A stretch of DNA of 44,910 nucleotides, from the IMG/VR virus record IMGVR_UViG_3300020596_000040, positions 1 to 44,910 of that record; one strand, written 5' to 3'. The notes under the pieces are model-generated. The model worked only from the letters and a program-made list of their open reading frames with translations, did not search any database and was not told where the DNA came from. Each line of letters opens with the position of its first letter. Positions within the stretch are counted from its first letter, which is position 1. Made by a program: the position numbers and the translations under genes. The DNA comes from a virus. Of this stretch, positions 1-44,910 are shown one piece after another.

Positions 1-20
1 AGGGGGGGGGGGGGGGGGGG
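1..20. other. G19 homopolymer at contig end
   Basis: An A followed by nineteen G residues opens the window. On the minus strand it reads as a run of proline codons inside the tail-assembly chaperone that starts at 133. Either it is a real poly-proline stretch at which assembly stopped, or it is partly a poly-G sequencing artefact. Its true length is uncertain, and this matters for joining the reading frame across the window ends. Confidence 0.85.
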
Positions 21-133
21 TTGGCGCGCTGAATCGGCATGGCAAAGAGTGGTCCCACACGCTCTAGGACCACCGTCACGCCATTGGTAAACGTGTACGT
101 CGGTTTCGGGTGTCCGCTCCGGCCGGTGGTCAT
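1..133 (-). CDS. tail-assembly chaperone, N-terminal part (continues at 44910)
   Basis: The ATG at 133 opens a frame that is still open at base 1. It encodes an N-terminus with a short beta-like stretch (YTFTNGVTVVLERVGPLF) followed by a run of prolines. Siphovirus tail-assembly chaperones often begin this way: a hairpin, then a P-rich linker, then a helical domain. The gene follows the tail tube gene by 10 bases, the normal position. The continuation, at 44910-44503 on the same strand, begins with a proline-rich linker and an ..NPADPDYA.. motif typical of the same family. A direct end-to-end join is off frame by one base, which a length error in the G19 tract would explain. Assignment is by position and motif; the join is inferred. 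Confidence 0.7.
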   Translation of the reverse strand, partial: MTTGRSGHPKPTYTFTNGVTVVLERVGPLFAMPIQRANPPPPPP

Positions 134-143
134 GGTGCGCTCC

Positions 144-1685
144 TTACAAGAGGTTGGCGTTGGCGACGTAAATCACGCCATCGGAGCCATCAGCGGCTAA
201 TCCGGCAATCGTCAAAAAGTTGGCCGCGATGCCGCTCTCCGTCGCGACCCCGGGAACGCCGATCCGGTTCACGCGATCAAAGACCGGGATGGACGAGCCA
301 ATCCGGGCGGGGACGGATGCGGGCGTGGCCGCCGCCCACGTGTTGCCGCCATCAATGGTACACAACAGATTGCCCTGCGGTCCAGCGGTGTCGTAGGCGA
401 CGTAGCCGACCTCTTCCGTGGCAAACACAATATCGTTGACCTGCGTGGCACTCGGGATCGGGACTTGTACCCAGGTTTTCCCGCTCGTGACCGTGTACCA
501 CAGGTTGCCGTTGCCCGCGCCGACCCACCAGATCTTTTCTGATTTGACCGACAGTGCCAGCAGGGTCTGACTCGTCGGATACTGCGTTGTGGTCGCCCAA
601 ATCATGCCGTCGGCGCTGAAAAGGACGTTGCCGAAGTTGCCCACGGCAACCAGCGTTTCGCCGGTGCCGTGGATGCGCTGCAGGTGTTGGCTGGTGGTGC
701 CCGCGGCGCTCACCACCGTCACGCCCGCCGTGATGTCCGTTGCGCGATAGATGTAGCCCCCCTGTCCGACAATGTAGATTTCGGACGGGCTCACCACATA
801 CAGATCATTCGGCCCGCCGCTGGCGTTGTAGCCGCTCGTGACGGTTGCCCACGTACCCGGGATACCCGTATCGGGATCGATGCGCGCATAGTAGTGTGCG
901 CCCGCTGCGCGGCTCAGCACCACCAGGTATTCGCCCACGATCTCGATGGCGTTGGGCGCCACCGTCGCACCCAATCCGGTGATGTTGACCTCCGTCCATG
1001 CGCCGCCATCGACACTGTAGATCACCTCCGCCTGCGTGGCGGGCGACCCGCCGATCGGATTTGAGATGGCGTAGATGCGCTCGTTGCCTATCTGGCAACC
1101 CGCGCAATCATTCGGCGGGGCGTAGACCACATCCACCACGTTGGCATTGACGGTGGTGGCGGCCTGCTCGCCCAAAAACAGCGGTCCCACCGGATACTGG
1201 CTGTAGGTGGAAAGCGTCAGCTCGGTCATGAGTGCGTCGTCACTATCCATCGCAAACATATCCCCAACCGATCGGTCAGTGACTTCGCCGCTGCTGAGGA
1301 CGTACACCCAGCTTTCATAGCCCCGGTTGAGGTCCGACGGGTTTTTACACCTCCCGGCGGTCAGATAGACCGTGATCGGACAGCCCACGTCGGTCATGAC
1401 GCGTGGGACGGTGCCGTGTTTCTCGGCCACACTGAGCGTATAGGTGCCAAAGTCCGGCGCATCGACACTGCGCCCAATGCGCTCGTAGCGCTTGCGTCGG
1501 TACGGATCCGGTGCGTTGATCGGGCTGATGCTGCCTTTGACCGGATTTTCGACTCCGGATACGAAAAAATACTGATTGCGGGCGCCGTAGTATTGCGCTT
1601 CGTTGGTGGGGGCCGCACCGCCATACTGGATAAAGCCGCGAATGTGCTGTTGCGTCAGCACCACGTCCTTGGTTAATGCGGGCAT
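144..1685 (-). CDS. major tail (tube) protein fused to a BNR-type beta-propeller
   Basis: 513 aa. Residues 1 to about 185 look like a phage tail tube domain, placed just upstream of the tail-assembly chaperone and tape measure as usual. From about 190 to 513 the protein is beta-rich with repeated Asp-box/BNR-like motifs: SVDGGAW near 224, SADGMIW near 357, TSGKTW near 400 and TIDGGNTW near 443. A typical tube protein is 150-250 aa, so the propeller is an added domain that would decorate the tail shaft and could bind glycans. Cysteine pairs occur near 102/113 and 194/197. The ATG at 1685 has a strong AAAGGAG ribosome site. The tube call rests on gene order; the propeller call rests on motifs. 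Confidence 0.68.
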   Translation of the reverse strand: MPALTKDVVLTQQHIRGFIQYGGAAPTNEAQYYGARNQYFFVSGVENPVKGSISPINAPDPYRRKRYERIGRSVDAPDFGTYTLSVAEKHGTVPRVMTDVGCPITVYLTAGRCKNPSDLNRGYESWVYVLSSGEVTDRSVGDMFAMDSDDALMTELTLSTYSQYPVGPLFLGEQAATTVNANVVDVVYAPPNDCAGCQIGNERIYAISNPIGGSPATQAEVIYSVDGGAWTEVNITGLGATVAPNAIEIVGEYLVVLSRAAGAHYYARIDPDTGIPGTWATVTSGYNASGGPNDLYVVSPSEIYIVGQGGYIYRATDITAGVTVVSAAGTTSQHLQRIHGTGETLVAVGNFGNVLFSADGMIWATTTQYPTSQTLLALSVKSEKIWWVGAGNGNLWYTVTSGKTWVQVPIPSATQVNDIVFATEEVGYVAYDTAGPQGNLLCTIDGGNTWAAATPASVPARIGSSIPVFDRVNRIGVPGVATESGIAANFLTIAGLAADGSDGVIYVANANLL

Positions 1686-1697
1686 GGGGGGTCTCCT

Positions 1698-2987
1698 TTA
1701 GCCGATCGATCCGCGCAGTCGTCGCTGCGCGTGCACATAGCGCCATGCCTGCACATGGCCGCGTCGGGTTCCGAATGGGTTGGTCAGATCCGCCGCACTG
1801 ACTTGGTAGGCTTCGTTATTTGCGCCGCTACTGAGCGCAAGATCCTGCTGCCAATGCGCAATCGCCCGGTTCGCGACCTCGCATGCGCAGATCGGGCGAT
1901 CCATTTCGGCAGCGGCCAGCCGGGCAACGACCTGCGCGAGGCTGCTGTCCATCCGCGAGTCGCGCAGTGCCTGGCCTGCCAGATAGCGGATGGTCAACCG
2001 GTCGGGCGGGGTACACACCGACCAATCCAGCGCGCTCCAGATCCCGCTGGATTGATCATACGCTGACGCGGCGGCGAACACGCTCCCCTGGCGGGCGTTG
2101 CGGATACCCGCGCGCGCCACCGCCTGTGCCGTGGCGGCGGGGTCGGCGGGACTGCCGCCACCGGACGCGGTCAGACAGCCGCCACAGCAGCACCACCAGC
2201 CATGGCACGGTCGTGTCTCCCACGTAACCACCGCCTGGCTACTCGCGACGTCGGTGCTACTGGCGTCGGTAAAGCGACGGTAGATGTCAATGGCAACGAC
2301 CAGGACGCCCGCGGTCGTCGGGTTTTTCGGCGCGTTGCGAAAGCCTTCGGAGTGAATCGGCGCAACCAGTAACCACGCGGGGCCGCGCAGCGTGGCGACC
2401 CCCCCGCTGATCGTCACATCCAGCGGGCGCAGACGGTAGCGTTCGGAGACCGGGTCGCTATCCAGCCGATGTGCCGCCGTAAAATACGCGGCAATCTCGG
2501 TTGTATCCGTGATGCTGGTCGCAATCGTCGCACGAAACCGATCCATCACGCCATCGCCATCGGTATCAAGCACGGTGACCGCGCTTGTCCCGATCAGCGT
2601 TCGCGCCTCCGTCCCCATCGCAATGATCTCGCTTTCGTGCAGATCCACACTCCGCCAGCGCCCCGTCGCATCCAGCGACCCGGTGCGGGCCATGCGGTGA
2701 TCGCCGTCGCGTGGCCACGCCACGACCTGCTCGGCATACGTTGGTCCCACGCGGTAGCGCAACTCTTGGCGCATGAGGTGTTCGGCGCGAGCAATCGCCT
2801 CGGTAATCTCATAGCGTCCGATGATCTGCGTGTCCTGCCAGGCGTATCCGTAGACCACGCTGTCACATTGCGCCGTGACGGCCAGCGCATCGCCATCCGC
2901 CATGCCCCAGAAGTGATACGGATGCCAGCCAAAGATCTGTCGCCACTCCTCCAAGCTGAGGGAGGTTGTTGGCCAATCACCGCGCAT
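1698..2987 (-). CDS. structural protein of unknown fold, between head and tail genes
   Basis: 429 aa, not recognised with certainty. It starts MRGDWPTTSLSLEEW, and its first third contains a helical stretch rich in charged residues (ITEAIARAEHLMRQELRYRVG). The middle is beta-rich, with DTDGDGVMD resembling a calcium-binding DxDxDG loop (near 140). A cysteine cluster (CHGWWCCCGGC, near 258) is followed by a helical C-terminus. It overlaps the preceding DUF1360-like gene by 11 bases and is followed 12 bases later by the tail tube gene. That position fits a head-tail connector or neck protein, but this is inference from order alone. Confidence 0.5.
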   Translation of the reverse strand: MRGDWPTTSLSLEEWRQIFGWHPYHFWGMADGDALAVTAQCDSVVYGYAWQDTQIIGRYEITEAIARAEHLMRQELRYRVGPTYAEQVVAWPRDGDHRMARTGSLDATGRWRSVDLHESEIIAMGTEARTLIGTSAVTVLDTDGDGVMDRFRATIATSITDTTEIAAYFTAAHRLDSDPVSERYRLRPLDVTISGGVATLRGPAWLLVAPIHSEGFRNAPKNPTTAGVLVVAIDIYRRFTDASSTDVASSQAVVTWETRPCHGWWCCCGGCLTASGGGSPADPAATAQAVARAGIRNARQGSVFAAASAYDQSSGIWSALDWSVCTPPDRLTIRYLAGQALRDSRMDSSLAQVVARLAAAEMDRPICACEVANRAIAHWQQDLALSSGANNEAYQVSAADLTNPFGTRRGHVQAWRYVHAQRRLRGSIG

Positions 2988-3246
2988 GCACGCGCTCCAT
3001 CAGCGCTTGCGCGCCTGCTATCCCGCCCCAATACAACCAGATCTGGCCGGGCGGGGCGACCGCCAACGCCAACGGCAACGCCAGCCAAACGCCGATGCAC
3101 AACGGGCAGCGCAGCCCGCGCCCGATCCAATCATCGGTCAGCCGCAGATTGCGGATGCGCGTACACAGATCAAACGGTCCATCTTCGTAGGCCGCCATAT
3201 GTGCCAATCGGGAGCAGGTCAGGATGGCGAGCAGCAGCGCTATCAT
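2977..3246 (-). CDS. small membrane protein, DUF1360-like
   Basis: 89 aa from the ATG at 3246, which overlaps the stop of the glycosyltransferase gene (ATGA). An N-terminal hydrophobic helix (MIALLLAILTCSRLAHM) is followed by a charged loop. Next come a CPLCIGVW motif inside a second hydrophobic segment and a third short hydrophobic segment. The CxxCxGxW signature in a small two-to-three-helix membrane protein matches the DUF1360 family, common in phage genomes near connector genes; its function is not established. A longer start at 3288 is possible but would overlap the upstream gene by 46 bases. Confidence 0.65.
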   Translation of the reverse strand: MIALLLAILTCSRLAHMAAYEDGPFDLCTRIRNLRLTDDWIGRGLRCPLCIGVWLALPLALAVAPPGQIWLYWGGIAGAQALMERVHAR

Positions 3247-5927
3247 CGTGGCCGCACCAGTGCAAACGTCCCGAGTGCCATCAACCACGGGACATCTTGC
3301 GCATCGGCCTGAAAAAACTTGTGAAACGGATTGTTTCCCACTCGATAGGTGCGGAGACTGGGCCGACCGAGCACCGAATGCTCGCCTTGCTGGTCGCCAA
3401 TGTAGGCCATCTCGACACTCCCGCTGCGCGGGAGGTTTTCGAGGCTGATTGGCGCATCCGGATGGGGTGGCGGTTGGGTGGCGTCAAATGCGCGCGCCAC
3501 GGGCAGCGCCATGCCGCCACAACATGATCCCTTGCGCGCCATGGTGTCCGCTCCTTTATAGCGTGTTGCCAGCAGTGCCCGGAGGTGATCGGCCTGCGCT
3601 TCGCCCGCGTTGCGGCGGGTGCCGGTGGTAATCCGGTAGTGCAGGATGGTGGCGGCAACCCGCGCCCCGAGATAGCCCTGATGGCAGAGTTTTAAGTAGA
3701 GATCGCCATCTTCCCACGCGATCAGCGTGGGATCAAACCCGCCACTTTCCAAAAACGCCTGACGCGCCACGAGCATGGTTACGGCCGGCAAGCCCAACGG
3801 CGCGCGCTGCCGCGCGCGCTCCAGCCAATGTTCGGCGCTAAACTCAGCAGCCGGGAGGTAATCGATGGGTTGATCCATCTTGTCGTCAACCACCGCGCAA
3901 TCGCCATACACAAACGCCACATCACCGACCGCGTAGCGCGTCAGTACCGTATACAGCGCGGTTGGGGTGAGCATGTCATCAGCATCCAAAAACAGCACCA
4001 ACGGCGCGCCGCTGTCCTGAGCGCCCCGATTGCGCGCGGCCCCGGCGCCAATCCGGTCGGTGGCGATGATGCGCGCCCACGCATGTCCGGGCAGCACCAA
4101 CGGCGCGCCGGTGTCGTTGATCACCACACACTCCCAGCGGTCAACGGTTTGCGCGATCAGGCTATCGAGTGCGTCAATCAGGCATGCGGCATGCCCCGGC
4201 CCGACCGGGATAATCACACTGACCGCGGGCTCCTGATGATGCGGCACCGGCCAGGCGCGGTTGCCGGGACTGCCCCCCGGCGCGGCAAACGGCACGCACC
4301 AGGGAATCGGCTGCTGCTGACGTTCCACCGCAACGACGCCACCGGGACCCGTGCCATCGCCAAGCGCCCACGGATAATCGCGGGTCCAATCACCGTCCCG
4401 ATCCGCATAGGCGCGGGCTTCTGTTTGGCTTTTGCTGTCCTGGCGCATGCGGTAGATCAGCGTGGCGTGATCGGTAACTTGTGCCGCGCGTAGTCCAAAC
4501 GACATGGCGCGTGTCCACAGGCTGGCATCCTCCGCACGCCAATGGCGTGCGCGATACCCGCCGGTGCGGTCAAACGCGCTTCGTCGCCAAAGCGCCGCAT
4601 AGTGCAACTGATTTAAGTGCGCAATCTGTTTGTACCACGCAATCCCATGCGGCCAGGGATTGCGGCGGGCATTGCGGCCATCCTCACCCACGATGTCCAG
4701 TGCGCCCGCCGCAATATGGAGATCGCGATGCGTATCGAGTGCCTCCGACAGCCGCGCCAACGCTCCCGGTGCGAGCATATCATCGGCATCCAAAAACAGC
4801 AGGTAGGTGCCGGTGGCCAGCGCGGCCCCGGCGTTGCGCGCGGCCGACAGCCCGCCCTGAATCGGCTGGCGATGCACCGAAACGGTTGGCCAATCGCGCA
4901 GCACATCCTGCGCAACTTGTTCGCCGCAATCGTCAACGACCAGCACCTCATCGGCTTGATCGACGGCGGACGCCACGGCGTCAGGGAGGTAGCGGTTCAA
5001 ATTGTGCGCGGTAATCACGACGCTTGTTCGTTTTCGCGGGGCGCGGTCAGCGGTCAGCATCCGCTGATACAGATCGGCATACTGCGCGATCCGTGGCCGC
5101 CACCCCCACCGGGCGATGGCGTCCGCGCGGGCATTGGCAGAGAGCCGCGCACGATCTGCGCGCGCGCGCTCAATTGCGGCGGCCAAGCCATCGTAATCCC
5201 CAAACTCCACCAGATAGCCGGTTTCGCCCTCTTGAATGATCTCCGGTTGTGCGCCAAACCGCCAGCCAACCACCGGCACGCCGCAGGCTAACGCCTCTAA
5301 GGTGCCAATGCCAAACGTCTCCCGCACGGTCGCCAAATACACGCCCGCTTGGGCGACCATGTGACGCATCTGCGCAACCGGGATCGCCCCCAGCAATTGG
5401 ATGTTGTCATGCGGTGCGCCGAACGTGGAGACAAACGGCACCGCGGGCAATCGGGTTGCGAGTTCACCAACCGCCTCCGGGTCGCTGACCGCATCCGCGC
5501 GCGCCTTATTCCACAACACATAGCCGCGTGTGTCTTCTGGCGTCCAGTCATCGCTCTCCACTCCATGATAAATCACCTCAGGATGCAGCAGACTGCCGCG
5601 CCGAATGGCATTTGCCACCCATTCTGAGGGTGCGGTCACAGCATCAGCCGTCAGCATGCGGTCAATCACGGATCGGTTTGCGCCATCGGCCCAGCGCGGC
5701 CACGCGTACTCGCGCCAATACAGGCCGTGATTGTGATTGACCATCGGACAATCGACCCGCGGCGGAATGAGCGTGCCATGCACCGCACACAGATCGGCCG
5801 ATTGCGGGTCGTTGACGATCTCGACGCCAAACTCGGGCAGATAGCGCACCAGCGCCTCCACCACACGCCGTATTCCGCCATCGGCCTGATCGGTGCCGGT
5901 ATACATCGGACTCATGTGGACGTTCAT
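3243..5927 (-). CDS. three-domain glycosyltransferase (GT4 + GT2 + GT2) with CCGG tail domain
   Basis: 894 aa from the ATG at 5927, which overlaps the methyltransferase stop (ATGA). Residues 1-295 are a GT-B, family-4-like transferase (GGIRRVVEAL; TFGIGTLEALACGVPVVG donor-site block). Residues about 300-520 are a GT-A family-2 domain (SVVITAHN, LLFLDADDM with the DxDD metal site). Residues about 590-795 are a second GT2 domain (SVIIPVGPG, LFLDADDM). The last 99 residues form a small separate domain beginning MARKGSCCGG. The enzyme would add up to three sugars in series to a phage or host acceptor. A perfect ribosome site at 3551-3558 lies in frame before the tail domain, so that domain may also be made alone. 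Neighbours are a methyltransferase, another GT2 and an epimerase. Confidence 0.85.
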   Translation of the reverse strand: MNVHMSPMYTGTDQADGGIRRVVEALVRYLPEFGVEIVNDPQSADLCAVHGTLIPPRVDCPMVNHNHGLYWREYAWPRWADGANRSVIDRMLTADAVTAPSEWVANAIRRGSLLHPEVIYHGVESDDWTPEDTRGYVLWNKARADAVSDPEAVGELATRLPAVPFVSTFGAPHDNIQLLGAIPVAQMRHMVAQAGVYLATVRETFGIGTLEALACGVPVVGWRFGAQPEIIQEGETGYLVEFGDYDGLAAAIERARADRARLSANARADAIARWGWRPRIAQYADLYQRMLTADRAPRKRTSVVITAHNLNRYLPDAVASAVDQADEVLVVDDCGEQVAQDVLRDWPTVSVHRQPIQGGLSAARNAGAALATGTYLLFLDADDMLAPGALARLSEALDTHRDLHIAAGALDIVGEDGRNARRNPWPHGIAWYKQIAHLNQLHYAALWRRSAFDRTGGYRARHWRAEDASLWTRAMSFGLRAAQVTDHATLIYRMRQDSKSQTEARAYADRDGDWTRDYPWALGDGTGPGGVVAVERQQQPIPWCVPFAAPGGSPGNRAWPVPHHQEPAVSVIIPVGPGHAACLIDALDSLIAQTVDRWECVVINDTGAPLVLPGHAWARIIATDRIGAGAARNRGAQDSGAPLVLFLDADDMLTPTALYTVLTRYAVGDVAFVYGDCAVVDDKMDQPIDYLPAAEFSAEHWLERARQRAPLGLPAVTMLVARQAFLESGGFDPTLIAWEDGDLYLKLCHQGYLGARVAATILHYRITTGTRRNAGEAQADHLRALLATRYKGADTMARKGSCCGGMALPVARAFDATQPPPHPDAPISLENLPRSGSVEMAYIGDQQGEHSVLGRPSLRTYRVGNNPFHKFFQADAQDVPWLMALGTFALVRPR
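3540..3558 (-). promoter_or_regulatory. internal ribosome site and ATG inside the glycosyltransferase gene
   Basis: The minus strand reads TAAAGGAG (3558-3551), eight bases, then ATG (3542-3540). This is the same AAAGGAG that precedes the tail tube gene. It is in frame with the glycosyltransferase and would give a 99-aa product starting MARKGSCCGG and ending at 3243. The preceding codons read CGC TAT AAA GGA, one base away from a TAA stop, so loss of an ancestral stop codon could have fused two genes. It may equally be functional dual initiation. Confidence 0.6.
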
Positions 5928-6499
5928 CGGTCGAACACCTGCACATTCGCGGCCAGCCAATGGCTGGATGGGCCGGTAACATAGCCGAAGAGGTGCGACA
6001 GTTGGCGCGTATCGTCCTCCCGATAGCTGATGCCGTACGCGGCAAACAGGCTGCGCCAATAGCTCGCCGGTTGACAGTTGATATGATGCTCGCCTGCTTG
6101 TCCTGGCGGCGCGGCGCTGAACACGATCCGTCCGCCCGTCCGCAGATGGCGCGCAAGGGAGGCAATCAACACGGGTGCGGCGTCCGCGGGGAGGTGTTCG
6201 GCCACTTCCACGCAGGTCATGAGTGCCACGGTCAGCTTGAGGTCAAGCGGCGTCGTCAGATCGTGCGTCACAAACCAATGCTCCGGTCCGTTGATCAGGT
6301 CAACGCCCCGTGCGTCAATGCCCATTTTGTGTGCCATGTTGACCATCGCGCCGGTGCCGCTGCCGACATCCAGGTACGATTCGGGCACACCTTGCCAGGC
6401 CACCAGCTGCGCAAACGCACGCTCATTCCACCCGTCAAACGGCGCAAGTTCCGCGCGGCGGCGAGCAATGTCGGTTGGCGACGGCGCACCGTAACTCAC
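5924..6499 (-). CDS. SAM-dependent class I methyltransferase
   Basis: 191 aa from a GTG at 6499, which overlaps the upstream stop (GTGA). Motif I is YLDVGSGTGAM. The acidic loop after strand 2 is GVDL, and CVEVAEHLPAD is the motif IV/post-I region of the Methyltransf_11/23 group. GGRIVFSAAPPG follows, and the HHIN stretch after it is common in sugar or lipid O-methyltransferases. In a glycosylation cassette it most likely methylates a sugar or capping group. A start further upstream would lie inside the previous gene and lacks support. Confidence 0.78.
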   Translation of the reverse strand: MSYGAPSPTDIARRRAELAPFDGWNERAFAQLVAWQGVPESYLDVGSGTGAMVNMAHKMGIDARGVDLINGPEHWFVTHDLTTPLDLKLTVALMTCVEVAEHLPADAAPVLIASLARHLRTGGRIVFSAAPPGQAGEHHINCQPASYWRSLFAAYGISYREDDTRQLSHLFGYVTGPSSHWLAANVQVFDR

Positions 6500-7170
6500 A
6501 GCAGTGTCTCCGTCTTGACCGTGCCAATATGCGCAAACGGTCCCCATTCGGGCAAAGAGGCCGGCCAGACGACCCACGGCGCGCCGGTATTGCGCGTGCG
6601 GTACCGATAGGCATAGGCCAGTTCGGTGTCGCCCGGTCCGAGGTTGTCGGGATACCAGCCGTAGGCATCGCGGTAGCGGGTGTGGCGCAGCGAGGGATGC
6701 CCGGTGAAGACCAATTCGTTGCGCTCGGCCGGCTCGTGATACAGCCGCCAGTACAAGCGATTGGCGGCGGCAACCGTTGACCCGACAATGCCACGATTGA
6801 GATAGCCCAAGCGCACCATGCCGATCTCCGGATCGTCCAGCGCCTGCGCGTAGGACGTGAGGTCAAACGGCGCGCGAAGTTCCCAATCATCTTCCAGCCA
6901 AAACGTGAGCGGGCTGATCGCATCAGCAGCTCCCCACGCGGCATTGGCGTTGGCTCCGTAGCCGCGCCGTTCGCGGTGGGAGCCGATCACGATCTGATCA
7001 TCCAGCGCGGTCAGGAGCGCGTCAACGTGATCGCGTGGACTGCCATCATCCGCAACGTACCAGGCCAGGTCTCCGGCATAGCGGAGATACTGGCGTGCGG
7101 CGGCAATCGTGGCCAACGCGGTCTCGGTGCGCTTAAACGTTTGGAGGATAAGCACAATTGGCAGTGTCAT
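6496..7170 (-). CDS. GT-A (family 2-like) glycosyltransferase
   Basis: 224 aa, overlapping the epimerase stop by ATGA. The start PIVLILQTFKRTETALATI matches the GT2 opening strand; WYVADDGSP is the nucleotide-binding acidic turn. FWLEDDWEL is the DxD-like metal site, here EDD. A C-terminal tryptophan-rich stretch follows (YGWYPDNLGPGDTE). It is shorter than typical bacterial GT2 enzymes (250-330 aa), as is common for phage cassette members. The donor sugar cannot be inferred. Confidence 0.78.
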   Translation of the reverse strand: MTLPIVLILQTFKRTETALATIAAARQYLRYAGDLAWYVADDGSPRDHVDALLTALDDQIVIGSHRERRGYGANANAAWGAADAISPLTFWLEDDWELRAPFDLTSYAQALDDPEIGMVRLGYLNRGIVGSTVAAANRLYWRLYHEPAERNELVFTGHPSLRHTRYRDAYGWYPDNLGPGDTELAYAYRYRTRNTGAPWVVWPASLPEWGPFAHIGTVKTETLL

Positions 7171-8078
7171 CCGCCTGCCTCCAATCGCTCGGCGTCCTGA
7201 ACCATCGCCAGAAATGCATCCGCACGCAACGGGGGGCAGGTGTTGCTCGCATACGTGTGATCCCGCGTGCCCGATGATCGCACAATGAAATGATCGGGCG
7301 TTTCGTCCGCCGGTTCATCGCTCGCCACCAACTCCTCGTGCAACTTCTCGGTACTGCGCAGCCCGCATTCGCGGAGCGTGGCACCAGGACAGATCAGCTC
7401 GGCCATGCGCGCAATCGGCAAGCTGCCCATTTTGGGGATCCACACCTCGCCATCCTGCCCCGCGCTGGCCTGCACAATCAGGCGTACGGCGTCGGCAGGG
7501 CTCATCCAAAAACGCGTCATCCGCATGTCGGTAATCGTCAAATGTTGGCCACGGTGGTGTTGCGCGCGCCAAATGGGGATGACTGATCCATTTGAGGCGA
7601 CCACATTGCCATAGCGCACGGCGACAAAGCGGGTGGCACTCGGCGGCTGCTGCCGCCAGATGGCCTCCATCATCAGTTTCGAGGCGCCATAGGCGGTTGC
7701 CGCGCGACAGGCCTTGTCGGTTCCAATCGCCAACGCCAAGGCGACGCCATGCGCGCGGCAGGCGTCGGCAACATGCGCCGATCCCAGGACATTCGTGGCG
7801 ATACACTCCATCGGCTGCTGCTCACATTCCGGGATACGTTTCATCGCGGCCGTATGGATGACGGTCGTATGGCCCGCAACGGCGGCATGCACGGCAATCC
7901 GGTCGCGCACATCGCCGCAGATGGTGCGCACCTGCCATGCGCGGCGGGTGGTCGCAAGTCGGCTCTCGTTGCGGCTCAAGATAGTAAACGTTGCGGGCCA
8001 GTGGTCGTCGCGTGCCTGCCGCAAGATCGCGTGCGTCAACGTGCCATTGCCCGTGATCAAGATGGACCCGGTGAGCAT
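7167..8078 (-). CDS. NAD-dependent sugar epimerase/dehydratase (CapD/FlaA1-like)
   Basis: 303 aa from the ATG at 8078, preceded by GGAG five bases upstream. The N-terminus has a Rossmann loop (SILITGNGTLT), followed by GDVRD and a catalytic YGASK (Tyr130, Lys134). AAMKRIPECEQQP, NVLGS, GTDKA and VRYGNV are all typical of the extended short-chain group acting on UDP-GlcNAc (4,6-dehydratase or 4-epimerase). The usual STDK is GTDK here. It probably supplies an activated sugar to the following transferases. An ATG at 8093 is an alternative with a weaker ribosome site. Confidence 0.82.
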   Translation of the reverse strand: MLTGSILITGNGTLTHAILRQARDDHWPATFTILSRNESRLATTRRAWQVRTICGDVRDRIAVHAAVAGHTTVIHTAAMKRIPECEQQPMECIATNVLGSAHVADACRAHGVALALAIGTDKACRAATAYGASKLMMEAIWRQQPPSATRFVAVRYGNVVASNGSVIPIWRAQHHRGQHLTITDMRMTRFWMSPADAVRLIVQASAGQDGEVWIPKMGSLPIARMAELICPGATLRECGLRSTEKLHEELVASDEPADETPDHFIVRSSGTRDHTYASNTCPPLRADAFLAMVQDAERLEAGG

Positions 8079-8168
8079 GAGCGCTCCGTTCATCCAGTTC
8101 CGGCGGGATCGTGCGGAGCAGCACCCGGAGATATGCTGTTCAGGAGCGACCCTAGCTCCGCACGGTCG

Positions 8169-8189
8169 AAAAACCACCCCAGCCTGGTT
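8169..8189 (-). terminator. weak hairpin with T-run after the capsid gene
   Basis: On the minus strand, overlapping the capsid stop codon, AACCA pairs with TGGTT around an 8-base loop and runs into a row of T residues (8173-8169). A five-pair stem is short, so it may only attenuate transcription into the glycosylation genes. Confidence 0.3.
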
Positions 8190-9678
8190 ATGAGGTTGGC
8201 GTATAGTACGAGGGACCGTAGCCGTTGTAACTCGTTTGTCCGCCGTTGACGTAGTAGGTACCGCTGGTGTTCCAGTCGCGCTCGTGCGAGATTGGCGTAT
8301 AGCGTATCGTCGTGTAGCGCGCCGCCAAATACGGCGTGCGCAGGACAATGCGCGGCTCCGTCTTGGCTAGGAATTGCACACAAAAGTTTGTTGGTGGCTT
8401 AAAGTGCCACGCGAACCGTCCGTTGTCGGATGTGTTGTAGTACGCCCCGACGTTGAATGCCGCAGCGGCCTCCATAAACGAGTGATCGCCGGTGTACGGC
8501 AGGTATTCAAGGCTCGTGACTTCGCTGCCGTTGGCGGTCAATGGCACAAAATACATGCCGCTGGAATAGGTGCCGCTGCCCACGTTGGTCTCGGCAATCG
8601 CATCATCCAGCACCACTTCTACCTGTTGCCCATCAATCATGAGATACTGACCGGTATATCCATAGTAGTCACCACGCATGTCATCGCGCATTTTGTTGAG
8701 CGACTCGAACGACGAGCTGATCGGCGTCCCCGCGCTGGTAAAGGCCAGACCCCGCGTTGTCGCATAGGCAATCGGCCAGATCTCGGTCAACTCGTAAAAC
8801 AGGGTCGCCCGCATCGCGATGACCCATTTGACCTGCGCAAAGCCCATCGAGCGGGCGTTGAACTGCAACTGCCGAAAAATATCGGTGATGTTGCGGTAGA
8901 TCGTGCGCGCGCCGTTGGTGTCACTCGACACGTTGATGTTTCCCGCGCTGCGCACCAGCGAGTCAGCGGCAGCACAGGCCACCCCCGTGATTGCGTCTTT
9001 GTACCCGGTGTTGATCAACAGGTCAAAGCCCCGAAAAAACTTGCGGCCACCGGCTGGGGAGTTGCTGGTCGGGTTGCCGGTATAGACCTCGGCGGCAAAG
9101 TCGCGACTCCACGCCGTGCCAAACTCGAACAACGCCTTACCCACTTCCGTGTTCAGCGCCGCGTTGGCCCCCATGCCGGGGATCGTGGGGACGTTGGTGC
9201 CGGTACCCGCAACGCTCAGCGGGTTGTTCATCATTTGGAAGTCGGTATGCTCGCCGCGATGCGTGAGCAACCCCATGCGATCCAGATCGAACACCCGAGT
9301 CATGCGGCTCTGGCGCCCAAAATAGACGGTTTGCTCACACAGCTTCATCAGCCCGGCCACCGGCGGATCGTCACAGGGGCCCATTGTGGCTTCTGCCGGG
9401 CTTGCCGTATCGCTGGTGGCCGTAACCCCCGTCACGATGCCATACAGCGGATTGGCAAAGCGATTCTCATGCACCGGCAGGCGACTGAGCAGGCCCTGCC
9501 GCGGAAGCATGAGCGCACTAAACAGCGGTCGCTCAAGCGCAGGATCGGAAAACAGGCCACCGGGGCCATGCCCGTAGGTCAGCGTGCCGGTGGTTGAGGG
9601 AAGTGCCTTGGTGGTCATGAAATGCGCCAGCACAATTTGCTGGGCGGCGGCAAGTGCCGCAGGCGAAATGTCCGTCAT
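8188..9678 (-). CDS. major capsid protein
   Basis: 496 aa, ATGA overlap with the protease/scaffold gene, the standard order. The protein has a long amphipathic N-terminal helix region (PAALAAAQQIVLAHFMTTK). Its central alpha/beta region has GVACAAADSLVRSAGNINV and FAQVKWVIAMRATLFYEL, and a late region FCVQFLAKTEPRIVLRTPYLAARYTTIRY ends in a Gly/Tyr-rich C-terminus. Length, composition and position fit an HK97-fold capsid protein, but no short diagnostic motif exists; the call rests mainly on synteny. Confidence 0.75.
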   Translation of the reverse strand: MTDISPAALAAAQQIVLAHFMTTKALPSTTGTLTYGHGPGGLFSDPALERPLFSALMLPRQGLLSRLPVHENRFANPLYGIVTGVTATSDTASPAEATMGPCDDPPVAGLMKLCEQTVYFGRQSRMTRVFDLDRMGLLTHRGEHTDFQMMNNPLSVAGTGTNVPTIPGMGANAALNTEVGKALFEFGTAWSRDFAAEVYTGNPTSNSPAGGRKFFRGFDLLINTGYKDAITGVACAAADSLVRSAGNINVSSDTNGARTIYRNITDIFRQLQFNARSMGFAQVKWVIAMRATLFYELTEIWPIAYATTRGLAFTSAGTPISSSFESLNKMRDDMRGDYYGYTGQYLMIDGQQVEVVLDDAIAETNVGSGTYSSGMYFVPLTANGSEVTSLEYLPYTGDHSFMEAAAAFNVGAYYNTSDNGRFAWHFKPPTNFCVQFLAKTEPRIVLRTPYLAARYTTIRYTPISHERDWNTSGTYYVNGGQTSYNGYGPSYYTPTS

Positions 9679-11516
9679 GAATGCGTTCCTCCCAGAAAGT
9701 GACTCAGGAATACCGCAACGGGATCGGGGCTCGCGCCGTTCGGGGTGGTAAGATGCGGGGTCGCCTTAAACTGGGCGGCCACGTTGGCGGGCAGGGCGGT
9801 TGATGGATCGGTGCTCGCGCGATAGCCCGCCGCTGCCGGGCTATCGCCTTCCAGCGCTGCCAGCCGCTGATCCAGCGCGGCAATGGTGGCATCCTTGGCG
9901 GCCATGCCACCGCCGACCATCCCTTTCATTTCATCCAGATGCCCACGCATCTTCTTTTCGAGATCAAGCGTTGGGGCAAGCGCTGCGAGCACCGCTTGCG
10001 CAATCGCCGCCAGATCGGCTTCGCCCAACAGCGGTCCGTCATCGACGGATTCGGCGGGGTCGTCCTGCGGCTCCATCGCCAGGTCATCCGCCACCGCAGC
10101 GGCCATGTCCATTGGCGGCGCAGCCTTGGTGGCTTCCAGCGCATCCATCCGGGCCGCCAGCGCCTGGGCCCAGATCGGGGCGTCTTTGTAGCTGGCTCCG
10201 GCATCCTGGGCCGTCTGATCGGCGTTGGTTGCCTGTGCCAACAGCGCCGCCAGCAAGGCGGGGTTGTCAGCGGTCAGCGCTTGCAGTGCCTTCATTTTGT
10301 CATCGTGCATGGTCGGTCGGATCTCCTTGGTTACAAATGCGGTATACGGATTGCTCGCTTGTCCGGGCGGGCACAGCGAACGCTCAAAGAGCAGCATGGC
10401 GCGATAGGTGTGGTGCGCAGGTTCGGTCGGCGGATGCAGAAAGCCCGGTGACATCTGCCAGCCCGCCGCCGCCATTCGGCTCCCGATCTCGGCAGCGGCT
10501 TTGCTGCGAAACGTGCCGGACTCAATCAGGAGCCGGTTTTCCGCGGTCGCGGCTTGGAAGTCGCAATCGCCAAGCTCAACGTGGGGCACATGCCAATAGC
10601 GCAACGTGCCGCGCTGGCCGGTGCGATCCCCGTGGGCGACTGCGCCCACGATTGCCTGCCGGCTGATGTACTCGCCTTCCTGATCCTGATAGGCGGTGGT
10701 CGTGATGGCCAGCCAGCGATCCTGCTGGTCGCTATTTTTAAACACGGCAAACGATTTGCTTCCGGTCCCGTCCTTGGGATCAGGCGTCGCGTTGGTGCGC
10801 TGCGTGCCGGTGCCAATTGCATCCACGGCCGCGCGGATATTGCCGCGATCAATGGCGGCCATGGCCGTGCGCCCGTGGATGCTCAGGCGCGGTGGGCTCC
10901 CCTCCACCAGTCCCATCCGACCGAACGATTGCGCGGCCTGCGGATCGAGCGACTCGCCATCGGCAAAGGATGTGAGCGCATCAAAGTCGCGCGGTGCTAA
11001 TCCAATATCGCGGTCGGCCATGTGTTGCTTGATCGCGTTGCGGGTTTCTTTTTTTCGTTGGGCCGCCGCGTCCTTGGGATCAGGCGTCGCGTTTTTGCCG
11101 CCGCCGCCGCCGCCGCCTTTTTTGGGAGTTTCCTCTTTTTTTGGTCGTGCGGCCGTGGGAGCGGTGGCATCGGCCACGGCCTGATCCGCCCGCGCTTGAC
11201 GGGCGATAGTGGCACGCTCCCGGCGGGCGGACGCAATCTGCATGCGCACCATGGTGCGCGCCTTGCCTGGCTTCGCCGCCGCAAGGGCGGCATCCTCTTT
11301 TGCCCGCAGGTCGGCTTCCGTTTTCCCCGCGCGCGCGCGATCCTGGGCGCGTTGGGCCGTACGGGCCTGGCGGTCGGTTGGCACTGCCGGGGCCGTGGTG
11401 CCACCTCCGCCGCGGGCAAATTGGCCAGTAGCGCCACGCGTCAGATTGCCCGCAATCGTCTCACCCGCGCGCGCGGCATAGTTGGCTTTTGTGCGTTTGC
11501 GACGAAATGGATGCAT
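9675..11516 (-). CDS. prohead protease fused to scaffold
   Basis: 613 aa from the ATG at 11516. Residues about 1-250 are basic, Ala/Gly-rich and disordered, with a poly-Gly tract. Residues about 250-410 resemble the phage head-maturation protease family (LRYWHVPHVELGDCDF, then LLIESGTFRS, then MSPGFLHPP and ASNPYTAFVTKE). Residues about 420-613 are Ala-rich helices with coiled-coil character, as in a scaffold. His in RYWHVPH and Ser in IESGTF are candidate catalytic residues. A GAGGTG ribosome site seven bases upstream supports this start, and an extended -10 promoter at 11546-11554 would place the transcript start near 11539. NATPDPKD occurs twice. Upstream ATGs at 11537 and 11555 would be leaderless or untranscribed. 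Confidence 0.75.
   Translation of the reverse strand: MHPFRRKRTKANYAARAGETIAGNLTRGATGQFARGGGGTTAPAVPTDRQARTAQRAQDRARAGKTEADLRAKEDAALAAAKPGKARTMVRMQIASARRERATIARQARADQAVADATAPTAARPKKEETPKKGGGGGGGKNATPDPKDAAAQRKKETRNAIKQHMADRDIGLAPRDFDALTSFADGESLDPQAAQSFGRMGLVEGSPPRLSIHGRTAMAAIDRGNIRAAVDAIGTGTQRTNATPDPKDGTGSKSFAVFKNSDQQDRWLAITTTAYQDQEGEYISRQAIVGAVAHGDRTGQRGTLRYWHVPHVELGDCDFQAATAENRLLIESGTFRSKAAAEIGSRMAAAGWQMSPGFLHPPTEPAHHTYRAMLLFERSLCPPGQASNPYTAFVTKEIRPTMHDDKMKALQALTADNPALLAALLAQATNADQTAQDAGASYKDAPIWAQALAARMDALEATKAAPPMDMAAAVADDLAMEPQDDPAESVDDGPLLGEADLAAIAQAVLAALAPTLDLEKKMRGHLDEMKGMVGGGMAAKDATIAALDQRLAALEGDSPAAAGYRASTDPSTALPANVAAQFKATPHLTTPNGASPDPVAVFLSHFLGGTHS
10769..11093. repeat. 25-bp direct repeat inside the protease gene
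   Basis: The identical 25-mer at 10769-10793 and 11069-11093 encodes NATPDPKD in the same frame both times, on either side of a 92-residue segment. An internal duplication or cassette insertion flanked by the repeat would explain it. Confidence 0.85.
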
Positions 11517-11545
11517 ACAATCACACCTCGGATTCATACGCGAGT

Positions 11546-11554
11546 AGTATAGCA
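11546..11554 (-). promoter_or_regulatory. extended -10 promoter before protease/capsid
   Basis: The minus strand reads TGTGCTATACT, an extended -10 (TGn) joined to TATACT. No -35 is recognisable 16-18 bases upstream. The same 11-mer lies before the lysis gene at 21499. It sits in the only intergenic gap between neck and protease genes, so it probably boosts capsid and scaffold expression. Confidence 0.6.
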
Positions 11555-11646
11555 CAGTGCGTCACGCCCCGGCGGACGCGGGCGTGGTGGCCCGCCATAC
11601 GCGGCCAGGAGCGCACGAAGCGGGAGGAATGGTGGCGTACTGCGCG

Positions 11647-12138
11647 TCATCCCCCACCCCGCACACGCGCGATCTGGCGGGCGGCCCATTCCCATACGGC
11701 CCGCGCTGCTCCACGCACGCCGCCCCCCCGCACGAGCGCGATCTGGCGGGTGGTCTCATCGCGCAGCACGGACTGCGCAACGGCATTGGCGCGCGCAGTA
11801 TAGTGCATTGCCGTGGTGCCCGGATGATTGACCCGTTTCACCGGATGCGCCCCGCCCGGCCATGCTAAGGCGCGTTTCGTCCGAGGACGAATGACATGCG
11901 GCTTGGTGCCCTGGTCCTGGTAAAAAAACACCGCATGCTCGGTGGTGACCGTGGTTGCGTCATCCTGAGTCGCAATGGTGAACACGGGTGGGTGCGTCCA
12001 GGCGCTGGTGGCGCTCTGGAGCGATTGCAACGCCGCCGCCGCCGCGATCCCGCGTGCCGTCTCAATGGCCTGCCGGTGCTTGATCGGGTTTAACCCCGCC
12101 TGATCTGCGGTCGCTTTGCTGACCTTGATGGTGATCAT
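11647..12138 (-). CDS. HK97 gp10-like neck/tail completion protein
   Basis: 163 aa from the ATG at 12138 (ATGA overlap). The core FFYQDQGTKPHVIRP followed by KRALAWPGGAHPVKRVNHPG is characteristic of the HK97 gp10-like family (GT..H.I.P.., then V.HPG) that completes the neck or tail end. The C-terminus contains two copies of a QIA(L/R)VRGGG motif, a recent internal duplication visible in the DNA at about 11665-11750. It is followed by a 92-base gap and then the protease promoter region. Confidence 0.75.
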   Translation of the reverse strand: MITIKVSKATADQAGLNPIKHRQAIETARGIAAAAALQSLQSATSAWTHPPVFTIATQDDATTVTTEHAVFFYQDQGTKPHVIRPRTKRALAWPGGAHPVKRVNHPGTTAMHYTARANAVAQSVLRDETTRQIALVRGGGVRGAARAVWEWAARQIARVRGGG

Positions 12139-12689
12139 GCGGCCCTCCAGGGTGCCCACTGGCTGGCCCGACTGGCACAGTCGGGACAATGTTCGCCCGT
12201 CCCCAACTCCCAGTAGTAGCCATCATCGCGCTGGGCCCATGCACACCTGCACCACGCCAAACACGCCGTACTGCCATCGGCCGGGTGTGCCGGGAGGTGG
12301 ACATCGGCCCAACGCGCATTGCTATACGTTGCGCGTACGGGGCCCGCATACCGATCGGCCCGCGTCTGGATCTGCGCGTCGCTCAACGTGCCCCCGCGAA
12401 GAGCGTCCACAAAACCACGCAGGTACGGGCGTTGGGCGGCCACGGCGCGGTCAATGCCCGCCCGTTCCGTGCGGCTCAGGGTACGCGGCGTTATCAGGCC
12501 ACTCCCGGGGCGCGTCGTGGTGCGGTCTGCAATGCCGCCAATCGCAGCAGACGTATGGGCGCGGGCTATCGTGCGCTCCATCTCGCGTGCCCATTCCGCA
12601 GGCGGCAGCGCTCCTGCGGTCATGCGCTGCGTGACGGCGCTGATGCGTTCCGCCGCCAGGGCTTGCAGTTTGGCAACATTGGTCGTCAC
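12135..12689 (-). CDS. minor head / head morphogenesis protein
   Basis: 184 aa from a GTG at 12689 with AGGAG nine bases upstream. The helical N-terminus is followed by a C-terminal cysteine module, LAWCRCAW then GEHCPDCASRA, which is the zinc-binding hallmark of many phage Mu F/SPP1 gp7-type head proteins. It lies directly after the portal gene, the expected position. It is shorter than the family average (about 250-300 aa). Confidence 0.72.
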   Translation of the reverse strand: MTTNVAKLQALAAERISAVTQRMTAGALPPAEWAREMERTIARAHTSAAIGGIADRTTTRPGSGLITPRTLSRTERAGIDRAVAAQRPYLRGFVDALRGGTLSDAQIQTRADRYAGPVRATYSNARWADVHLPAHPADGSTACLAWCRCAWAQRDDGYYWELGTGEHCPDCASRASQWAPWRAA

Positions 12690-12695
12690 GATTGT

Positions 12696-14090
12696 TTACT
12701 CCTGTGCATCCTCCGCCCACACCATGGCCGCATCCCACTCCTGATCAACCAGGCTCCGGGCGCTGGCCTTGGTGGTCGGTGCGGCGAGCGCATCGCTCGG
12801 CTTTTCGTTATCGCCTAACGCGCCGCCGGGGGTCAGATCCTGTTGCACCAAGGCTTTCGGGATAATATTCTCATCGGCCATGATGTTCGTCATCTGCGCG
12901 CCGGATAACGCTCCTGCCGCAACCGCCGCCGCCAACCCGTCAATGCGCGTCTTATCCGCCAGCGCCTTCTGCTGCCGTTCCCGACTATCGTTTAAGTTGG
13001 TCCAGGCGAACTGCATCTTGCGTGGCAGCACCCAGCTATTGAGATAGTGCATCAGCGTGCGCCGCCAGCTGGCCAGCCCGTACCCTTCGGCCTCCTCTGC
13101 CAGCACGACCGATTGCGTGCCGGTACCAATGCCCTGGCCGGAAAGCGGCTGAATGTCCTGCACCGGTATGCCAATGGCATTGGCATAGCGCAGATAGGCG
13201 TCCTTGCGCTCTTGCTCCACGTTAAACCCGTCCGGGATACTGGCCAGGTCAATCGTCACGACTTCCGGGCTCACGCTCATCGCGCGTAACGGAACGATGA
13301 TGCTGCCTTTGTAGACGAATCCTTTGCGCGCCTGGCTCTCATCCGCCGATGTGCTAATGTCATCCAACTGATCCTGACTAATGCCGTTCACGAAATGAAT
13401 GGCCAGTGCGCGATTGCCCGTAATCTTCTCGGCGAAGTAGGTTTCTATCGCCGCGAGCTTGATAATGGTTGTCCAGGCACGCGAGGCGGCGCACAAGCCG
13501 AGGCCATACGCTTGGCGGTGCGGCGATGGTTGATCGGCCATATGGATGACCTGATCATAGCGCAGCAGGTGCATCTCGCCCCGCGCATCCGTGTACACGA
13601 CCGGATAGTCCGCATTGCCGGTGCGGCGGCACCAGGCGCTATCGAGATGCCACAACGCGCGCACGCGACTCCACGGCGCACGGCTGACGCGCTCCACCTC
13701 GATAAACGCGCCGTTGTCACACAAGAGATAATCCTGCACATGTTTTTGCAGCCCAATCGTCCACGCGCCATCGAAAAACAACAGCGTGCGCTGGGCGCGC
13801 TCCATCCGCAGGTCGCTCTCGGTGCTATCAGTCACCGTAAATCCGAGCGCCGCTTGCTTGGTGGTCGCCTTGGCAATGGCGCTAGACCACATGTCCTCAA
13901 CGTGCAACGTTGACCGCAGCACCGAATCACGCAGCGGGCTCCACCAGGCAGGCAAGCCCTTCTTCGCGCCGCTCAGACTCGGTGCCCACATCCCCGGATC
14001 GACGCTAAACCAGATCGGGCTGCCAATGCTTTTTGGTTGCACATCGGCCTTGGTCACCGAGCCGTTGCGGTTGGGATCAAACTCAGTCAT
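12696..14090 (-). CDS. portal protein
   Basis: 464 aa, ATGA overlap with large terminase. The sequence is consistent with an SPP1/HK97-type portal: an N-terminal wing (MWAPSLSGAKKGLPAWWSPLRD), a central region (HLLRYDQVIHMADQPSP, YGLGLCAASRAW), and a stem/crown region with long helices. VEQERKDAYLRYANAIGIPVQDI resembles the conserved part where portals name the metal or clip. Length is normal (400-550 aa). Gene order terminase-portal-head protein supports the call. Confidence 0.82.
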   Translation of the reverse strand: MTEFDPNRNGSVTKADVQPKSIGSPIWFSVDPGMWAPSLSGAKKGLPAWWSPLRDSVLRSTLHVEDMWSSAIAKATTKQAALGFTVTDSTESDLRMERAQRTLLFFDGAWTIGLQKHVQDYLLCDNGAFIEVERVSRAPWSRVRALWHLDSAWCRRTGNADYPVVYTDARGEMHLLRYDQVIHMADQPSPHRQAYGLGLCAASRAWTTIIKLAAIETYFAEKITGNRALAIHFVNGISQDQLDDISTSADESQARKGFVYKGSIIVPLRAMSVSPEVVTIDLASIPDGFNVEQERKDAYLRYANAIGIPVQDIQPLSGQGIGTGTQSVVLAEEAEGYGLASWRRTLMHYLNSWVLPRKMQFAWTNLNDSRERQQKALADKTRIDGLAAAVAAGALSGAQMTNIMADENIIPKALVQQDLTPGGALGDNEKPSDALAAPTTKASARSLVDQEWDAAMVWAEDAQE

Positions 14091-15307
14091 AATTGGAACT
14101 CCGTTACGGCGCGGTAACAGGCCATCGACAGGCAGACGGCCAGGTCAATTTTTTTGTTCGGTGCGCGTTTGACGATCCGTAAGCGCCGACCATCGGCATC
14201 CATCTGCCGGTCGGCATGTGACAGATGCGCCCGGAGTTGCTCGTTGCCATCGTGCGCAATCCCGCGTTGCATGATCGTATCAAGCAGGAGGCGATCAGCC
14301 TCCAAGCGATCCCCGCCCTGCCCAAACGGCATACACCACACCGTATCACTGAGCCGCTGCGCCAAGTAGTGCGCCTGATACGGGTCGTAGGCAATCTGGA
14401 TAACGTTGACGCGCGTGAGCATCGCGCGGATCTCCGCTTCGATGATCCGATAGTCCAGCGGGTCCCCGGTGGGAACCCAGTTCATAATCAAACGCACCGT
14501 CAGACCTTTGCCCACCCCAACAAGTCCAAAGGTGTCGCTATCCACTCCCGCATCCAATGCGCACACCAGCGGCTCACGCGCATTGATTGGCGTCGGCGGT
14601 GCCTGGCAGGCATCCCACAAGGTCATGCTCGGCAAAAACTGTTGCGCGGAAAGCGTGGTGAATTGCGCGAGTACCTCTTGATTGTAGACATCCGTCGGCA
14701 TGTCACGCTCCATGGCGCGAATTTCTGCCGGAGCAATGAATGGGTTATCGTGCGTCGGGCGCTGCCACGCATGCCAGTCGGGCAGGGTGTGGCCGTAGGC
14801 AAACAACTGTTGAAAATCGCTATCACCAAGCGGCGTACTCAAAAACCACGCATCGCCTTGCAAATCGGCCAGCGTGGGGCGAATCACCTGTTGCCACGCA
14901 GCAAGCAACCGATCAACCATCGCCGCCTCATCCAGGACGGCGCGTCGATACTTACGACCACGCGCCACGTTTGGCTGAGTCAAACTCCACATCTCAATAA
15001 TGCCGCCGGTAATAAGTTCGATACGACGCTCTTGGTCTGAGACGCGATGCGTCACGGGGTCGGCGATTTCCCGCACGGTGCGCCAAAACGCAATCAGCAT
15101 TTTATACGTTGGAGCGAAGTAGGCAACGGGATAGCCGTCAAGCGCAGGTTGCATCAGCAGATTCAGTGCCAGCGTGGTTTTTCCCCACCGACGCCCGCAG
15201 CACACCACGTTAAAGCGCCGCGCCGCACGCAGAATGCTGCGCTGGCCGGGATGCGGGCGTGGTAAGCGCACCGTACGTTCATTCGTCAACTGGCGACTCA
15301 TCGACAT
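14087..15307 (-). CDS. terL: terminase large subunit
   Basis: 406 aa. The N-terminal ATPase has Walker A CGRRWGKT (37-44) and Walker B AVLDEA (123-128, RRAVLDEAAMVD). FLSTPLGDSDF is the coupling motif III (S/T-T-P). The C-terminal RNase H-like nuclease starts at ALDAGVDSD (about 250-258) and has a late acidic/Asp site in KKIDLAVCLSMA. It packages DNA into the prohead together with the small subunit upstream, with which it overlaps by 29 bases. Length is at the short end for TerL (400-550). Confidence 0.93.
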   Translation of the reverse strand: MSMSRQLTNERTVRLPRPHPGQRSILRAARRFNVVCCGRRWGKTTLALNLLMQPALDGYPVAYFAPTYKMLIAFWRTVREIADPVTHRVSDQERRIELITGGIIEMWSLTQPNVARGRKYRRAVLDEAAMVDRLLAAWQQVIRPTLADLQGDAWFLSTPLGDSDFQQLFAYGHTLPDWHAWQRPTHDNPFIAPAEIRAMERDMPTDVYNQEVLAQFTTLSAQQFLPSMTLWDACQAPPTPINAREPLVCALDAGVDSDTFGLVGVGKGLTVRLIMNWVPTGDPLDYRIIEAEIRAMLTRVNVIQIAYDPYQAHYLAQRLSDTVWCMPFGQGGDRLEADRLLLDTIMQRGIAHDGNEQLRAHLSHADRQMDADGRRLRIVKRAPNKKIDLAVCLSMACYRAVTEFQL

Positions 15308-15563
15308 ACACCACCCGTATGGTCAGTCCACCCGACTGTTCCACCTGGTCTTTGACCTTGCCGTATTTTCGATCCCACAGCCAGATTGCCGCGGGGACCG
15401 CGTTCGGCGCATTGCGGCTTTTCGCAATGCGGATCATATTCGCCACCACCGACCGTTCGGCGCATGCATCGAACAACGCAAGCAGGACGCTGTGCTTGGC
15501 ATCTTCAACAATTTTTGGCGGTCGGCCTCCCGGATTCCCGGATTGTCCTTTTTCAAATGGCAT
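15279..15563 (-). CDS. terS: terminase small subunit (DUF5681-like N-terminus)
   Basis: 94 aa. The start MPFEKGQSGNPGGRPPK matches the KGQSGNPGGRPK signature of DUF5681-type small proteins often encoded right before large terminases. A helical central part and a short acidic C-terminus follow. It is probably the DNA-recognition subunit. It starts seven bases after the sugar kinase stop. Confidence 0.7.
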   Translation of the reverse strand: MPFEKGQSGNPGGRPPKIVEDAKHSVLLALFDACAERSVVANMIRIAKSRNAPNAVPAAIWLWDRKYGKVKDQVEQSGGLTIRVVYVDESPVDE

Positions 15564-15569
15564 TGCGCA

Positions 15570-16469
15570 TTATCCCACCACGTCGTCGCGTACGACCTGT
15601 GCCCCGTCCGTCGTCAGGCGAAACACCAACTCGGGCATGGCACATGCCGCCAGCGCCTGCCGCACCGACGTCTGTGCATCAGGTTCCGCGAACAACAGCA
15701 GATAGCCACCCCCGCCTGCTCCGCAAAGTTTGCCGCCGAGCGCCCCGGCGTTGCGCGCGGCCGCATAGGCCGCGTCAATGCGCACGTTCGTGACGCCGGG
15801 CAGCGTGCGTTTGCGTTCCCAGGTCGCGTGCAAGAGTCCGCCGAACGTCGCCATCCGGTGGTGTTGGCACGCCTCCGCAGCCGCATCCACGCAGACCACC
15901 TGGTCTCGCATGGTGTCCAGCAGCCCGGCCATGGCATGCGCCTGTTGTGCGAGCGGGTCGCGAGACGCGCGGGTGATGCCCGTGCAAAACAAGAGCAGAC
16001 GACCGTGGAGGTCAGGCGGAATGGGAATGGATTCCACGCGCACGTCATCCGCGTACGTATAGCGGTTCAGGCCGCCGAATGTTGCGGCCGCCACATCTTG
16101 CCAGCCGGAATAGCGGTTCATCGCGGTTTCTCGGTGCCAGGCGTCATGGAACAGCGCATGTCCCGAGAGACGCGGGCGGTCGTGGAGTGCCTGTGCAACA
16201 TGCAGCGCTCCGCTGCCGCCGAGACCGGAGCCAGGCGGAACAGCGCTGGAGACATCGTACGCACATCCGCGTTGCGCCGCAGGCGTGCGTACGGTAACCG
16301 CGTGATCAATCGTGCAACTCAACACGCACCCGCCCGAGCCGGTGAGCTCGCGATACATCGGCAGATCGGAGCCGCCGCCGAAGAAGCTGATGCGCAGCGG
16401 CGCGCGTATCAGCATGCGCTGCGCGCGGCCTGCAGGGAGATCGTCCCGGCCACCGGTCTCCGTCTCCAT
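15570..16469 (-). CDS. GHMP-family sugar kinase, heptose-7-phosphate kinase-like
   Basis: 299 aa. APLRISFFGGGSD (23-35) is the substrate motif of D-glycero-D-manno-heptose 7-phosphate kinases (HddA group). PPGSGLGGSGA (about 78-88) is the GHMP ATP loop and GKLCGAGGGGYLLLF is motif 3. It would phosphorylate a sugar at C1 for nucleotide activation. It is a metabolic cargo gene lying between an adhesin-like gene and small terminase, far from the other glycosylation genes at 3.2-8.1 kb. The ATG at 16469 overlaps the upstream TAA, with GAGGG upstream. Residues 1-18 precede the family's normal start (Met19) and derive from a short duplication (16425-16503). Confidence 0.85.
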   Translation of the reverse strand: METETGGRDDLPAGRAQRMLIRAPLRISFFGGGSDLPMYRELTGSGGCVLSCTIDHAVTVRTPAAQRGCAYDVSSAVPPGSGLGGSGALHVAQALHDRPRLSGHALFHDAWHRETAMNRYSGWQDVAAATFGGLNRYTYADDVRVESIPIPPDLHGRLLLFCTGITRASRDPLAQQAHAMAGLLDTMRDQVVCVDAAAEACQHHRMATFGGLLHATWERKRTLPGVTNVRIDAAYAAARNAGALGGKLCGAGGGGYLLLFAEPDAQTSVRQALAACAMPELVFRLTTDGAQVVRDDVVG

Positions 16470-16503
16470 TACGACACCCTCGCGGCCTGCAGGTAGATCG
16501 TCC
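16425..16503. repeat. 22-bp direct repeat at the kinase insertion point
   Basis: 16425-16446 and 16482-16503 are identical except for one base. One copy lies in the last codons of the 107-aa gene, the other in the unusual N-terminal extension of the sugar kinase. This looks like a scar of the event that brought the kinase gene in. Confidence 0.8.
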
Positions 16504-16792
16504 GCACATCCGTCTCTCCGTTGGAGAGCACCATCGCAATATCAACCGTCCAGGTCATGCCGAGTTCGGCAATCGCGACCCCGCTAAACAAAAAGCTCGT
16601 TTGCTGGCCACTGCTCACATTCGATCCGGCACTAATCCCGGTATCCACCACGCCATCTCGCGTAATAACGGCGGTGGCACTGGTGATCGTGGTCGTCGGC
16701 GCGGTACTCAGCAGGCGCTGCAAATCAACCCCAAAGCGCTTGACCGCGCCGGGGGGAAGCAAAAAGTACGGATTATCGGTGGTATCGCTCAT
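16469..16792 (-). CDS. small structural protein, unknown
   Basis: 107 aa, ATGA overlap with the LamG-repeat gene. It is beta-rich, with alternating Thr/Ser/Val and no cysteine, and contains TTTITSATAVITRDGVVDTG. The fold is likely Ig-like. Similar short beta-proteins accompany phage tail or appendage genes. I cannot name a family. Confidence 0.55.
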   Translation of the reverse strand: MSDTTDNPYFLLPPGAVKRFGVDLQRLLSTAPTTTITSATAVITRDGVVDTGISAGSNVSSGQQTSFLFSGVAIAELGMTWTVDIAMVLSNGETDVRTIYLQAARVS

Positions 16793-18444
16793 ACGATCTC
16801 CAGATAGCGCCGTTGGGCAGCGGCCAAATCCCGCGTTGGCGTCATCGGTGGTTGCCGTATGGCGGACGTGGCCGCGGGCGTCATGGGTGCGGTCGGTGCC
16901 TGGGCAAGGTGAAATCCTTGCGCGTAGGCAGGCAGGAAATAGCGTGCATCGGTCGCCCCATTGCCGCGAACCAGAGTCGCCAAAAACGTAATCACGCTGG
17001 TGATTGACCGCCCAAACGCCCCCACGCGACTGACCACGGCACTACTCGCACTGCTGCTCGCAATGCTGCGCAGCTGCCCGGCCGTGCGACTGACCACGGC
17101 ACTACTCGCAATGCTGCTCGTGAGTGTTCGCGCTCCTGCGGCCACGCGGCTGATCGTCGTATACTGCGCGATGGCGCTGCTGATCGCCCGTGTGCGGGCC
17201 GCGATCCGACTCGCACTGCTGCTACTGGCAATCGCGCTGGTGAGGACGCGGACACATCCCGCCGCGCGTGTGACGGTTGCGCTGCTGGCAATTGCGCTAC
17301 TGATCGTGCGGGTAACGGCGGTCGCCCCGCCGTTGATCGTGCGCGTCAGGGTGCGCGTGTGCGCAATCGCGCTGGTGAAGGTGCGGACACACGCGCCAAC
17401 TCTGACGATGGTGGCGCTGCTGGCAATCGCGCTGCTGAAGGTGCGGACACACGCGCCAACTCTGACGATGGTGGCGCTGCTGGCAATCGCGCTGCTGAAG
17501 GTGCGGACACACGCGCCAACTCTGACGATGGTGGCGCTGCTGGCAATCGCGCTGGTGAGGACGCGGACACACGCGCCAACTCTGACGATGGTGGCGCTGC
17601 TGGCAATCGCGCTGGTGAGGACGCGGGCACATCCCGCCGCCCTGGCCACAGTTGCCGTGTGCGCAATCGCGCTGGTGAAGGTGCGCGTGAAGGCGGTTCC
17701 GCCCGCCGCCGCCTCAATCAGCCATTCTGGGAGCGACGCAATCCAATCAAGCGCGGGGCCTTGAAAATAGATCGTCGGACTGCCGATCAACGTGCCAACG
17801 GTCTGGGTTATGTGATCCAGCGGCGCAATCCCCGCATCGAGATTGGCATCCCACACAAATGCCAGATCCGGATAGGGCGCATCATTCGGCAGAAAGCGCT
17901 TGTTCCAGATGGCCAGGAGCTCGCTTTCGCTGCGTGCGGCTCGCCACACCCGCACCACCGCAAGTCGCACAATGCCGCCGTCGGTCGGAAACGCATCTTG
18001 GCTCCCGATGCGCATTGCTGCCGTGGAGGCGGTCGGACCCGCAATCGCGCTGGTGAGCGTGCCGGTGGTGAGGGTGCCGCCTTCGCTGGCGTAATAGCCT
18101 TGGACCGTGTTGGCGCTGGCATTGTGGACAAAGCAATGATACGTCCACACGTTGACAACTTGCGTATTGCCAAGCGAGGCCACGCGGGCGTCGTCAAAGG
18201 CGATTTGAAAGTTGGTGCCGCCGCCAGAGGCGACCATCAGATACCACCCGGTGGTACTGGTCGCCTTGCCCACATATTCTTTAAAGCCCGCGAGCGACGT
18301 GAAGTAATTCCACGTCTCGACCGTGAAATCCACGTCGGAGCTTGGCACGGTCGCCAGATCGCCAAACGAGTACGACTCGCTCGCCGCGTTGAAATCGACG
18401 GCCAGCGAGGGGATTTGCTCGAATGGCGAGCGCGGAAACAGCAT
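16789..18444 (-). CDS. LamG-like protein with 20-residue tandem repeats (adhesin-like)
   Basis: 551 aa. Residues about 15-240 form a concanavalin/LamG jelly-roll (VDFTVETWNYF, GWYLMVASGGG, VWTYHCFVHN, VVRVWRAARSESEL), a glycan-binding fold used in phage appendages. Residues about 250-490 are roughly a dozen 20-residue repeats with consensus SAIASSATIVRVGACVRTF. The middle copies are nearly identical in DNA (17381-17620) and the outer ones are diverged. The repeat may form a beta-solenoid or elongated shaft. A C-terminal Pro/Ala-rich tail follows. Repeats with one cysteine each could be disulfide-linked. The gene lies upstream of terminase, away from the tail genes. Confidence 0.65.
   Translation of the reverse strand: MLFPRSPFEQIPSLAVDFNAASESYSFGDLATVPSSDVDFTVETWNYFTSLAGFKEYVGKATSTTGWYLMVASGGGTNFQIAFDDARVASLGNTQVVNVWTYHCFVHNASANTVQGYYASEGGTLTTGTLTSAIAGPTASTAAMRIGSQDAFPTDGGIVRLAVVRVWRAARSESELLAIWNKRFLPNDAPYPDLAFVWDANLDAGIAPLDHITQTVGTLIGSPTIYFQGPALDWIASLPEWLIEAAAGGTAFTRTFTSAIAHTATVARAAGCARVLTSAIASSATIVRVGACVRVLTSAIASSATIVRVGACVRTFSSAIASSATIVRVGACVRTFSSAIASSATIVRVGACVRTFTSAIAHTRTLTRTINGGATAVTRTISSAIASSATVTRAAGCVRVLTSAIASSSSASRIAARTRAISSAIAQYTTISRVAAGARTLTSSIASSAVVSRTAGQLRSIASSSASSAVVSRVGAFGRSITSVITFLATLVRGNGATDARYFLPAYAQGFHLAQAPTAPMTPAATSAIRQPPMTPTRDLAAAQRRYLEIV
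17381..17620. repeat. four 60-bp tandem repeat units
   Basis: Period-60 units at 17381, 17441, 17501 and 17561 share identical first 40 bases and differ by a few substitutions in the last 20. They encode 20 residues per unit. Degenerate copies extend to about 17041 and 17700. The near-identity indicates recent unit-number change or gene conversion. Confidence 0.92.
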
Positions 18445-18447
18445 CGA

Positions 18448-18879
18448 CTACACGCTTTGCATGCTATGCGGACGGAAGGTCAAACTATTGCCCGATCCCG
18501 CAAACGTCACCCCGCTCACGTTTTGGACCACGGGTCTGAACAGACCGGGGGGCAGGCGTCGGTCCCGCAGCACCGCAACCTTGACACCTGCTCCGGTTGT
18601 CAACGAGAACGCGCCTGCAAACGCGTCAAATGCCGGTGGACTGGGAATATCTTCGTACACCGTGCCATCGGGCGCACGCGCCAACCACAGCTTGACCACC
18701 GGGGTGCCGGTCGGGGTCAAACTCCCCAACGTCAAAACCCAATCGCCCCAGATCTCCGCAGCGGTTGCGTCAGCCCCGGCAGCAGCGCCGGTCACATAGC
18801 TGTTGTTGGTCAAACTGTTGAGCGTGATGGTCGTCGTAACCAAGGTTTGGTAGATCTGTTGTTTGATGGTTGCGGCCAT
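18448..18879 (-). CDS. structural/appendage protein, unknown
   Basis: 143 aa, three bases before the LamG-repeat gene. The N-terminus is helical (MAATIKQQIYQTLVTTTI); the rest is a beta-sandwich-like sequence with LWLARAPDGTVYEDIPSP. There is no cysteine and no signal peptide. It is probably part of the same appendage or adsorption group as its neighbours. No family recognised. Confidence 0.55.
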   Translation of the reverse strand: MAATIKQQIYQTLVTTTITLNSLTNNSYVTGAAAGADATAAEIWGDWVLTLGSLTPTGTPVVKLWLARAPDGTVYEDIPSPPAFDAFAGAFSLTTGAGVKVAVLRDRRLPPGLFRPVVQNVSGVTFAGSGNSLTFRPHSMQSV

Positions 18880-18887
18880 AGGTGCCT

Positions 18888-19571
18888 CTAGTTGCTGATT
18901 GTGGCGTTGGTCGTCAGTGTATCACCAGACACCAACACCGCCGTCGAACTGTAGTTGTCTTCAACATACAACTTCGATCCAGAGACGGTCGTGGAATTAA
19001 AGATCCCCGCACCATACGCCGTGCCACCTGCACCCGAGACGGTCATGATCTTGGTCACAAGCTGGCTAAAGGTGCCGCCGAGCGATGATGGTGCGGTGTA
19101 ATCGCCACCTATCGGCGTGGTTGCGGTGGCGCGCGACAGGCCGATGGTCGTATACTCGTTGGTCGTCACATTGGCCGTCACGATACCCAGGCTCAAATCC
19201 GTCTTGGCCTTGGTGAGTGCGGCGCTGGCGATGGCGATGACGTTAAAATACGCGGTCGCACTCGGCGCGGTGGGGGTCGAGCCCCCGGCAAACACCTGAT
19301 TCGCCTGGTAGAGCGCACCGGCATCCACCCGCTCGTTGTGCGTAATCGAGGTCCAGATGGTGTCGTAGCCGGTAATGACCGGGACGAGTGTTTCCACGCC
19401 GTTGACCAGCTGGCGGATGTAGTCCACGATACGCGGGCGCTGTTGCTTCGTCACAAAAATGCCAAACTCCCCCGACACGGCGCGGCGGGCCGGCCGACCA
19501 GGGTAACTGATCAGTCGGTCCAGAAAGGGCAGATTGATTCTGCCGAGATCGCGATCAATGCCGACAATCAT
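18888..19571 (-). CDS. structural protein, unknown, possibly appendage base
   Basis: 227 aa, ATGA overlap with the preceding gene. An N-terminal helical/mixed part (GRINLPFLDRLISYPGRP, RIVDYIRQLVNGVETLVPVI) is followed by a Ser/Thr-rich, beta-prone C-terminal half. Such a layout is typical of phage surface proteins in which a particle-binding N-terminus carries an exposed C-terminus. Function unassigned. Confidence 0.55.
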   Translation of the reverse strand: MIVGIDRDLGRINLPFLDRLISYPGRPARRAVSGEFGIFVTKQQRPRIVDYIRQLVNGVETLVPVITGYDTIWTSITHNERVDAGALYQANQVFAGGSTPTAPSATAYFNVIAIASAALTKAKTDLSLGIVTANVTTNEYTTIGLSRATATTPIGGDYTAPSSLGGTFSQLVTKIMTVSGAGGTAYGAGIFNSTTVSGSKLYVEDNYSSTAVLVSGDTLTTNATISN

Positions 19572-19936
19572 TCGTCCGCTCCTCGTGTGCGATAGGCGCT
19601 ATGCAGCGCCAAGTGGAGATTGTTACACGCGTCGCTGAACAACTGCAATGCGTGAATGGCAACCTCCTGGGCGTTGCCATCAATAAAGCCGGATGCCTGA
19701 CAGGCATCCGCATAGGCAACCCACGGATCGTCAACGGCGGCGGCGAGCGCGAGCACCTCGCTCAACAGTTCGGCGATATCGCGCACCGTCCGCCGAAAGC
19801 CACGCGTGAGCCAGTAGCCTTCCTTGCTGGCGGGCACCGTCATCGCCTCGCCCTCCCGGTTGTACAGCACGACATCAGTCGCAGCATGCACCACCGCAAC
19901 AAACCGTGCGTCATTGGGGATGTTTGCCATTTCCAT
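19568..19936 (-). CDS. hypothetical protein between lysis and appendage genes
   Basis: 122 aa (start at 19936 or 19930). Residues 1-50 are mixed alpha/beta (RFVAVVHAATDVVLYN). Residues 55-122 are predicted all-helical with a Trp/Cys-containing segment. Not recognised. ATGA-coupled to 18888-19571. Confidence 0.5.
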   Translation of the reverse strand: MEMANIPNDARFVAVVHAATDVVLYNREGEAMTVPASKEGYWLTRGFRRTVRDIAELLSEVLALAAAVDDPWVAYADACQASGFIDGNAQEVAIHALQLFSDACNNLHLALHSAYRTRGADE

Positions 19937-19952
19937 GGACGATACTCCTCTC

Positions 19953-20051
19953 CTACGTCGTCAGTCGCCACACCAGCACGCCACATGCGCCGAGGATACT
20001 CCCACCCAACGCCACAATCAGGCCAATCGTGATGATTTCGGCGCGACTCAC
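19953..20051 (-). CDS. 32-aa single-helix membrane peptide (holin-like)
   Basis: A GTG at 20051 overlaps the stop of the preceding gene (GTGA). It opens a 32-codon frame with a short charged start (VSRAEI), about 22 hydrophobic residues rich in Ile/Leu/Gly/Val, and a C-terminal WRLTT. It lies downstream of the amidase and of another one-helix protein, the normal place for holins or spanin-type peptides. Too short for homology assignment; supported by coupling, topology and context. Confidence 0.5.
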   Translation of the reverse strand: MSRAEIITIGLIVALGGSILGACGVLVWRLTT

Positions 20052-20332
20052 CAGCGCACCACAATCAGGCCCGTATTCAGCAGCGTTAACAACGTGAGAC
20101 CAATCAGCCAATACTGCATCGTGCGCCGCCAGACATCGGCCTCGCGCTGCCGTTCGCGCCGATCCAGTACATCAGTTGACACAATCTTCCACATGGCGTT
20201 GATCTTCTCCGCCTGCGTGCGCGGCTCCTGCTCAATGCCCATGACATGCACATGCACCGACTGGCTCGTGGCCTGGCTGCTGCTGCCAACCGCCACGCCA
20301 CTGCTGTGGTCAATGTTGCCCGTCTCGTTCAT
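20048..20332 (-). CDS. one-helix membrane protein, candidate holin
   Basis: 94 aa with a soluble Ser/Gln-rich N-terminus and a charged central helix (RRERQREADVWRR). It ends in a C-terminal transmembrane segment (WLIGLTLLTLLNTGLIVV). ATGA-coupled upstream, GTGA-coupled downstream to a second membrane peptide. A pair of small membrane proteins next to an amidase suggests holin functions (class III or pinholin-like). Alternatively it is a membrane-anchored coiled-coil accessory. Confidence 0.5.
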   Translation of the reverse strand: MNETGNIDHSSGVAVGSSSQATSQSVHVHVMGIEQEPRTQAEKINAMWKIVSTDVLDRRERQREADVWRRTMQYWLIGLTLLTLLNTGLIVVRW

Positions 20333-20526
20333 TCGCCGCCCGCGCCTGCACGCGCATGTACCCGGTCGGTCAGGACTTGGAGTCGGAGTTCGTTGCGCGC
20401 GAGCAGCGCCTGCAGCTCCTCCATATGCGCCGCCAGGACGGCGAGCAGGGCATCGTGCATATGCTCGCGGGCGTACGCACGGTGCTCCTGGCTCCGAGCA
20501 AGGGCGTGATCATCGGGTGGTGTCAT
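20329..20526 (-). CDS. small helical protein in the lysis cassette
   Basis: 65 aa, entirely helical with leucine-rich heptads (LLAVLAAHMEELQALLARNELRLQ) and no membrane segment. It probably forms a coiled coil. ATGA-coupled on both sides. Function unknown. Confidence 0.5.
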   Translation of the reverse strand: MTPPDDHALARSQEHRAYAREHMHDALLAVLAAHMEELQALLARNELRLQVLTDRVHARAGAGGE

Positions 20527-20909
20527 TGGCTGCGCTCGCTTTCGCGGAGCTTGCGGGTGGCTTGTTGCCGTTCGAGGTGAGCGATCCGATCACGAATGTC
20601 TTGTGAGACGGTGATCTCGTGTGTGAGCAGTTCCAAGAGTTGCAAGAGTGTCGTGGCCCCCACCATCCGGTCAATCTGGGCATCGTCCAAAATACGCCGG
20701 GTGTCGATAAAATGATTGACCGCAATGCTGTAGGCGGCCACGCTCTCGGGATCGGCCTGGCGACGCACCATCTGCACGAGCGCCTCGGCGTGTGTCGGGG
20801 CACTCGCCTTATAGGCGCTAAAGGCATCGCCATAGGCAATATCGCGTTCGTTAATCGCTTGGCGTGCGGTGGTGATAATCTGCATCGGATCGGAAAATTG
20901 CTCGGTCAT
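20523..20909 (-). CDS. helical protein of unknown function
   Basis: 128 aa, mainly alpha-helical and charged, with a C-terminal coiled-coil segment (RDRIAHLERQQATRKL). It follows the endolysin by 36 bases and begins the chain of ATGA-coupled small genes leading to the membrane peptides. Not recognised. Confidence 0.5.
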   Translation of the reverse strand: MTEQFSDPMQIITTARQAINERDIAYGDAFSAYKASAPTHAEALVQMVRRQADPESVAAYSIAVNHFIDTRRILDDAQIDRMVGATTLLQLLELLTHEITVSQDIRDRIAHLERQQATRKLRESERSQ

Positions 20910-20945
20910 GAAGCCTCACTTAGCCAATCTGCAGGATACCCGACA

Positions 20946-21452
20946 CTACGCCTGGGTGATTTTTACGAGTCCGTTTGCCCACACGCGGAACGCCAGCTCA
21001 GGGGACAGCGGCGGCGACGTGGGATCGGACTTGCGACCCTTCGGCCTCGCCACGCTGCGATGGCTCAAGACCAGCGCGGGCGGAATGTGATACATCAGCA
21101 TGAGCGACTGACAGAGCGTCGTGAGGCGGTCAAGTTGCACGGCCGTGTAGGGGATGCCGTGCATGTGACTGACTTCGATCCCGATCGCGATGTTGTTGGG
21201 GTCGGTGTTGCCCGCAACCACGCCCATCCCGGCATGCCAGGCGCGTTTGTCATCGGCAACGAGCTGATAGATGTCGCCGCTGGGCGCAATCAGATAATGG
21301 CTACTGACGTGGGAGTGGGGGTTACACAGCCATTGCAAATCGGTGGGGAAGACACCTTCGCTGGAATGGACAATAATCGCTTCGATCTTGCCAGATCGGG
21401 CGTTGTAATTCGAGGAGCGATATGAGGTGTCAAAATGCAAAACGCCCGCCAA
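20946..21452 (-). CDS. N-acetylmuramoyl-L-alanine amidase (endolysin)
   Basis: 168 aa of the amidase_2 (T7 lysozyme/PGRP) fold. Likely zinc ligands are His29 (IIVHSSEG), His131 (VLSHRSVARPKG) and Asp143 (RKSDP). SSHYLIAPSGDIYQLV, RAWHAG and IAIGIEVSH complete the family pattern. It cleaves the amide between MurNAc and the stem peptide. There is no signal peptide, so export needs a holin. The start is a TTG at 21452 with GAGGT upstream; an in-frame TAG lies just before it, excluding longer forms. The extended -10 at 21499-21507 drives it. Confidence 0.9.
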   Translation of the reverse strand: MAGVLHFDTSYRSSNYNARSGKIEAIIVHSSEGVFPTDLQWLCNPHSHVSSHYLIAPSGDIYQLVADDKRAWHAGMGVVAGNTDPNNIAIGIEVSHMHGIPYTAVQLDRLTTLCQSLMLMYHIPPALVLSHRSVARPKGRKSDPTSPPLSPELAFRVWANGLVKITQA

Positions 21453-21498
21453 GCTGGGCTACCTCAGCGAGATAGCGCAATTCGACAGGCACACCAAG

Positions 21499-21507
21499 AG
21501 TATAGCA
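21499..21507 (-). promoter_or_regulatory. extended -10 promoter before the lysis cassette
   Basis: TGTGCTATACT on the minus strand, identical over 11 bases to the motif before the protease gene, again without a clear -35. Transcription would start about 40 bases upstream of the endolysin TTG. Confidence 0.6.
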
Positions 21508-21654
21508 CAACAATCAAGAAGCGGTGCGTAGAGATATGGTACACTTTGATACGCCGCCTCACCTCACAAGCTCGACAGGCAGGAGGCACGGGGCGGCTTT
21601 TGCGTCGTGCCGTCGCATTCCCCACGTTCGGCGCGTGGGCGGCCTCAGCGGGGC

Positions 21655-21942
21655 TTACAGCAATCCTACGAGCCGGTACGCATCGTCAACCGTTCGCACG
21701 ATAGAGACATAGCCGAACCACTCCTGGTGAAACGTCGCTTCATCGATGGTTAACGTGCCCGTTTTGTCCTTAATCTCCATCAGCCAAATCTGTTTCTGCC
21801 CCGTGGTGCGATGGATGCCGCCAACGGTCAAGTCCGGAAAGCCCGCGCCAAGCTGGTGCGTTTCGGCCACACGGTAGCCCCCGTCGCGTAATGCCTGTGC
21901 AATCTGGTTATGGTTGGCGTCTTTGCGTGCGGCGCGTCTCAT
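21655..21942 (-). CDS. VRR-NUC/PD-(D/E)XK-type nuclease
   Basis: 95 aa. The pattern AGFPDLTV, then WLMEIKDKTG, then a helix with DEATFHQEW is the catalytic core of VRR-NUC nucleases (G.PD, then E.K). This family resolves or trims branched DNA, and stand-alone short phage copies are common. The start overlaps the previous stop (ATGA), and the AAGGAAACGAA upstream closely matches the ribosome site at 28623. Confidence 0.8.
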   Translation of the reverse strand: MRRAARKDANHNQIAQALRDGGYRVAETHQLGAGFPDLTVGGIHRTTGQKQIWLMEIKDKTGTLTIDEATFHQEWFGYVSIVRTVDDAYRLVGLL

Positions 21943-22208
21943 TTCGTTTCCTTCCGTGGTCGTCCGGTCGGGCGGCGTGGATAGCGATCCAGCGTGCCAG
22001 CGCGGTAGCATTTCTGGTAGCAGCGCCGGTGCAGATGGCGCTCGTAGGTTTCGCCAGCGGGGACGGGTTCGTGGCAATAGGCGCACGTGCGTACCAGAAC
22101 GTCTCCTGTTTCGGCGGGATCGTCTTGATCGGCTTCTTCGCTTCTTGCCGTGCGACAAACTCCGCATACCACGTCCGAAATGCCGCAGTCGTCGTGTTCG
22201 GATGTCAT
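21939..22208 (-). CDS. zinc-ribbon protein with basic tail
   Basis: 89 aa from the ATG at 22208, eight bases after the PAPS-reductase-like gene, with AGGAA upstream. Cysteines occur as CGVC and later as CAYCH with HRRC. The C-terminus is strongly basic (RYPRRPTGRPRKETK). A small DNA- or RNA-binding protein is likely; no specific family. Confidence 0.6.
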   Translation of the reverse strand: MTSEHDDCGISDVVCGVCRTARSEEADQDDPAETGDVLVRTCAYCHEPVPAGETYERHLHRRCYQKCYRAGTLDRYPRRPTGRPRKETK

Positions 22209-22216
22209 CGGCGTTC

Positions 22217-23017
22217 CTAGGTCATGCAATAGCCGGTCTCGCAGCTATCTTCAAAATCAAATTCATGTTGTGTGCCTTGCACCGCCTCCTCGAGTGGGAT
22301 GAGGGCGCGGGTTAAATAAAGAGCATCGTCGCGAGTTGCTGCCACATCTAACAAGCGTTTTTCAAGCGCAACCGCATGTGCGAATAACTGCGGTTCATGC
22401 TCCTTGAGATCGCGCCAGTGTCGCATGCTTTGGTACGGACAAAAATAACACGCGCTTTTTGCGGGAATCGGCAGCCCTGCATGTGCGATAATTGCCCGGC
22501 AATCAGTCCGCGTAAGTCGTAAGTCAATGAGGGGATATTCAACCCGTTGCCACGCGATACCACTATCAAGCCGCATACGCTGATACTCATCAATCGAAAT
22601 ACCGAGTCCTGCTATGGCGGGATCATCAGCCGTTGCGCCGCGCCGCTTTTGCTCGGCGGCGATGATTTTAATTTTGAAATCGCTGGTGCAACTGCGGTTG
22701 CCGGGCGCGCCACTCTTCGCGAAATAGGCGGGAATGACCTGTGACCGATTGTTCATCACGCGACTGTAGATTGTTTCTACCTCCCCCGCCCGACTTCCGC
22801 GCTTCATTCTTTTTTGCAACTCCCGAATCTCAATGCCATTGGCCGCTGCATACGGCATTGCCACATCACGCACATACGCCAGTGTCGCGGGATGCTCACT
22901 GTCATCGCCAACGTTGGCAAACAGAAACAGCGGATAGTCAATCTTGCCTTGCGCGGCAAGTACCAGCGCCGCCGTGGACTGCACACCGCCGCCGTAGCTA
23001 AATACACGAATCGTCAT
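22217..23017 (-). CDS. PAPS reductase-like PP-loop protein
   Basis: 266 aa from the ATG at 23017 (ATGA overlap). The PP-loop is SYGGGVQSTA (SxGxxS). Downstream cysteine motifs are RSCTSDFKI and ACYFCPYQS, the pattern of phage members of the PAPS reductase/DndC/QueC-like adenylation family. Such proteins activate a substrate with ATP and may hold an iron-sulfur cluster. In phages a role in nucleotide or nucleic-acid sulfur modification is suspected but not shown. Neighbours are zinc-ribbon and nuclease genes; no Dnd partners are seen. The C-terminus ends in ETGYCMT. Confidence 0.82.
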   Translation of the reverse strand: MTIRVFSYGGGVQSTAALVLAAQGKIDYPLFLFANVGDDSEHPATLAYVRDVAMPYAAANGIEIRELQKRMKRGSRAGEVETIYSRVMNNRSQVIPAYFAKSGAPGNRSCTSDFKIKIIAAEQKRRGATADDPAIAGLGISIDEYQRMRLDSGIAWQRVEYPLIDLRLTRTDCRAIIAHAGLPIPAKSACYFCPYQSMRHWRDLKEHEPQLFAHAVALEKRLLDVAATRDDALYLTRALIPLEEAVQGTQHEFDFEDSCETGYCMT

Positions 23018-23283
23018 CGCCGTATCTCCCATCCGGTATCCGTCTCCACCAGTCGCCCGGCCAGCCGCGCCAATCGCACGGTTTCCGGTGCCTTGCCAAT
23101 CAGCTTCGCAATCGTGCGGTTGCTGGTTGGTTTCGGCTTCGACCCGCGCACCTGCACCGGGTAGGCAGCGCGATGATCGCGCCAACAGACGCTCCACAGG
23201 CCGCGCCCGACAATGCGACGGCGACGGTTGCCGTGCAGGCAGCGCGTGCGGGGATGGTTGGTCAGCGGTGTGTGGTTCATCAT
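23014..23283 (-). CDS. basic HTH-like small protein
   Basis: 89 aa. The first half is very basic (RCLHGNRRRRIVGRGLW). The second half has a helix-turn-helix-like segment (NRTIAKLIGKAPETVRLARLAGRLVET). The start ATG at 23283 overlaps the previous stop, and another ATG follows immediately at 23280. Probably DNA-binding; function unknown. Confidence 0.55.
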   Translation of the reverse strand: MMNHTPLTNHPRTRCLHGNRRRRIVGRGLWSVCWRDHRAAYPVQVRGSKPKPTSNRTIAKLIGKAPETVRLARLAGRLVETDTGWEIRR

Positions 23284-23594
23284 TGGAGCGCCCCCGCGCG
23301 TTGTTTTCGGCGATACCACACGGCCCGACTGGCACATGTCTTGCTGCAATAGACACAGTGCGACTGCCGTTTGGTGAGGCACGCGGCACACCATGCACAG
23401 CGCACGTTCGCGGGGATGGCACGCGGCGTGTTGTAGGTGCCCGCGCTGCGCACCTCCAGCGTAAATACGCGCGCGCTGCGGGTCAGGCGGCCATCATGTA
23501 TGGCGGTGTACAGCGTGCGTTGCGATACGCCAAAGGCGGCAGCAATCGTCCGCATGGACGTCTTGTAGGCCGGACGCGGGATCGTCAGGATCAT
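23280..23594 (-). CDS. HTH protein with C-terminal zinc ribbon
   Basis: 104 aa. Residues 12-40 form a helix-turn-helix (MRTIAAAFGVSQRTLYTAIHDGRL). Residues about 65-95 carry CAWCAAC and CVYCSKTC, a four-cysteine zinc ribbon. It ends in AGALQ, the same ending as 24228-24668, encoded by an identical stretch of about 20 bp. Likely a small transcription or recombination regulator. Confidence 0.62.
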   Translation of the reverse strand: MILTIPRPAYKTSMRTIAAAFGVSQRTLYTAIHDGRLTRSARVFTLEVRSAGTYNTPRAIPANVRCAWCAACLTKRQSHCVYCSKTCASRAVWYRRKQRAGALQ

Positions 23595-23604
23595 TGCAAT
23601 TCCA

Positions 23605-24231
23605 TCACTTTCTGTTCAGCGGGTCGGTGCCTGCTGGGGCGGGTGCATCAAGCGCATCAAGCGCCGCAATGAGATCGACCGCCAGCTGGCGTACGGTGCG
23701 GCGATCCTCGAGCCAGTGGAGCATGTTCGTCGCGAGCGACCGCTGGAGGCGCAGCGCCGTCTGCATGTGCTGGTCGAACGGCGCGGACATCGCTCGCTGC
23801 GCGGCAAACGTCTGTATCGCGTTGCGTATCAGCGACCATTGACTGCTGCACACGCGTTTGCCGGAGGGATAGGTCAGCGACGATTCGCCGTCATGCCACG
23901 CCAGTGCGAGGTCAACCGTTGCCGCAGTCGCACCCCATACGGCAACGTCTTTTGGCTGCTTGTCGGTCGCTGCTCCCTGCGTGATCGTCGCTGCCGTTGG
24001 CGTACCGTTGCTCCTGGCCTGTGTCACGACCTCCCGGCGCTGCGCAGGCGTCACGTCACCCAACTGCGCCTGGCTCGCATTGGCCAGCGTGAGACCAATT
24101 GGTCTGAGATCGTTGGCGTGCGGCTCCTGGGTCTGCCAATCGGGGCCGGGCACATGCAGCGGCAAGCGCAGTTGGGTGACACGCCGCACGGATTGCAATC
24201 CGGCGGGTTGCGGCGGGTTGACCTCGGTCAT
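23605..24231 (-). CDS. hypothetical protein in the early region
   Basis: 208 aa from the ATG at 24231 (ATGA overlap). Proline-rich N-terminus; middle with TPAQRREVVTQARSNGTPT; helical C-terminal half (QWSLIRNAIQTFAAQRAM, HMQTALRLQRSLATNML). No cysteine-rich motif or known signature. Its position between the helicase and zinc-ribbon genes suggests a DNA-metabolism accessory. The gene contains one copy of a 20-bp repeat shared with the helicase gene. Confidence 0.5.
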   Translation of the reverse strand: MTEVNPPQPAGLQSVRRVTQLRLPLHVPGPDWQTQEPHANDLRPIGLTLANASQAQLGDVTPAQRREVVTQARSNGTPTAATITQGAATDKQPKDVAVWGATAATVDLALAWHDGESSLTYPSGKRVCSSQWSLIRNAIQTFAAQRAMSAPFDQHMQTALRLQRSLATNMLHWLEDRRTVRQLAVDLIAALDALDAPAPAGTDPLNRK

Positions 24232-24668
24232 TGGAGCGCCCCCGCGCACTGCACCGCCCACTGCTGGCTTTCGTGATAGGCCTCGCCTGCGTCCTGATAG
24301 TCCAGCCACAGTCGGATGCGATCCGAGAGCGGGCCGCTGCTGCCAAAGCGGGCGGCGGTTTCGGCCAAGAGCGCGTTGGGGTGTTCGGCGATCCGTGCCT
24401 CGGTGTAGGCCGCAAAGCGGGCGTGCAGGGCTTCTGGTGCGCGCACACGGGCCTGCTCAAACGTCGCCCGCGTGCGATCCACGCGGTTCTCGGCGGCGTG
24501 CCGCATGCGGTCGATATGGCAGACGGTGGCGGCCATATCGCGATTGCAGTCTTGGCAGACACGCGCCCGGCTGCTGCACGCCTGATTGCTGCGTTTGCAC
24601 ACGACACAGGTGATACGGGCGCGGGCGTCTTTCAGGAGCTTCTGGGAGATGGCGCGAAGATTGCTCAT
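24228..24668 (-). CDS. zinc-ribbon/helical protein
   Basis: 146 aa. CVVC and CQDC, 15 residues apart, form a zinc ribbon in the first 45 residues. The rest is helical and charged. It ends in AGALQ like 23280-23594. It follows a 151-base gap after the helicase that contains a 16-bp palindrome. Not assigned to a family. Confidence 0.58.
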   Translation of the reverse strand: MSNLRAISQKLLKDARARITCVVCKRSNQACSSRARVCQDCNRDMAATVCHIDRMRHAAENRVDRTRATFEQARVRAPEALHARFAAYTEARIAEHPNALLAETAARFGSSGPLSDRIRLWLDYQDAGEAYHESQQWAVQCAGALQ

Positions 24669-24706
24669 AACTATCCGCTTTCGTTCACGTTATCGTGTGT
24701 CTCTAG

Positions 24707-24722
24707 TATATACATGTATATA
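24707..24722. promoter_or_regulatory. 16-bp AT palindrome in the gap after the helicase
   Basis: TATATACATGTATATA is perfectly palindromic and lies 39 bases upstream of the ATG at 24668. Its right half also provides a TATACT -10 candidate on the minus strand. It is probably an operator over a promoter for the zinc-ribbon to nuclease operon. No good -35 is seen. The surrounding gap 24669-24819 contains nothing else I can support. Confidence 0.5.
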
Positions 24723-24819
24723 TAGGGGGGGTAGAGAGAGAGACCTCCAGAGCGCGCGGATCAGGGCTGTGTCAAGATAGCCCCACCCCAGGCGGGCCAA
24801 TGCCAACGATCCGGCTGCG

Positions 24820-26646
24820 CTACTCCATCAGTTCTGGCGGCTCGCGTCCATGCAGCGCCTGATAGGCAGCTGCATAGTTCAGACCGTACCGATCAAGCTT
24901 CACCCGCGCCGTGCGTTGATCGCTGTCTTTCTCTGACCGCAGATACATCCGCACATAGAATCGCTCGCGGGGTGGTACACGTTTCAGCAATCGATCCAAC
25001 GCATCGGCCTGATCCATGCCTGATCCGTTGTTTTTGTGTGGATCAGCGGGATCAGCGGGATCAGGGATCAGACCTTGATCAACGACCAATTGGTCTGAGA
25101 TCGGGCTATCGAACCCACGCATTGACCGAGAGCTGTGCGTGAGGTCTGATCCCTGATCCGCTGATCCCGCTGATCTTTCGTTTTTTGTGGGATCAGGTGT
25201 GGGATCAGACGCAAGATCGCGACCCTGGGCCGTGAGTTTGTAGCGGCCTTGGTCGTTGCTCTCAATGAGCCCCTGGCGTTTCATGCTCGCCAGTGCCTTG
25301 CGGACGTGTGCGCGGTCGCAATCCACGCTCTCGGCAATGTCCTTGGGCCACATCGCCTCTACTGCTAACGCTTCGACGATGTCTTGGCGCATGCCGCTCG
25401 CCCTGACCGTGCGCAGATCGCCGCCGAGTGACCAGGTCGCGGTCATCGGATCGAACGTAATCACACGCTCACTGGAGGCCGCTCGCCGGGGATGGATATG
25501 CAGCTCGGCTTGCATCTCGCCACGCACCCGGCGCATGACCATCACATGGTCAACCGCTCCGGTTTTGCCGGTGGTACCGGATACTTCGTCGAGCACATCG
25601 TCTGCGCTGGCCTTGCGGCTATGTGTCACCACAATAATCGCCAAACCAGGATGCGTGCTCGCAATGCGGTGCAAGGGTTCGAGGCTGTCATAATCGGCTT
25701 GGTAGCCACTGTTGCGGGCATCGGGCTTGGGCGCAATCCGTGCCAAGGTGTCAATCACGACCAAGCGGGCGTTGGGGTGCATGGCGAGCCAACCATCAAT
25801 GGCCTCAATGCCACCGGCGTCACTCTTCGGCCAATCAGTGCGATATTCAATCGCGACGCCCACGGGCCGTCCGCCAAATGCCGCTTCAAAGCGCTCCTGC
25901 AGCGTGGCTTCCGAGTCTTCCAGGCCTAAGTACAACACATCACCTTGGATCGTTGGCGCGTTGTGGAGTGTTGGCTGTCCGCTGGCAATCGCAGCCGCGA
26001 GGTCAATGGTAATCAGGCTCTTGCCCATTTTTGGCTTGCCACTCAACAGGGTGAGCCCTTCGTACACAATGCCTTGGGCAACCTCTCCCAGCGGCGGGTG
26101 ATACTGCGCCCATAATTCGTCAAGCGCGAACGTCCGCAGCGTACTGCGACTCCGCAGATTCTTCCGCAGATCGCTGACCCAGGCTTCTAACTGATTCAGT
26201 TGCTCGTTGGGATTGCAGTCAGGCGCATACAGGCCACTGACCATCCGACTGGCCTGGTGTTGCGCCTGACGTTGCCACGAAAGCCGCATGACAATTTGAG
26301 CATAGTGTTCAATGTGGTAGCTGGTAGGCACGCTTTGCATACATTCTGTGAGGGTCGTAATCCCGCCAACGGCCTCTAATTGGCCGCGTTGGCGTAACCG
26401 TTCCATGACGGCGATGGTATCAGGCGGCGTCGCGGCGTTGGCGAGATCAAGCGCGGCGCTGACGATGTATTGATGGCTCGCCAGATAACAATCTTGAGGC
26501 ACAAACCAGTCTTTGATTGCGATGACGGCATCACGATTCAAGAGAATCGAGCCGATGATCGCCTTCTCGGCCTCGAGATTGTAGCAATCAGGTGCGCTTT
26601 CTGGGGCAATCTGGCGCGTTGGAAAGCGGGTCAGTGCAGCAGCCAT
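24820..26646 (-). CDS. replicative helicase: DnaB N-domain + RepA-type RecA ATPase + winged helix
   Basis: 608 aa. Residues about 15-140 are a DnaB N-terminal domain (NLEAEKAIIGSILLNRDAV, VGGITTLTECMQSVPT). Residues about 190-430 are a RecA-fold ATPase of the RepA/AAA_25 type: Walker A GKPKMGKS (203-210), LGLEDSEATLQERF, Walker B LVVIDTLA (about 295), and a sensor IIVVTHSRK. Then follow a winged-helix region (MWPKDIAESVDCDRAHVRKALASMKRQGLIES), a disordered D/P/S-rich linker, and a helical tail. It would unwind phage DNA, with the winged helix perhaps binding the origin. The linker DNA holds a GATC-rich inverted repeat. No primase gene is visible. Confidence 0.85.
   Translation of the reverse strand: MAAALTRFPTRQIAPESAPDCYNLEAEKAIIGSILLNRDAVIAIKDWFVPQDCYLASHQYIVSAALDLANAATPPDTIAVMERLRQRGQLEAVGGITTLTECMQSVPTSYHIEHYAQIVMRLSWQRQAQHQASRMVSGLYAPDCNPNEQLNQLEAWVSDLRKNLRSRSTLRTFALDELWAQYHPPLGEVAQGIVYEGLTLLSGKPKMGKSLITIDLAAAIASGQPTLHNAPTIQGDVLYLGLEDSEATLQERFEAAFGGRPVGVAIEYRTDWPKSDAGGIEAIDGWLAMHPNARLVVIDTLARIAPKPDARNSGYQADYDSLEPLHRIASTHPGLAIIVVTHSRKASADDVLDEVSGTTGKTGAVDHVMVMRRVRGEMQAELHIHPRRAASSERVITFDPMTATWSLGGDLRTVRASGMRQDIVEALAVEAMWPKDIAESVDCDRAHVRKALASMKRQGLIESNDQGRYKLTAQGRDLASDPTPDPTKNERSAGSADQGSDLTHSSRSMRGFDSPISDQLVVDQGLIPDPADPADPHKNNGSGMDQADALDRLLKRVPPRERFYVRMYLRSEKDSDQRTARVKLDRYGLNYAAAYQALHGREPPELME
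25041..25175. repeat. GATC-rich inverted repeat in the helicase gene, candidate origin
   Basis: The left arm, 25041-25075, is a row of GGATCAG-type units. The right arm, 25142-25175, is its reverse complement with one base missing. About 65 bases lie between them, including the palindrome GACCAATTGGTC. Over a dozen GATC sites occur within 24990-25220. Iterons inside the replication gene are the arrangement known from lambda O. Confidence 0.7.
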
Positions 26647-26735
26647 ACCGTTACCTTACTATCCGTGCGAGCAGCTGGTACCACGCAGGTGTGCTACCAG
26701 CGGCGTCGGTTGATGTACATCTCGGCGGCAACGTC

Positions 26736-27182
26736 TCACGTGAGATAGCTGCCGTTCTGGGCATGCGTGGCAACTTCTTCCGCCTGATCGTGTTCGTAAC
26801 TCGTGCGCTCGTTCAATGCGCGGGTCAACTCTGCCTGCAACGCGGCAACCGCCGTTCGCAGCGCCACATTCTCGGCAGATAGCCGCACGGCGTTGTTCGC
26901 CAGGGTCGGGAGGCGCGTGGCCGCCTCCTCATTGTCATTGGCGCGCTGCGCGAGGAGTGCGAGTGCCGCCTGCTGATGATCAATGATTTGCTGCTGCCTG
27001 CTGATGATCCCGGCAGCTGTTTTATCCCACGATCGATAATCGCAGTAGACCCCGGCGTAGCTGCCGTTGGTTTTCTTGATCACGATTTCCGCGCGGTGGT
27101 AGCGCACGCCATCAAGCTCTGCGAGCAGATCGTGATCCGCGGTGGCATAGTCGGCTAACGGCGCATGCAATGGTTCGTACAT
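26736..27182 (-). CDS. hypothetical protein with leucine-zipper-like coiled coil
   Basis: 148 aa. A mixed N-terminal part (LLAELDGVRYHRAEIVIKK) is followed by a long coiled coil from about 62 to 130 (AENVALRTAVAALQAELTRAL). AGAGGAA precedes the ATG. It is the gene before the helicase and may act as a loader or accessory; that is inference from position only. Confidence 0.52.
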   Translation of the reverse strand: MYEPLHAPLADYATADHDLLAELDGVRYHRAEIVIKKTNGSYAGVYCDYRSWDKTAAGIISRQQQIIDHQQAALALLAQRANDNEEAATRLPTLANNAVRLSAENVALRTAVAALQAELTRALNERTSYEHDQAEEVATHAQNGSYLT

Positions 27183-27239
27183 CGGTTCGGTTCCTCTCTT
27201 GACAGGATGGCAAACACGCGCCGTCCTGTCGGTGCATCT

Positions 27240-27494
27240 TCACGTTATGCGACCGCGCCCCTGTGGCAAACAGCGGCGCGTTTCTTCCGTTACCACTTCA
27301 TCAACCACCTCCTTGGCGCGCTGGTACTGCTGCGTGAGCGCGCGCCGCTCCATGTCGTAGCTCCGCCGGTCGCTGATCATCCGCGCCGCTGCGTCGTGCG
27401 CGGCGCGGTCGCTGCGGAAGATGCCGCGTGGCACATCGTCGAGCACGAGCGCGTAGCCGTGCGCGACCCGGTCGTAGTCGATGGTATAGCTCAT
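27240..27494 (-). CDS. small protein coupled to the XRE regulator
   Basis: 84 aa, ATGA overlap with the regulator gene. The N-terminal half is beta-like (YTIDYDRVAHGYALVLDD) and the C-terminal half helical and charged. No known family. The upstream coding region carries a 27-bp palindrome (27513-27539), which could control this gene. The downstream gap 27183-27239 contains GACAGGA/TCCTGTC half-sites similar to the main operator. Confidence 0.5.
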   Translation of the reverse strand: MSYTIDYDRVAHGYALVLDDVPRGIFRSDRAAHDAAARMISDRRSYDMERRALTQQYQRAKEVVDEVVTEETRRCLPQGRGRIT

Positions 27495-27784
27495 GCGCTA
27501 TACTCAATCGTGTAGTCCAATCTTGCCAAGATTGGACTATCTGTACGTTCGTCGTCGTCGCTGGGATCAAGCTCCAGCAACGCCCCCAGCCCAATGCCAT
27601 AAAACACGCAGAGGCGTGCCATCATCGGGCCGTCGAAACGTTCCGTTTCTCCCGCCTCCAAGCGGGCCAGCGCGTTCCGATTCACGCGGGCACCGCGGGC
27701 GACCTCCTCGAGTGGCACCGCACGTTTGAGGTGCACCGAGTGGTGCATCCGCACGCGCAACGCCTTTGAGATGATCTTTGCCAT
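27491..27784 (-). CDS. XRE-family transcription regulator (candidate repressor)
   Basis: 97 aa from the ATG at 27784 with an AGGAGG ribosome site. The HTH lies at about 20-75 (VPLEEVARGARVNRNALARLEAGETERFDGPMMARLCVFYGIGLGALLEL), the Cro/CI-type pattern ending in the usual LxxLLEL. An acidic tail follows. It is transcribed from a consensus promoter (TTGACA-17-GATAAT) that overlaps a 17-bp inverted-repeat operator, which points to autoregulation. It could maintain a lysogenic or plasmid state, or time early genes. Confidence 0.82.
   Translation of the reverse strand: MAKIISKALRVRMHHSVHLKRAVPLEEVARGARVNRNALARLEAGETERFDGPMMARLCVFYGIGLGALLELDPSDDDERTDSPILARLDYTIEYSA
27513..27539. repeat. 27-bp perfect palindrome in the 3' end of the regulator gene
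   Basis: Thirteen-base arms (27513-27525 and 27527-27539) around a single central base. It encodes part of the regulator's acidic tail and sits 19 bases before the next gene's start. Could be an operator or an mRNA hairpin. Confidence 0.85.
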
Positions 27785-27809
27785 ACCTCCTCCTTCGCTG
27801 ACAACGATG

Positions 27810-27882
27810 ATTATCGCATGCATCATTGTCCCTGTCAAGAGCCAATAGACATCTTGACAGGGACAATGTGATTGCCGATACT
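27810..27882. promoter_or_regulatory. divergent promoters over a 17-bp inverted-repeat operator
   Basis: Inverted repeat arms 27824-27840 and 27852-27868 are perfect, 11 bases apart. Each arm contains TTGACA. Leftward: TTGACA (27839-27834), 17 bases, GATAAT (27815-27810), driving the XRE regulator. Rightward: TTGACA (27854-27859), 17 bases, GATACT (27877-27882). A dimer bound to both arms would close both promoters. The rightward promoter points into minus-strand genes, with no plus-strand gene following. Confidence 0.85.
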
Positions 27883-27886
27883 CCAC

Positions 27887-28045
27887 CTATCGCGCGGCAA
27901 CGCGCACGCACCAATGTTCGTCGCGTGGTTTCCGCGTCGCAACGTACCACGGATTGCGTGCGGTTTGGGCATTGCTAACAGGCCGAACAACACCTTCCCG
28001 CGCAATCCGTGGTACGTTGCGACGCCGCATGTCGCGTTGGCGCAT
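27887..28045 (-). CDS. 52-aa basic protein spanning a long inverted repeat
   Basis: The ATG overlaps the stop of the preceding gene (TGATG). The product is very basic (RQRDMRRRNVPRIAREG). Both arms of the 25-bp inverted repeat are coded, giving RRNVPRIA and, from the opposite strand sense, ARNPWYVAT. It ends just before the divergent operator. Not recognised; supported by coupling and continuous reading. Confidence 0.42.
   Translation of the reverse strand: MRQRDMRRRNVPRIAREGVVRPVSNAQTARNPWYVATRKPRDEHWCVRVAAR
27934..28025. repeat. 25-bp perfect inverted repeat, 42-base loop
   Basis: Arms 27934-27958 and 28001-28025 are exact reverse complements. Located 52 bases downstream of the rightward promoter at 27854-27882, it would fold in RNA from either strand. 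Confidence 0.93.
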
Positions 28046-28218
28046 CAGACCAATTGGCCGAGCTCCTGCTGGCTGGCCAGCACATCGGTATCCCACTGGA
28101 CGGCATACATGCGCATTGCTGGCAGCAATGCCTTGGCCATCGTACAAAGCTCTCCCCACGGCAAGCTGGGAAAGTCATCGGCCAATTCGTTGGCCAATTC
28201 CAGCAGTTCGTTCGTCAC
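28045..28218 (-). CDS. 57-aa helical protein, GTG start
   Basis: A GTG at 28218 preceded by AAAGGA opens a clean frame beginning VTNELLELANELADDF and continuing SLPWGELCTMAKALLPAM to a TGA at 28045. The composition is normal for a soluble helical protein, unlike the other frames here. TGATG couples it to the next gene. Family unknown; possibly an early regulator given its place beside the switch. Confidence 0.6.
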   Translation of the reverse strand: MTNELLELANELADDFPSLPWGELCTMAKALLPAMRMYAVQWDTDVLASQQELGQLV

Positions 28219-28401
28219 GCGGCTTTCCTTTCACATACTGCAACGGCGGCAACATGCCAACACTGCCGCCCCGCGCGGGCTGCTTCGCAATGGTCCGCGC
28301 CCGCCCTCCACCCGATGAATGATAGTGCCCCTGGTACCCGATGGTACCAAGTAGGCACCCCGGTCCCAGACAATCCGGAGTCCCTGGGACAGCTGGCGGC
28401 C

Positions 28402-28623
28402 TTATCGCGTGTTCGGTCGATTGCTGGTGCAATCGACCGAACACGCGACCCGCTCCACCATTTTCAGGTGGAGCGCTTCAGGGCAATCGACCGAACACGC
28501 CCACTTGCAGTGCTCGTTCTGGCAGACGTAGCTGAGATCGCCGCCGATCTCCACCTCGATTGCAACATCTGTGTCGCAATATTTGCAGCAGAAGCGCTGA
28601 CTGGTGATAGGTGCGTGTGTCAT
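28402..28623 (-). CDS. small zinc-ribbon protein, first gene of the leftward unit
   Basis: 73 aa. FCCKYC and VCQNEHC then WACSVDC form a zinc ribbon. The ACSVDC hexapeptide appears twice because its DNA is duplicated. AAGGAAACGAA lies before the ATG. A consensus promoter (28683-28655) stands directly upstream. The C-terminal part after the first ACSVDC is made of repeat sequence and may be a recent extension. Confidence 0.62.
   Translation of the reverse strand: MTHAPITSQRFCCKYCDTDVAIEVEIGGDLSYVCQNEHCKWACSVDCPEALHLKMVERVACSVDCTSNRPNTR
28405..28500. repeat. hairpin and third copy of an 18-bp element
   Basis: 28405-28424 and 28429-28448 are 20-bp perfect inverted arms with a 4-base loop. The right-arm sequence recurs at 28483-28500. 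A second small inverted repeat (28451-28459/28467-28475) lies between. Confidence 0.9.
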
Positions 28624-28654
28624 TTCGTTTCCTTCCCTCTTGTCTTACATCCGT

Positions 28655-28683
28655 ATCATACCACAAGAGTGTACAAAAGTCAA
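28655..28683 (-). promoter_or_regulatory. leftward consensus promoter
   Basis: TTGACT (28683-28678), 17 bases, TATGAT (28660-28655), with TGTGG before the -10. It starts the leftward unit 32 bases before the zinc-ribbon ATG. Confidence 0.8.
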
Positions 28684-28708
28684 GTGATATGTTGTTGCAA
28701 TCTCTAGA

Positions 28709-28737
28709 TTGACAAAAAAGCAAGAATGTGCTACACT
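28709..28737 (+). promoter_or_regulatory. rightward consensus promoter
   Basis: TTGACA (28709-28714), 17 bases ending in TGTGC, TACACT (28732-28737). It drives the plus-strand unit beginning with the XRE gene at 28772. With the leftward promoter it forms a divergent pair whose -35 boxes are 25 bases apart. Confidence 0.85.
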
Positions 28738-28771
28738 TGCAACCACATGAAGGCAAGAGAAGGAGCGAGTC

Positions 28772-29044
28772 GTGGTCGTGTCGAGTCATTTACGTATCCT
28801 TGTGGCGCACAAGGAGCTCAAGGAAAAGCGGCGTATCGGCATCCGCGTTATTGTGGCGGAGACCGGAGCCGCGCGCAGTTCCGTGCAGCGCTTGCTGAAC
28901 AACACCATCCGCGAGGTTCCGCTGGCGGCGCTGGCGGCGCTGTGTGCCTGGGTGCCGTGCGCACCAGGCGACATGCTGCGCCTCGACCCGCTGCCCGATT
29001 CCGCTGGCCCGATTCCGCTCATCGCTCGGCAGGCGCGCACATGA
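28772..29044 (+). CDS. Cro/C1-type small regulator
   Basis: 90 aa from a GTG at 28772 with AAGGAG eight bases upstream (GTG at 28778 also possible). Residues 5-65 fit a small XRE/Cro fold: LRILVAHKELKEKRRIGIRVIVAETGAARSSVQRLLNN, then LAALAALCAWV and GDML. The last 25 residues (from LDPLPDSAGP) come from a 52-bp repeat that is also in 29430-29615. As first gene of the rightward unit, opposite the leftward unit, it is a candidate Cro-like counterpart of the regulator at 27491-27784. Confidence 0.75.
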   Translation: MVVSSHLRILVAHKELKEKRRIGIRVIVAETGAARSSVQRLLNNTIREVPLAALAALCAWVPCAPGDMLRLDPLPDSAGPIPLIARQART

Positions 29045-29567
29045 GCGCGCAGCAGCAGAAAGGTCACCGCACCCGGCGCACCCGGCGCGAACCGATGAAA
29101 CAAACCATCAGCATGACGGACATCGTCCGCCAGGTGGCTGGCATTGCCGTGTCGCCATGTCCATTTTGTGGACAATCCGCCGAACTGCGGCGCACGCGGA
29201 ATCGGTGGTATGTTGACTGCGATCCGGTGTGCGGCGCGTGTGGGCCAGCAGCCGATACGCCAGAGCAGGCCGCGCAGCGGTGGAATGCGCGAGGTGAGTC
29301 CCTGGAGTTGCACGAGGTGTATGAGCAGCTCACAAAAACAACCGACGCACTCGCGGCGTACCGGATCATGATCGTCGCGACACTGCGGCAGATTGCCGAC
29401 GCCGTTGCAACGGACGAGCAGGAGGTGCCATGACCAGTGCCTCTACCTATCTCAAATCGATCACGGACGCGGCCAGCTGGGCGCACTTCCTGGCACTCCG
29501 GCAACAGGAGCAGCGCGACCCGCTGCCCGATTCCGCTGGCCCGATTCCGCTCATCGCTCGGCAGGCG
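28984..29567. repeat. 52-bp exact direct repeat
   Basis: 28984-29035 and 29516-29567 are identical. Both encode DPLPDSAGPIPLIARQA in frame, at the C-terminus of one gene and within the next but one. It marks a duplicated linker between genes. Confidence 0.95.
29041..29433 (+). CDS. Lar-like restriction alleviation zinc-ribbon protein
   Basis: 130 aa, ATGA overlap with the regulator. SPCPFCGQSAELRR, then WYVDCDPVCGACGPAADTPEQAAQRWNAR matches the Lar family (CPFCG..., CG.CGP.A.t...A...WN.R). Lar family members modulate type I restriction; many phage copies are of unproven activity. The extra C-terminal helical part (EVYEQLTKTTDALAAYRIMI) is not part of the core. Confidence 0.82.
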   Translation: MSAQQQKGHRTRRTRREPMKQTISMTDIVRQVAGIAVSPCPFCGQSAELRRTRNRWYVDCDPVCGACGPAADTPEQAAQRWNARGESLELHEVYEQLTKTTDALAAYRIMIVATLRQIADAVATDEQEVP

Positions 29568-29615
29568 GCGGTGGGAGTTCGGGCGGATCGACGTGGGGGA
29601 CGCCATGACCCCTGA
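29430..29615 (+). CDS. 61-aa protein built from junction repeats
   Basis: ATGA overlap with the Lar-like gene. The first 28 residues (ASTYLKSITDAASWAHFL) look like a normal helical protein. The remainder is encoded by the 52-bp repeat and by part of the 35-bp repeat, so this may be a truncated gene whose 3' end was replaced. Low confidence in function. Confidence 0.42.
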   Translation: MTSASTYLKSITDAASWAHFLALRQQEQRDPLPDSAGPIPLIARQAAVGVRADRRGGRHDP

Positions 29616-30267
29616 CACGCTGAACAACTGGGAGAAATGGCCGATCGGCGCGCTGTTCTTCGCGCAGGGCCTCCAGATTGCCGAGTGGTATATCAGCAAG
29701 CGCATGCCTGCCGAAGTGGTTGGCATGCTGCCCTGGTTTGTGACCATCGGCGGGATCGCCGCGATGGCCGCGATCGACGGGGCCATGATCGCGGCCATTA
29801 TGGGCGCACGTGCTGGCCGGCGTGGTCGCTGGACATGGGCCGCGATCGGCATTACGGCGCTGTTTGGGGCGCTGGTGGCCCTCGACCTGAATGGGGCACT
29901 CGTTGGCATCGGGCCATGGCTGCACGCAGGATTTGCGGCAACCATTGCCGTGTATCTGATGCACCTGGTTCAGCCACGCCAGGATGTGACCAGCGCTCTG
30001 GCAGCGCGTGAAGCGCAGCTGGCACACCGTGAGCAGGCGATCCGCCAGGCTGAACAGGCCGTGGCACACCGTGAGCAGCTCGCGAGTGTTGCTGAGCAGG
30101 TGGTGACACGTGAAGTGGTCGAGGTGGCCACCTACAAACTGGCCTGGAAGCAGCTTGAGCAGGTGGTTGGCATGGCCATTGAACGCGATGCCAAAAGCCT
30201 GAGCAGTATTCGCCGCCTCGTAGCAGAGGTTGGCACGCGCGAAACGGAGGTTATCGCACGTCATTAA
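29605..30267 (+). CDS. membrane protein with C-terminal coiled coil
   Basis: 220 aa. Three to four hydrophobic segments lie in residues about 12-125 (IGALFFAQGLQIAEWYI, FVTIGGIAAMAAIDGAMIAAI, WAAIGITALFGALVAL, FAATIAVYLMHLV). A charged coiled coil with HREQAIRQAEQAVAHREQ repeats follows, and then a soluble helix. The topology recalls the TM/coiled-coil proteins of mobile elements; the function is unknown. A hairpin follows 7 bases after the stop. Confidence 0.62.
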   Translation: MTPDTLNNWEKWPIGALFFAQGLQIAEWYISKRMPAEVVGMLPWFVTIGGIAAMAAIDGAMIAAIMGARAGRRGRWTWAAIGITALFGALVALDLNGALVGIGPWLHAGFAATIAVYLMHLVQPRQDVTSALAAREAQLAHREQAIRQAEQAVAHREQLASVAEQVVTREVVEVATYKLAWKQLEQVVGMAIERDAKSLSSIRRLVAEVGTRETEVIARH

Positions 30268-30273
30268 TGGGTC

Positions 30274-30303
30274 GCTCCCGCGCTGTGGAACCAGCGCGGG
30301 AGC
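30274..30303 (+). terminator. strong hairpin after the membrane gene
   Basis: 12-bp perfect GC-rich stem (30274-30285/30292-30303), 6-base loop, no T-run. It may terminate with a factor or protect the 3' end. A second small stem (GGCGTGG/CCACGCC) follows near 30335-30352. Confidence 0.5.
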
Positions 30304-30375
30304 ATGTCCGCACGTGGACTGAGCAAGCGCGGCGTGGCCATTCTACCACGCCGCCTCACGAGGAGGAGACCCACC

Positions 30376-30475
30376 ATGGATAGAGTGAGCGAACAAAATG
30401 ATGACCGACGATGTTGTTGCACGTTGCAGCGACCGCCATGCGCGCCATTATCGATTTAAGAAGGGAACACGATGA
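30376..30475 (+). CDS. possible leader peptides before the next membrane gene
   Basis: Two overlapping tiny frames occur. One, 30376-30459 (27 aa), has an excellent AGGAGGAG ribosome site and a CCC cluster. The other, 30398-30475 (25 aa), starts ATGATGACC and its stop overlaps the ATG of 30472 (ATGA). Either may be a leader coupling translation to the next gene; neither has recognisable similarity. Confidence 0.3.
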
Positions 30476-30912
30476 AAACACTCCCCAACCAGGCCGCCAT
30501 TCGGCGTGCCAAACATCAGTATTGGCTGATCAATACCGTATTCGCCGTGGCGCTCATCCTGCTGCTCTACACGGTTGCCCAACGGGTGCTGATGGAATAT
30601 CAGGCCTGGCAGCAACCACTCGCCCCGACCACGCCAGCGCAGCCTGCCCAACAACCCACCAGCGCCGCGCCAGCGCCGCGCATCGTCAACCAGGATGCGC
30701 CCGTGCAAGCGGTTGCGCCGCCCGTCACGATTGAGCAACCCGCGCCAGCGCAGCGCGCCGAACCCAGCGCGCCGAACCTGCCGGTGGCCACCACTTCGGT
30801 GGAAATGATTGTCGATGGCCAGTTCGTCCCGGCCCCGCCTGAACCCACGCTGGTGCCGGGATCGGCTGGGGGCGGAGGCAGTTCGGGCGGATCGACGTGG
30901 GGGACGCCATGA
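30472..30912 (+). CDS. membrane-anchored Pro/Ala-rich protein
   Basis: 146 aa. A basic N-terminus, then one transmembrane helix (NTVFAVALILLLYTVAQRVLM, about 21-41). A long Pro/Ala/Gln-rich outer part (PTTPAQPAQQPTSAAPAP) and a short beta-like segment (VEMIVDGQFV) follow. The terminal Gly/Ser tail is encoded by the 35-bp repeat. The shape resembles a signal-anchored spacer protein, maybe a cell-surface or spanin-like component. Unknown function. Confidence 0.58.
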   Translation: MKTLPNQAAIRRAKHQYWLINTVFAVALILLLYTVAQRVLMEYQAWQQPLAPTTPAQPAQQPTSAAPAPRIVNQDAPVQAVAPPVTIEQPAPAQRAEPSAPNLPVATTSVEMIVDGQFVPAPPEPTLVPGSAGGGGSSGGSTWGTP

Positions 30913-31067
30913 CCGCACCACACTGTCCCCAGTGCAAACGGCTGCTGAATCTCAGCAGTCGCATCAGTGGCGACGTAATCTGGTGTGCGTGTGGCGTGTA
31001 TCTCCGGATCCGCTGGATCGATGGCGGCGTGGTACTGCATGTGCAACGCCGGGAGCCCGCGCCATGA
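30909..31067 (+). CDS. 52-aa zinc-ribbon protein
   Basis: ATG at 30909 overlaps the previous stop (ATGA). HCPQCKRLLNL and, 20 residues on, WCACGVYLRI provide two CxxC/CxC knuckles. The ending VVLHVQRREPAP is beta-like. It resembles com-like or general phage zinc-ribbon proteins; no precise family. Stop overlaps the next ATG. Confidence 0.65.
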   Translation: MTAPHCPQCKRLLNLSSRISGDVIWCACGVYLRIRWIDGGVVLHVQRREPAP

Positions 31068-31159
31068 TACCGGCAGTGGCAGGCAACGGGACATGGGGCC
31101 ACCCCGCAGACGGCGCTTGCCGCGCCGCGCTACTGCGGGCAATGGAGGAGGAGCGGTAA
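31064..31159 (+). CDS. 31-aa coupled peptide
   Basis: ATGA overlap with the zinc-ribbon gene. The peptide starts MIPAVAGNGTWGHPADG and ends in a charged helix (ALLRAMEEER). Too short to classify; listed because of coupling and good composition. Confidence 0.38.
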   Translation: MIPAVAGNGTWGHPADGACRAALLRAMEEER

Positions 31160-31200
31160 ACAATCGTGATGTGTGATGATTGTCGTAGGAGGGTCGGGAG

Positions 31201-31764
31201 ATGCCGGTCACAACGGAAGATCTGAAAAACGGCGTGCGGGCTGATAACGGACGCGTGGCAAGTCCACTCCTGGACGTGGCAAGCCTACGGCGCGGCGTTT
31301 CTGACCTGCGGGCTGATAACGGACGCGTGGCACGCCCACGCCGACGCCCTGGTATGATTGACGGCGCGCTGGTTGAGCGTCTCCTTATTCTGTTGATCCA
31401 TATCGCCGCCTGGGGGTTGATCGTCTTGTCTATTCTTGGCACGTTCTACGGTTCGCGCGGGTTGGCTGCGCCAATTCTGCAGCCTTGGCAGATCACGCTG
31501 GCGATTGTTGCGCAGCCGTGGGTGTTCGTCGGCACGGTCGTGCTGCAGGTGATTTTGTCCGTGGTGCAATGGGGCGCACGGCAGATGGCACGGCGGGTGT
31601 TGCTCTGGTGGTTGCTCTACTTTGGCGCGCTGGCCCTTTCGGCCTGGTGGAACTGGCAAGCCTACGGCGCGGCGCTCCTGGCCATGCACACGCCATGGCT
31701 ACTGGCAATTGGTGTTATTATTATCGGAGATATGATTCCCGAGTTGGCATTGGTCGTTGACTAA
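31201..31764 (+). CDS. multi-helix membrane protein with duplicated N-terminus
   Basis: 187 aa, AGGAGG eight bases before the ATG. Residues 1-50 are made of two copies of a (V/L)RADNGRVA segment from a 26-bp DNA repeat. The native protein probably begins at Met52 (MIDGALVERLLILLIHIAAW). Four hydrophobic helices follow and a C-terminal acidic end. Small integral membrane protein; role unknown. Confidence 0.6.
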   Translation: MPVTTEDLKNGVRADNGRVASPLLDVASLRRGVSDLRADNGRVARPRRRPGMIDGALVERLLILLIHIAAWGLIVLSILGTFYGSRGLAAPILQPWQITLAIVAQPWVFVGTVVLQVILSVVQWGARQMARRVLLWWLLYFGALALSAWWNWQAYGAALLAMHTPWLLAIGVIIIGDMIPELALVVD

Positions 31765-31779
31765 ACGAAGGAGGCGGAC

Positions 31780-32292
31780 ATGGAACCAGGCGCACTGCTC
31801 TTTGTGACCTTCGTGGCCATTGGCGGATTTGGGCTGCTCTGGTTCCGTATTCAAGAGGTACGCGGCAAAGCGCCACTGTGGCCGGATCTGTGGAGCGATC
31901 ATTCTGTCAAGCAGGAGCAGTTCCCTGCACCACAATCAAACACAGTTCCGACGCAGTCTGACGCGGTAGACCGGCCTATAGACCGGCCAGAACCAAACGG
32001 TTCCGAACCACCTGCAACCAGTTCGGAACCAATCAAAGCAGGCGAGTGGGTCTACATAACCAAAGACGATCTGATCAGAAGCTTGGCACTGGTCATCCTG
32101 ACTGATGACAATAATCGTCAGCTCAGTCAAGAGATCATCAGCAGAGCGGCGGGTGTCTCGAAAGAAAACACCGCTGCGATTATCCATGAGATGCGCGGCA
32201 CGCAACCAACGAGCGCTTCGCCCGTACGTCCATTTCCGGAACTGACCAGTCAAGGACGAAAGGTGTCCAGTAGTTTACGCACGAAGGCGTAG
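31780..32292 (+). CDS. membrane-anchored protein with C-terminal winged-helix-like domain
   Basis: 170 aa, with AAGGAGG before the ATG. One N-terminal transmembrane helix (LLFVTFVAIGGFGLLWF), a Pro/Ser/Glu linker (about 45-85), then a HTH-like domain (YITKDDLIRSLALVIL, ELSQEIISRAAGVSKENTAAIIHEM reads as helix-turn-helix). A membrane-tethered DNA-binding or sensor protein is possible. Confidence 0.55.
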   Translation: MEPGALLFVTFVAIGGFGLLWFRIQEVRGKAPLWPDLWSDHSVKQEQFPAPQSNTVPTQSDAVDRPIDRPEPNGSEPPATSSEPIKAGEWVYITKDDLIRSLALVILTDDNNRQLSQEIISRAAGVSKENTAAIIHEMRGTQPTSASPVRPFPELTSQGRKVSSSLRTKA

Positions 32293-32321
32293 ACGAGCGC
32301 AAAATCCACCCAGGCGCTTTT

Positions 32322-32343
32322 CGCCCCGGACGAAGCCGGGGCG
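32322..32343 (+). terminator. hairpin between the membrane gene block and the first Ala-rich block
   Basis: 8-bp stem CGCCCCGG/CCGGGGCG with a 6-base loop, followed by a short mixed TTGTGCT. Probably ends the first part of the rightward transcript before the promoter at 32389. Confidence 0.45.
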
Positions 32344-32388
32344 TTGTGCTGTCTGCGAAAACTGGTGGCAAACTGGGCAGATTGGGGC

Positions 32389-32416
32389 TTGACACACCAG
32401 ATATATCTGGTATAAT
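32389..32416 (+). promoter_or_regulatory. promoter with 16-bp palindromic operator, copy 1
   Basis: TTGACA (32389-32394), 16 bases, TATAAT (32411-32416). The spacer and first -10 base form the perfect palindrome ACCAGATATATCTGGT (32396-32411). A dimeric repressor seated here would block polymerase. Copy 2 is at 34488. Confidence 0.88.
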
Positions 32417-32456
32417 ACGAGTAAGAAGCAAGATACAGACAGAAAGGCACCACCCA

Positions 32457-32711
32457 ATGACCTACACCTTCCGCATCGACCGCAACACATTTGCCAAGGG
32501 CGTGGCGAATGCGAAGAAGTTCGGTGGCGTCTACGACGCCACCAGGAAGACCTGGACAATCACGCTGAATCGGTTCAAGACACCGGGCAATCTGGTTGAC
32601 CAGCCAGCCCTGTACGGGTTGCAACTCGTGACCGCAACGGCTGTTGCGGTCAACAAGCACGATCATAACTGCGCCGCCCGCCTCGGCGGCGCGTGCGAAT
32701 GCGAGGGCTAG
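32457..32711 (+). CDS. 84-aa protein, first gene after operator-promoter 1
   Basis: MTYTFRIDRNTFAKGVANAKKFGG then YDATRKTWTITL gives an alpha/beta fold with the look of a small single-domain protein. The tail has HDHNC and CEC, possible metal ligands. Not recognised. GAAAGG precedes the start. Confidence 0.55.
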   Translation: MTYTFRIDRNTFAKGVANAKKFGGVYDATRKTWTITLNRFKTPGNLVDQPALYGLQLVTATAVAVNKHDHNCAARLGGACECEG

Positions 32712-32774
32712 CCCTGGCGACATACATCTTCACGTAGCGACAAAGGCCGCGGATGCGGCAGCGAGGACACGACC

Positions 32775-33122
32775 ATGACAAAGACCATGACAACCGCGGC
32801 GCGGGCGGCGCGGGCGACGGCGACATTCGCAGCCGACACGTTATACGCCGAGAGGGCCGCGATCCTCCTCGTCGCGGCGAAAGCAAGATACGACTCGGCG
32901 CGGGCGGCGAAAGCGGAAGCGGACGCCGCGTACGACTCGGCGCGGGAGGCGTACGCGAAAGCGGACGCACGCCACGCAGTCGAGATAGCGGGCTACGAGG
33001 AGGACTCGGCGCGGGAGGCGTACATGGAGGCCCGCGTCGCAGTTGACCAAACTGCGGATGCGGTCCTCGCGGCGTCTGCGGCGAAGGCCGCCGCCGCTGC
33101 GGCAGCGAGGACACGACCATGA
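32775..33122 (+). CDS. Ala-rich helical protein A1
   Basis: 115 aa, about 40 percent alanine with regular Arg/Glu/Asp/Tyr. Units such as KARYDSARAAKAEADAAYDSAREAYAKADA predict one continuous helix or coiled coil. The start MTKTMTTAARAARATA is shared with 34555-34830. ATGA-coupled to the next gene. The role is unknown; such proteins could be structural rods, nucleic-acid-binding, or DNA-mimicking. Confidence 0.5.
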   Translation: MTKTMTTAARAARATATFAADTLYAERAAILLVAAKARYDSARAAKAEADAAYDSAREAYAKADARHAVEIAGYEEDSAREAYMEARVAVDQTADAVLAASAAKAAAAAAARTRP

Positions 33123-33445
33123 TGACCATAACCACACGAACCGCCGCCGCCGCGTTGGCGGTGGCGAAGGCCACAACCGCGGCGGCAAACCGCGCAGCGG
33201 AGGCGCGATACCGCGCAGCGGAGGAGGCCGCGCTCACGCGGGAGGCCGCGTATGCGGCGTTGGCGAAGGCGGATGCAGCGGAGGCGCGATACCGCGCCGC
33301 ATACGCGGCAGAGGCGAAAGCGGACGCGGACGCAGACGCCGCGAAGGCCGCGTATGCGTCCGCGTATGCGGCGAAGGCGAAGGCGAAGGCCGCTGCGAAT
33401 GTCGCAGCGGCGAAGGCGGCTGCGGCCAGGAAGGACAGAGCATGA
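33119..33445 (+). CDS. Ala-rich helical protein A2
   Basis: 108 aa of the same composition, with tandem units AAEARYRAAEEAALTREAA and AAEARYRAAYAAEAKADAD. A more basic C-terminus (AAKAAAARKDRA). The 24-bp repeat 33099-33122 supplies its ribosome site and start, as at 32755-32778 for A1. ATGA-coupled on both sides. Confidence 0.5.
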   Translation: MMTITTRTAAAALAVAKATTAAANRAAEARYRAAEEAALTREAAYAALAKADAAEARYRAAYAAEAKADADADAAKAAYASAYAAKAKAKAAANVAAAKAAAARKDRA

Positions 33446-33708
33446 CGACCAGGGTGGCGGCGGCGGCGGTGGCGCGGGCGCGGGCGGCGTATGCGGAAGC
33501 GTCGGAGGACTCCGAGTCGGATGCCGCCGCGATTGCATACGCCGCCGCGATTGCGGCGGCGGATGCCGCGGAGGCGGAGTGGGAGGAGGTGGAGTCCGCG
33601 TGGGATGCGGCGGACTCCGCAGATGCGGCCAGGAAGGCCGCGTATGCGAAGTCAAAACTACCGCAGCGTATGCGGCGAAGGGGAGGGAAGCATGTACACC
33701 ATTCCTGA
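33442..33708 (+). CDS. Ala-rich helical protein A3
   Basis: 88 aa. It begins TTRVAAAAVARARAAYAEA, then the acidic SEDSESDAAA (also in 33692-34165), AEAEWEEVESAWDAADSA, and a basic tail. The 3' end overlaps the next start by 17 bases. Same family as A1 and A2 by composition. Confidence 0.48.
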   Translation: MTTRVAAAAVARARAAYAEASEDSESDAAAIAYAAAIAAADAAEAEWEEVESAWDAADSADAARKAAYAKSKLPQRMRRRGGKHVHHS

Positions 33709-34165
33709 CCCCGTGCTGGCAAAGATCGCCCGCCAGCACCCGCAATTAGTTGTGCTGATTGCTGATCTTCGCCAGGCGACCGAAGACGAAACGGTTGCGC
33801 AGCTGGAGCGCACGATCAGCTCAAGCGCGCTTGCGGGGAATACGGGCAAACTGAGCGGGATGGAGGTTTGGAACCTGGCGCAATGCGCCGCTGGGGGACC
33901 GTACCGTGGCGGCTGGTGGACGACCACCCGGGCCGCCATCGAGAGTGGCTACGACGCGAGCCACCTGGCGCGCCTGATCCGTGCGGGCAGCTTGCGCGCG
34001 GTGAAGCGCGGCAAGACGTGGTATGTCGCGCGAGCGGAGCTCGCGTCGTATGCGGCGGCGGCGTCGGTGGCGGATGCGGTGGCGCGGGCGGCGGATGCGG
34101 CAGCGTCGGAGGACTCCGAGTCGGATGCCGCTGCGGCTGCCGCATCCGCCGCCGAACGGACGTAA
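33692..34165 (+). CDS. HTH protein with Ala-rich tail
   Basis: 157 aa from the ATG at 33692 with GGGAGG upstream. Residues about 80-120 (SGYDASHLARLIRAGSLRAVKRGKTWYVARAEL) are a clear excisionase/MerR-like HTH_17 domain. The preceding part is helical. The tail from about 122 (SVADAVARAADAAASEDSESDAAAA) is Ala-rich and shares DNA with A3. It could be the regulator acting on the palindromic operators, or an excisionase; this is inference. Confidence 0.65.
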   Translation: MYTIPDPVLAKIARQHPQLVVLIADLRQATEDETVAQLERTISSSALAGNTGKLSGMEVWNLAQCAAGGPYRGGWWTTTRAAIESGYDASHLARLIRAGSLRAVKRGKTWYVARAELASYAAAASVADAVARAADAAASEDSESDAAAAAASAAERT

Positions 34166-34213
34166 CGAGCCCAGCTCGATCCCAGCGCGCCGTCAAAAAA
34201 CGAAAGCGAGCCA

Positions 34214-34429
34214 ATGAAACTCACCAAAGCACAGGCGAACATGATCGCGTTCATCGCGCGCTGTGGGGGCGAAGTCCTCATATCCACGCCAGGACTGCAT
34301 GTGGCGACACTTCGCGCGCTCTATGCGCGCGAGCTCATCTCCTTTGGTGGCCTCGAGCCGATCCGTCATCCTGACGGTCGGATGTACATGACCCCGACCG
34401 TCATTGCCCTCAACTACCAGGACAAATAA
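34214..34429 (+). CDS. winged-helix-like 71-aa protein
   Basis: MKLTKAQANMIAFIARCGGEVLIS, then VATLRALYARELISFGG then a beta hairpin (GRMYMTPTVIALN) reads as a small winged helix in which the second helix would contact DNA. Not placed in a family. Followed 58 bases later by operator-promoter 2. Confidence 0.58.
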   Translation: MKLTKAQANMIAFIARCGGEVLISTPGLHVATLRALYARELISFGGLEPIRHPDGRMYMTPTVIALNYQDK

Positions 34430-34487
34430 GGACGTAACGCCCCCAGCTGCCCCCAGCGCGCCGTCAAAACGGGGGGCAGATTGGGGC

Positions 34488-34515
34488 TTGACATACCAGA
34501 TATATCTGGTATAAT
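34488..34515 (+). promoter_or_regulatory. promoter with 16-bp palindromic operator, copy 2
   Basis: TTGACA (34488-34493), 16 bases, TATAAT (34510-34515), palindrome ACCAGATATATCTGGT at 34495-34510. Identical to copy 1 over more than 40 bases apart from one base between TTGACA and the palindrome. Confidence 0.88.
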
Positions 34516-34554
34516 ACTATCAAGAAGCAAGAAAAGAAGAAAGCGAGCCACCCA

Positions 34555-34830
34555 ATGACAAAGACCATGACAAAAACCGCAGCGGCGCGCGCGACGGCGG
34601 AGGCGGCATTCGACGCCGCAATCGCGGCGGAAGCAAGATACGTCGCGGCGAGCGACGCATATGCCGCAGCTGAGGAAGCGGATGATGCGGAGGAGATGAC
34701 ATACGCGGCGGCGTCAGTGGCGTTCGCGGCTGAGGAAGCGGACACATACGCGTTCGCGTATGCGGACGCGCGCGCCGCAGTTGCGGCAGCCGCGCCGCAG
34801 AAGCGGCGGAAGCAAGATACGCGTCTTTGA
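34555..34830 (+). CDS. Ala-rich helical protein A4, paralogue of A1
   Basis: 91 aa. The start MTKTMTKTAAARATAEAAF matches A1. Composition is acidic: EEADDAEEMTYAAAS, EEADTYAFAYADARAAV, ending in a basic tail (PQKRRKQDTRL). First gene of operator-promoter 2, with the same upstream CCACCCAATGAC as the gene after promoter 1. Confidence 0.5.
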   Translation: MTKTMTKTAAARATAEAAFDAAIAAEARYVAASDAYAAAEEADDAEEMTYAAASVAFAAEEADTYAFAYADARAAVAAAAPQKRRKQDTRL

Positions 34831-34933
34831 CGCAGTACTGCGCGTAGAGGCGCTTGACAGCAGCTGACGCCGCCGCGATTGTGCGGCAGCGTCGCACCGA
34901 CAAAGGCCGCAGATGCGGCCAGAAAGGCACCCA

Positions 34934-35374
34934 ATGACAACCGAAACTGCAACCAAATGGACTGCGGAGGCCGCGACCAACAAGACCGCCACGTATGTGG
35001 CGTGGATCATCGCCTGCCGCGGCGGCAACGCCGAGCAGGAGGCCGCGGCCTATGCGGAGGCGTGCGCCGCTGCTGCGGCGTATGAGGCCGTGTCGGAGGC
35101 GCATGCCTCAGACATCGAAGTCATCGTAAAGGCGGCAGAAGCAGTGTACAACACTGCTTGGGACCTGGCGGTGTTGGGCGCGGGGAGCGCGTTTGACGCA
35201 GAAGCGGTGGAAGACGCCGCTTGGTACCTGGCGGTGTCGGGCGAGGGAAGTACGTTATTTGCCGCCTGGGAGGCGGTGGAGGCGGCGCGCGAGGCGCGCG
35301 ATGCGCACTATGCGGCGTATGAGGCACATGCGGGCCGAGTTGGGTATCGCCCAAGCGGCAGCGGACTGGAGTGA
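34934..35374 (+). CDS. Ala-rich helical protein A5
   Basis: 146 aa, AGAAAGG upstream. Less repetitive than A1-A4 and includes Trp and Cys: TAEAATNKTATYVAWIIACRGGNAEQEAAAYAEACAAA, and two copies of a (W)(D/Y)LAV(L/S)G(A/E)G motif in the middle. The ending is basic. The Trp-containing repeats hint at a folded helical bundle. The 103-base gap before it contains small GC hairpins only. Confidence 0.5.
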   Translation: MTTETATKWTAEAATNKTATYVAWIIACRGGNAEQEAAAYAEACAAAAAYEAVSEAHASDIEVIVKAAEAVYNTAWDLAVLGAGSAFDAEAVEDAAWYLAVSGEGSTLFAAWEAVEAAREARDAHYAAYEAHAGRVGYRPSGSGLE

Positions 35375-35537
35375 GCGCGTTCACGCGCTCACTCCGTCTG
35401 CCGCGATTGCGTTGGTCGCGGACGCGGCAGGCGTCCGCGGAACGATACGCGTCTTTGACGGGCACACGCAAGGCGATTTTTATCGCTGGCCTGCCACGGT
35501 CGGCGATCACGACGCTGCCGTGGAGGAAGCGCGGTGA
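35328..35537 (+). CDS. 69-aa protein at the duplication edge
   Basis: Starts inside the 3' end of A5 (GAGG upstream of the ATG) in another frame. MRAELGIAQAAADWSERV then LVADAAGVRGTIRVFDGHTQGDFYRWPATV gives a plausible small alpha/beta protein. The last 14 codons lie in the 229-bp repeat; a degraded copy of its 3' end is at 37017-37089. Confidence 0.5.
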   Translation: MRAELGIAQAAADWSERVHALTPSAAIALVADAAGVRGTIRVFDGHTQGDFYRWPATVGDHDAAVEEAR

Positions 35538-35538
35538 T

Positions 35539-35586
35539 CGCCCCCACGCCCCGGATCTCGTTGCTGAGATCCGGGGCGTGGGGGCG
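35539..35586. terminator. 21-bp perfect hairpin, repeat copy A
   Basis: Arms 35539-35559 and 35566-35586 with a 6-base loop. No T-run on either side. It stands just after the 69-aa gene on the plus strand. Confidence 0.6.
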
Positions 35587-35587
35587 T

Positions 35588-35723
35588 CTACGGGGTCTCC
35601 GTATGGTCGGCGATCACCGCGCTGGCCCAATCGGGCATGGCGTGTGGCCGCGGGCTGTCCAGCGACTCAATTTTGGCAATCACGCGCTTGACGATCTCGC
35701 GATCATCGTGCTTGCGCCTGCCA
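35588..35723 (-). pseudogene. 3' fragment of the membrane gene 37140-37595
   Basis: Encodes the last 45 or so residues of the intact gene (GRRKHDDREIVKRVIAKIES and so on to HTETP) with the same stop, but no related 5' part. A longer frame reads through from unrelated sequence. It arose with the 229-bp duplication. Confidence 0.8.
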
Positions 35724-35773
35724 GCGGATGCGATCCTCGCTGCGGCAGCCGCGCCGCAGAAGCGAGCGATGTG

Positions 35774-35950
35774 ATGCGGGATTTCACGGTCTACATCTGG
35801 CGTCCGCGCCGCGTGGGGGATGCGGACGGCAATCTGAAAAGCACGGTGAAGGGTATCAAAGGCAAGGAGTGCAGACACGGAGATTACCACCAGCCATATT
35901 CTGGAAGCCGTGCCAAGTGTGACAAGCAGACAACAGGAGAGCATGCATGA
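35774..35950 (+). CDS. 58-aa protein coupled to the first pentapeptide gene
   Basis: ATG at 35774; stop overlaps the next ATG (ATGA). MRDFTVYIWRPRRVGDADG then KSTVKGIKGKECRHGDYH is basic with a few Cys/His. Its 3' end carries the ribosome site of the pentapeptide gene. Unknown function. The 50 bases before it come from the Ala-rich gene region. Confidence 0.48.
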   Translation: MRDFTVYIWRPRRVGDADGNLKSTVKGIKGKECRHGDYHQPYSGSRAKCDKQTTGEHA

Positions 35951-36474
35951 GTATCACCATCACTTCATGGAAAGACGGCAGTATTCTTTTTACTGCCGAG
36001 GTTGAAAACCTGTACGGCGCGAACCTGTACGGCGCGAACCTGTACGGCGCGAACCTGGAAGGCGCGAACCTGGAAGGCGCGAACCTGGAAGGCGCGAACC
36101 TGCGTAGCGCGGACCTGGAAGGCGTGAACCTGGAAGGCGCGAACCTGGAAGGCGCGAACCTGTACGGCGCGGACCTGTACGGCGCGAACCTGCGTCGCGC
36201 GAACCTGTACGGCGCGGACCTGTACGGCGCGAACCTGTACGGCGCGAACCTGGAAGGCGCGACAGGTGGAGTTAGCACCATCACTGGACTGACGTGGTTT
36301 GTGTGTATCTACGATGATCGCATGGCGATTGGGTGCCAGAACCACGCGATTGAGGAATGGCGTGTGTTTGATGATGATCGTATTCGCGCAATGGATCCGC
36401 GCGCGCTGAAGTTCTGGGAGTCCTGGAAAGATCCGCTCCTGGTGAGGGCTGATGCACGCAAGTCGAACACGTAA
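35947..36474 (+). CDS. pentapeptide-repeat protein 1
   Basis: 175 aa. N-terminal cap [19 protein letters not shown], then about 18 consecutive pentapeptides A(N/D)LxG of the type [15 protein letters not shown] (residues 21-105). A C-terminal domain follows: [17 protein letters not shown], then [13 protein letters not shown] and [10 protein letters not shown]. Pentapeptides form a right-handed quadrilateral beta-helix that can mimic DNA, as in gyrase-protecting Qnr proteins. Phage versions with this C-terminal domain are known but not understood. It is duplicated immediately downstream. Confidence 0.88.
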
Positions 36475-36554
36475 TGCTATTGGCAACGTTGCCACACTCG
36501 CACTTTTGTCGGGGCATGGATAGTGTGACAAGCAGACAACAGGAGAGCATAATC

Positions 36555-37019
36555 ATGAGTATCACCATCACTTCATGGAAAGACGGCAGTATTCTTTTTA
36601 CTGCCGAGGTTGAAAACCTGTACGGCGCGAACCTGTACGGCGCGTACCTGCGTAGCGCGGACCTGTACGGCGCGGACCTGTACGGCGCGAACCTGTACGG
36701 CGCGAACCTGCGTAGCGCGAACCTGGACGGCGCGAACCTGCGTAGCGCGAACCTGGAAGGCGCGAACCTGGAAGGCGCGACAGGTGGAGTTAGCACCATC
36801 ACTGGACTGACGTGGTTTGTGTGTATCTACGATGATCGCATGGCGATTGGGTGCGAGAACCACGCGATTGAGGAATGGCGTGTGTTTGATGATGATCGTA
36901 TTCGCGCAATGGATCCGCGCGCGCTGAAGTTCTGGAAGGTTTGGAAATATAAGCTCATGGTGAGGGCTGAAGAAACCCGCGAGAGCGAGCCAGTTCACCA
37001 GAAGGTCAGTACGCGATGA
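36555..37019 (+). CDS. pentapeptide-repeat protein 2 (tandem paralogue)
   Basis: 154 aa. Same cap and C-terminal domain as protein 1, almost unchanged, but about 12 pentapeptides and a different final 20 residues ([19 protein letters not shown]). Shares about 28 bp upstream including AGGAGA. The copies differ mainly by gain or loss of 15-bp units. Confidence 0.88.
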
Positions 37020-37089
37020 ACGATACGCGTCTTTGACGGCGGGCAACACGGTCGGCGCTCACGACGCTGCCGTGGAGGAAGCGCGGTGA
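37017..37089 (+). pseudogene. degraded 3' end of the 69-aa gene
   Basis: The sequence ACGATACGCGTCTTTGACGG, then CGGTCGGCG...GTGGAGGAAGCGCGGTGA repeats the end of 35328-35537 with a deletion in the middle and no start region. It marks the second copy of the duplicated segment. Confidence 0.6.
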
Positions 37090-37094
37090 TCGCC

Positions 37095-37130
37095 CACACG
37101 CCCCGGATCTCGTTGCTGAGATCCGGGGCG
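37095..37130. terminator. 15-bp hairpin between convergent units, repeat copy B
   Basis: Arms 37095-37109/37116-37130, loop of six. It lies 10 bases after the stop of the minus-strand membrane gene and about 75 bases after the last plus-strand gene, the right place for a two-way terminator although without T-runs. Confidence 0.6.
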
Positions 37131-37139
37131 TGGCTGCGT

Positions 37140-37595
37140 CTACGGGGTCTCCGTATGGTCGGCGATCACCGCGCTGGCCCAATCGGGCATGGCGTGTGGC
37201 CGCGGGCTGTCCAGCGACTCAATTTTGGCAATCACGCGCTTGACGATCTCGCGATCATCGTGCTTGCGCCTGCCATAGGAGTTGCCATCCGGCAGCAGCA
37301 CCGCCGCACGCGCAAGCTCTGAAGCGGTCATGCCAAGCGGATCTTTGAGCAGTGACTCGTCCGATGTGCGCATGAGGCGCGGCGTGAGCACGTCGGGATC
37401 GATCCCACGCGGACGCCGCGTGTTGGTCACCAGCAGCATCCCCAACGCTGCCAGAAACACGCCGATCTGCACGACGACGGCCAGGAGCAGCCAGGTGATG
37501 TCCACCAGGTGCGCCACGAAAAAGAGCAGCACGCCGAGACTCAGCAGCCAGGCGAATCCAAGGACAACGGTGGTGCGCAGCACTGATGGATGCAT
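37140..37595 (-). CDS. two-helix membrane protein, last gene of the leftward unit
   Basis: 151 aa from the ATG at 37595 with GGAGGAG upstream. Two transmembrane helices (VLGFAWLLSLGVLLFFVAHL and ITWLLLAVVVQIGVFLAALGMLLV), then a charged cytoplasmic part with DPLGMTASELARAAVLL and IVKRVIAKIES. Its last third is duplicated at 35588-35723. Could be a holin or superinfection factor; not assignable. Confidence 0.6.
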   Translation of the reverse strand: MHPSVLRTTVVLGFAWLLSLGVLLFFVAHLVDITWLLLAVVVQIGVFLAALGMLLVTNTRRPRGIDPDVLTPRLMRTSDESLLKDPLGMTASELARAAVLLPDGNSYGRRKHDDREIVKRVIAKIESLDSPRPHAMPDWASAVIADHTETP

Positions 37596-37597
37596 GA

Positions 37598-37915
37598 TCA
37601 CTCCTCCGGCGCCGCAACCAGCGGCATCCAACATGCGAAGCGCGGCACGACGATTCTCGCCACCTCCACGCCTGCGTCAACCAGCACAATCGTCCGTCCG
37701 GCCGGGGCGTAGTTGGCGTCGCCACCCGGGCCAATCCGGTAGGTGCGCACGTTGCAACTCTCCGGCAACAACGTATCGAGCCGTCCATTGCCGACGAGAT
37801 ACAGGCAGCCAGGGGCCGATACGGCAATGTGGAGCGTCGTCACGTGCCACGTTGCGGCGAGGGGCGGAGTCGCCAGCACAGACAGCCACCAGACGACGAG
37901 CAGCAGGTGGTGCAT
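37598..37915 (-). CDS. secreted or membrane-anchored small protein
   Basis: 105 aa from the ATG at 37915 (TAATG overlap). A signal-like N-terminus (HHLLLVVWWLSVLATPPLAA) with a possible cleavage after ALA or LAA, then a beta-rich domain with three cysteines. It follows the tail fibre gene; exported phage proteins at this position may act in lysis or exclusion. Unknown. Confidence 0.55.
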   Translation of the reverse strand: MHHLLLVVWWLSVLATPPLAATWHVTTLHIAVSAPGCLYLVGNGRLDTLLPESCNVRTYRIGPGGDANYAPAGRTIVLVDAGVEVARIVVPRFACWMPLVAAPEE

Positions 37916-38421
37916 TACAGTGTCTCGATCCAAAATTCGGGCGTATACGCCCCGGCGGACGTCACATCGAGTGCGACGCCGCTGTCCTGGAAGGGAAACA
38001 CCTCGATATAGTCGCCAGCGGCGAGGTTGTACGCGGTGGCGAGCGAGAGATAGGTGACCGCGCCGCCGGTCAGGGCTTGCGTCGCCTGCAACGCAAGAAA
38101 CGTGCCATTATTGAGTCTGAGCTGCAGATACCTCGCGCCGGTCACATGTGCGGCAAAGGCAATATGTGCGCCGATCAGATAGCGTCCCGCCAGCGGAATA
38201 GTGAGGCGCGAGGTATTGACGCTGGTTGAGTGATAACTTGCATCATCATAGCGCTCGCTATCAAACGTGATCGCCGCGTTCACACCGCTTGCAATGCTGA
38301 TCGCGGTGCTGTTGTAGACCCGCGCGCCGGAGATCGCGCGCACCTCACTGCGTGGCCTGCGTGCAACCGTCTCCAGTGCCGTCAGGCGCAAAAGCACACT
38401 GCTGAATCGATCATCGCTCAT
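37915..38421 (-). CDS. C1q/TNF-like receptor-binding tail protein
   Basis: 168 aa. An N-terminal helix (VLLRLTALETVARR) is followed by a domain from about 30 to 168. That domain has AAITFDSERYDDASYHS, RLTIPLAGRYLIGAHIAFAA, YLQLRLNNGTFLA, YNLAAGDYIEVFPFQDSG and TPEFWIETL, the pattern of C1q-like trimeric heads found on phage fibres. It probably forms a trimer that binds a host surface molecule. ATGA-coupled to the hub gene. Confidence 0.78.
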   Translation of the reverse strand: MSDDRFSSVLLRLTALETVARRPRSEVRAISGARVYNSTAISIASGVNAAITFDSERYDDASYHSTSVNTSRLTIPLAGRYLIGAHIAFAAHVTGARYLQLRLNNGTFLALQATQALTGGAVTYLSLATAYNLAAGDYIEVFPFQDSGVALDVTSAGAYTPEFWIETL

Positions 38422-39554
38422 GCGCTATACCTCACCCGCGCGGTGCTGTGCTGCGTGCCACCACTGACACGCACCCCGATCACGTCCACGCGACAATCGT
38501 ATTGCTGATTGCGAAAACGGGCCGTCACGAGATCGCCGACATCGTACTGCACGCCCCGCGTGGTGCTCTCCGTATCGACAATGTCGGCGGTAAACTCCGT
38601 GCGTGGTCGCCCCGCGCGGACCAGTGCATCGGCCTTATCTTGGAGGACGGTGGCATCGCTAATGTTGGTGTAATCGCCAAACACCTCAATCCGGTTGGAT
38701 GGGCTGTCGCCCATCCGCGTGGCGTCAACCGACGTTGCGGTGATCCGGCTCGTTCCTGACCCGGTGCCCGCACAGATCGCGTAGGTCACTTCCTGGCTGC
38801 GATCCACGGTCAACACACAGTTGGTGAGACTGCCCGTGTCCTCGCTCAGGATCACCGGCTGACGACTGGAGGCGCGATGATCGACGCCCCGCACCGTCGC
38901 ATACGTGCGCAGTTCGAGCGTTTCCGCGCTGGCTGCGACAATTTCGGCAGTCATATAGGTGCCTGCCTGCGTGCTGGCATCGGCAAGCTGTGTGATCAGA
39001 TCGTACAAATTCGCCCAGGCGTCCTGGGCCGCCACCGTCACGCCATCATTTTGGTTGGCTTGCACCCGCACGAGGCTACTGAGATCCGCTTGGGTTTCGG
39101 CCCCGATCCGGTTGGCGCTGCTGATGGTACTGCCCAACTGCTCTTTGGCATAGGCCTTGATCTGGTTGCCCGCACTATCCGCCGCTTTTGTGCTGTAACT
39201 CGTGCCGGCGTAGTAGGCGATGATCCGACGCTTGAGCAGACTGGTGGCGTGATAGGCCGTTACCGTCGTGCTTTGGTTGGTGTAGCGCCATGTGCGGATG
39301 AGATAGATCGCCTGGCCATCGAGGGTTGGCGCACGGCCATTGATCGACCGCCACACGCCGATCCGGCCATCCAACCGCAGGAGGCGCGTGTCAAACGAGA
39401 TTGGCACGGTCAGGCTGAGCGCCCCCACGTTGCCGACATTGAGTGCATAGTCCAACGCCGCGCCGCCCGCATCGGGATCATCGACAAAGTTGGCGACCTC
39501 GGCCAGCGGCACGCCAAACGGATCAGCAATGCGACAGGTGTAGGTACTCGTCAT
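38418..39554 (-). CDS. baseplate hub / Gp37-like tail protein
   Basis: 378 aa. TYTCRIADPFGVPLAEV, then GALSLTVPISFDTRLLRLDGRIGVWRSI, and LIRTWRYTNQSTTVTAYHATSLLKRRII match siphovirus ReqiPepy6 Gp37-like (gp27/Tal-type hub) proteins. The C-terminal VQYDVGDLVTARF with CRVDVIGV is the usual final beta domain. It sits at the tail tip and closes the tube; located after the distal tail protein as expected. Confidence 0.78.
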   Translation of the reverse strand: MTSTYTCRIADPFGVPLAEVANFVDDPDAGGAALDYALNVGNVGALSLTVPISFDTRLLRLDGRIGVWRSINGRAPTLDGQAIYLIRTWRYTNQSTTVTAYHATSLLKRRIIAYYAGTSYSTKAADSAGNQIKAYAKEQLGSTISSANRIGAETQADLSSLVRVQANQNDGVTVAAQDAWANLYDLITQLADASTQAGTYMTAEIVAASAETLELRTYATVRGVDHRASSRQPVILSEDTGSLTNCVLTVDRSQEVTYAICAGTGSGTSRITATSVDATRMGDSPSNRIEVFGDYTNISDATVLQDKADALVRAGRPRTEFTADIVDTESTTRGVQYDVGDLVTARFRNQQYDCRVDVIGVRVSGGTQHSTARVRYSA

Positions 39555-42082
39555 GGCGCCACGGCCTGATAGAGCGCATCGTCCAGGCTCCCGTAGCGCG
39601 TTTGCCAGCTGGCAACCGCCACCACCGTGGCGCTATCGCAGAAAAACACCAGATTGTTCGCGCCTGGTTGGAGTGTGAATTGCGCGGTCTGCGATCCCGG
39701 CGCAATCGTGCTATAGATGTTGCCGCGCATCGATGAAACAAACGAGAGGTTTTGCGGGTCCAGGGTCAGTGTTGCGGTTTCGCCTGCAAGCAATGTCAGA
39801 TTAAAGTAGATCGCGGTGTTGGTGGTGGTGTTGAGCAGCTCGTAGATGATGCTGCTGCCGGATGTCGGGCCGGTGATGACAATCTTGGGTGATGTGGCAA
39901 CCGTGCCATTGTTGATCGTACTCGTCACGAGCGGCGCAGTGACGTTGCCGACAAGCTTTGACGAGCCCATCGCCAGCGTGCCATCCGGACGAAACGCATA
40001 GCTCTCCACGCTATCCGATCCGGGAATAATCGCGTCAAGGTACAGCAAGGTGCTGCCATTCCAGCGAATGCCACCGGCGGGAAAGATCATCGATCCCGAT
40101 TGGGTAAAGGTGCCGCCAAGGTAGAGCGTCGTGTCGGGTGCGAACGTGAGATCCGTTATCCGCCCGTTCGCGAAGCCATTGCCGACTTGGGCAAATGCGA
40201 TGCCGTTCCAGGTGGCAAATCGCAACAGCGGCGCGAACGTGCCATCGGTGGTAAAGTCTCCACCGATATACAGCAGGCCGCCCGCATCAAACGCCAAGGA
40301 TGTCACGCCAAACGAGGAGACTGATCCCAACCCAGCTGGTCCCATGATACTCCACACCGTGCCGTTCCACTTGGCAATGTAATTGACTCCCACCCCGCCA
40401 ATGGCGGTAAAGGTACCGCCTGCATACACCGTATTATCCGGCGCAATCGCCAAGGCCAGCACGGCATTATTTGCGTCTCCGATCGACACCCAGGCGCTCC
40501 CGATCCATTTGGCGATGCGCGCGGTGTTGGCCACGCCACCCGCTGCCGTAAACAACCCCCCCGCATACACCGTGTTGTTCGAATCAATGGCAATAATGGA
40601 CACCTTGGCATCCATGCCGGTTCCCAGTGCGCTCCACACCGATCCGTCCCATTTGGCAATGCGCGCGGTGTTTGCCACGCCGTTTACCGCCCCAAAACTC
40701 CCGCCCGCGAACAAATTGCCTGCGGCATCAAACACCAGTGTCGTGATGCCGCCACCGAGCGTCACTCCTCCGCCAACGGCATTCCAGGCGGTGCCGTCCC
40801 AGCGGGCAATGCCCCGCGTGTTGGCCACGCTATCGATGGAAAGAAAGCCGCCGCCTGCATACAACGATCCATCCGGACCATACACGAGCGCCTCCACATC
40901 ATTCGTATCGACGCCGGTGGTACCCAGCGCAGTCCATGCGCCGCTCGGACTGCGCTGAAGTAGGCCGGTTGCGGCGAATGTTGTCCGAGCGGAGAGGAGC
41001 GTGCCGCCATCCCGACCGACCACATACGGCAGATATTGCGCAAACGTCAGCTGTGCCGCCAGCGTCGGGAGTTCTTGTCCGGTGCCCTCGAGCCCGCCCG
41101 CGTAGATCGCCTTGGGGATGGTCACCAACGCGCCAATCGGCGCGTTGCACCCCGCCGCTTGGAGACACAGATTCAGCGGCTGCGGCAATCCGACCAGATC
41201 CCGATCCAGCAGGCGGATCAGCCGGGCCGCGCTGGCCTCGCGGCGGGTCGGGGTCGTGCCTGTCCAGCGTCCGACCAGTGAGATCGTCCGCTCGGGTTTG
41301 ATCGTGGTGCTGTATTGCGCCCCATCGAGTTGCGCAAATCCCAACGCCGCATTGCGTGGCGTGGCAAGACCCAGCCCGATGATCGCGGTCAGTACAAAGC
41401 CGAAATCTTTGAATCGCACAATCCGACCTCCTGCCCTGGTTTGTCCGCTCCGAAATGAGGTACTGGCATGCGGTGTGCCATTCCAGCCGAACGCCGCCGG
41501 AAACTGATTCGCAATCAGGCCTGCCTGATCGCCGTCGATATAGGTCGTCACGAATACCCCCTCCGACCCACACGCCTCCACCTGCCAGCCATCGGCGTAG
41601 AACACGCCGGTGCGGGCGCTGCCGTTTTTTGTAAGATAGATACGGCGCGTGGTGGTGGATGTTTCCGTCCAAAACAACCAGATCCATTGCCATGCGCCCA
41701 CGCCGCGAAACGGCGTGGCGATCAGATCGACTCCGCCCGTGGTGGCCACGCGCAACGTATACGGCACGCCCGCCAACCCCTTGACGTCGACCGATATCGC
41801 GTAGGTGGTCCCCGCGGTGAGGGCCACGGTGCCATAGTATGCGCCATCGGTCGGTGCGGTGCTGGGCGTGATCGCCAGACTATACGCGCCGTGGGACTGC
41901 TCGGCGGTACTGCGCACAATCGCGCCGCCCACCGCCGTGTAGCCCGTCGTGTTGGTTTCGAGCGACGGATTGGTTACCAGGTTTGTCCGCGCATACGGCA
42001 CGATGATTCCGATGCTCTCGTCGTAGCGATCCAGCGGCCCCATTTCCGGGATACCCGGCATGGTACGGTAGGATGTCCTCAT
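39551..42082 (-). CDS. distal tail protein with carbohydrate-binding and propeller repeats
   Basis: 843 aa. Residues about 25-190 are a CBM-like jelly roll (NLVTNPSLETNTTGYT, YAISVDVKGLAGV, YADGWQVEA). Residues about 200-390 look like a distal tail core. From about 400 to 690 there are six or more repeats of YAGG(T/L)F..I(G)GV...IAKWNG(T/S)VWS(A/I)(L/M)G, a propeller of the DUF5122/tectonin type. A beta domain forms the end, with SSIIYELLNTTTNTAIYF. The role is the distal end of the tail plus glycan binding. ATGA-coupled on both sides. Confidence 0.7.
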   Translation of the reverse strand: MRTSYRTMPGIPEMGPLDRYDESIGIIVPYARTNLVTNPSLETNTTGYTAVGGAIVRSTAEQSHGAYSLAITPSTAPTDGAYYGTVALTAGTTYAISVDVKGLAGVPYTLRVATTGGVDLIATPFRGVGAWQWIWLFWTETSTTTRRIYLTKNGSARTGVFYADGWQVEACGSEGVFVTTYIDGDQAGLIANQFPAAFGWNGTPHASTSFRSGQTRAGGRIVRFKDFGFVLTAIIGLGLATPRNAALGFAQLDGAQYSTTIKPERTISLVGRWTGTTPTRREASAARLIRLLDRDLVGLPQPLNLCLQAAGCNAPIGALVTIPKAIYAGGLEGTGQELPTLAAQLTFAQYLPYVVGRDGGTLLSARTTFAATGLLQRSPSGAWTALGTTGVDTNDVEALVYGPDGSLYAGGGFLSIDSVANTRGIARWDGTAWNAVGGGVTLGGGITTLVFDAAGNLFAGGSFGAVNGVANTARIAKWDGSVWSALGTGMDAKVSIIAIDSNNTVYAGGLFTAAGGVANTARIAKWIGSAWVSIGDANNAVLALAIAPDNTVYAGGTFTAIGGVGVNYIAKWNGTVWSIMGPAGLGSVSSFGVTSLAFDAGGLLYIGGDFTTDGTFAPLLRFATWNGIAFAQVGNGFANGRITDLTFAPDTTLYLGGTFTQSGSMIFPAGGIRWNGSTLLYLDAIIPGSDSVESYAFRPDGTLAMGSSKLVGNVTAPLVTSTINNGTVATSPKIVITGPTSGSSIIYELLNTTTNTAIYFNLTLLAGETATLTLDPQNLSFVSSMRGNIYSTIAPGSQTAQFTLQPGANNLVFFCDSATVVAVASWQTRYGSLDDALYQAVAP

Positions 42083-44334
42083 TGGCGCATTGCCTCCATC
42101 ACCGCAAACGACTGGCGTACCACCGCCGGGCTTTGGTTGGTGTACACCGGCATGTTGTAGGTGGTCTGCTGACTGGTCGTGGTGGCGCCCATTGCGGCAC
42201 TCGCGGGCGCATGCACCATCGTGAGCGCGGGTGCCAGCTGCGCCTGAAACGTCGTGGCGGCCACCGTGGTCGCCTCCGCAATTCCGCGCATTCCCAATTC
42301 TAACGGCGTCGGGCTGCCGGGCGTAATCAGACTCGGGACTTTGATTTTACTGGCGGCGTTGATAAAGTCCTTCACTGCGCTAATCGCCGTGTTGATCGCG
42401 CCCGCGATCTCGCCGAATGCGTCCGTGATCACGTGTATGGAGGTGGTTACGGTGTCTTGTGCGATCTGCATATACGGCGCAACCGCAGCACCCAATTTTT
42501 TGAAGTTACTGTCCCAGGTGGCGCCGATCTCCGTCAGGCTGGTGCCCATCGCGGTCGCGATCAGCTCCAGTACGCTCGTGATCACCGCATATATCGCGTT
42601 GACCACCGTTTCGCTCATGGTTTGTAGCGCGTGCCAGGCGGTTGTCCAGTCGCCATTGATGATCGCGAGCGCAGCGATCATCACGCCCGTGATGATGGCG
42701 AGGGCCGCGGTGATGACACTGCTGATAATCGTCCACGCCGCCGTCAGCACGCGCTGGATTTCTGCGCCGTGATCCGCGATGAAGCGCAGCACGGTCGCCA
42801 GCACGCCCTGGACGGTGGCTTGCACCAGGTCCAGCGCCACGGTCACAATCTCGCGCACGGTTGTCCAGGTGGTCTGCACGAAGGTCATAATCGCATCGCC
42901 GTTGGTTGACCAAAAGGCAAAGATTTGTCCACCAACGGCCGTGATCACGGCCAAAATAAACGGCATCACGGACGAGACCACGCTTTGAATGCCGGTGAAG
43001 GCGAGCACAAAGGTGTCGCCAAGCGCAGTCACATAGCCCTGCGCAATCGGGAGGATGGCCGTAACCGTCGCAATGGCATCGCCGAGCAGTGGAAATTGCG
43101 CGCTGATAACGGCAAGCGGATCGCCAGAGTCAAGCAGCGCCATCGCAAACGTCGTAACGCTGGATGCCGCCGCCGCGACGTCTTGAATGAGCGGCGTCAG
43201 GAGCGGAAGCAGCTTCGTGCCGATGATCAGTTGCAGCGTTTCTATCTGGCTTTGCAAGCCCGCAATCGCACCGTTAAATCCTTGCGTTTGCGCGTCTGCG
43301 ACGGTTTGCGCCGATCCCGTTTTGGTCACTTCGGCGGTCAGTTTGGCGTAATCTGCCGCACTCATATCGAGTAACGGCAGCATCGCCTTCATGCCGTCTG
43401 AAAGGAAGATCGTCCCCAGCGCGGCGTTGCGCTGCTCGGCCGTCATCCCTGCGGTTTGCGCACGAATGTGTTGCAAGAGTTCGGGCCACGGCTTCATACT
43501 GCCCTGCGCGTCGTAGGCCTGTATGCCCAACTGCTGCATAAGATCGGCGGCCTTGTCGGTCGGATTCATCAGCCGCATCATCGCATTTTTGAGCGCCGTC
43601 CCCGCGTCTGAGCCGGTCAAGCCGACGTTGGTGAGCGCCGCCACACTGACGACCAGATCGTCAATGGTTTGCCCCGCCGCGTCGAAGGCAAAGCCGCCTT
43701 GTTGCAAGCCTTGGCTCAGGTCGGTCATGCTTGCGCTTGAGGCATTGGCGCCACCGGCCAACAGATCGGCAATATGCGCGGCGTCGCTCGCTGCCAGGCC
43801 AAAGGCGTTGATCGCCTGTGCCGTAATACGTGCGGCCGCCCCCGCGTCGATCTCCGCAGCGGCGGCCAGTTGCAACGTGCCTTTTGCGGCGGCCATGGCC
43901 TCATCGACGCTGAAGCCTGCCTTGGTCAACTCCAGCATCGCATCGGTGGCGTCTTGCGCCGACGTTGCGGGTAATGTCAGATCGCCGCCCAACGCGATTG
44001 CGGTGGCACGGAGTTGTTCCAGTTGCGCGGCCGTTGCGCCGGATGTTGCGCCAATCACGGCCAGCGTTTGCTCAACATTGGCCGCACTCGTGACACTGTC
44101 TTTGACAAACGCCCCGACGGCTTGTGCGGCCTGCGCCATGGTGTCAATGGCGATGGTGCCAATATAGCGGAGCGCGCCGGTGATGATCTCGCCAAACGCG
44201 CTCCCTTTTCCGGCGGCGCTCCCCAACCCGCTCGCAAAGTCATCGGTGGCCTTGGCCGCGTTGGTGAGATCGCGAAGGTACGCGGGGACGCCCTGCGCGA
44301 TGAGTTCAACGCCTGATTGTGGTAATCCTGGCAT
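42079..44334 (-). CDS. tail tape measure protein (TP901 type)
   Basis: 751 aa. The N-terminal half has the TP901 core: NVEQTLAVIGATSGAT, then ALGGDLTLPATSAQDATDAMLELTKAGFS, TAQAINAFGLAASDAAHIADLL, GSDAGTALKNAMMRL. The second half contains several hydrophobic helices (VMPFILAVITAVGGQIFAFW, AWTIISSVITAALAIITGVM). At about 0.15 nm per residue, the known tape-measure rule gives a tail near 110 nm. AAAGGG precedes the ATG. Confidence 0.92.
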   Translation of the reverse strand: MPGLPQSGVELIAQGVPAYLRDLTNAAKATDDFASGLGSAAGKGSAFGEIITGALRYIGTIAIDTMAQAAQAVGAFVKDSVTSAANVEQTLAVIGATSGATAAQLEQLRATAIALGGDLTLPATSAQDATDAMLELTKAGFSVDEAMAAAKGTLQLAAAAEIDAGAAARITAQAINAFGLAASDAAHIADLLAGGANASSASMTDLSQGLQQGGFAFDAAGQTIDDLVVSVAALTNVGLTGSDAGTALKNAMMRLMNPTDKAADLMQQLGIQAYDAQGSMKPWPELLQHIRAQTAGMTAEQRNAALGTIFLSDGMKAMLPLLDMSAADYAKLTAEVTKTGSAQTVADAQTQGFNGAIAGLQSQIETLQLIIGTKLLPLLTPLIQDVAAAASSVTTFAMALLDSGDPLAVISAQFPLLGDAIATVTAILPIAQGYVTALGDTFVLAFTGIQSVVSSVMPFILAVITAVGGQIFAFWSTNGDAIMTFVQTTWTTVREIVTVALDLVQATVQGVLATVLRFIADHGAEIQRVLTAAWTIISSVITAALAIITGVMIAALAIINGDWTTAWHALQTMSETVVNAIYAVITSVLELIATAMGTSLTEIGATWDSNFKKLGAAVAPYMQIAQDTVTTSIHVITDAFGEIAGAINTAISAVKDFINAASKIKVPSLITPGSPTPLELGMRGIAEATTVAATTFQAQLAPALTMVHAPASAAMGATTTSQQTTYNMPVYTNQSPAVVRQSFAVMEAMRQ

Positions 44335-44336
44335 GT

Positions 44337-44549
44337 TTAGCGACCCTTTACGGCCTCGTGGCGTTGATAGGCCTGCATGCCGCGCTCGGTGCGATAGGCG
44401 GCAATCAACAATCCCTGCTCATCGGCGGTCAACGCTTGCCACGCATCAAAGTAGCGATAGCCCGACCAGACGGCCACCAGCACGGGATCAAGTGCCGCCG
44501 CGTTATACCGCAACTTCGATTTCGGCAGCGTCTGCAAGATCGCGCTCAA
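44337..44549 (-). CDS. tail-assembly chaperone second part (frameshift or TTG start)
   Basis: 70 aa, overlapping the preceding chaperone frame by 47 bases and ending two bases before the tape measure gene. The content (LPKSKLRYNAAALDP, FDAWQALTADEQGLLIAAY, ERGMQAYQRHEA) is typical of the extension part of chaperone pairs. Independent initiation would need a TTG at 44549 without a ribosome site; a programmed +1 or -2 frameshift in 44503-44549 would make the extended form. I see no classical slippery heptamer. Confidence 0.62.
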   Translation of the reverse strand: MSAILQTLPKSKLRYNAAALDPVLVAVWSGYRYFDAWQALTADEQGLLIAAYRTERGMQAYQRHEAVKGR

Positions 44550-44910
44550 CGGTTGGCCGTGGACCGTGACGCGGAAACATGGCGGCGGCGCTTGCCACCA
44601 CCTCCTCGGTCACATCATAGGATCGGATGGCGGTGAACAGCCCCACGAGATCCGCCTGATTGCCCACACACACATGTTTCAGAAACACCATCCGGTCGCT
44701 CTCCTCCAGTGTCACCCCGGCGCGCGCATAGATCCGCCGAACCCGCGTTACCGCATCCAGGTCAACCGCCAGGTCGTCACTGACGCCCATATCGATCAAC
44801 GCGTCCTGCATGATCAAGGCGACCCGCTGCGCGTGGTCGGTCAAGGTCGTGGCATAGTCGGGATCGGCGGGGTTCGGTTCCAGCAGTCCCCCCACGCCGG
44901 GGGCCAAGGG
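44503..44910 (-). CDS. tail-assembly chaperone, C-terminal part (begins at 133)
   Basis: The frame is open at the right window end with no convincing start; a TTG at 44907 is not credible. It begins PLAPGVGGLLEPNPADPDYATTL, then helical (DHAQRVALIMQDALIDMGV, ARAGVTLEESDRMVFLKHV). Linker, DPDY motif and following helices match siphovirus chaperones. Joined with 133-1 the protein would have about 180 residues, a normal size. Confidence 0.72.
   Translation of the reverse strand, partial: PLAPGVGGLLEPNPADPDYATTLTDHAQRVALIMQDALIDMGVSDDLAVDLDAVTRVRRIYARAGVTLEESDRMVFLKHVCVGNQADLVGLFTAIRSYDVTEEVVASAAAMFPRHGPRPTVERDLADAAEIEVAV

Follow-up and report, generated by a model that had tools for sequence, protein, structure and literature searches.

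When both ends of a viral contig lie within open reading frames, the question arises whether the contig is a fragment or a complete map opened inside a gene. The window, i.e. the whole stretch of DNA analysed here, is an entire IMG/VR virus record of 44,910 bases (G000) and not a slice of one. As the first-pass annotation had noticed, one open reading frame leaves the window at base 1 and another enters at base 44910, both on the minus strand. The left frame begins with an ATG at position 133 and exits through a run of 19 C residues, while the right frame enters as P-L-A-P-G-V and reaches its stop codon at 44503. Read directly, base 1 is an A followed by G19 at positions 2-20; the longest other homopolymer in the window has 7 bases. 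A hairpin considered for the left end was no more stable than those of shuffled sequences.

The two ends share exactly four bases, AGGG (bases 1-4 equal bases 44907-44910). The right end reads ...GGCCAAGGG, the left end AG19TTGG..., and merging them on AGGG gives CCAA-G19-TTGG (...GGCCAA-G19-TTGG...): the left end spans the whole run plus one base more, and the right end reaches three bases into it. Joined on this overlap, the two frames become a single open gene of 178 codons on the minus strand, running from 133 to 5 and then from 44910 to 44503 (Table 1). Plain abutment of the ends leaves the frames out of register, with a stop after 88 codons. The one-base offset noted earlier therefore holds for plain abutment but not for ends overlapped on AGGG, and the homopolymer error put forward to explain the offset is unnecessary because the four-base overlap already closes the frame.

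Table 1. Features at the seam and in the surrounding head-tail genes (positions of the window).
Feature	Position	Strand	Remarks
A + G19 homopolymer, probable assembly cut site	1..20		C19 in the coding strand, Pro x6
Split gene, 5' part	1..133	-	ATG 133-131; N-terminal β strands; QRAN-P6; codons 1-43 = 133 to 5
Shine-Dalgarno-like AAGGAG	140..145	-	6 bases before the ATG; overlaps the stop of the upstream gene
513-aa tail protein, N-terminal β domain and YCF48-like β-propeller	144..1685	-	PF14870 9.3e-7; upstream of the seam gene
429-aa structural gene	1698..2987	-	30% to the 434-aa protein of L003, 7e-51; next in the conserved order
Portal protein	12696..14090	-	PF04860 7.5e-7, below the curated cut-off; 32-40% to the equivalent in relatives
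Terminase large subunit	14087..15307	-	phrog_2 1.5e-35, PF20441; start of the cut module
Gp37-like minor tail protein	38418..39554	-	PF14594 1.2e-20
Large Dit-like distal tail protein	39551..42082	-	phrog_33, SPP1_Dit weak; syntenic in G001 and G004
Tape measure protein	42079..44334	-	PF10145 3.4e-45, phrog_1533 1.6e-74; follows the seam gene
+1-frame extension, 78 aa, T-domain-like	44337..44573	-	ends immediately ahead of the tape measure gene
Proposed +1 ribosomal slip site TTT_C	44574..44577	-	ATG TTT CCG
Split gene, remainder	44503..44910	-	codons 44-178 and stop; EPNPADPDY motif, helical part; gpG-like by position

Against a profile of 20 relatives from which the window was excluded, the joined protein scored 51.5 bits, compared with 35.5 bits for the right half and 12.2 bits for the left half, and the match to the joined protein is one collinear domain running across the seam. 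The closest intact relative, the gene of genome G004, aligns across the seam with a score of 151 (QRANPRPAPPL in G004, QRANPPPPPPL in the window). Its spacer has the same length of six residues: the C19 run encodes Asn-Pro6-Leu where G004 has Asn-PRPAPP-Leu, and QRAN and PL are conserved on the flanks. The first 44 residues alone score 78 against this relative, a value reached by none of 5000 shuffles, and in an alignment of 21 relatives nearly all carry a proline-rich, P-x-P-P-like motif at the position of the seam. Taken on their own, the first 37 residues show weak and unconvincing similarity to most of the more distant relatives.

Using an alignment of the propeller protein encoded upstream as query, we retrieved 29 IMG/VR loci. 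The propeller gene is followed directly by the chaperone gene in 21 relatives, these being the loci with enough sequence downstream; in L024, a second propeller copy in tandem precedes the chaperone gene. The genes of relative G001 form one uninterrupted run (TerL-portal-...-429aa-propeller-[chaperone]-TMP-Dit-Gp37), and the genes of the window, read from 15307 to 144 and then from 44334 to 38418, follow the same order. So do the shared genes of G014 and of G004 (the latter read as a circle), and G008 agrees from the terminase to the tape measure, with its Gp37-like gene located elsewhere. The place of the seam is uncut in G001, G008 and G014, and the sequences at the two ends of the window adjoin each other in the genomes of relatives. 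Because the order in G001 is continuous, the ends of the window, judged by gene order, bisect a continuous morphogenesis module.

How such cuts arise in this group is illustrated by G004 (52,244 bp), whose last 127 bp are an exact repeat of its start, making it a closed circle. The contig L061 (MKTJ01000009.1), which is 99.8-100% identical to G004 over four matched stretches, crosses the seam of G004 and contains the 127-bp repeat once, in its interior. Since L061 runs through the point of the end repeat, cut points in this group are arbitrary choices of the assembler. The phage represented by G004 (locus L008) has thus been assembled twice, and the L061 scaffold was binned with Chloroflexi bacterium 54-19. 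A search of genomes for hosts with alignment A1 returned one contig, located in a Chloroflexi MAG. There are hints of a Chloroflexota host for the relative G004/L061.

Based on these comparisons, the record very probably represents the genome map of a tailed phage (~44,906 bp), circular and complete or nearly so, which was broken at the homopolymer. The first-pass annotation had the ends falling within a single gene that lies between a tail protein gene and the tape measure gene; both points are supported by the gene order in 21 relatives, the profile match across the seam and the closed circular relative, and this evidence fits a circular and a circularly permuted genome alike. According to its authors, CheckV accepts terminal repeats from a length of 20 bp upwards, and circular templates are broken at random by assemblers (PMC8116208). 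The window has no direct terminal repeat of that length, and it misses the CheckV rule because its overlap (AGGG) amounts to only four bases. It resembles the direct terminal repeat contigs of CheckV and IMG/VR in being a complete map with a cut that carries no biological meaning, here placed in a gene; G004 with its 127-bp repeat is the textbook case of that class, whereas the window is cut in a homopolymer. Our scan of IMG/VR, a collection that may leave out records very near the window, yielded no junction-spanning contig, and INPHARED contained no near-identical phage isolate, either by DNA or by propeller protein.

Other explanations for the ends have to be weighed against a cut circular map. 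The window and G004 are both cut in or beside the same gene, as would be expected of a linear genome whose physical ends (cos or unique) fall within the chaperone gene. We regard this as extremely unlikely: a 127-bp overlap as in G004 is the usual trace of an assembler, L061 passes that very point, three relatives are uncut there, and a packaging cut at this place would split a tail gene in every virion. Still less credible is a chimeric contig, or ends derived from different phages, with a gene that only appears to be continuous. The shortness of the overlap, just four shared bases, would permit such a coincidence, but the genes of the left and the right arm have their counterparts in the same relatives and in a single unbroken order, the GC content is alike along the contig (60-66%), and the joint profile match is collinear.

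The homopolymer itself requires separate consideration. Among the matches listed, we surveyed 119 IMG/VR contigs (L062-L180) with G/C runs of at least 19 bases; in 92 of them the run lies no more than 150 bp from a contig end, compared with 2.7 expected from random placement. This strong concentration at contig ends, also among the matches listed, together with the lack of any run longer than 8 bases at the loci of relatives, would fit a G19 tract that is an assembly end artefact within a truly shared gene, its real linker being a mixed proline-rich sequence like PRPAPP of G004 with a few bases wrong or missing. We consider this rather unlikely, since both flanks of the run fit (the A at base 1 corresponds to the A at 44907) and 19 bases yield the right frame as well as exactly the six-residue spacer of G004, although part of G19 could be artefactual. 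A different possibility accepts the C19 run as real but unstable in the virus population, with slippage turning the reading frame of the chaperone on and off, or transcriptional slippage buffering the effect. Under this reading the run would act as a contingency locus in an essential gene of tail assembly, and its instability would account for the break in the assembly graph as well; we think this very improbable.

A technical origin in the 'dark' poly-G of two-colour sequencing was rejected: it predicts that runs read G in the outward direction, but among the matches listed the runs up to 150 bp from an end read outward as C in 53 cases and as G in 39, and the run of the window reads C. We also asked whether the run recurs at the opposite end. 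Of the 12 large contigs tested among the matches listed, all with a run touching the end, two resemble the window in this respect, namely L131 (43,075 bp) and L166 (41,255 bp), whose opposite-end run has 9 bases. With the others not clearly so, matching homopolymers at both ends do not constitute a general rule, but L131 and L166 may be further circles cut at homopolymers. Because homopolymers at contig ends usually have no counterpart on the opposite side, the tract by itself is no proof; a terminal homopolymer is a weak point of assembly, and it is the gene evidence that argues for a circle.

Returning to a circular map cut at the homopolymer, we propose that the DNA in the sample was circular, circularly permuted or concatemeric, and that a short-read assembler halted from both sides at the C19/G19 run in the chaperone gene. 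The run would then be real DNA of about 19 bases, failure of a polymerase or of the assembler at this run would have caused the break, and nothing would be missing between the ends. The cut inside a gene would be an ordinary effect of assembly, and the biology behind it largely ordinary as well. In practice, a complete phage genome may thus be mistaken for a fragment, and even without reads a contig lacking a terminal repeat can be recognised as a complete genome by a gene split between its ends, the gene order seen in relatives, and a homopolymer where it is cut. Because long G/C runs pile up at the ends of IMG/VR contigs, some other IMG/VR records may likewise be hidden complete genomes that escape the 20-bp repeat rule.

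What, then, is the gene at the seam? The first-pass annotation had called it a tail-assembly chaperone on account of β strands, a proline linker and helices and of its place before the tape measure gene. This architecture is present in a structural model of the L061 protein, with N-terminal strands, a proline linker and C-terminal helices (mean pLDDT 85.7), and the position holds; no family or fold names the protein a chaperone. Searches of PHROG and Pfam gave no named chaperone match, and Foldseek searches of PDB and BFVD produced no hit below 1e-3, with a named chaperone coming up only at E 0.87. The window gene thus stands apart from named chaperones, none of which it detectably matches in sequence or fold, and we assign it by its position and by a G/GT-like frameshift architecture.

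The arrangement described for gpG/gpGT in a review (PMC5009743) provides the model. As in λ and other long-tailed phages, the gene adjoins the tape measure gene upstream and has two overlapping frames, with a predicted frameshift near the end of the first. By analogy with λ, the gene would encode a gpG-like chaperone, and ribosomes slipping by +1 at UUU_C, close to its end, would make a longer product of the gpGT kind, which brings tail subunits to the tape measure. The usual shift in λ-type gpG/gpGT is –1, whereas the window group would use +1. The relatives of the 78-aa +1-frame extension align. The shift codon is TTT in the window and in every one of the 20 relatives tabulated (19 loci and L061, from the set L005-L028 and L061), which have an open +1 frame and are not all independent. 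The following base is C throughout, except for T in L005 (TTT TGA) and L061 (TTT TCA). At other positions of these genes, 39% of the Phe codons are TTT, TTC being the commoner one. L003 seems to have a –1-type site, C_CCA_AAA, in place of the +1 site.

The predicted site shares its P-site UUU and the next base C with the PA-X shift of influenza A virus (UCC_UUU_CGU; PMC3498833), and four relatives (L015, L016, L018 and L019) even carry UCC_UUU_C. In contrast to PA-X, the window group belongs to a bacterial virus, its site is a prediction, and its A-site codons are CGG/CGA, CCN, CAA/CAG, UCA or UGA. Shifts of the +1 type are in themselves no novelty among phages, since the PRFect training set contains 350 forward sites from annotated phages. 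For the tail-assembly chaperone gene, the discussion of +1 shifting in the review cited above (PMC5009743) names the haloarchaeal virus HSTV-2 only. The group shares a predicted +1 UUU_C site of a type rarely documented for this gene.

The gene had also been placed between a tail tube and a tape measure gene. The tape measure is confirmed, but the 'tail tube' role of the 513-aa neighbour is suggested by position, with neither family nor fold in its favour: the protein is of the propeller type. Its model (pTM 0.82) led Foldseek to YCF48, and it shows 32-38% identity to its relatives; it belongs to no PHROG family and has no match among 50,697 phage records. The recognised gene set comprises TerL, a portal protein (weak), tape measure, Dit, a Gp37-like protein and a DnaB-like helicase, and no family in the searches of window genes named a capsid gene. 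Within the head-tail module, a glycosyltransferase (938 aa), a 224-aa protein and a nucleotide-sugar epimerase are encoded at 3243-8348 on the minus strand, and G008 carries the same trio in unchanged order. Further genes encode a GHMP kinase-like protein (15570-16469, minus strand), a phosphoadenosine phosphosulfate reductase-like protein (22217-23422, minus strand) and a Lar-like restriction alleviation protein (28726-29433, plus strand).

Follow-up and report, generated by a model that had tools for sequence, protein, structure and literature searches.

The question raised by this locus is whether a row of small, alanine-rich open reading frames in a phage genome is a set of working genes and, if so, what kind of genes these might be. 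The window, that is, the whole 44,910-bp stretch analysed, is an IMG/VR virus record of a tailed phage, whose minus strand carries the terminase, tape-measure and tail genes and whose plus strand carries an accessory block. Its closest terminase relative is 60% identical over 207 aa (L016/G001) and the best terminase match in a cellular genome, at 53%, lies in a Chloroflexaceae MAG; the helix-turn-helix (HTH) of the HTH protein encoded in the block is similar to the one at the C-terminus of Fic-like proteins from Chloroflexales. Judging by these two resemblances, the host is probably a member of the Chloroflexota. The minus-strand region also carries genes for a PAPS-reductase-like protein (22217-23422), a glycosyltransferase (3243-6059) and a nucleotide-sugar epimerase (7167-8348).

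The initial annotation placed five alanine-rich genes (A1 to A5 in Table 1) at 32775-35374, and all of these ORFs are present as placed. They fall into two apparent units, the first containing P0009, A1, A2, A3, the HTH gene and P0003, and the second A4, A5 and a small ORF, ending in a hairpin that is terminator-like but has no clear T run. The proposal of a twin operator is borne out: each unit starts with a sigma-70-type promoter, TTGACA-16-TATAAT, with the palindrome CCAGATATATCTGG in its spacer (cores at 32389-32416 and 34488-34515), the two promoter regions are 93% identical over 59 nt, and no further site within 3 mismatches was found in the 44,910-bp record, with 0 expected by chance. 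The genes had also been described as interleaved with HTH genes, which is supported for one gene, whose product resembles Pfam HTH_17 (E 1.5e-5, 25.6 bits, against a gathering cut-off of 27); the second small gene, P0003, possibly for a DNA-binding protein, matched no family in Pfam or PHROGs; P0009 likewise had no significant family match in profile searches. In the first unit the gene pairs A1/A2 and A2/A3 have 4 nt (ATGA) in common and A3 overlaps the HTH gene by 17, with ribosome-binding-like sites (GAGGA and GGAAGG) upstream of the A2 and A3 starts, within the last codons of the preceding gene; the same TGCGGCAGCGAGGACACGACC leader precedes A1 and A2. A4 and A5 stand separately. A segment running from GGACGTAACG to CCCAGCGCGCCGTCAAAA is repeated in the intergenic DNA before P0003 (34157-34200) and before the second promoter (34432-34470).

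Table 1. Features of the accessory block, by position in the window, and the comparable arrays of other phages
Feature	Position	Strand	Length (aa)	Ala (%)	Net charge	Remarks
Promoter/operator unit 1	32375-32433	+				TTGACA-16-TATAAT, palindrome in spacer, 12/12 consensus
P0009	32457-32711	+	84			first gene of unit 1; codon usage z 3.4
A1	32775-33122	+	115	39	0	Tyr-heptad; predicted helical hairpin (helices 7-62 and 66-113)
A2	33119-33445	+	108	51	+7	Lys-rich C-terminus; ATGA overlap with A1
A3	33442-33708	+	88	36	-2	aromatic spacing 14, 7, 14 like A1; ATGA overlap with A2
HTH protein	33692-34165	+				MerR/excisionase-like HTH_17, Ala-rich C-terminal tail
Ala-rich tail of HTH protein	34052-34162	+				21-nt periodic; block in common with A3 (33453-33548)
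P0003	34214-34429	+	71			possible DNA-binding protein; codon usage z 3.2
Promoter/operator unit 2	34474-34532	+				TTGACA-16-TATAAT, palindrome in spacer
A4	34555-34830	+	91	41	-5	heptad protein; MTKTM start like A1
A5	34934-35374	+	146	30	-14	Ala/Trp-rich, helical; internal 63-nt duplication
Small ORF	35328-35537	+		24 (35331-35534)		overlaps end of A5
Hairpin	35539-35586	+				perfect 21-bp stem closing unit 2, z -7.5; copy at 37091-37133
L259 array			61, 97, 83		-12, -8, -16	overlaps 8 nt; between DNA polymerase and exonuclease genes, directly upstream of exonuclease
L246 array			76, 71, 58			overlaps 8 and 4; upstream of exonuclease and DNA polymerase
L238/L249 array			97, 131, 147			spaced, no overlap; among head genes, beside XRE repressor-like gene
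L273 array			88, 61, 65, 66			three overlaps of exactly 4 nt

The proteins had been credited with up to 40 percent alanine; they are indeed alanine-rich, with a range of 30-51% and a higher ceiling in A2. More telling is the placing of their aromatic residues. Pairs of aromatics 7, 14 or 21 residues apart number 19 in A1-A4, against an expected 3.8+-1.8, and 0 of 4000 shuffles reached 19. The cores of A1, A3 and A4 carry aromatics in heptad register, at 39, 53, 60 and 74 in A1 (with His at 67) and at 33, 47, 54 and 68 in A3; taken gene by gene, the test is significant for A1 and A3, not for A4 or A2 (A2 p 0.19), and weak for A5. The heptad positions are coded by TAC, TAT, TGG and TTC, with Tyr, Trp and Phe exchanging there, and such a mixture of codons points to a constraint at the level of the protein. 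Codon usage supports coding for A5 (z 3.7), the body of the HTH gene, P0003 and P0009 (z 3.2-4.7 overall), while A1-A4, at z 0.8-1.5, are near what their composition predicts.

That the members are related, and were copied and recombined through short repeats, is also supported: A1 and A4 both begin MTKTM as described, a 96-nt stretch of A3 (33453-33548) has 82% identity to the tail of the HTH gene (34057-34152), and 121 of 137 pairs of repeated 12-mers lie in the same codon phase, a count that is inflated by GCN composition. The tandem repeats consist of 42-nt units in A1 and of 21-nt units in A2, A3 and the HTH tail, so that one heptad equals one 21-nt unit. Alignment of A1-A5 members with one another gives z of 0.5-5.1, weaker than in the arrays of other phages described below.

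A scan for the Tyr/Ala heptad pattern returned at least 120 loci, and among these we found tandem arrays of small Ala-rich paralogues in four further, unrelated phage lineages (IMG/VR contigs; Table 1), a set that the scan pattern biases toward heptads but not toward tandem overlap. They resemble A1-A5 in being small (58-147 aa), with aromatics at multiples of 7 and mostly with overlapping starts and stops and embedded ribosome-binding sites; they differ in their genomic contexts, and apart from the heptad pattern no homology between them and A1-A5 was detected. Paralogues within L259, L246 and L273 align with z of 7-14, and in these three the last codons of each gene encode the ribosome-binding-like site of the next, which may explain why their termini are conserved and their cores variable; in three of the four other arrays the termini are more strongly conserved than in A1-A5. 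The same composition filter applied to 137 terminase-kin loci (1.63 Mb) as controls gave 7 ORFs and no cluster. The L238 and L249 contigs, from different metagenomes, are 99.84% identical over 7,633 nt, and all 3 mismatches and the sole indel (9 nt) lie in frame inside a heptad gene, in a single case near a contig end where assembly error is possible. We define the class here as at least two adjacent, same-strand, Ala-rich paralogous ORFs with aromatics at multiples of 7, a description that fits the A1-A5 cluster (A2 and A5 are weak alone); the further character of an overlapping start and stop with an embedded ribosome-binding site is present in A1/A2 and A2/A3. The contig with the four-gene array, L273, also encodes an Ala-tailed phage protein of phrog_3416 (395-1153, minus strand). 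A single Ala/Tyr heptad protein with 25% Ala lies between phage genes on L274 (820-1155), a contig of 46% GC, so the type is not confined to high-GC phages.

The existence of paralogues here and of analogous arrays in other phages favours genuine reading frames. A low-complexity artefact or noncoding repeat was judged unlikely in view of the heptad register, the overlaps, the promoters and the recurrence elsewhere; as for an RNA gene, there is no Rfam match in the 44,910-bp record.

Searches for relatives of the cluster were uniformly empty. Neither A1-A5 nor the promoter unit has a detectable homologue in IMG/VR, in 50,697 phage records or in 82 Chloroflexales genomes (the queries, all of them empty, were A1, A2, A4, A5, the HTH protein, the operator and the tail protein), and the cluster is absent from the nearest terminase kin (L016/G001) and from 40 stretches of kin records; no relative carrying it was found. 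A single empty search with a low-complexity protein means little, such searches being weak, but here several agree. Among named families, the best matches of A1-A5 lie far below cut-off in PHROGs (E 0.018, phrog_7933 to A5) and NCBIfam (E 0.025), and there is no family match in Pfam, Imm5-like families included. PDB sequence searches with A2, A5 and the HTH protein gave nothing, and a scan for the motif AEARYxAA gave only scaffold-like proteins or generic coiled coils. The initial annotation knew of no named phage system of this form; we too found none, in the literature on alanine-rich phage paralogue arrays or otherwise, but the form is not unique, given the analogous arrays in unrelated phages. 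With similar rows in unrelated phages and no match to a named family, this kind of accessory array appears to us unnamed and fast-changing.

The products had been taken for single-helix proteins, and here the models suggest otherwise: A1, modelled by AlphaFold with A1-A4 aligned, comes out as two helices joined in a hairpin, and the family has the appearance of heptad-repeat coiled coils. The best of five models has a pLDDT of 88.5 and a pTM of 0.71, and is the only confident one (the remaining four score 60-71), so that the A1 hairpin is a good but not certain prediction. Foldseek matched the A1 model only to generic coiled-coil hairpins (colicin, AcrA, tape measure), none at E<=1e-3, and the fold is therefore uninformative on the function of A1. 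A5, modelled alone, gave a model too poor to use.

Several known groups resemble the array proteins in part. Phage proteins of the Imm5_like (PF21805) and Imm5 (PF14423) kind with AAYAAD tails have a similar-looking Ala/Tyr-rich repeat segment, and Imm5-like proteins with Ala/Tyr tails are also among the heptad-scan loci; the matching Imm5-like proteins, however, have an N-terminal domain (below gathering score) that A1-A5 lack, and A1-A5 show no match to PF21805 or PF14423 at E<=1, and so are not members. Alanine-zipper or Ala-coil coiled coils (e.g. PF11839) have Ala-rich heptads in common with the array proteins; one L259 protein matches PF11839 weakly (E 0.043), and A1-A5 do not match it in the Pfam search. 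Nearer at hand, pentapeptide-repeat proteins (PF00805; 35947-37019) likewise grew by in-frame repetition of short units in the same region, but they form a beta-helix from 15-nt units, not a coiled coil. There are two of these genes, adjoining one another (35947-36474 and 36474-37019) and with a non-repeat C-terminal domain in common, and they are bracketed by a 106-bp direct repeat, 96% identical between its copies (35495-35600 and 37047-37152), each copy containing a highly stable GC hairpin. Proteins of this repeat class can act as DNA mimics. A Lar-like restriction alleviation protein (phrog_599; 28726-29433) is encoded upstream of the array on the same strand.

The reading that we prefer, at about an even chance, is that the locus is a two-operon accessory cluster of tandem, paralogous, Ala-rich coiled-coil mini-proteins, grown by turnover of heptads and cassettes and binding other proteins; the presence of the Lar-like and pentapeptide genes on the array's strand is consistent with such an accessory cluster. 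Growth would proceed by duplication of gene cassettes and by in-frame expansion, contraction and recombination of 21-nt heptad units, with core length and surface shifting quickly and the starts and ribosome-binding sites being kept. A single repressor acting at CCAGATATATCTGG could switch both units together. The hairpins would bind other proteins through their helical surfaces, host factors being the likeliest partners (for takeover or counter-defence), and the array proteins may in addition pair through zipper contacts with the HTH protein's similar tail and thereby modulate that protein; the most likely order of targets is the host first and the HTH partner second. Weighing on the other side are the empty homologue searches, the codon usage of A1-A4, the antisense frame that is also mostly open and 7-periodic, the lack of heptad register in A2 by itself, the single confident model of A1 and the looser paralogy of A1-A5.

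The alternative that survives best, unlikely but deserving of weight, is that these are near-neutral coding repeats, GC-rich 21-nt units that lengthen through slippage where an accessory region tolerates it and that stay open by chance, with products that, if made, do little. The orphan status of A1-A5, the composition-like codon usage of A1-A4 and the neighbouring pentapeptide genes, themselves built of short (15-nt) repeats, all suit such a history. It does not readily accommodate the exchange of Tyr, Trp and Phe at the same heptad position, the ATGA overlaps with embedded ribosome-binding sites behind strong promoters, or the finding that unrelated phages carry whole arrays of this kind whose termini are conserved.

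Next, and also unlikely in our estimation, is that the A proteins are internal regulators of the phage, which would join the HTH protein's Ala-rich tail in heteromeric coiled coils and in this way tune how that protein binds the twin operators. Downstream of A1-A3, in what appears to be one operon with them, comes the HTH gene, which has a block in common with A3, and an HTH gene, matching phage repressor families, adjoins the L238 array and possibly the L246 array as well; on the other hand, L259 has no adjoining HTH, operator binding by the HTH protein is only putative, and we know of no established pairing of a MerR-like HTH with a 14-bp palindrome.

Mimicry of nucleic acids, which the initial annotation had suggested among other functions, we find improbable as a general account. 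The L259 array, acidic throughout, lies directly upstream of an exonuclease gene, an arrangement that we take to be comparable with the T7 gene order. A5 is also acidic, and alone among A1-A5 strongly so; with A1 neutral and A2 at +7, the charges fit a mimic poorly overall. Neither A2 nor A5 has a sequence match to any solved DNA mimic in the PDB. The model for such a function would be T7 gp5.9, a strongly acidic parallel coiled-coil dimer that acts as a DNA mimic on RecBCD (PMC9836394), and by analogy acidic coiled coils might occupy the DNA-binding sites of host nucleases. Like the array proteins gp5.9 is a small coiled-coil phage protein, but it is the acidic product of a single gene, whereas A1-A3 lack such acidity and the model of A1 is a two-helix hairpin; mimicry as practised by gp5.9 would be a fit for L259, possibly also for A5, and not for A1-A3.

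That the opposite strand codes, the Ala/Ser/Phe-rich antisense frames being the genes and the sense frames their mirror images, is very improbable: antisense frame -1 does show a period of 7 (31 vs 13.4) and is interrupted by a single stop across A1-A4, but its enrichment is 2.3-fold against about 5-fold for the sense strand, the consensus promoters and overlapping starts belong to the sense strand and are absent from the antisense Ala/Ser frame, and the codon usage of A5, the HTH body, P0009, P0003 and the pentapeptide gene is clearly sense.

Returning to the accessory cluster of coiled-coil mini-proteins, a broader and more doubtful proposition is that unrelated phages keep such arrays as a generator of diversity, in which cassette duplication and in-frame 21-nt turnover would yield new helical binding surfaces against changing host targets, making the arrays an undescribed class of counter-defence or takeover genes. 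Should the arrays prove functional, the low-complexity phage ORFs commonly dropped in annotation would be a recognisable and recurring gene type, with its own mode of growth and diversification, and a source of candidate host-targeting proteins beyond the reach of sequence search alone. The combined signature of heptads, overlaps and embedded ribosome-binding sites offers a concrete way to locate such arrays in other phages.
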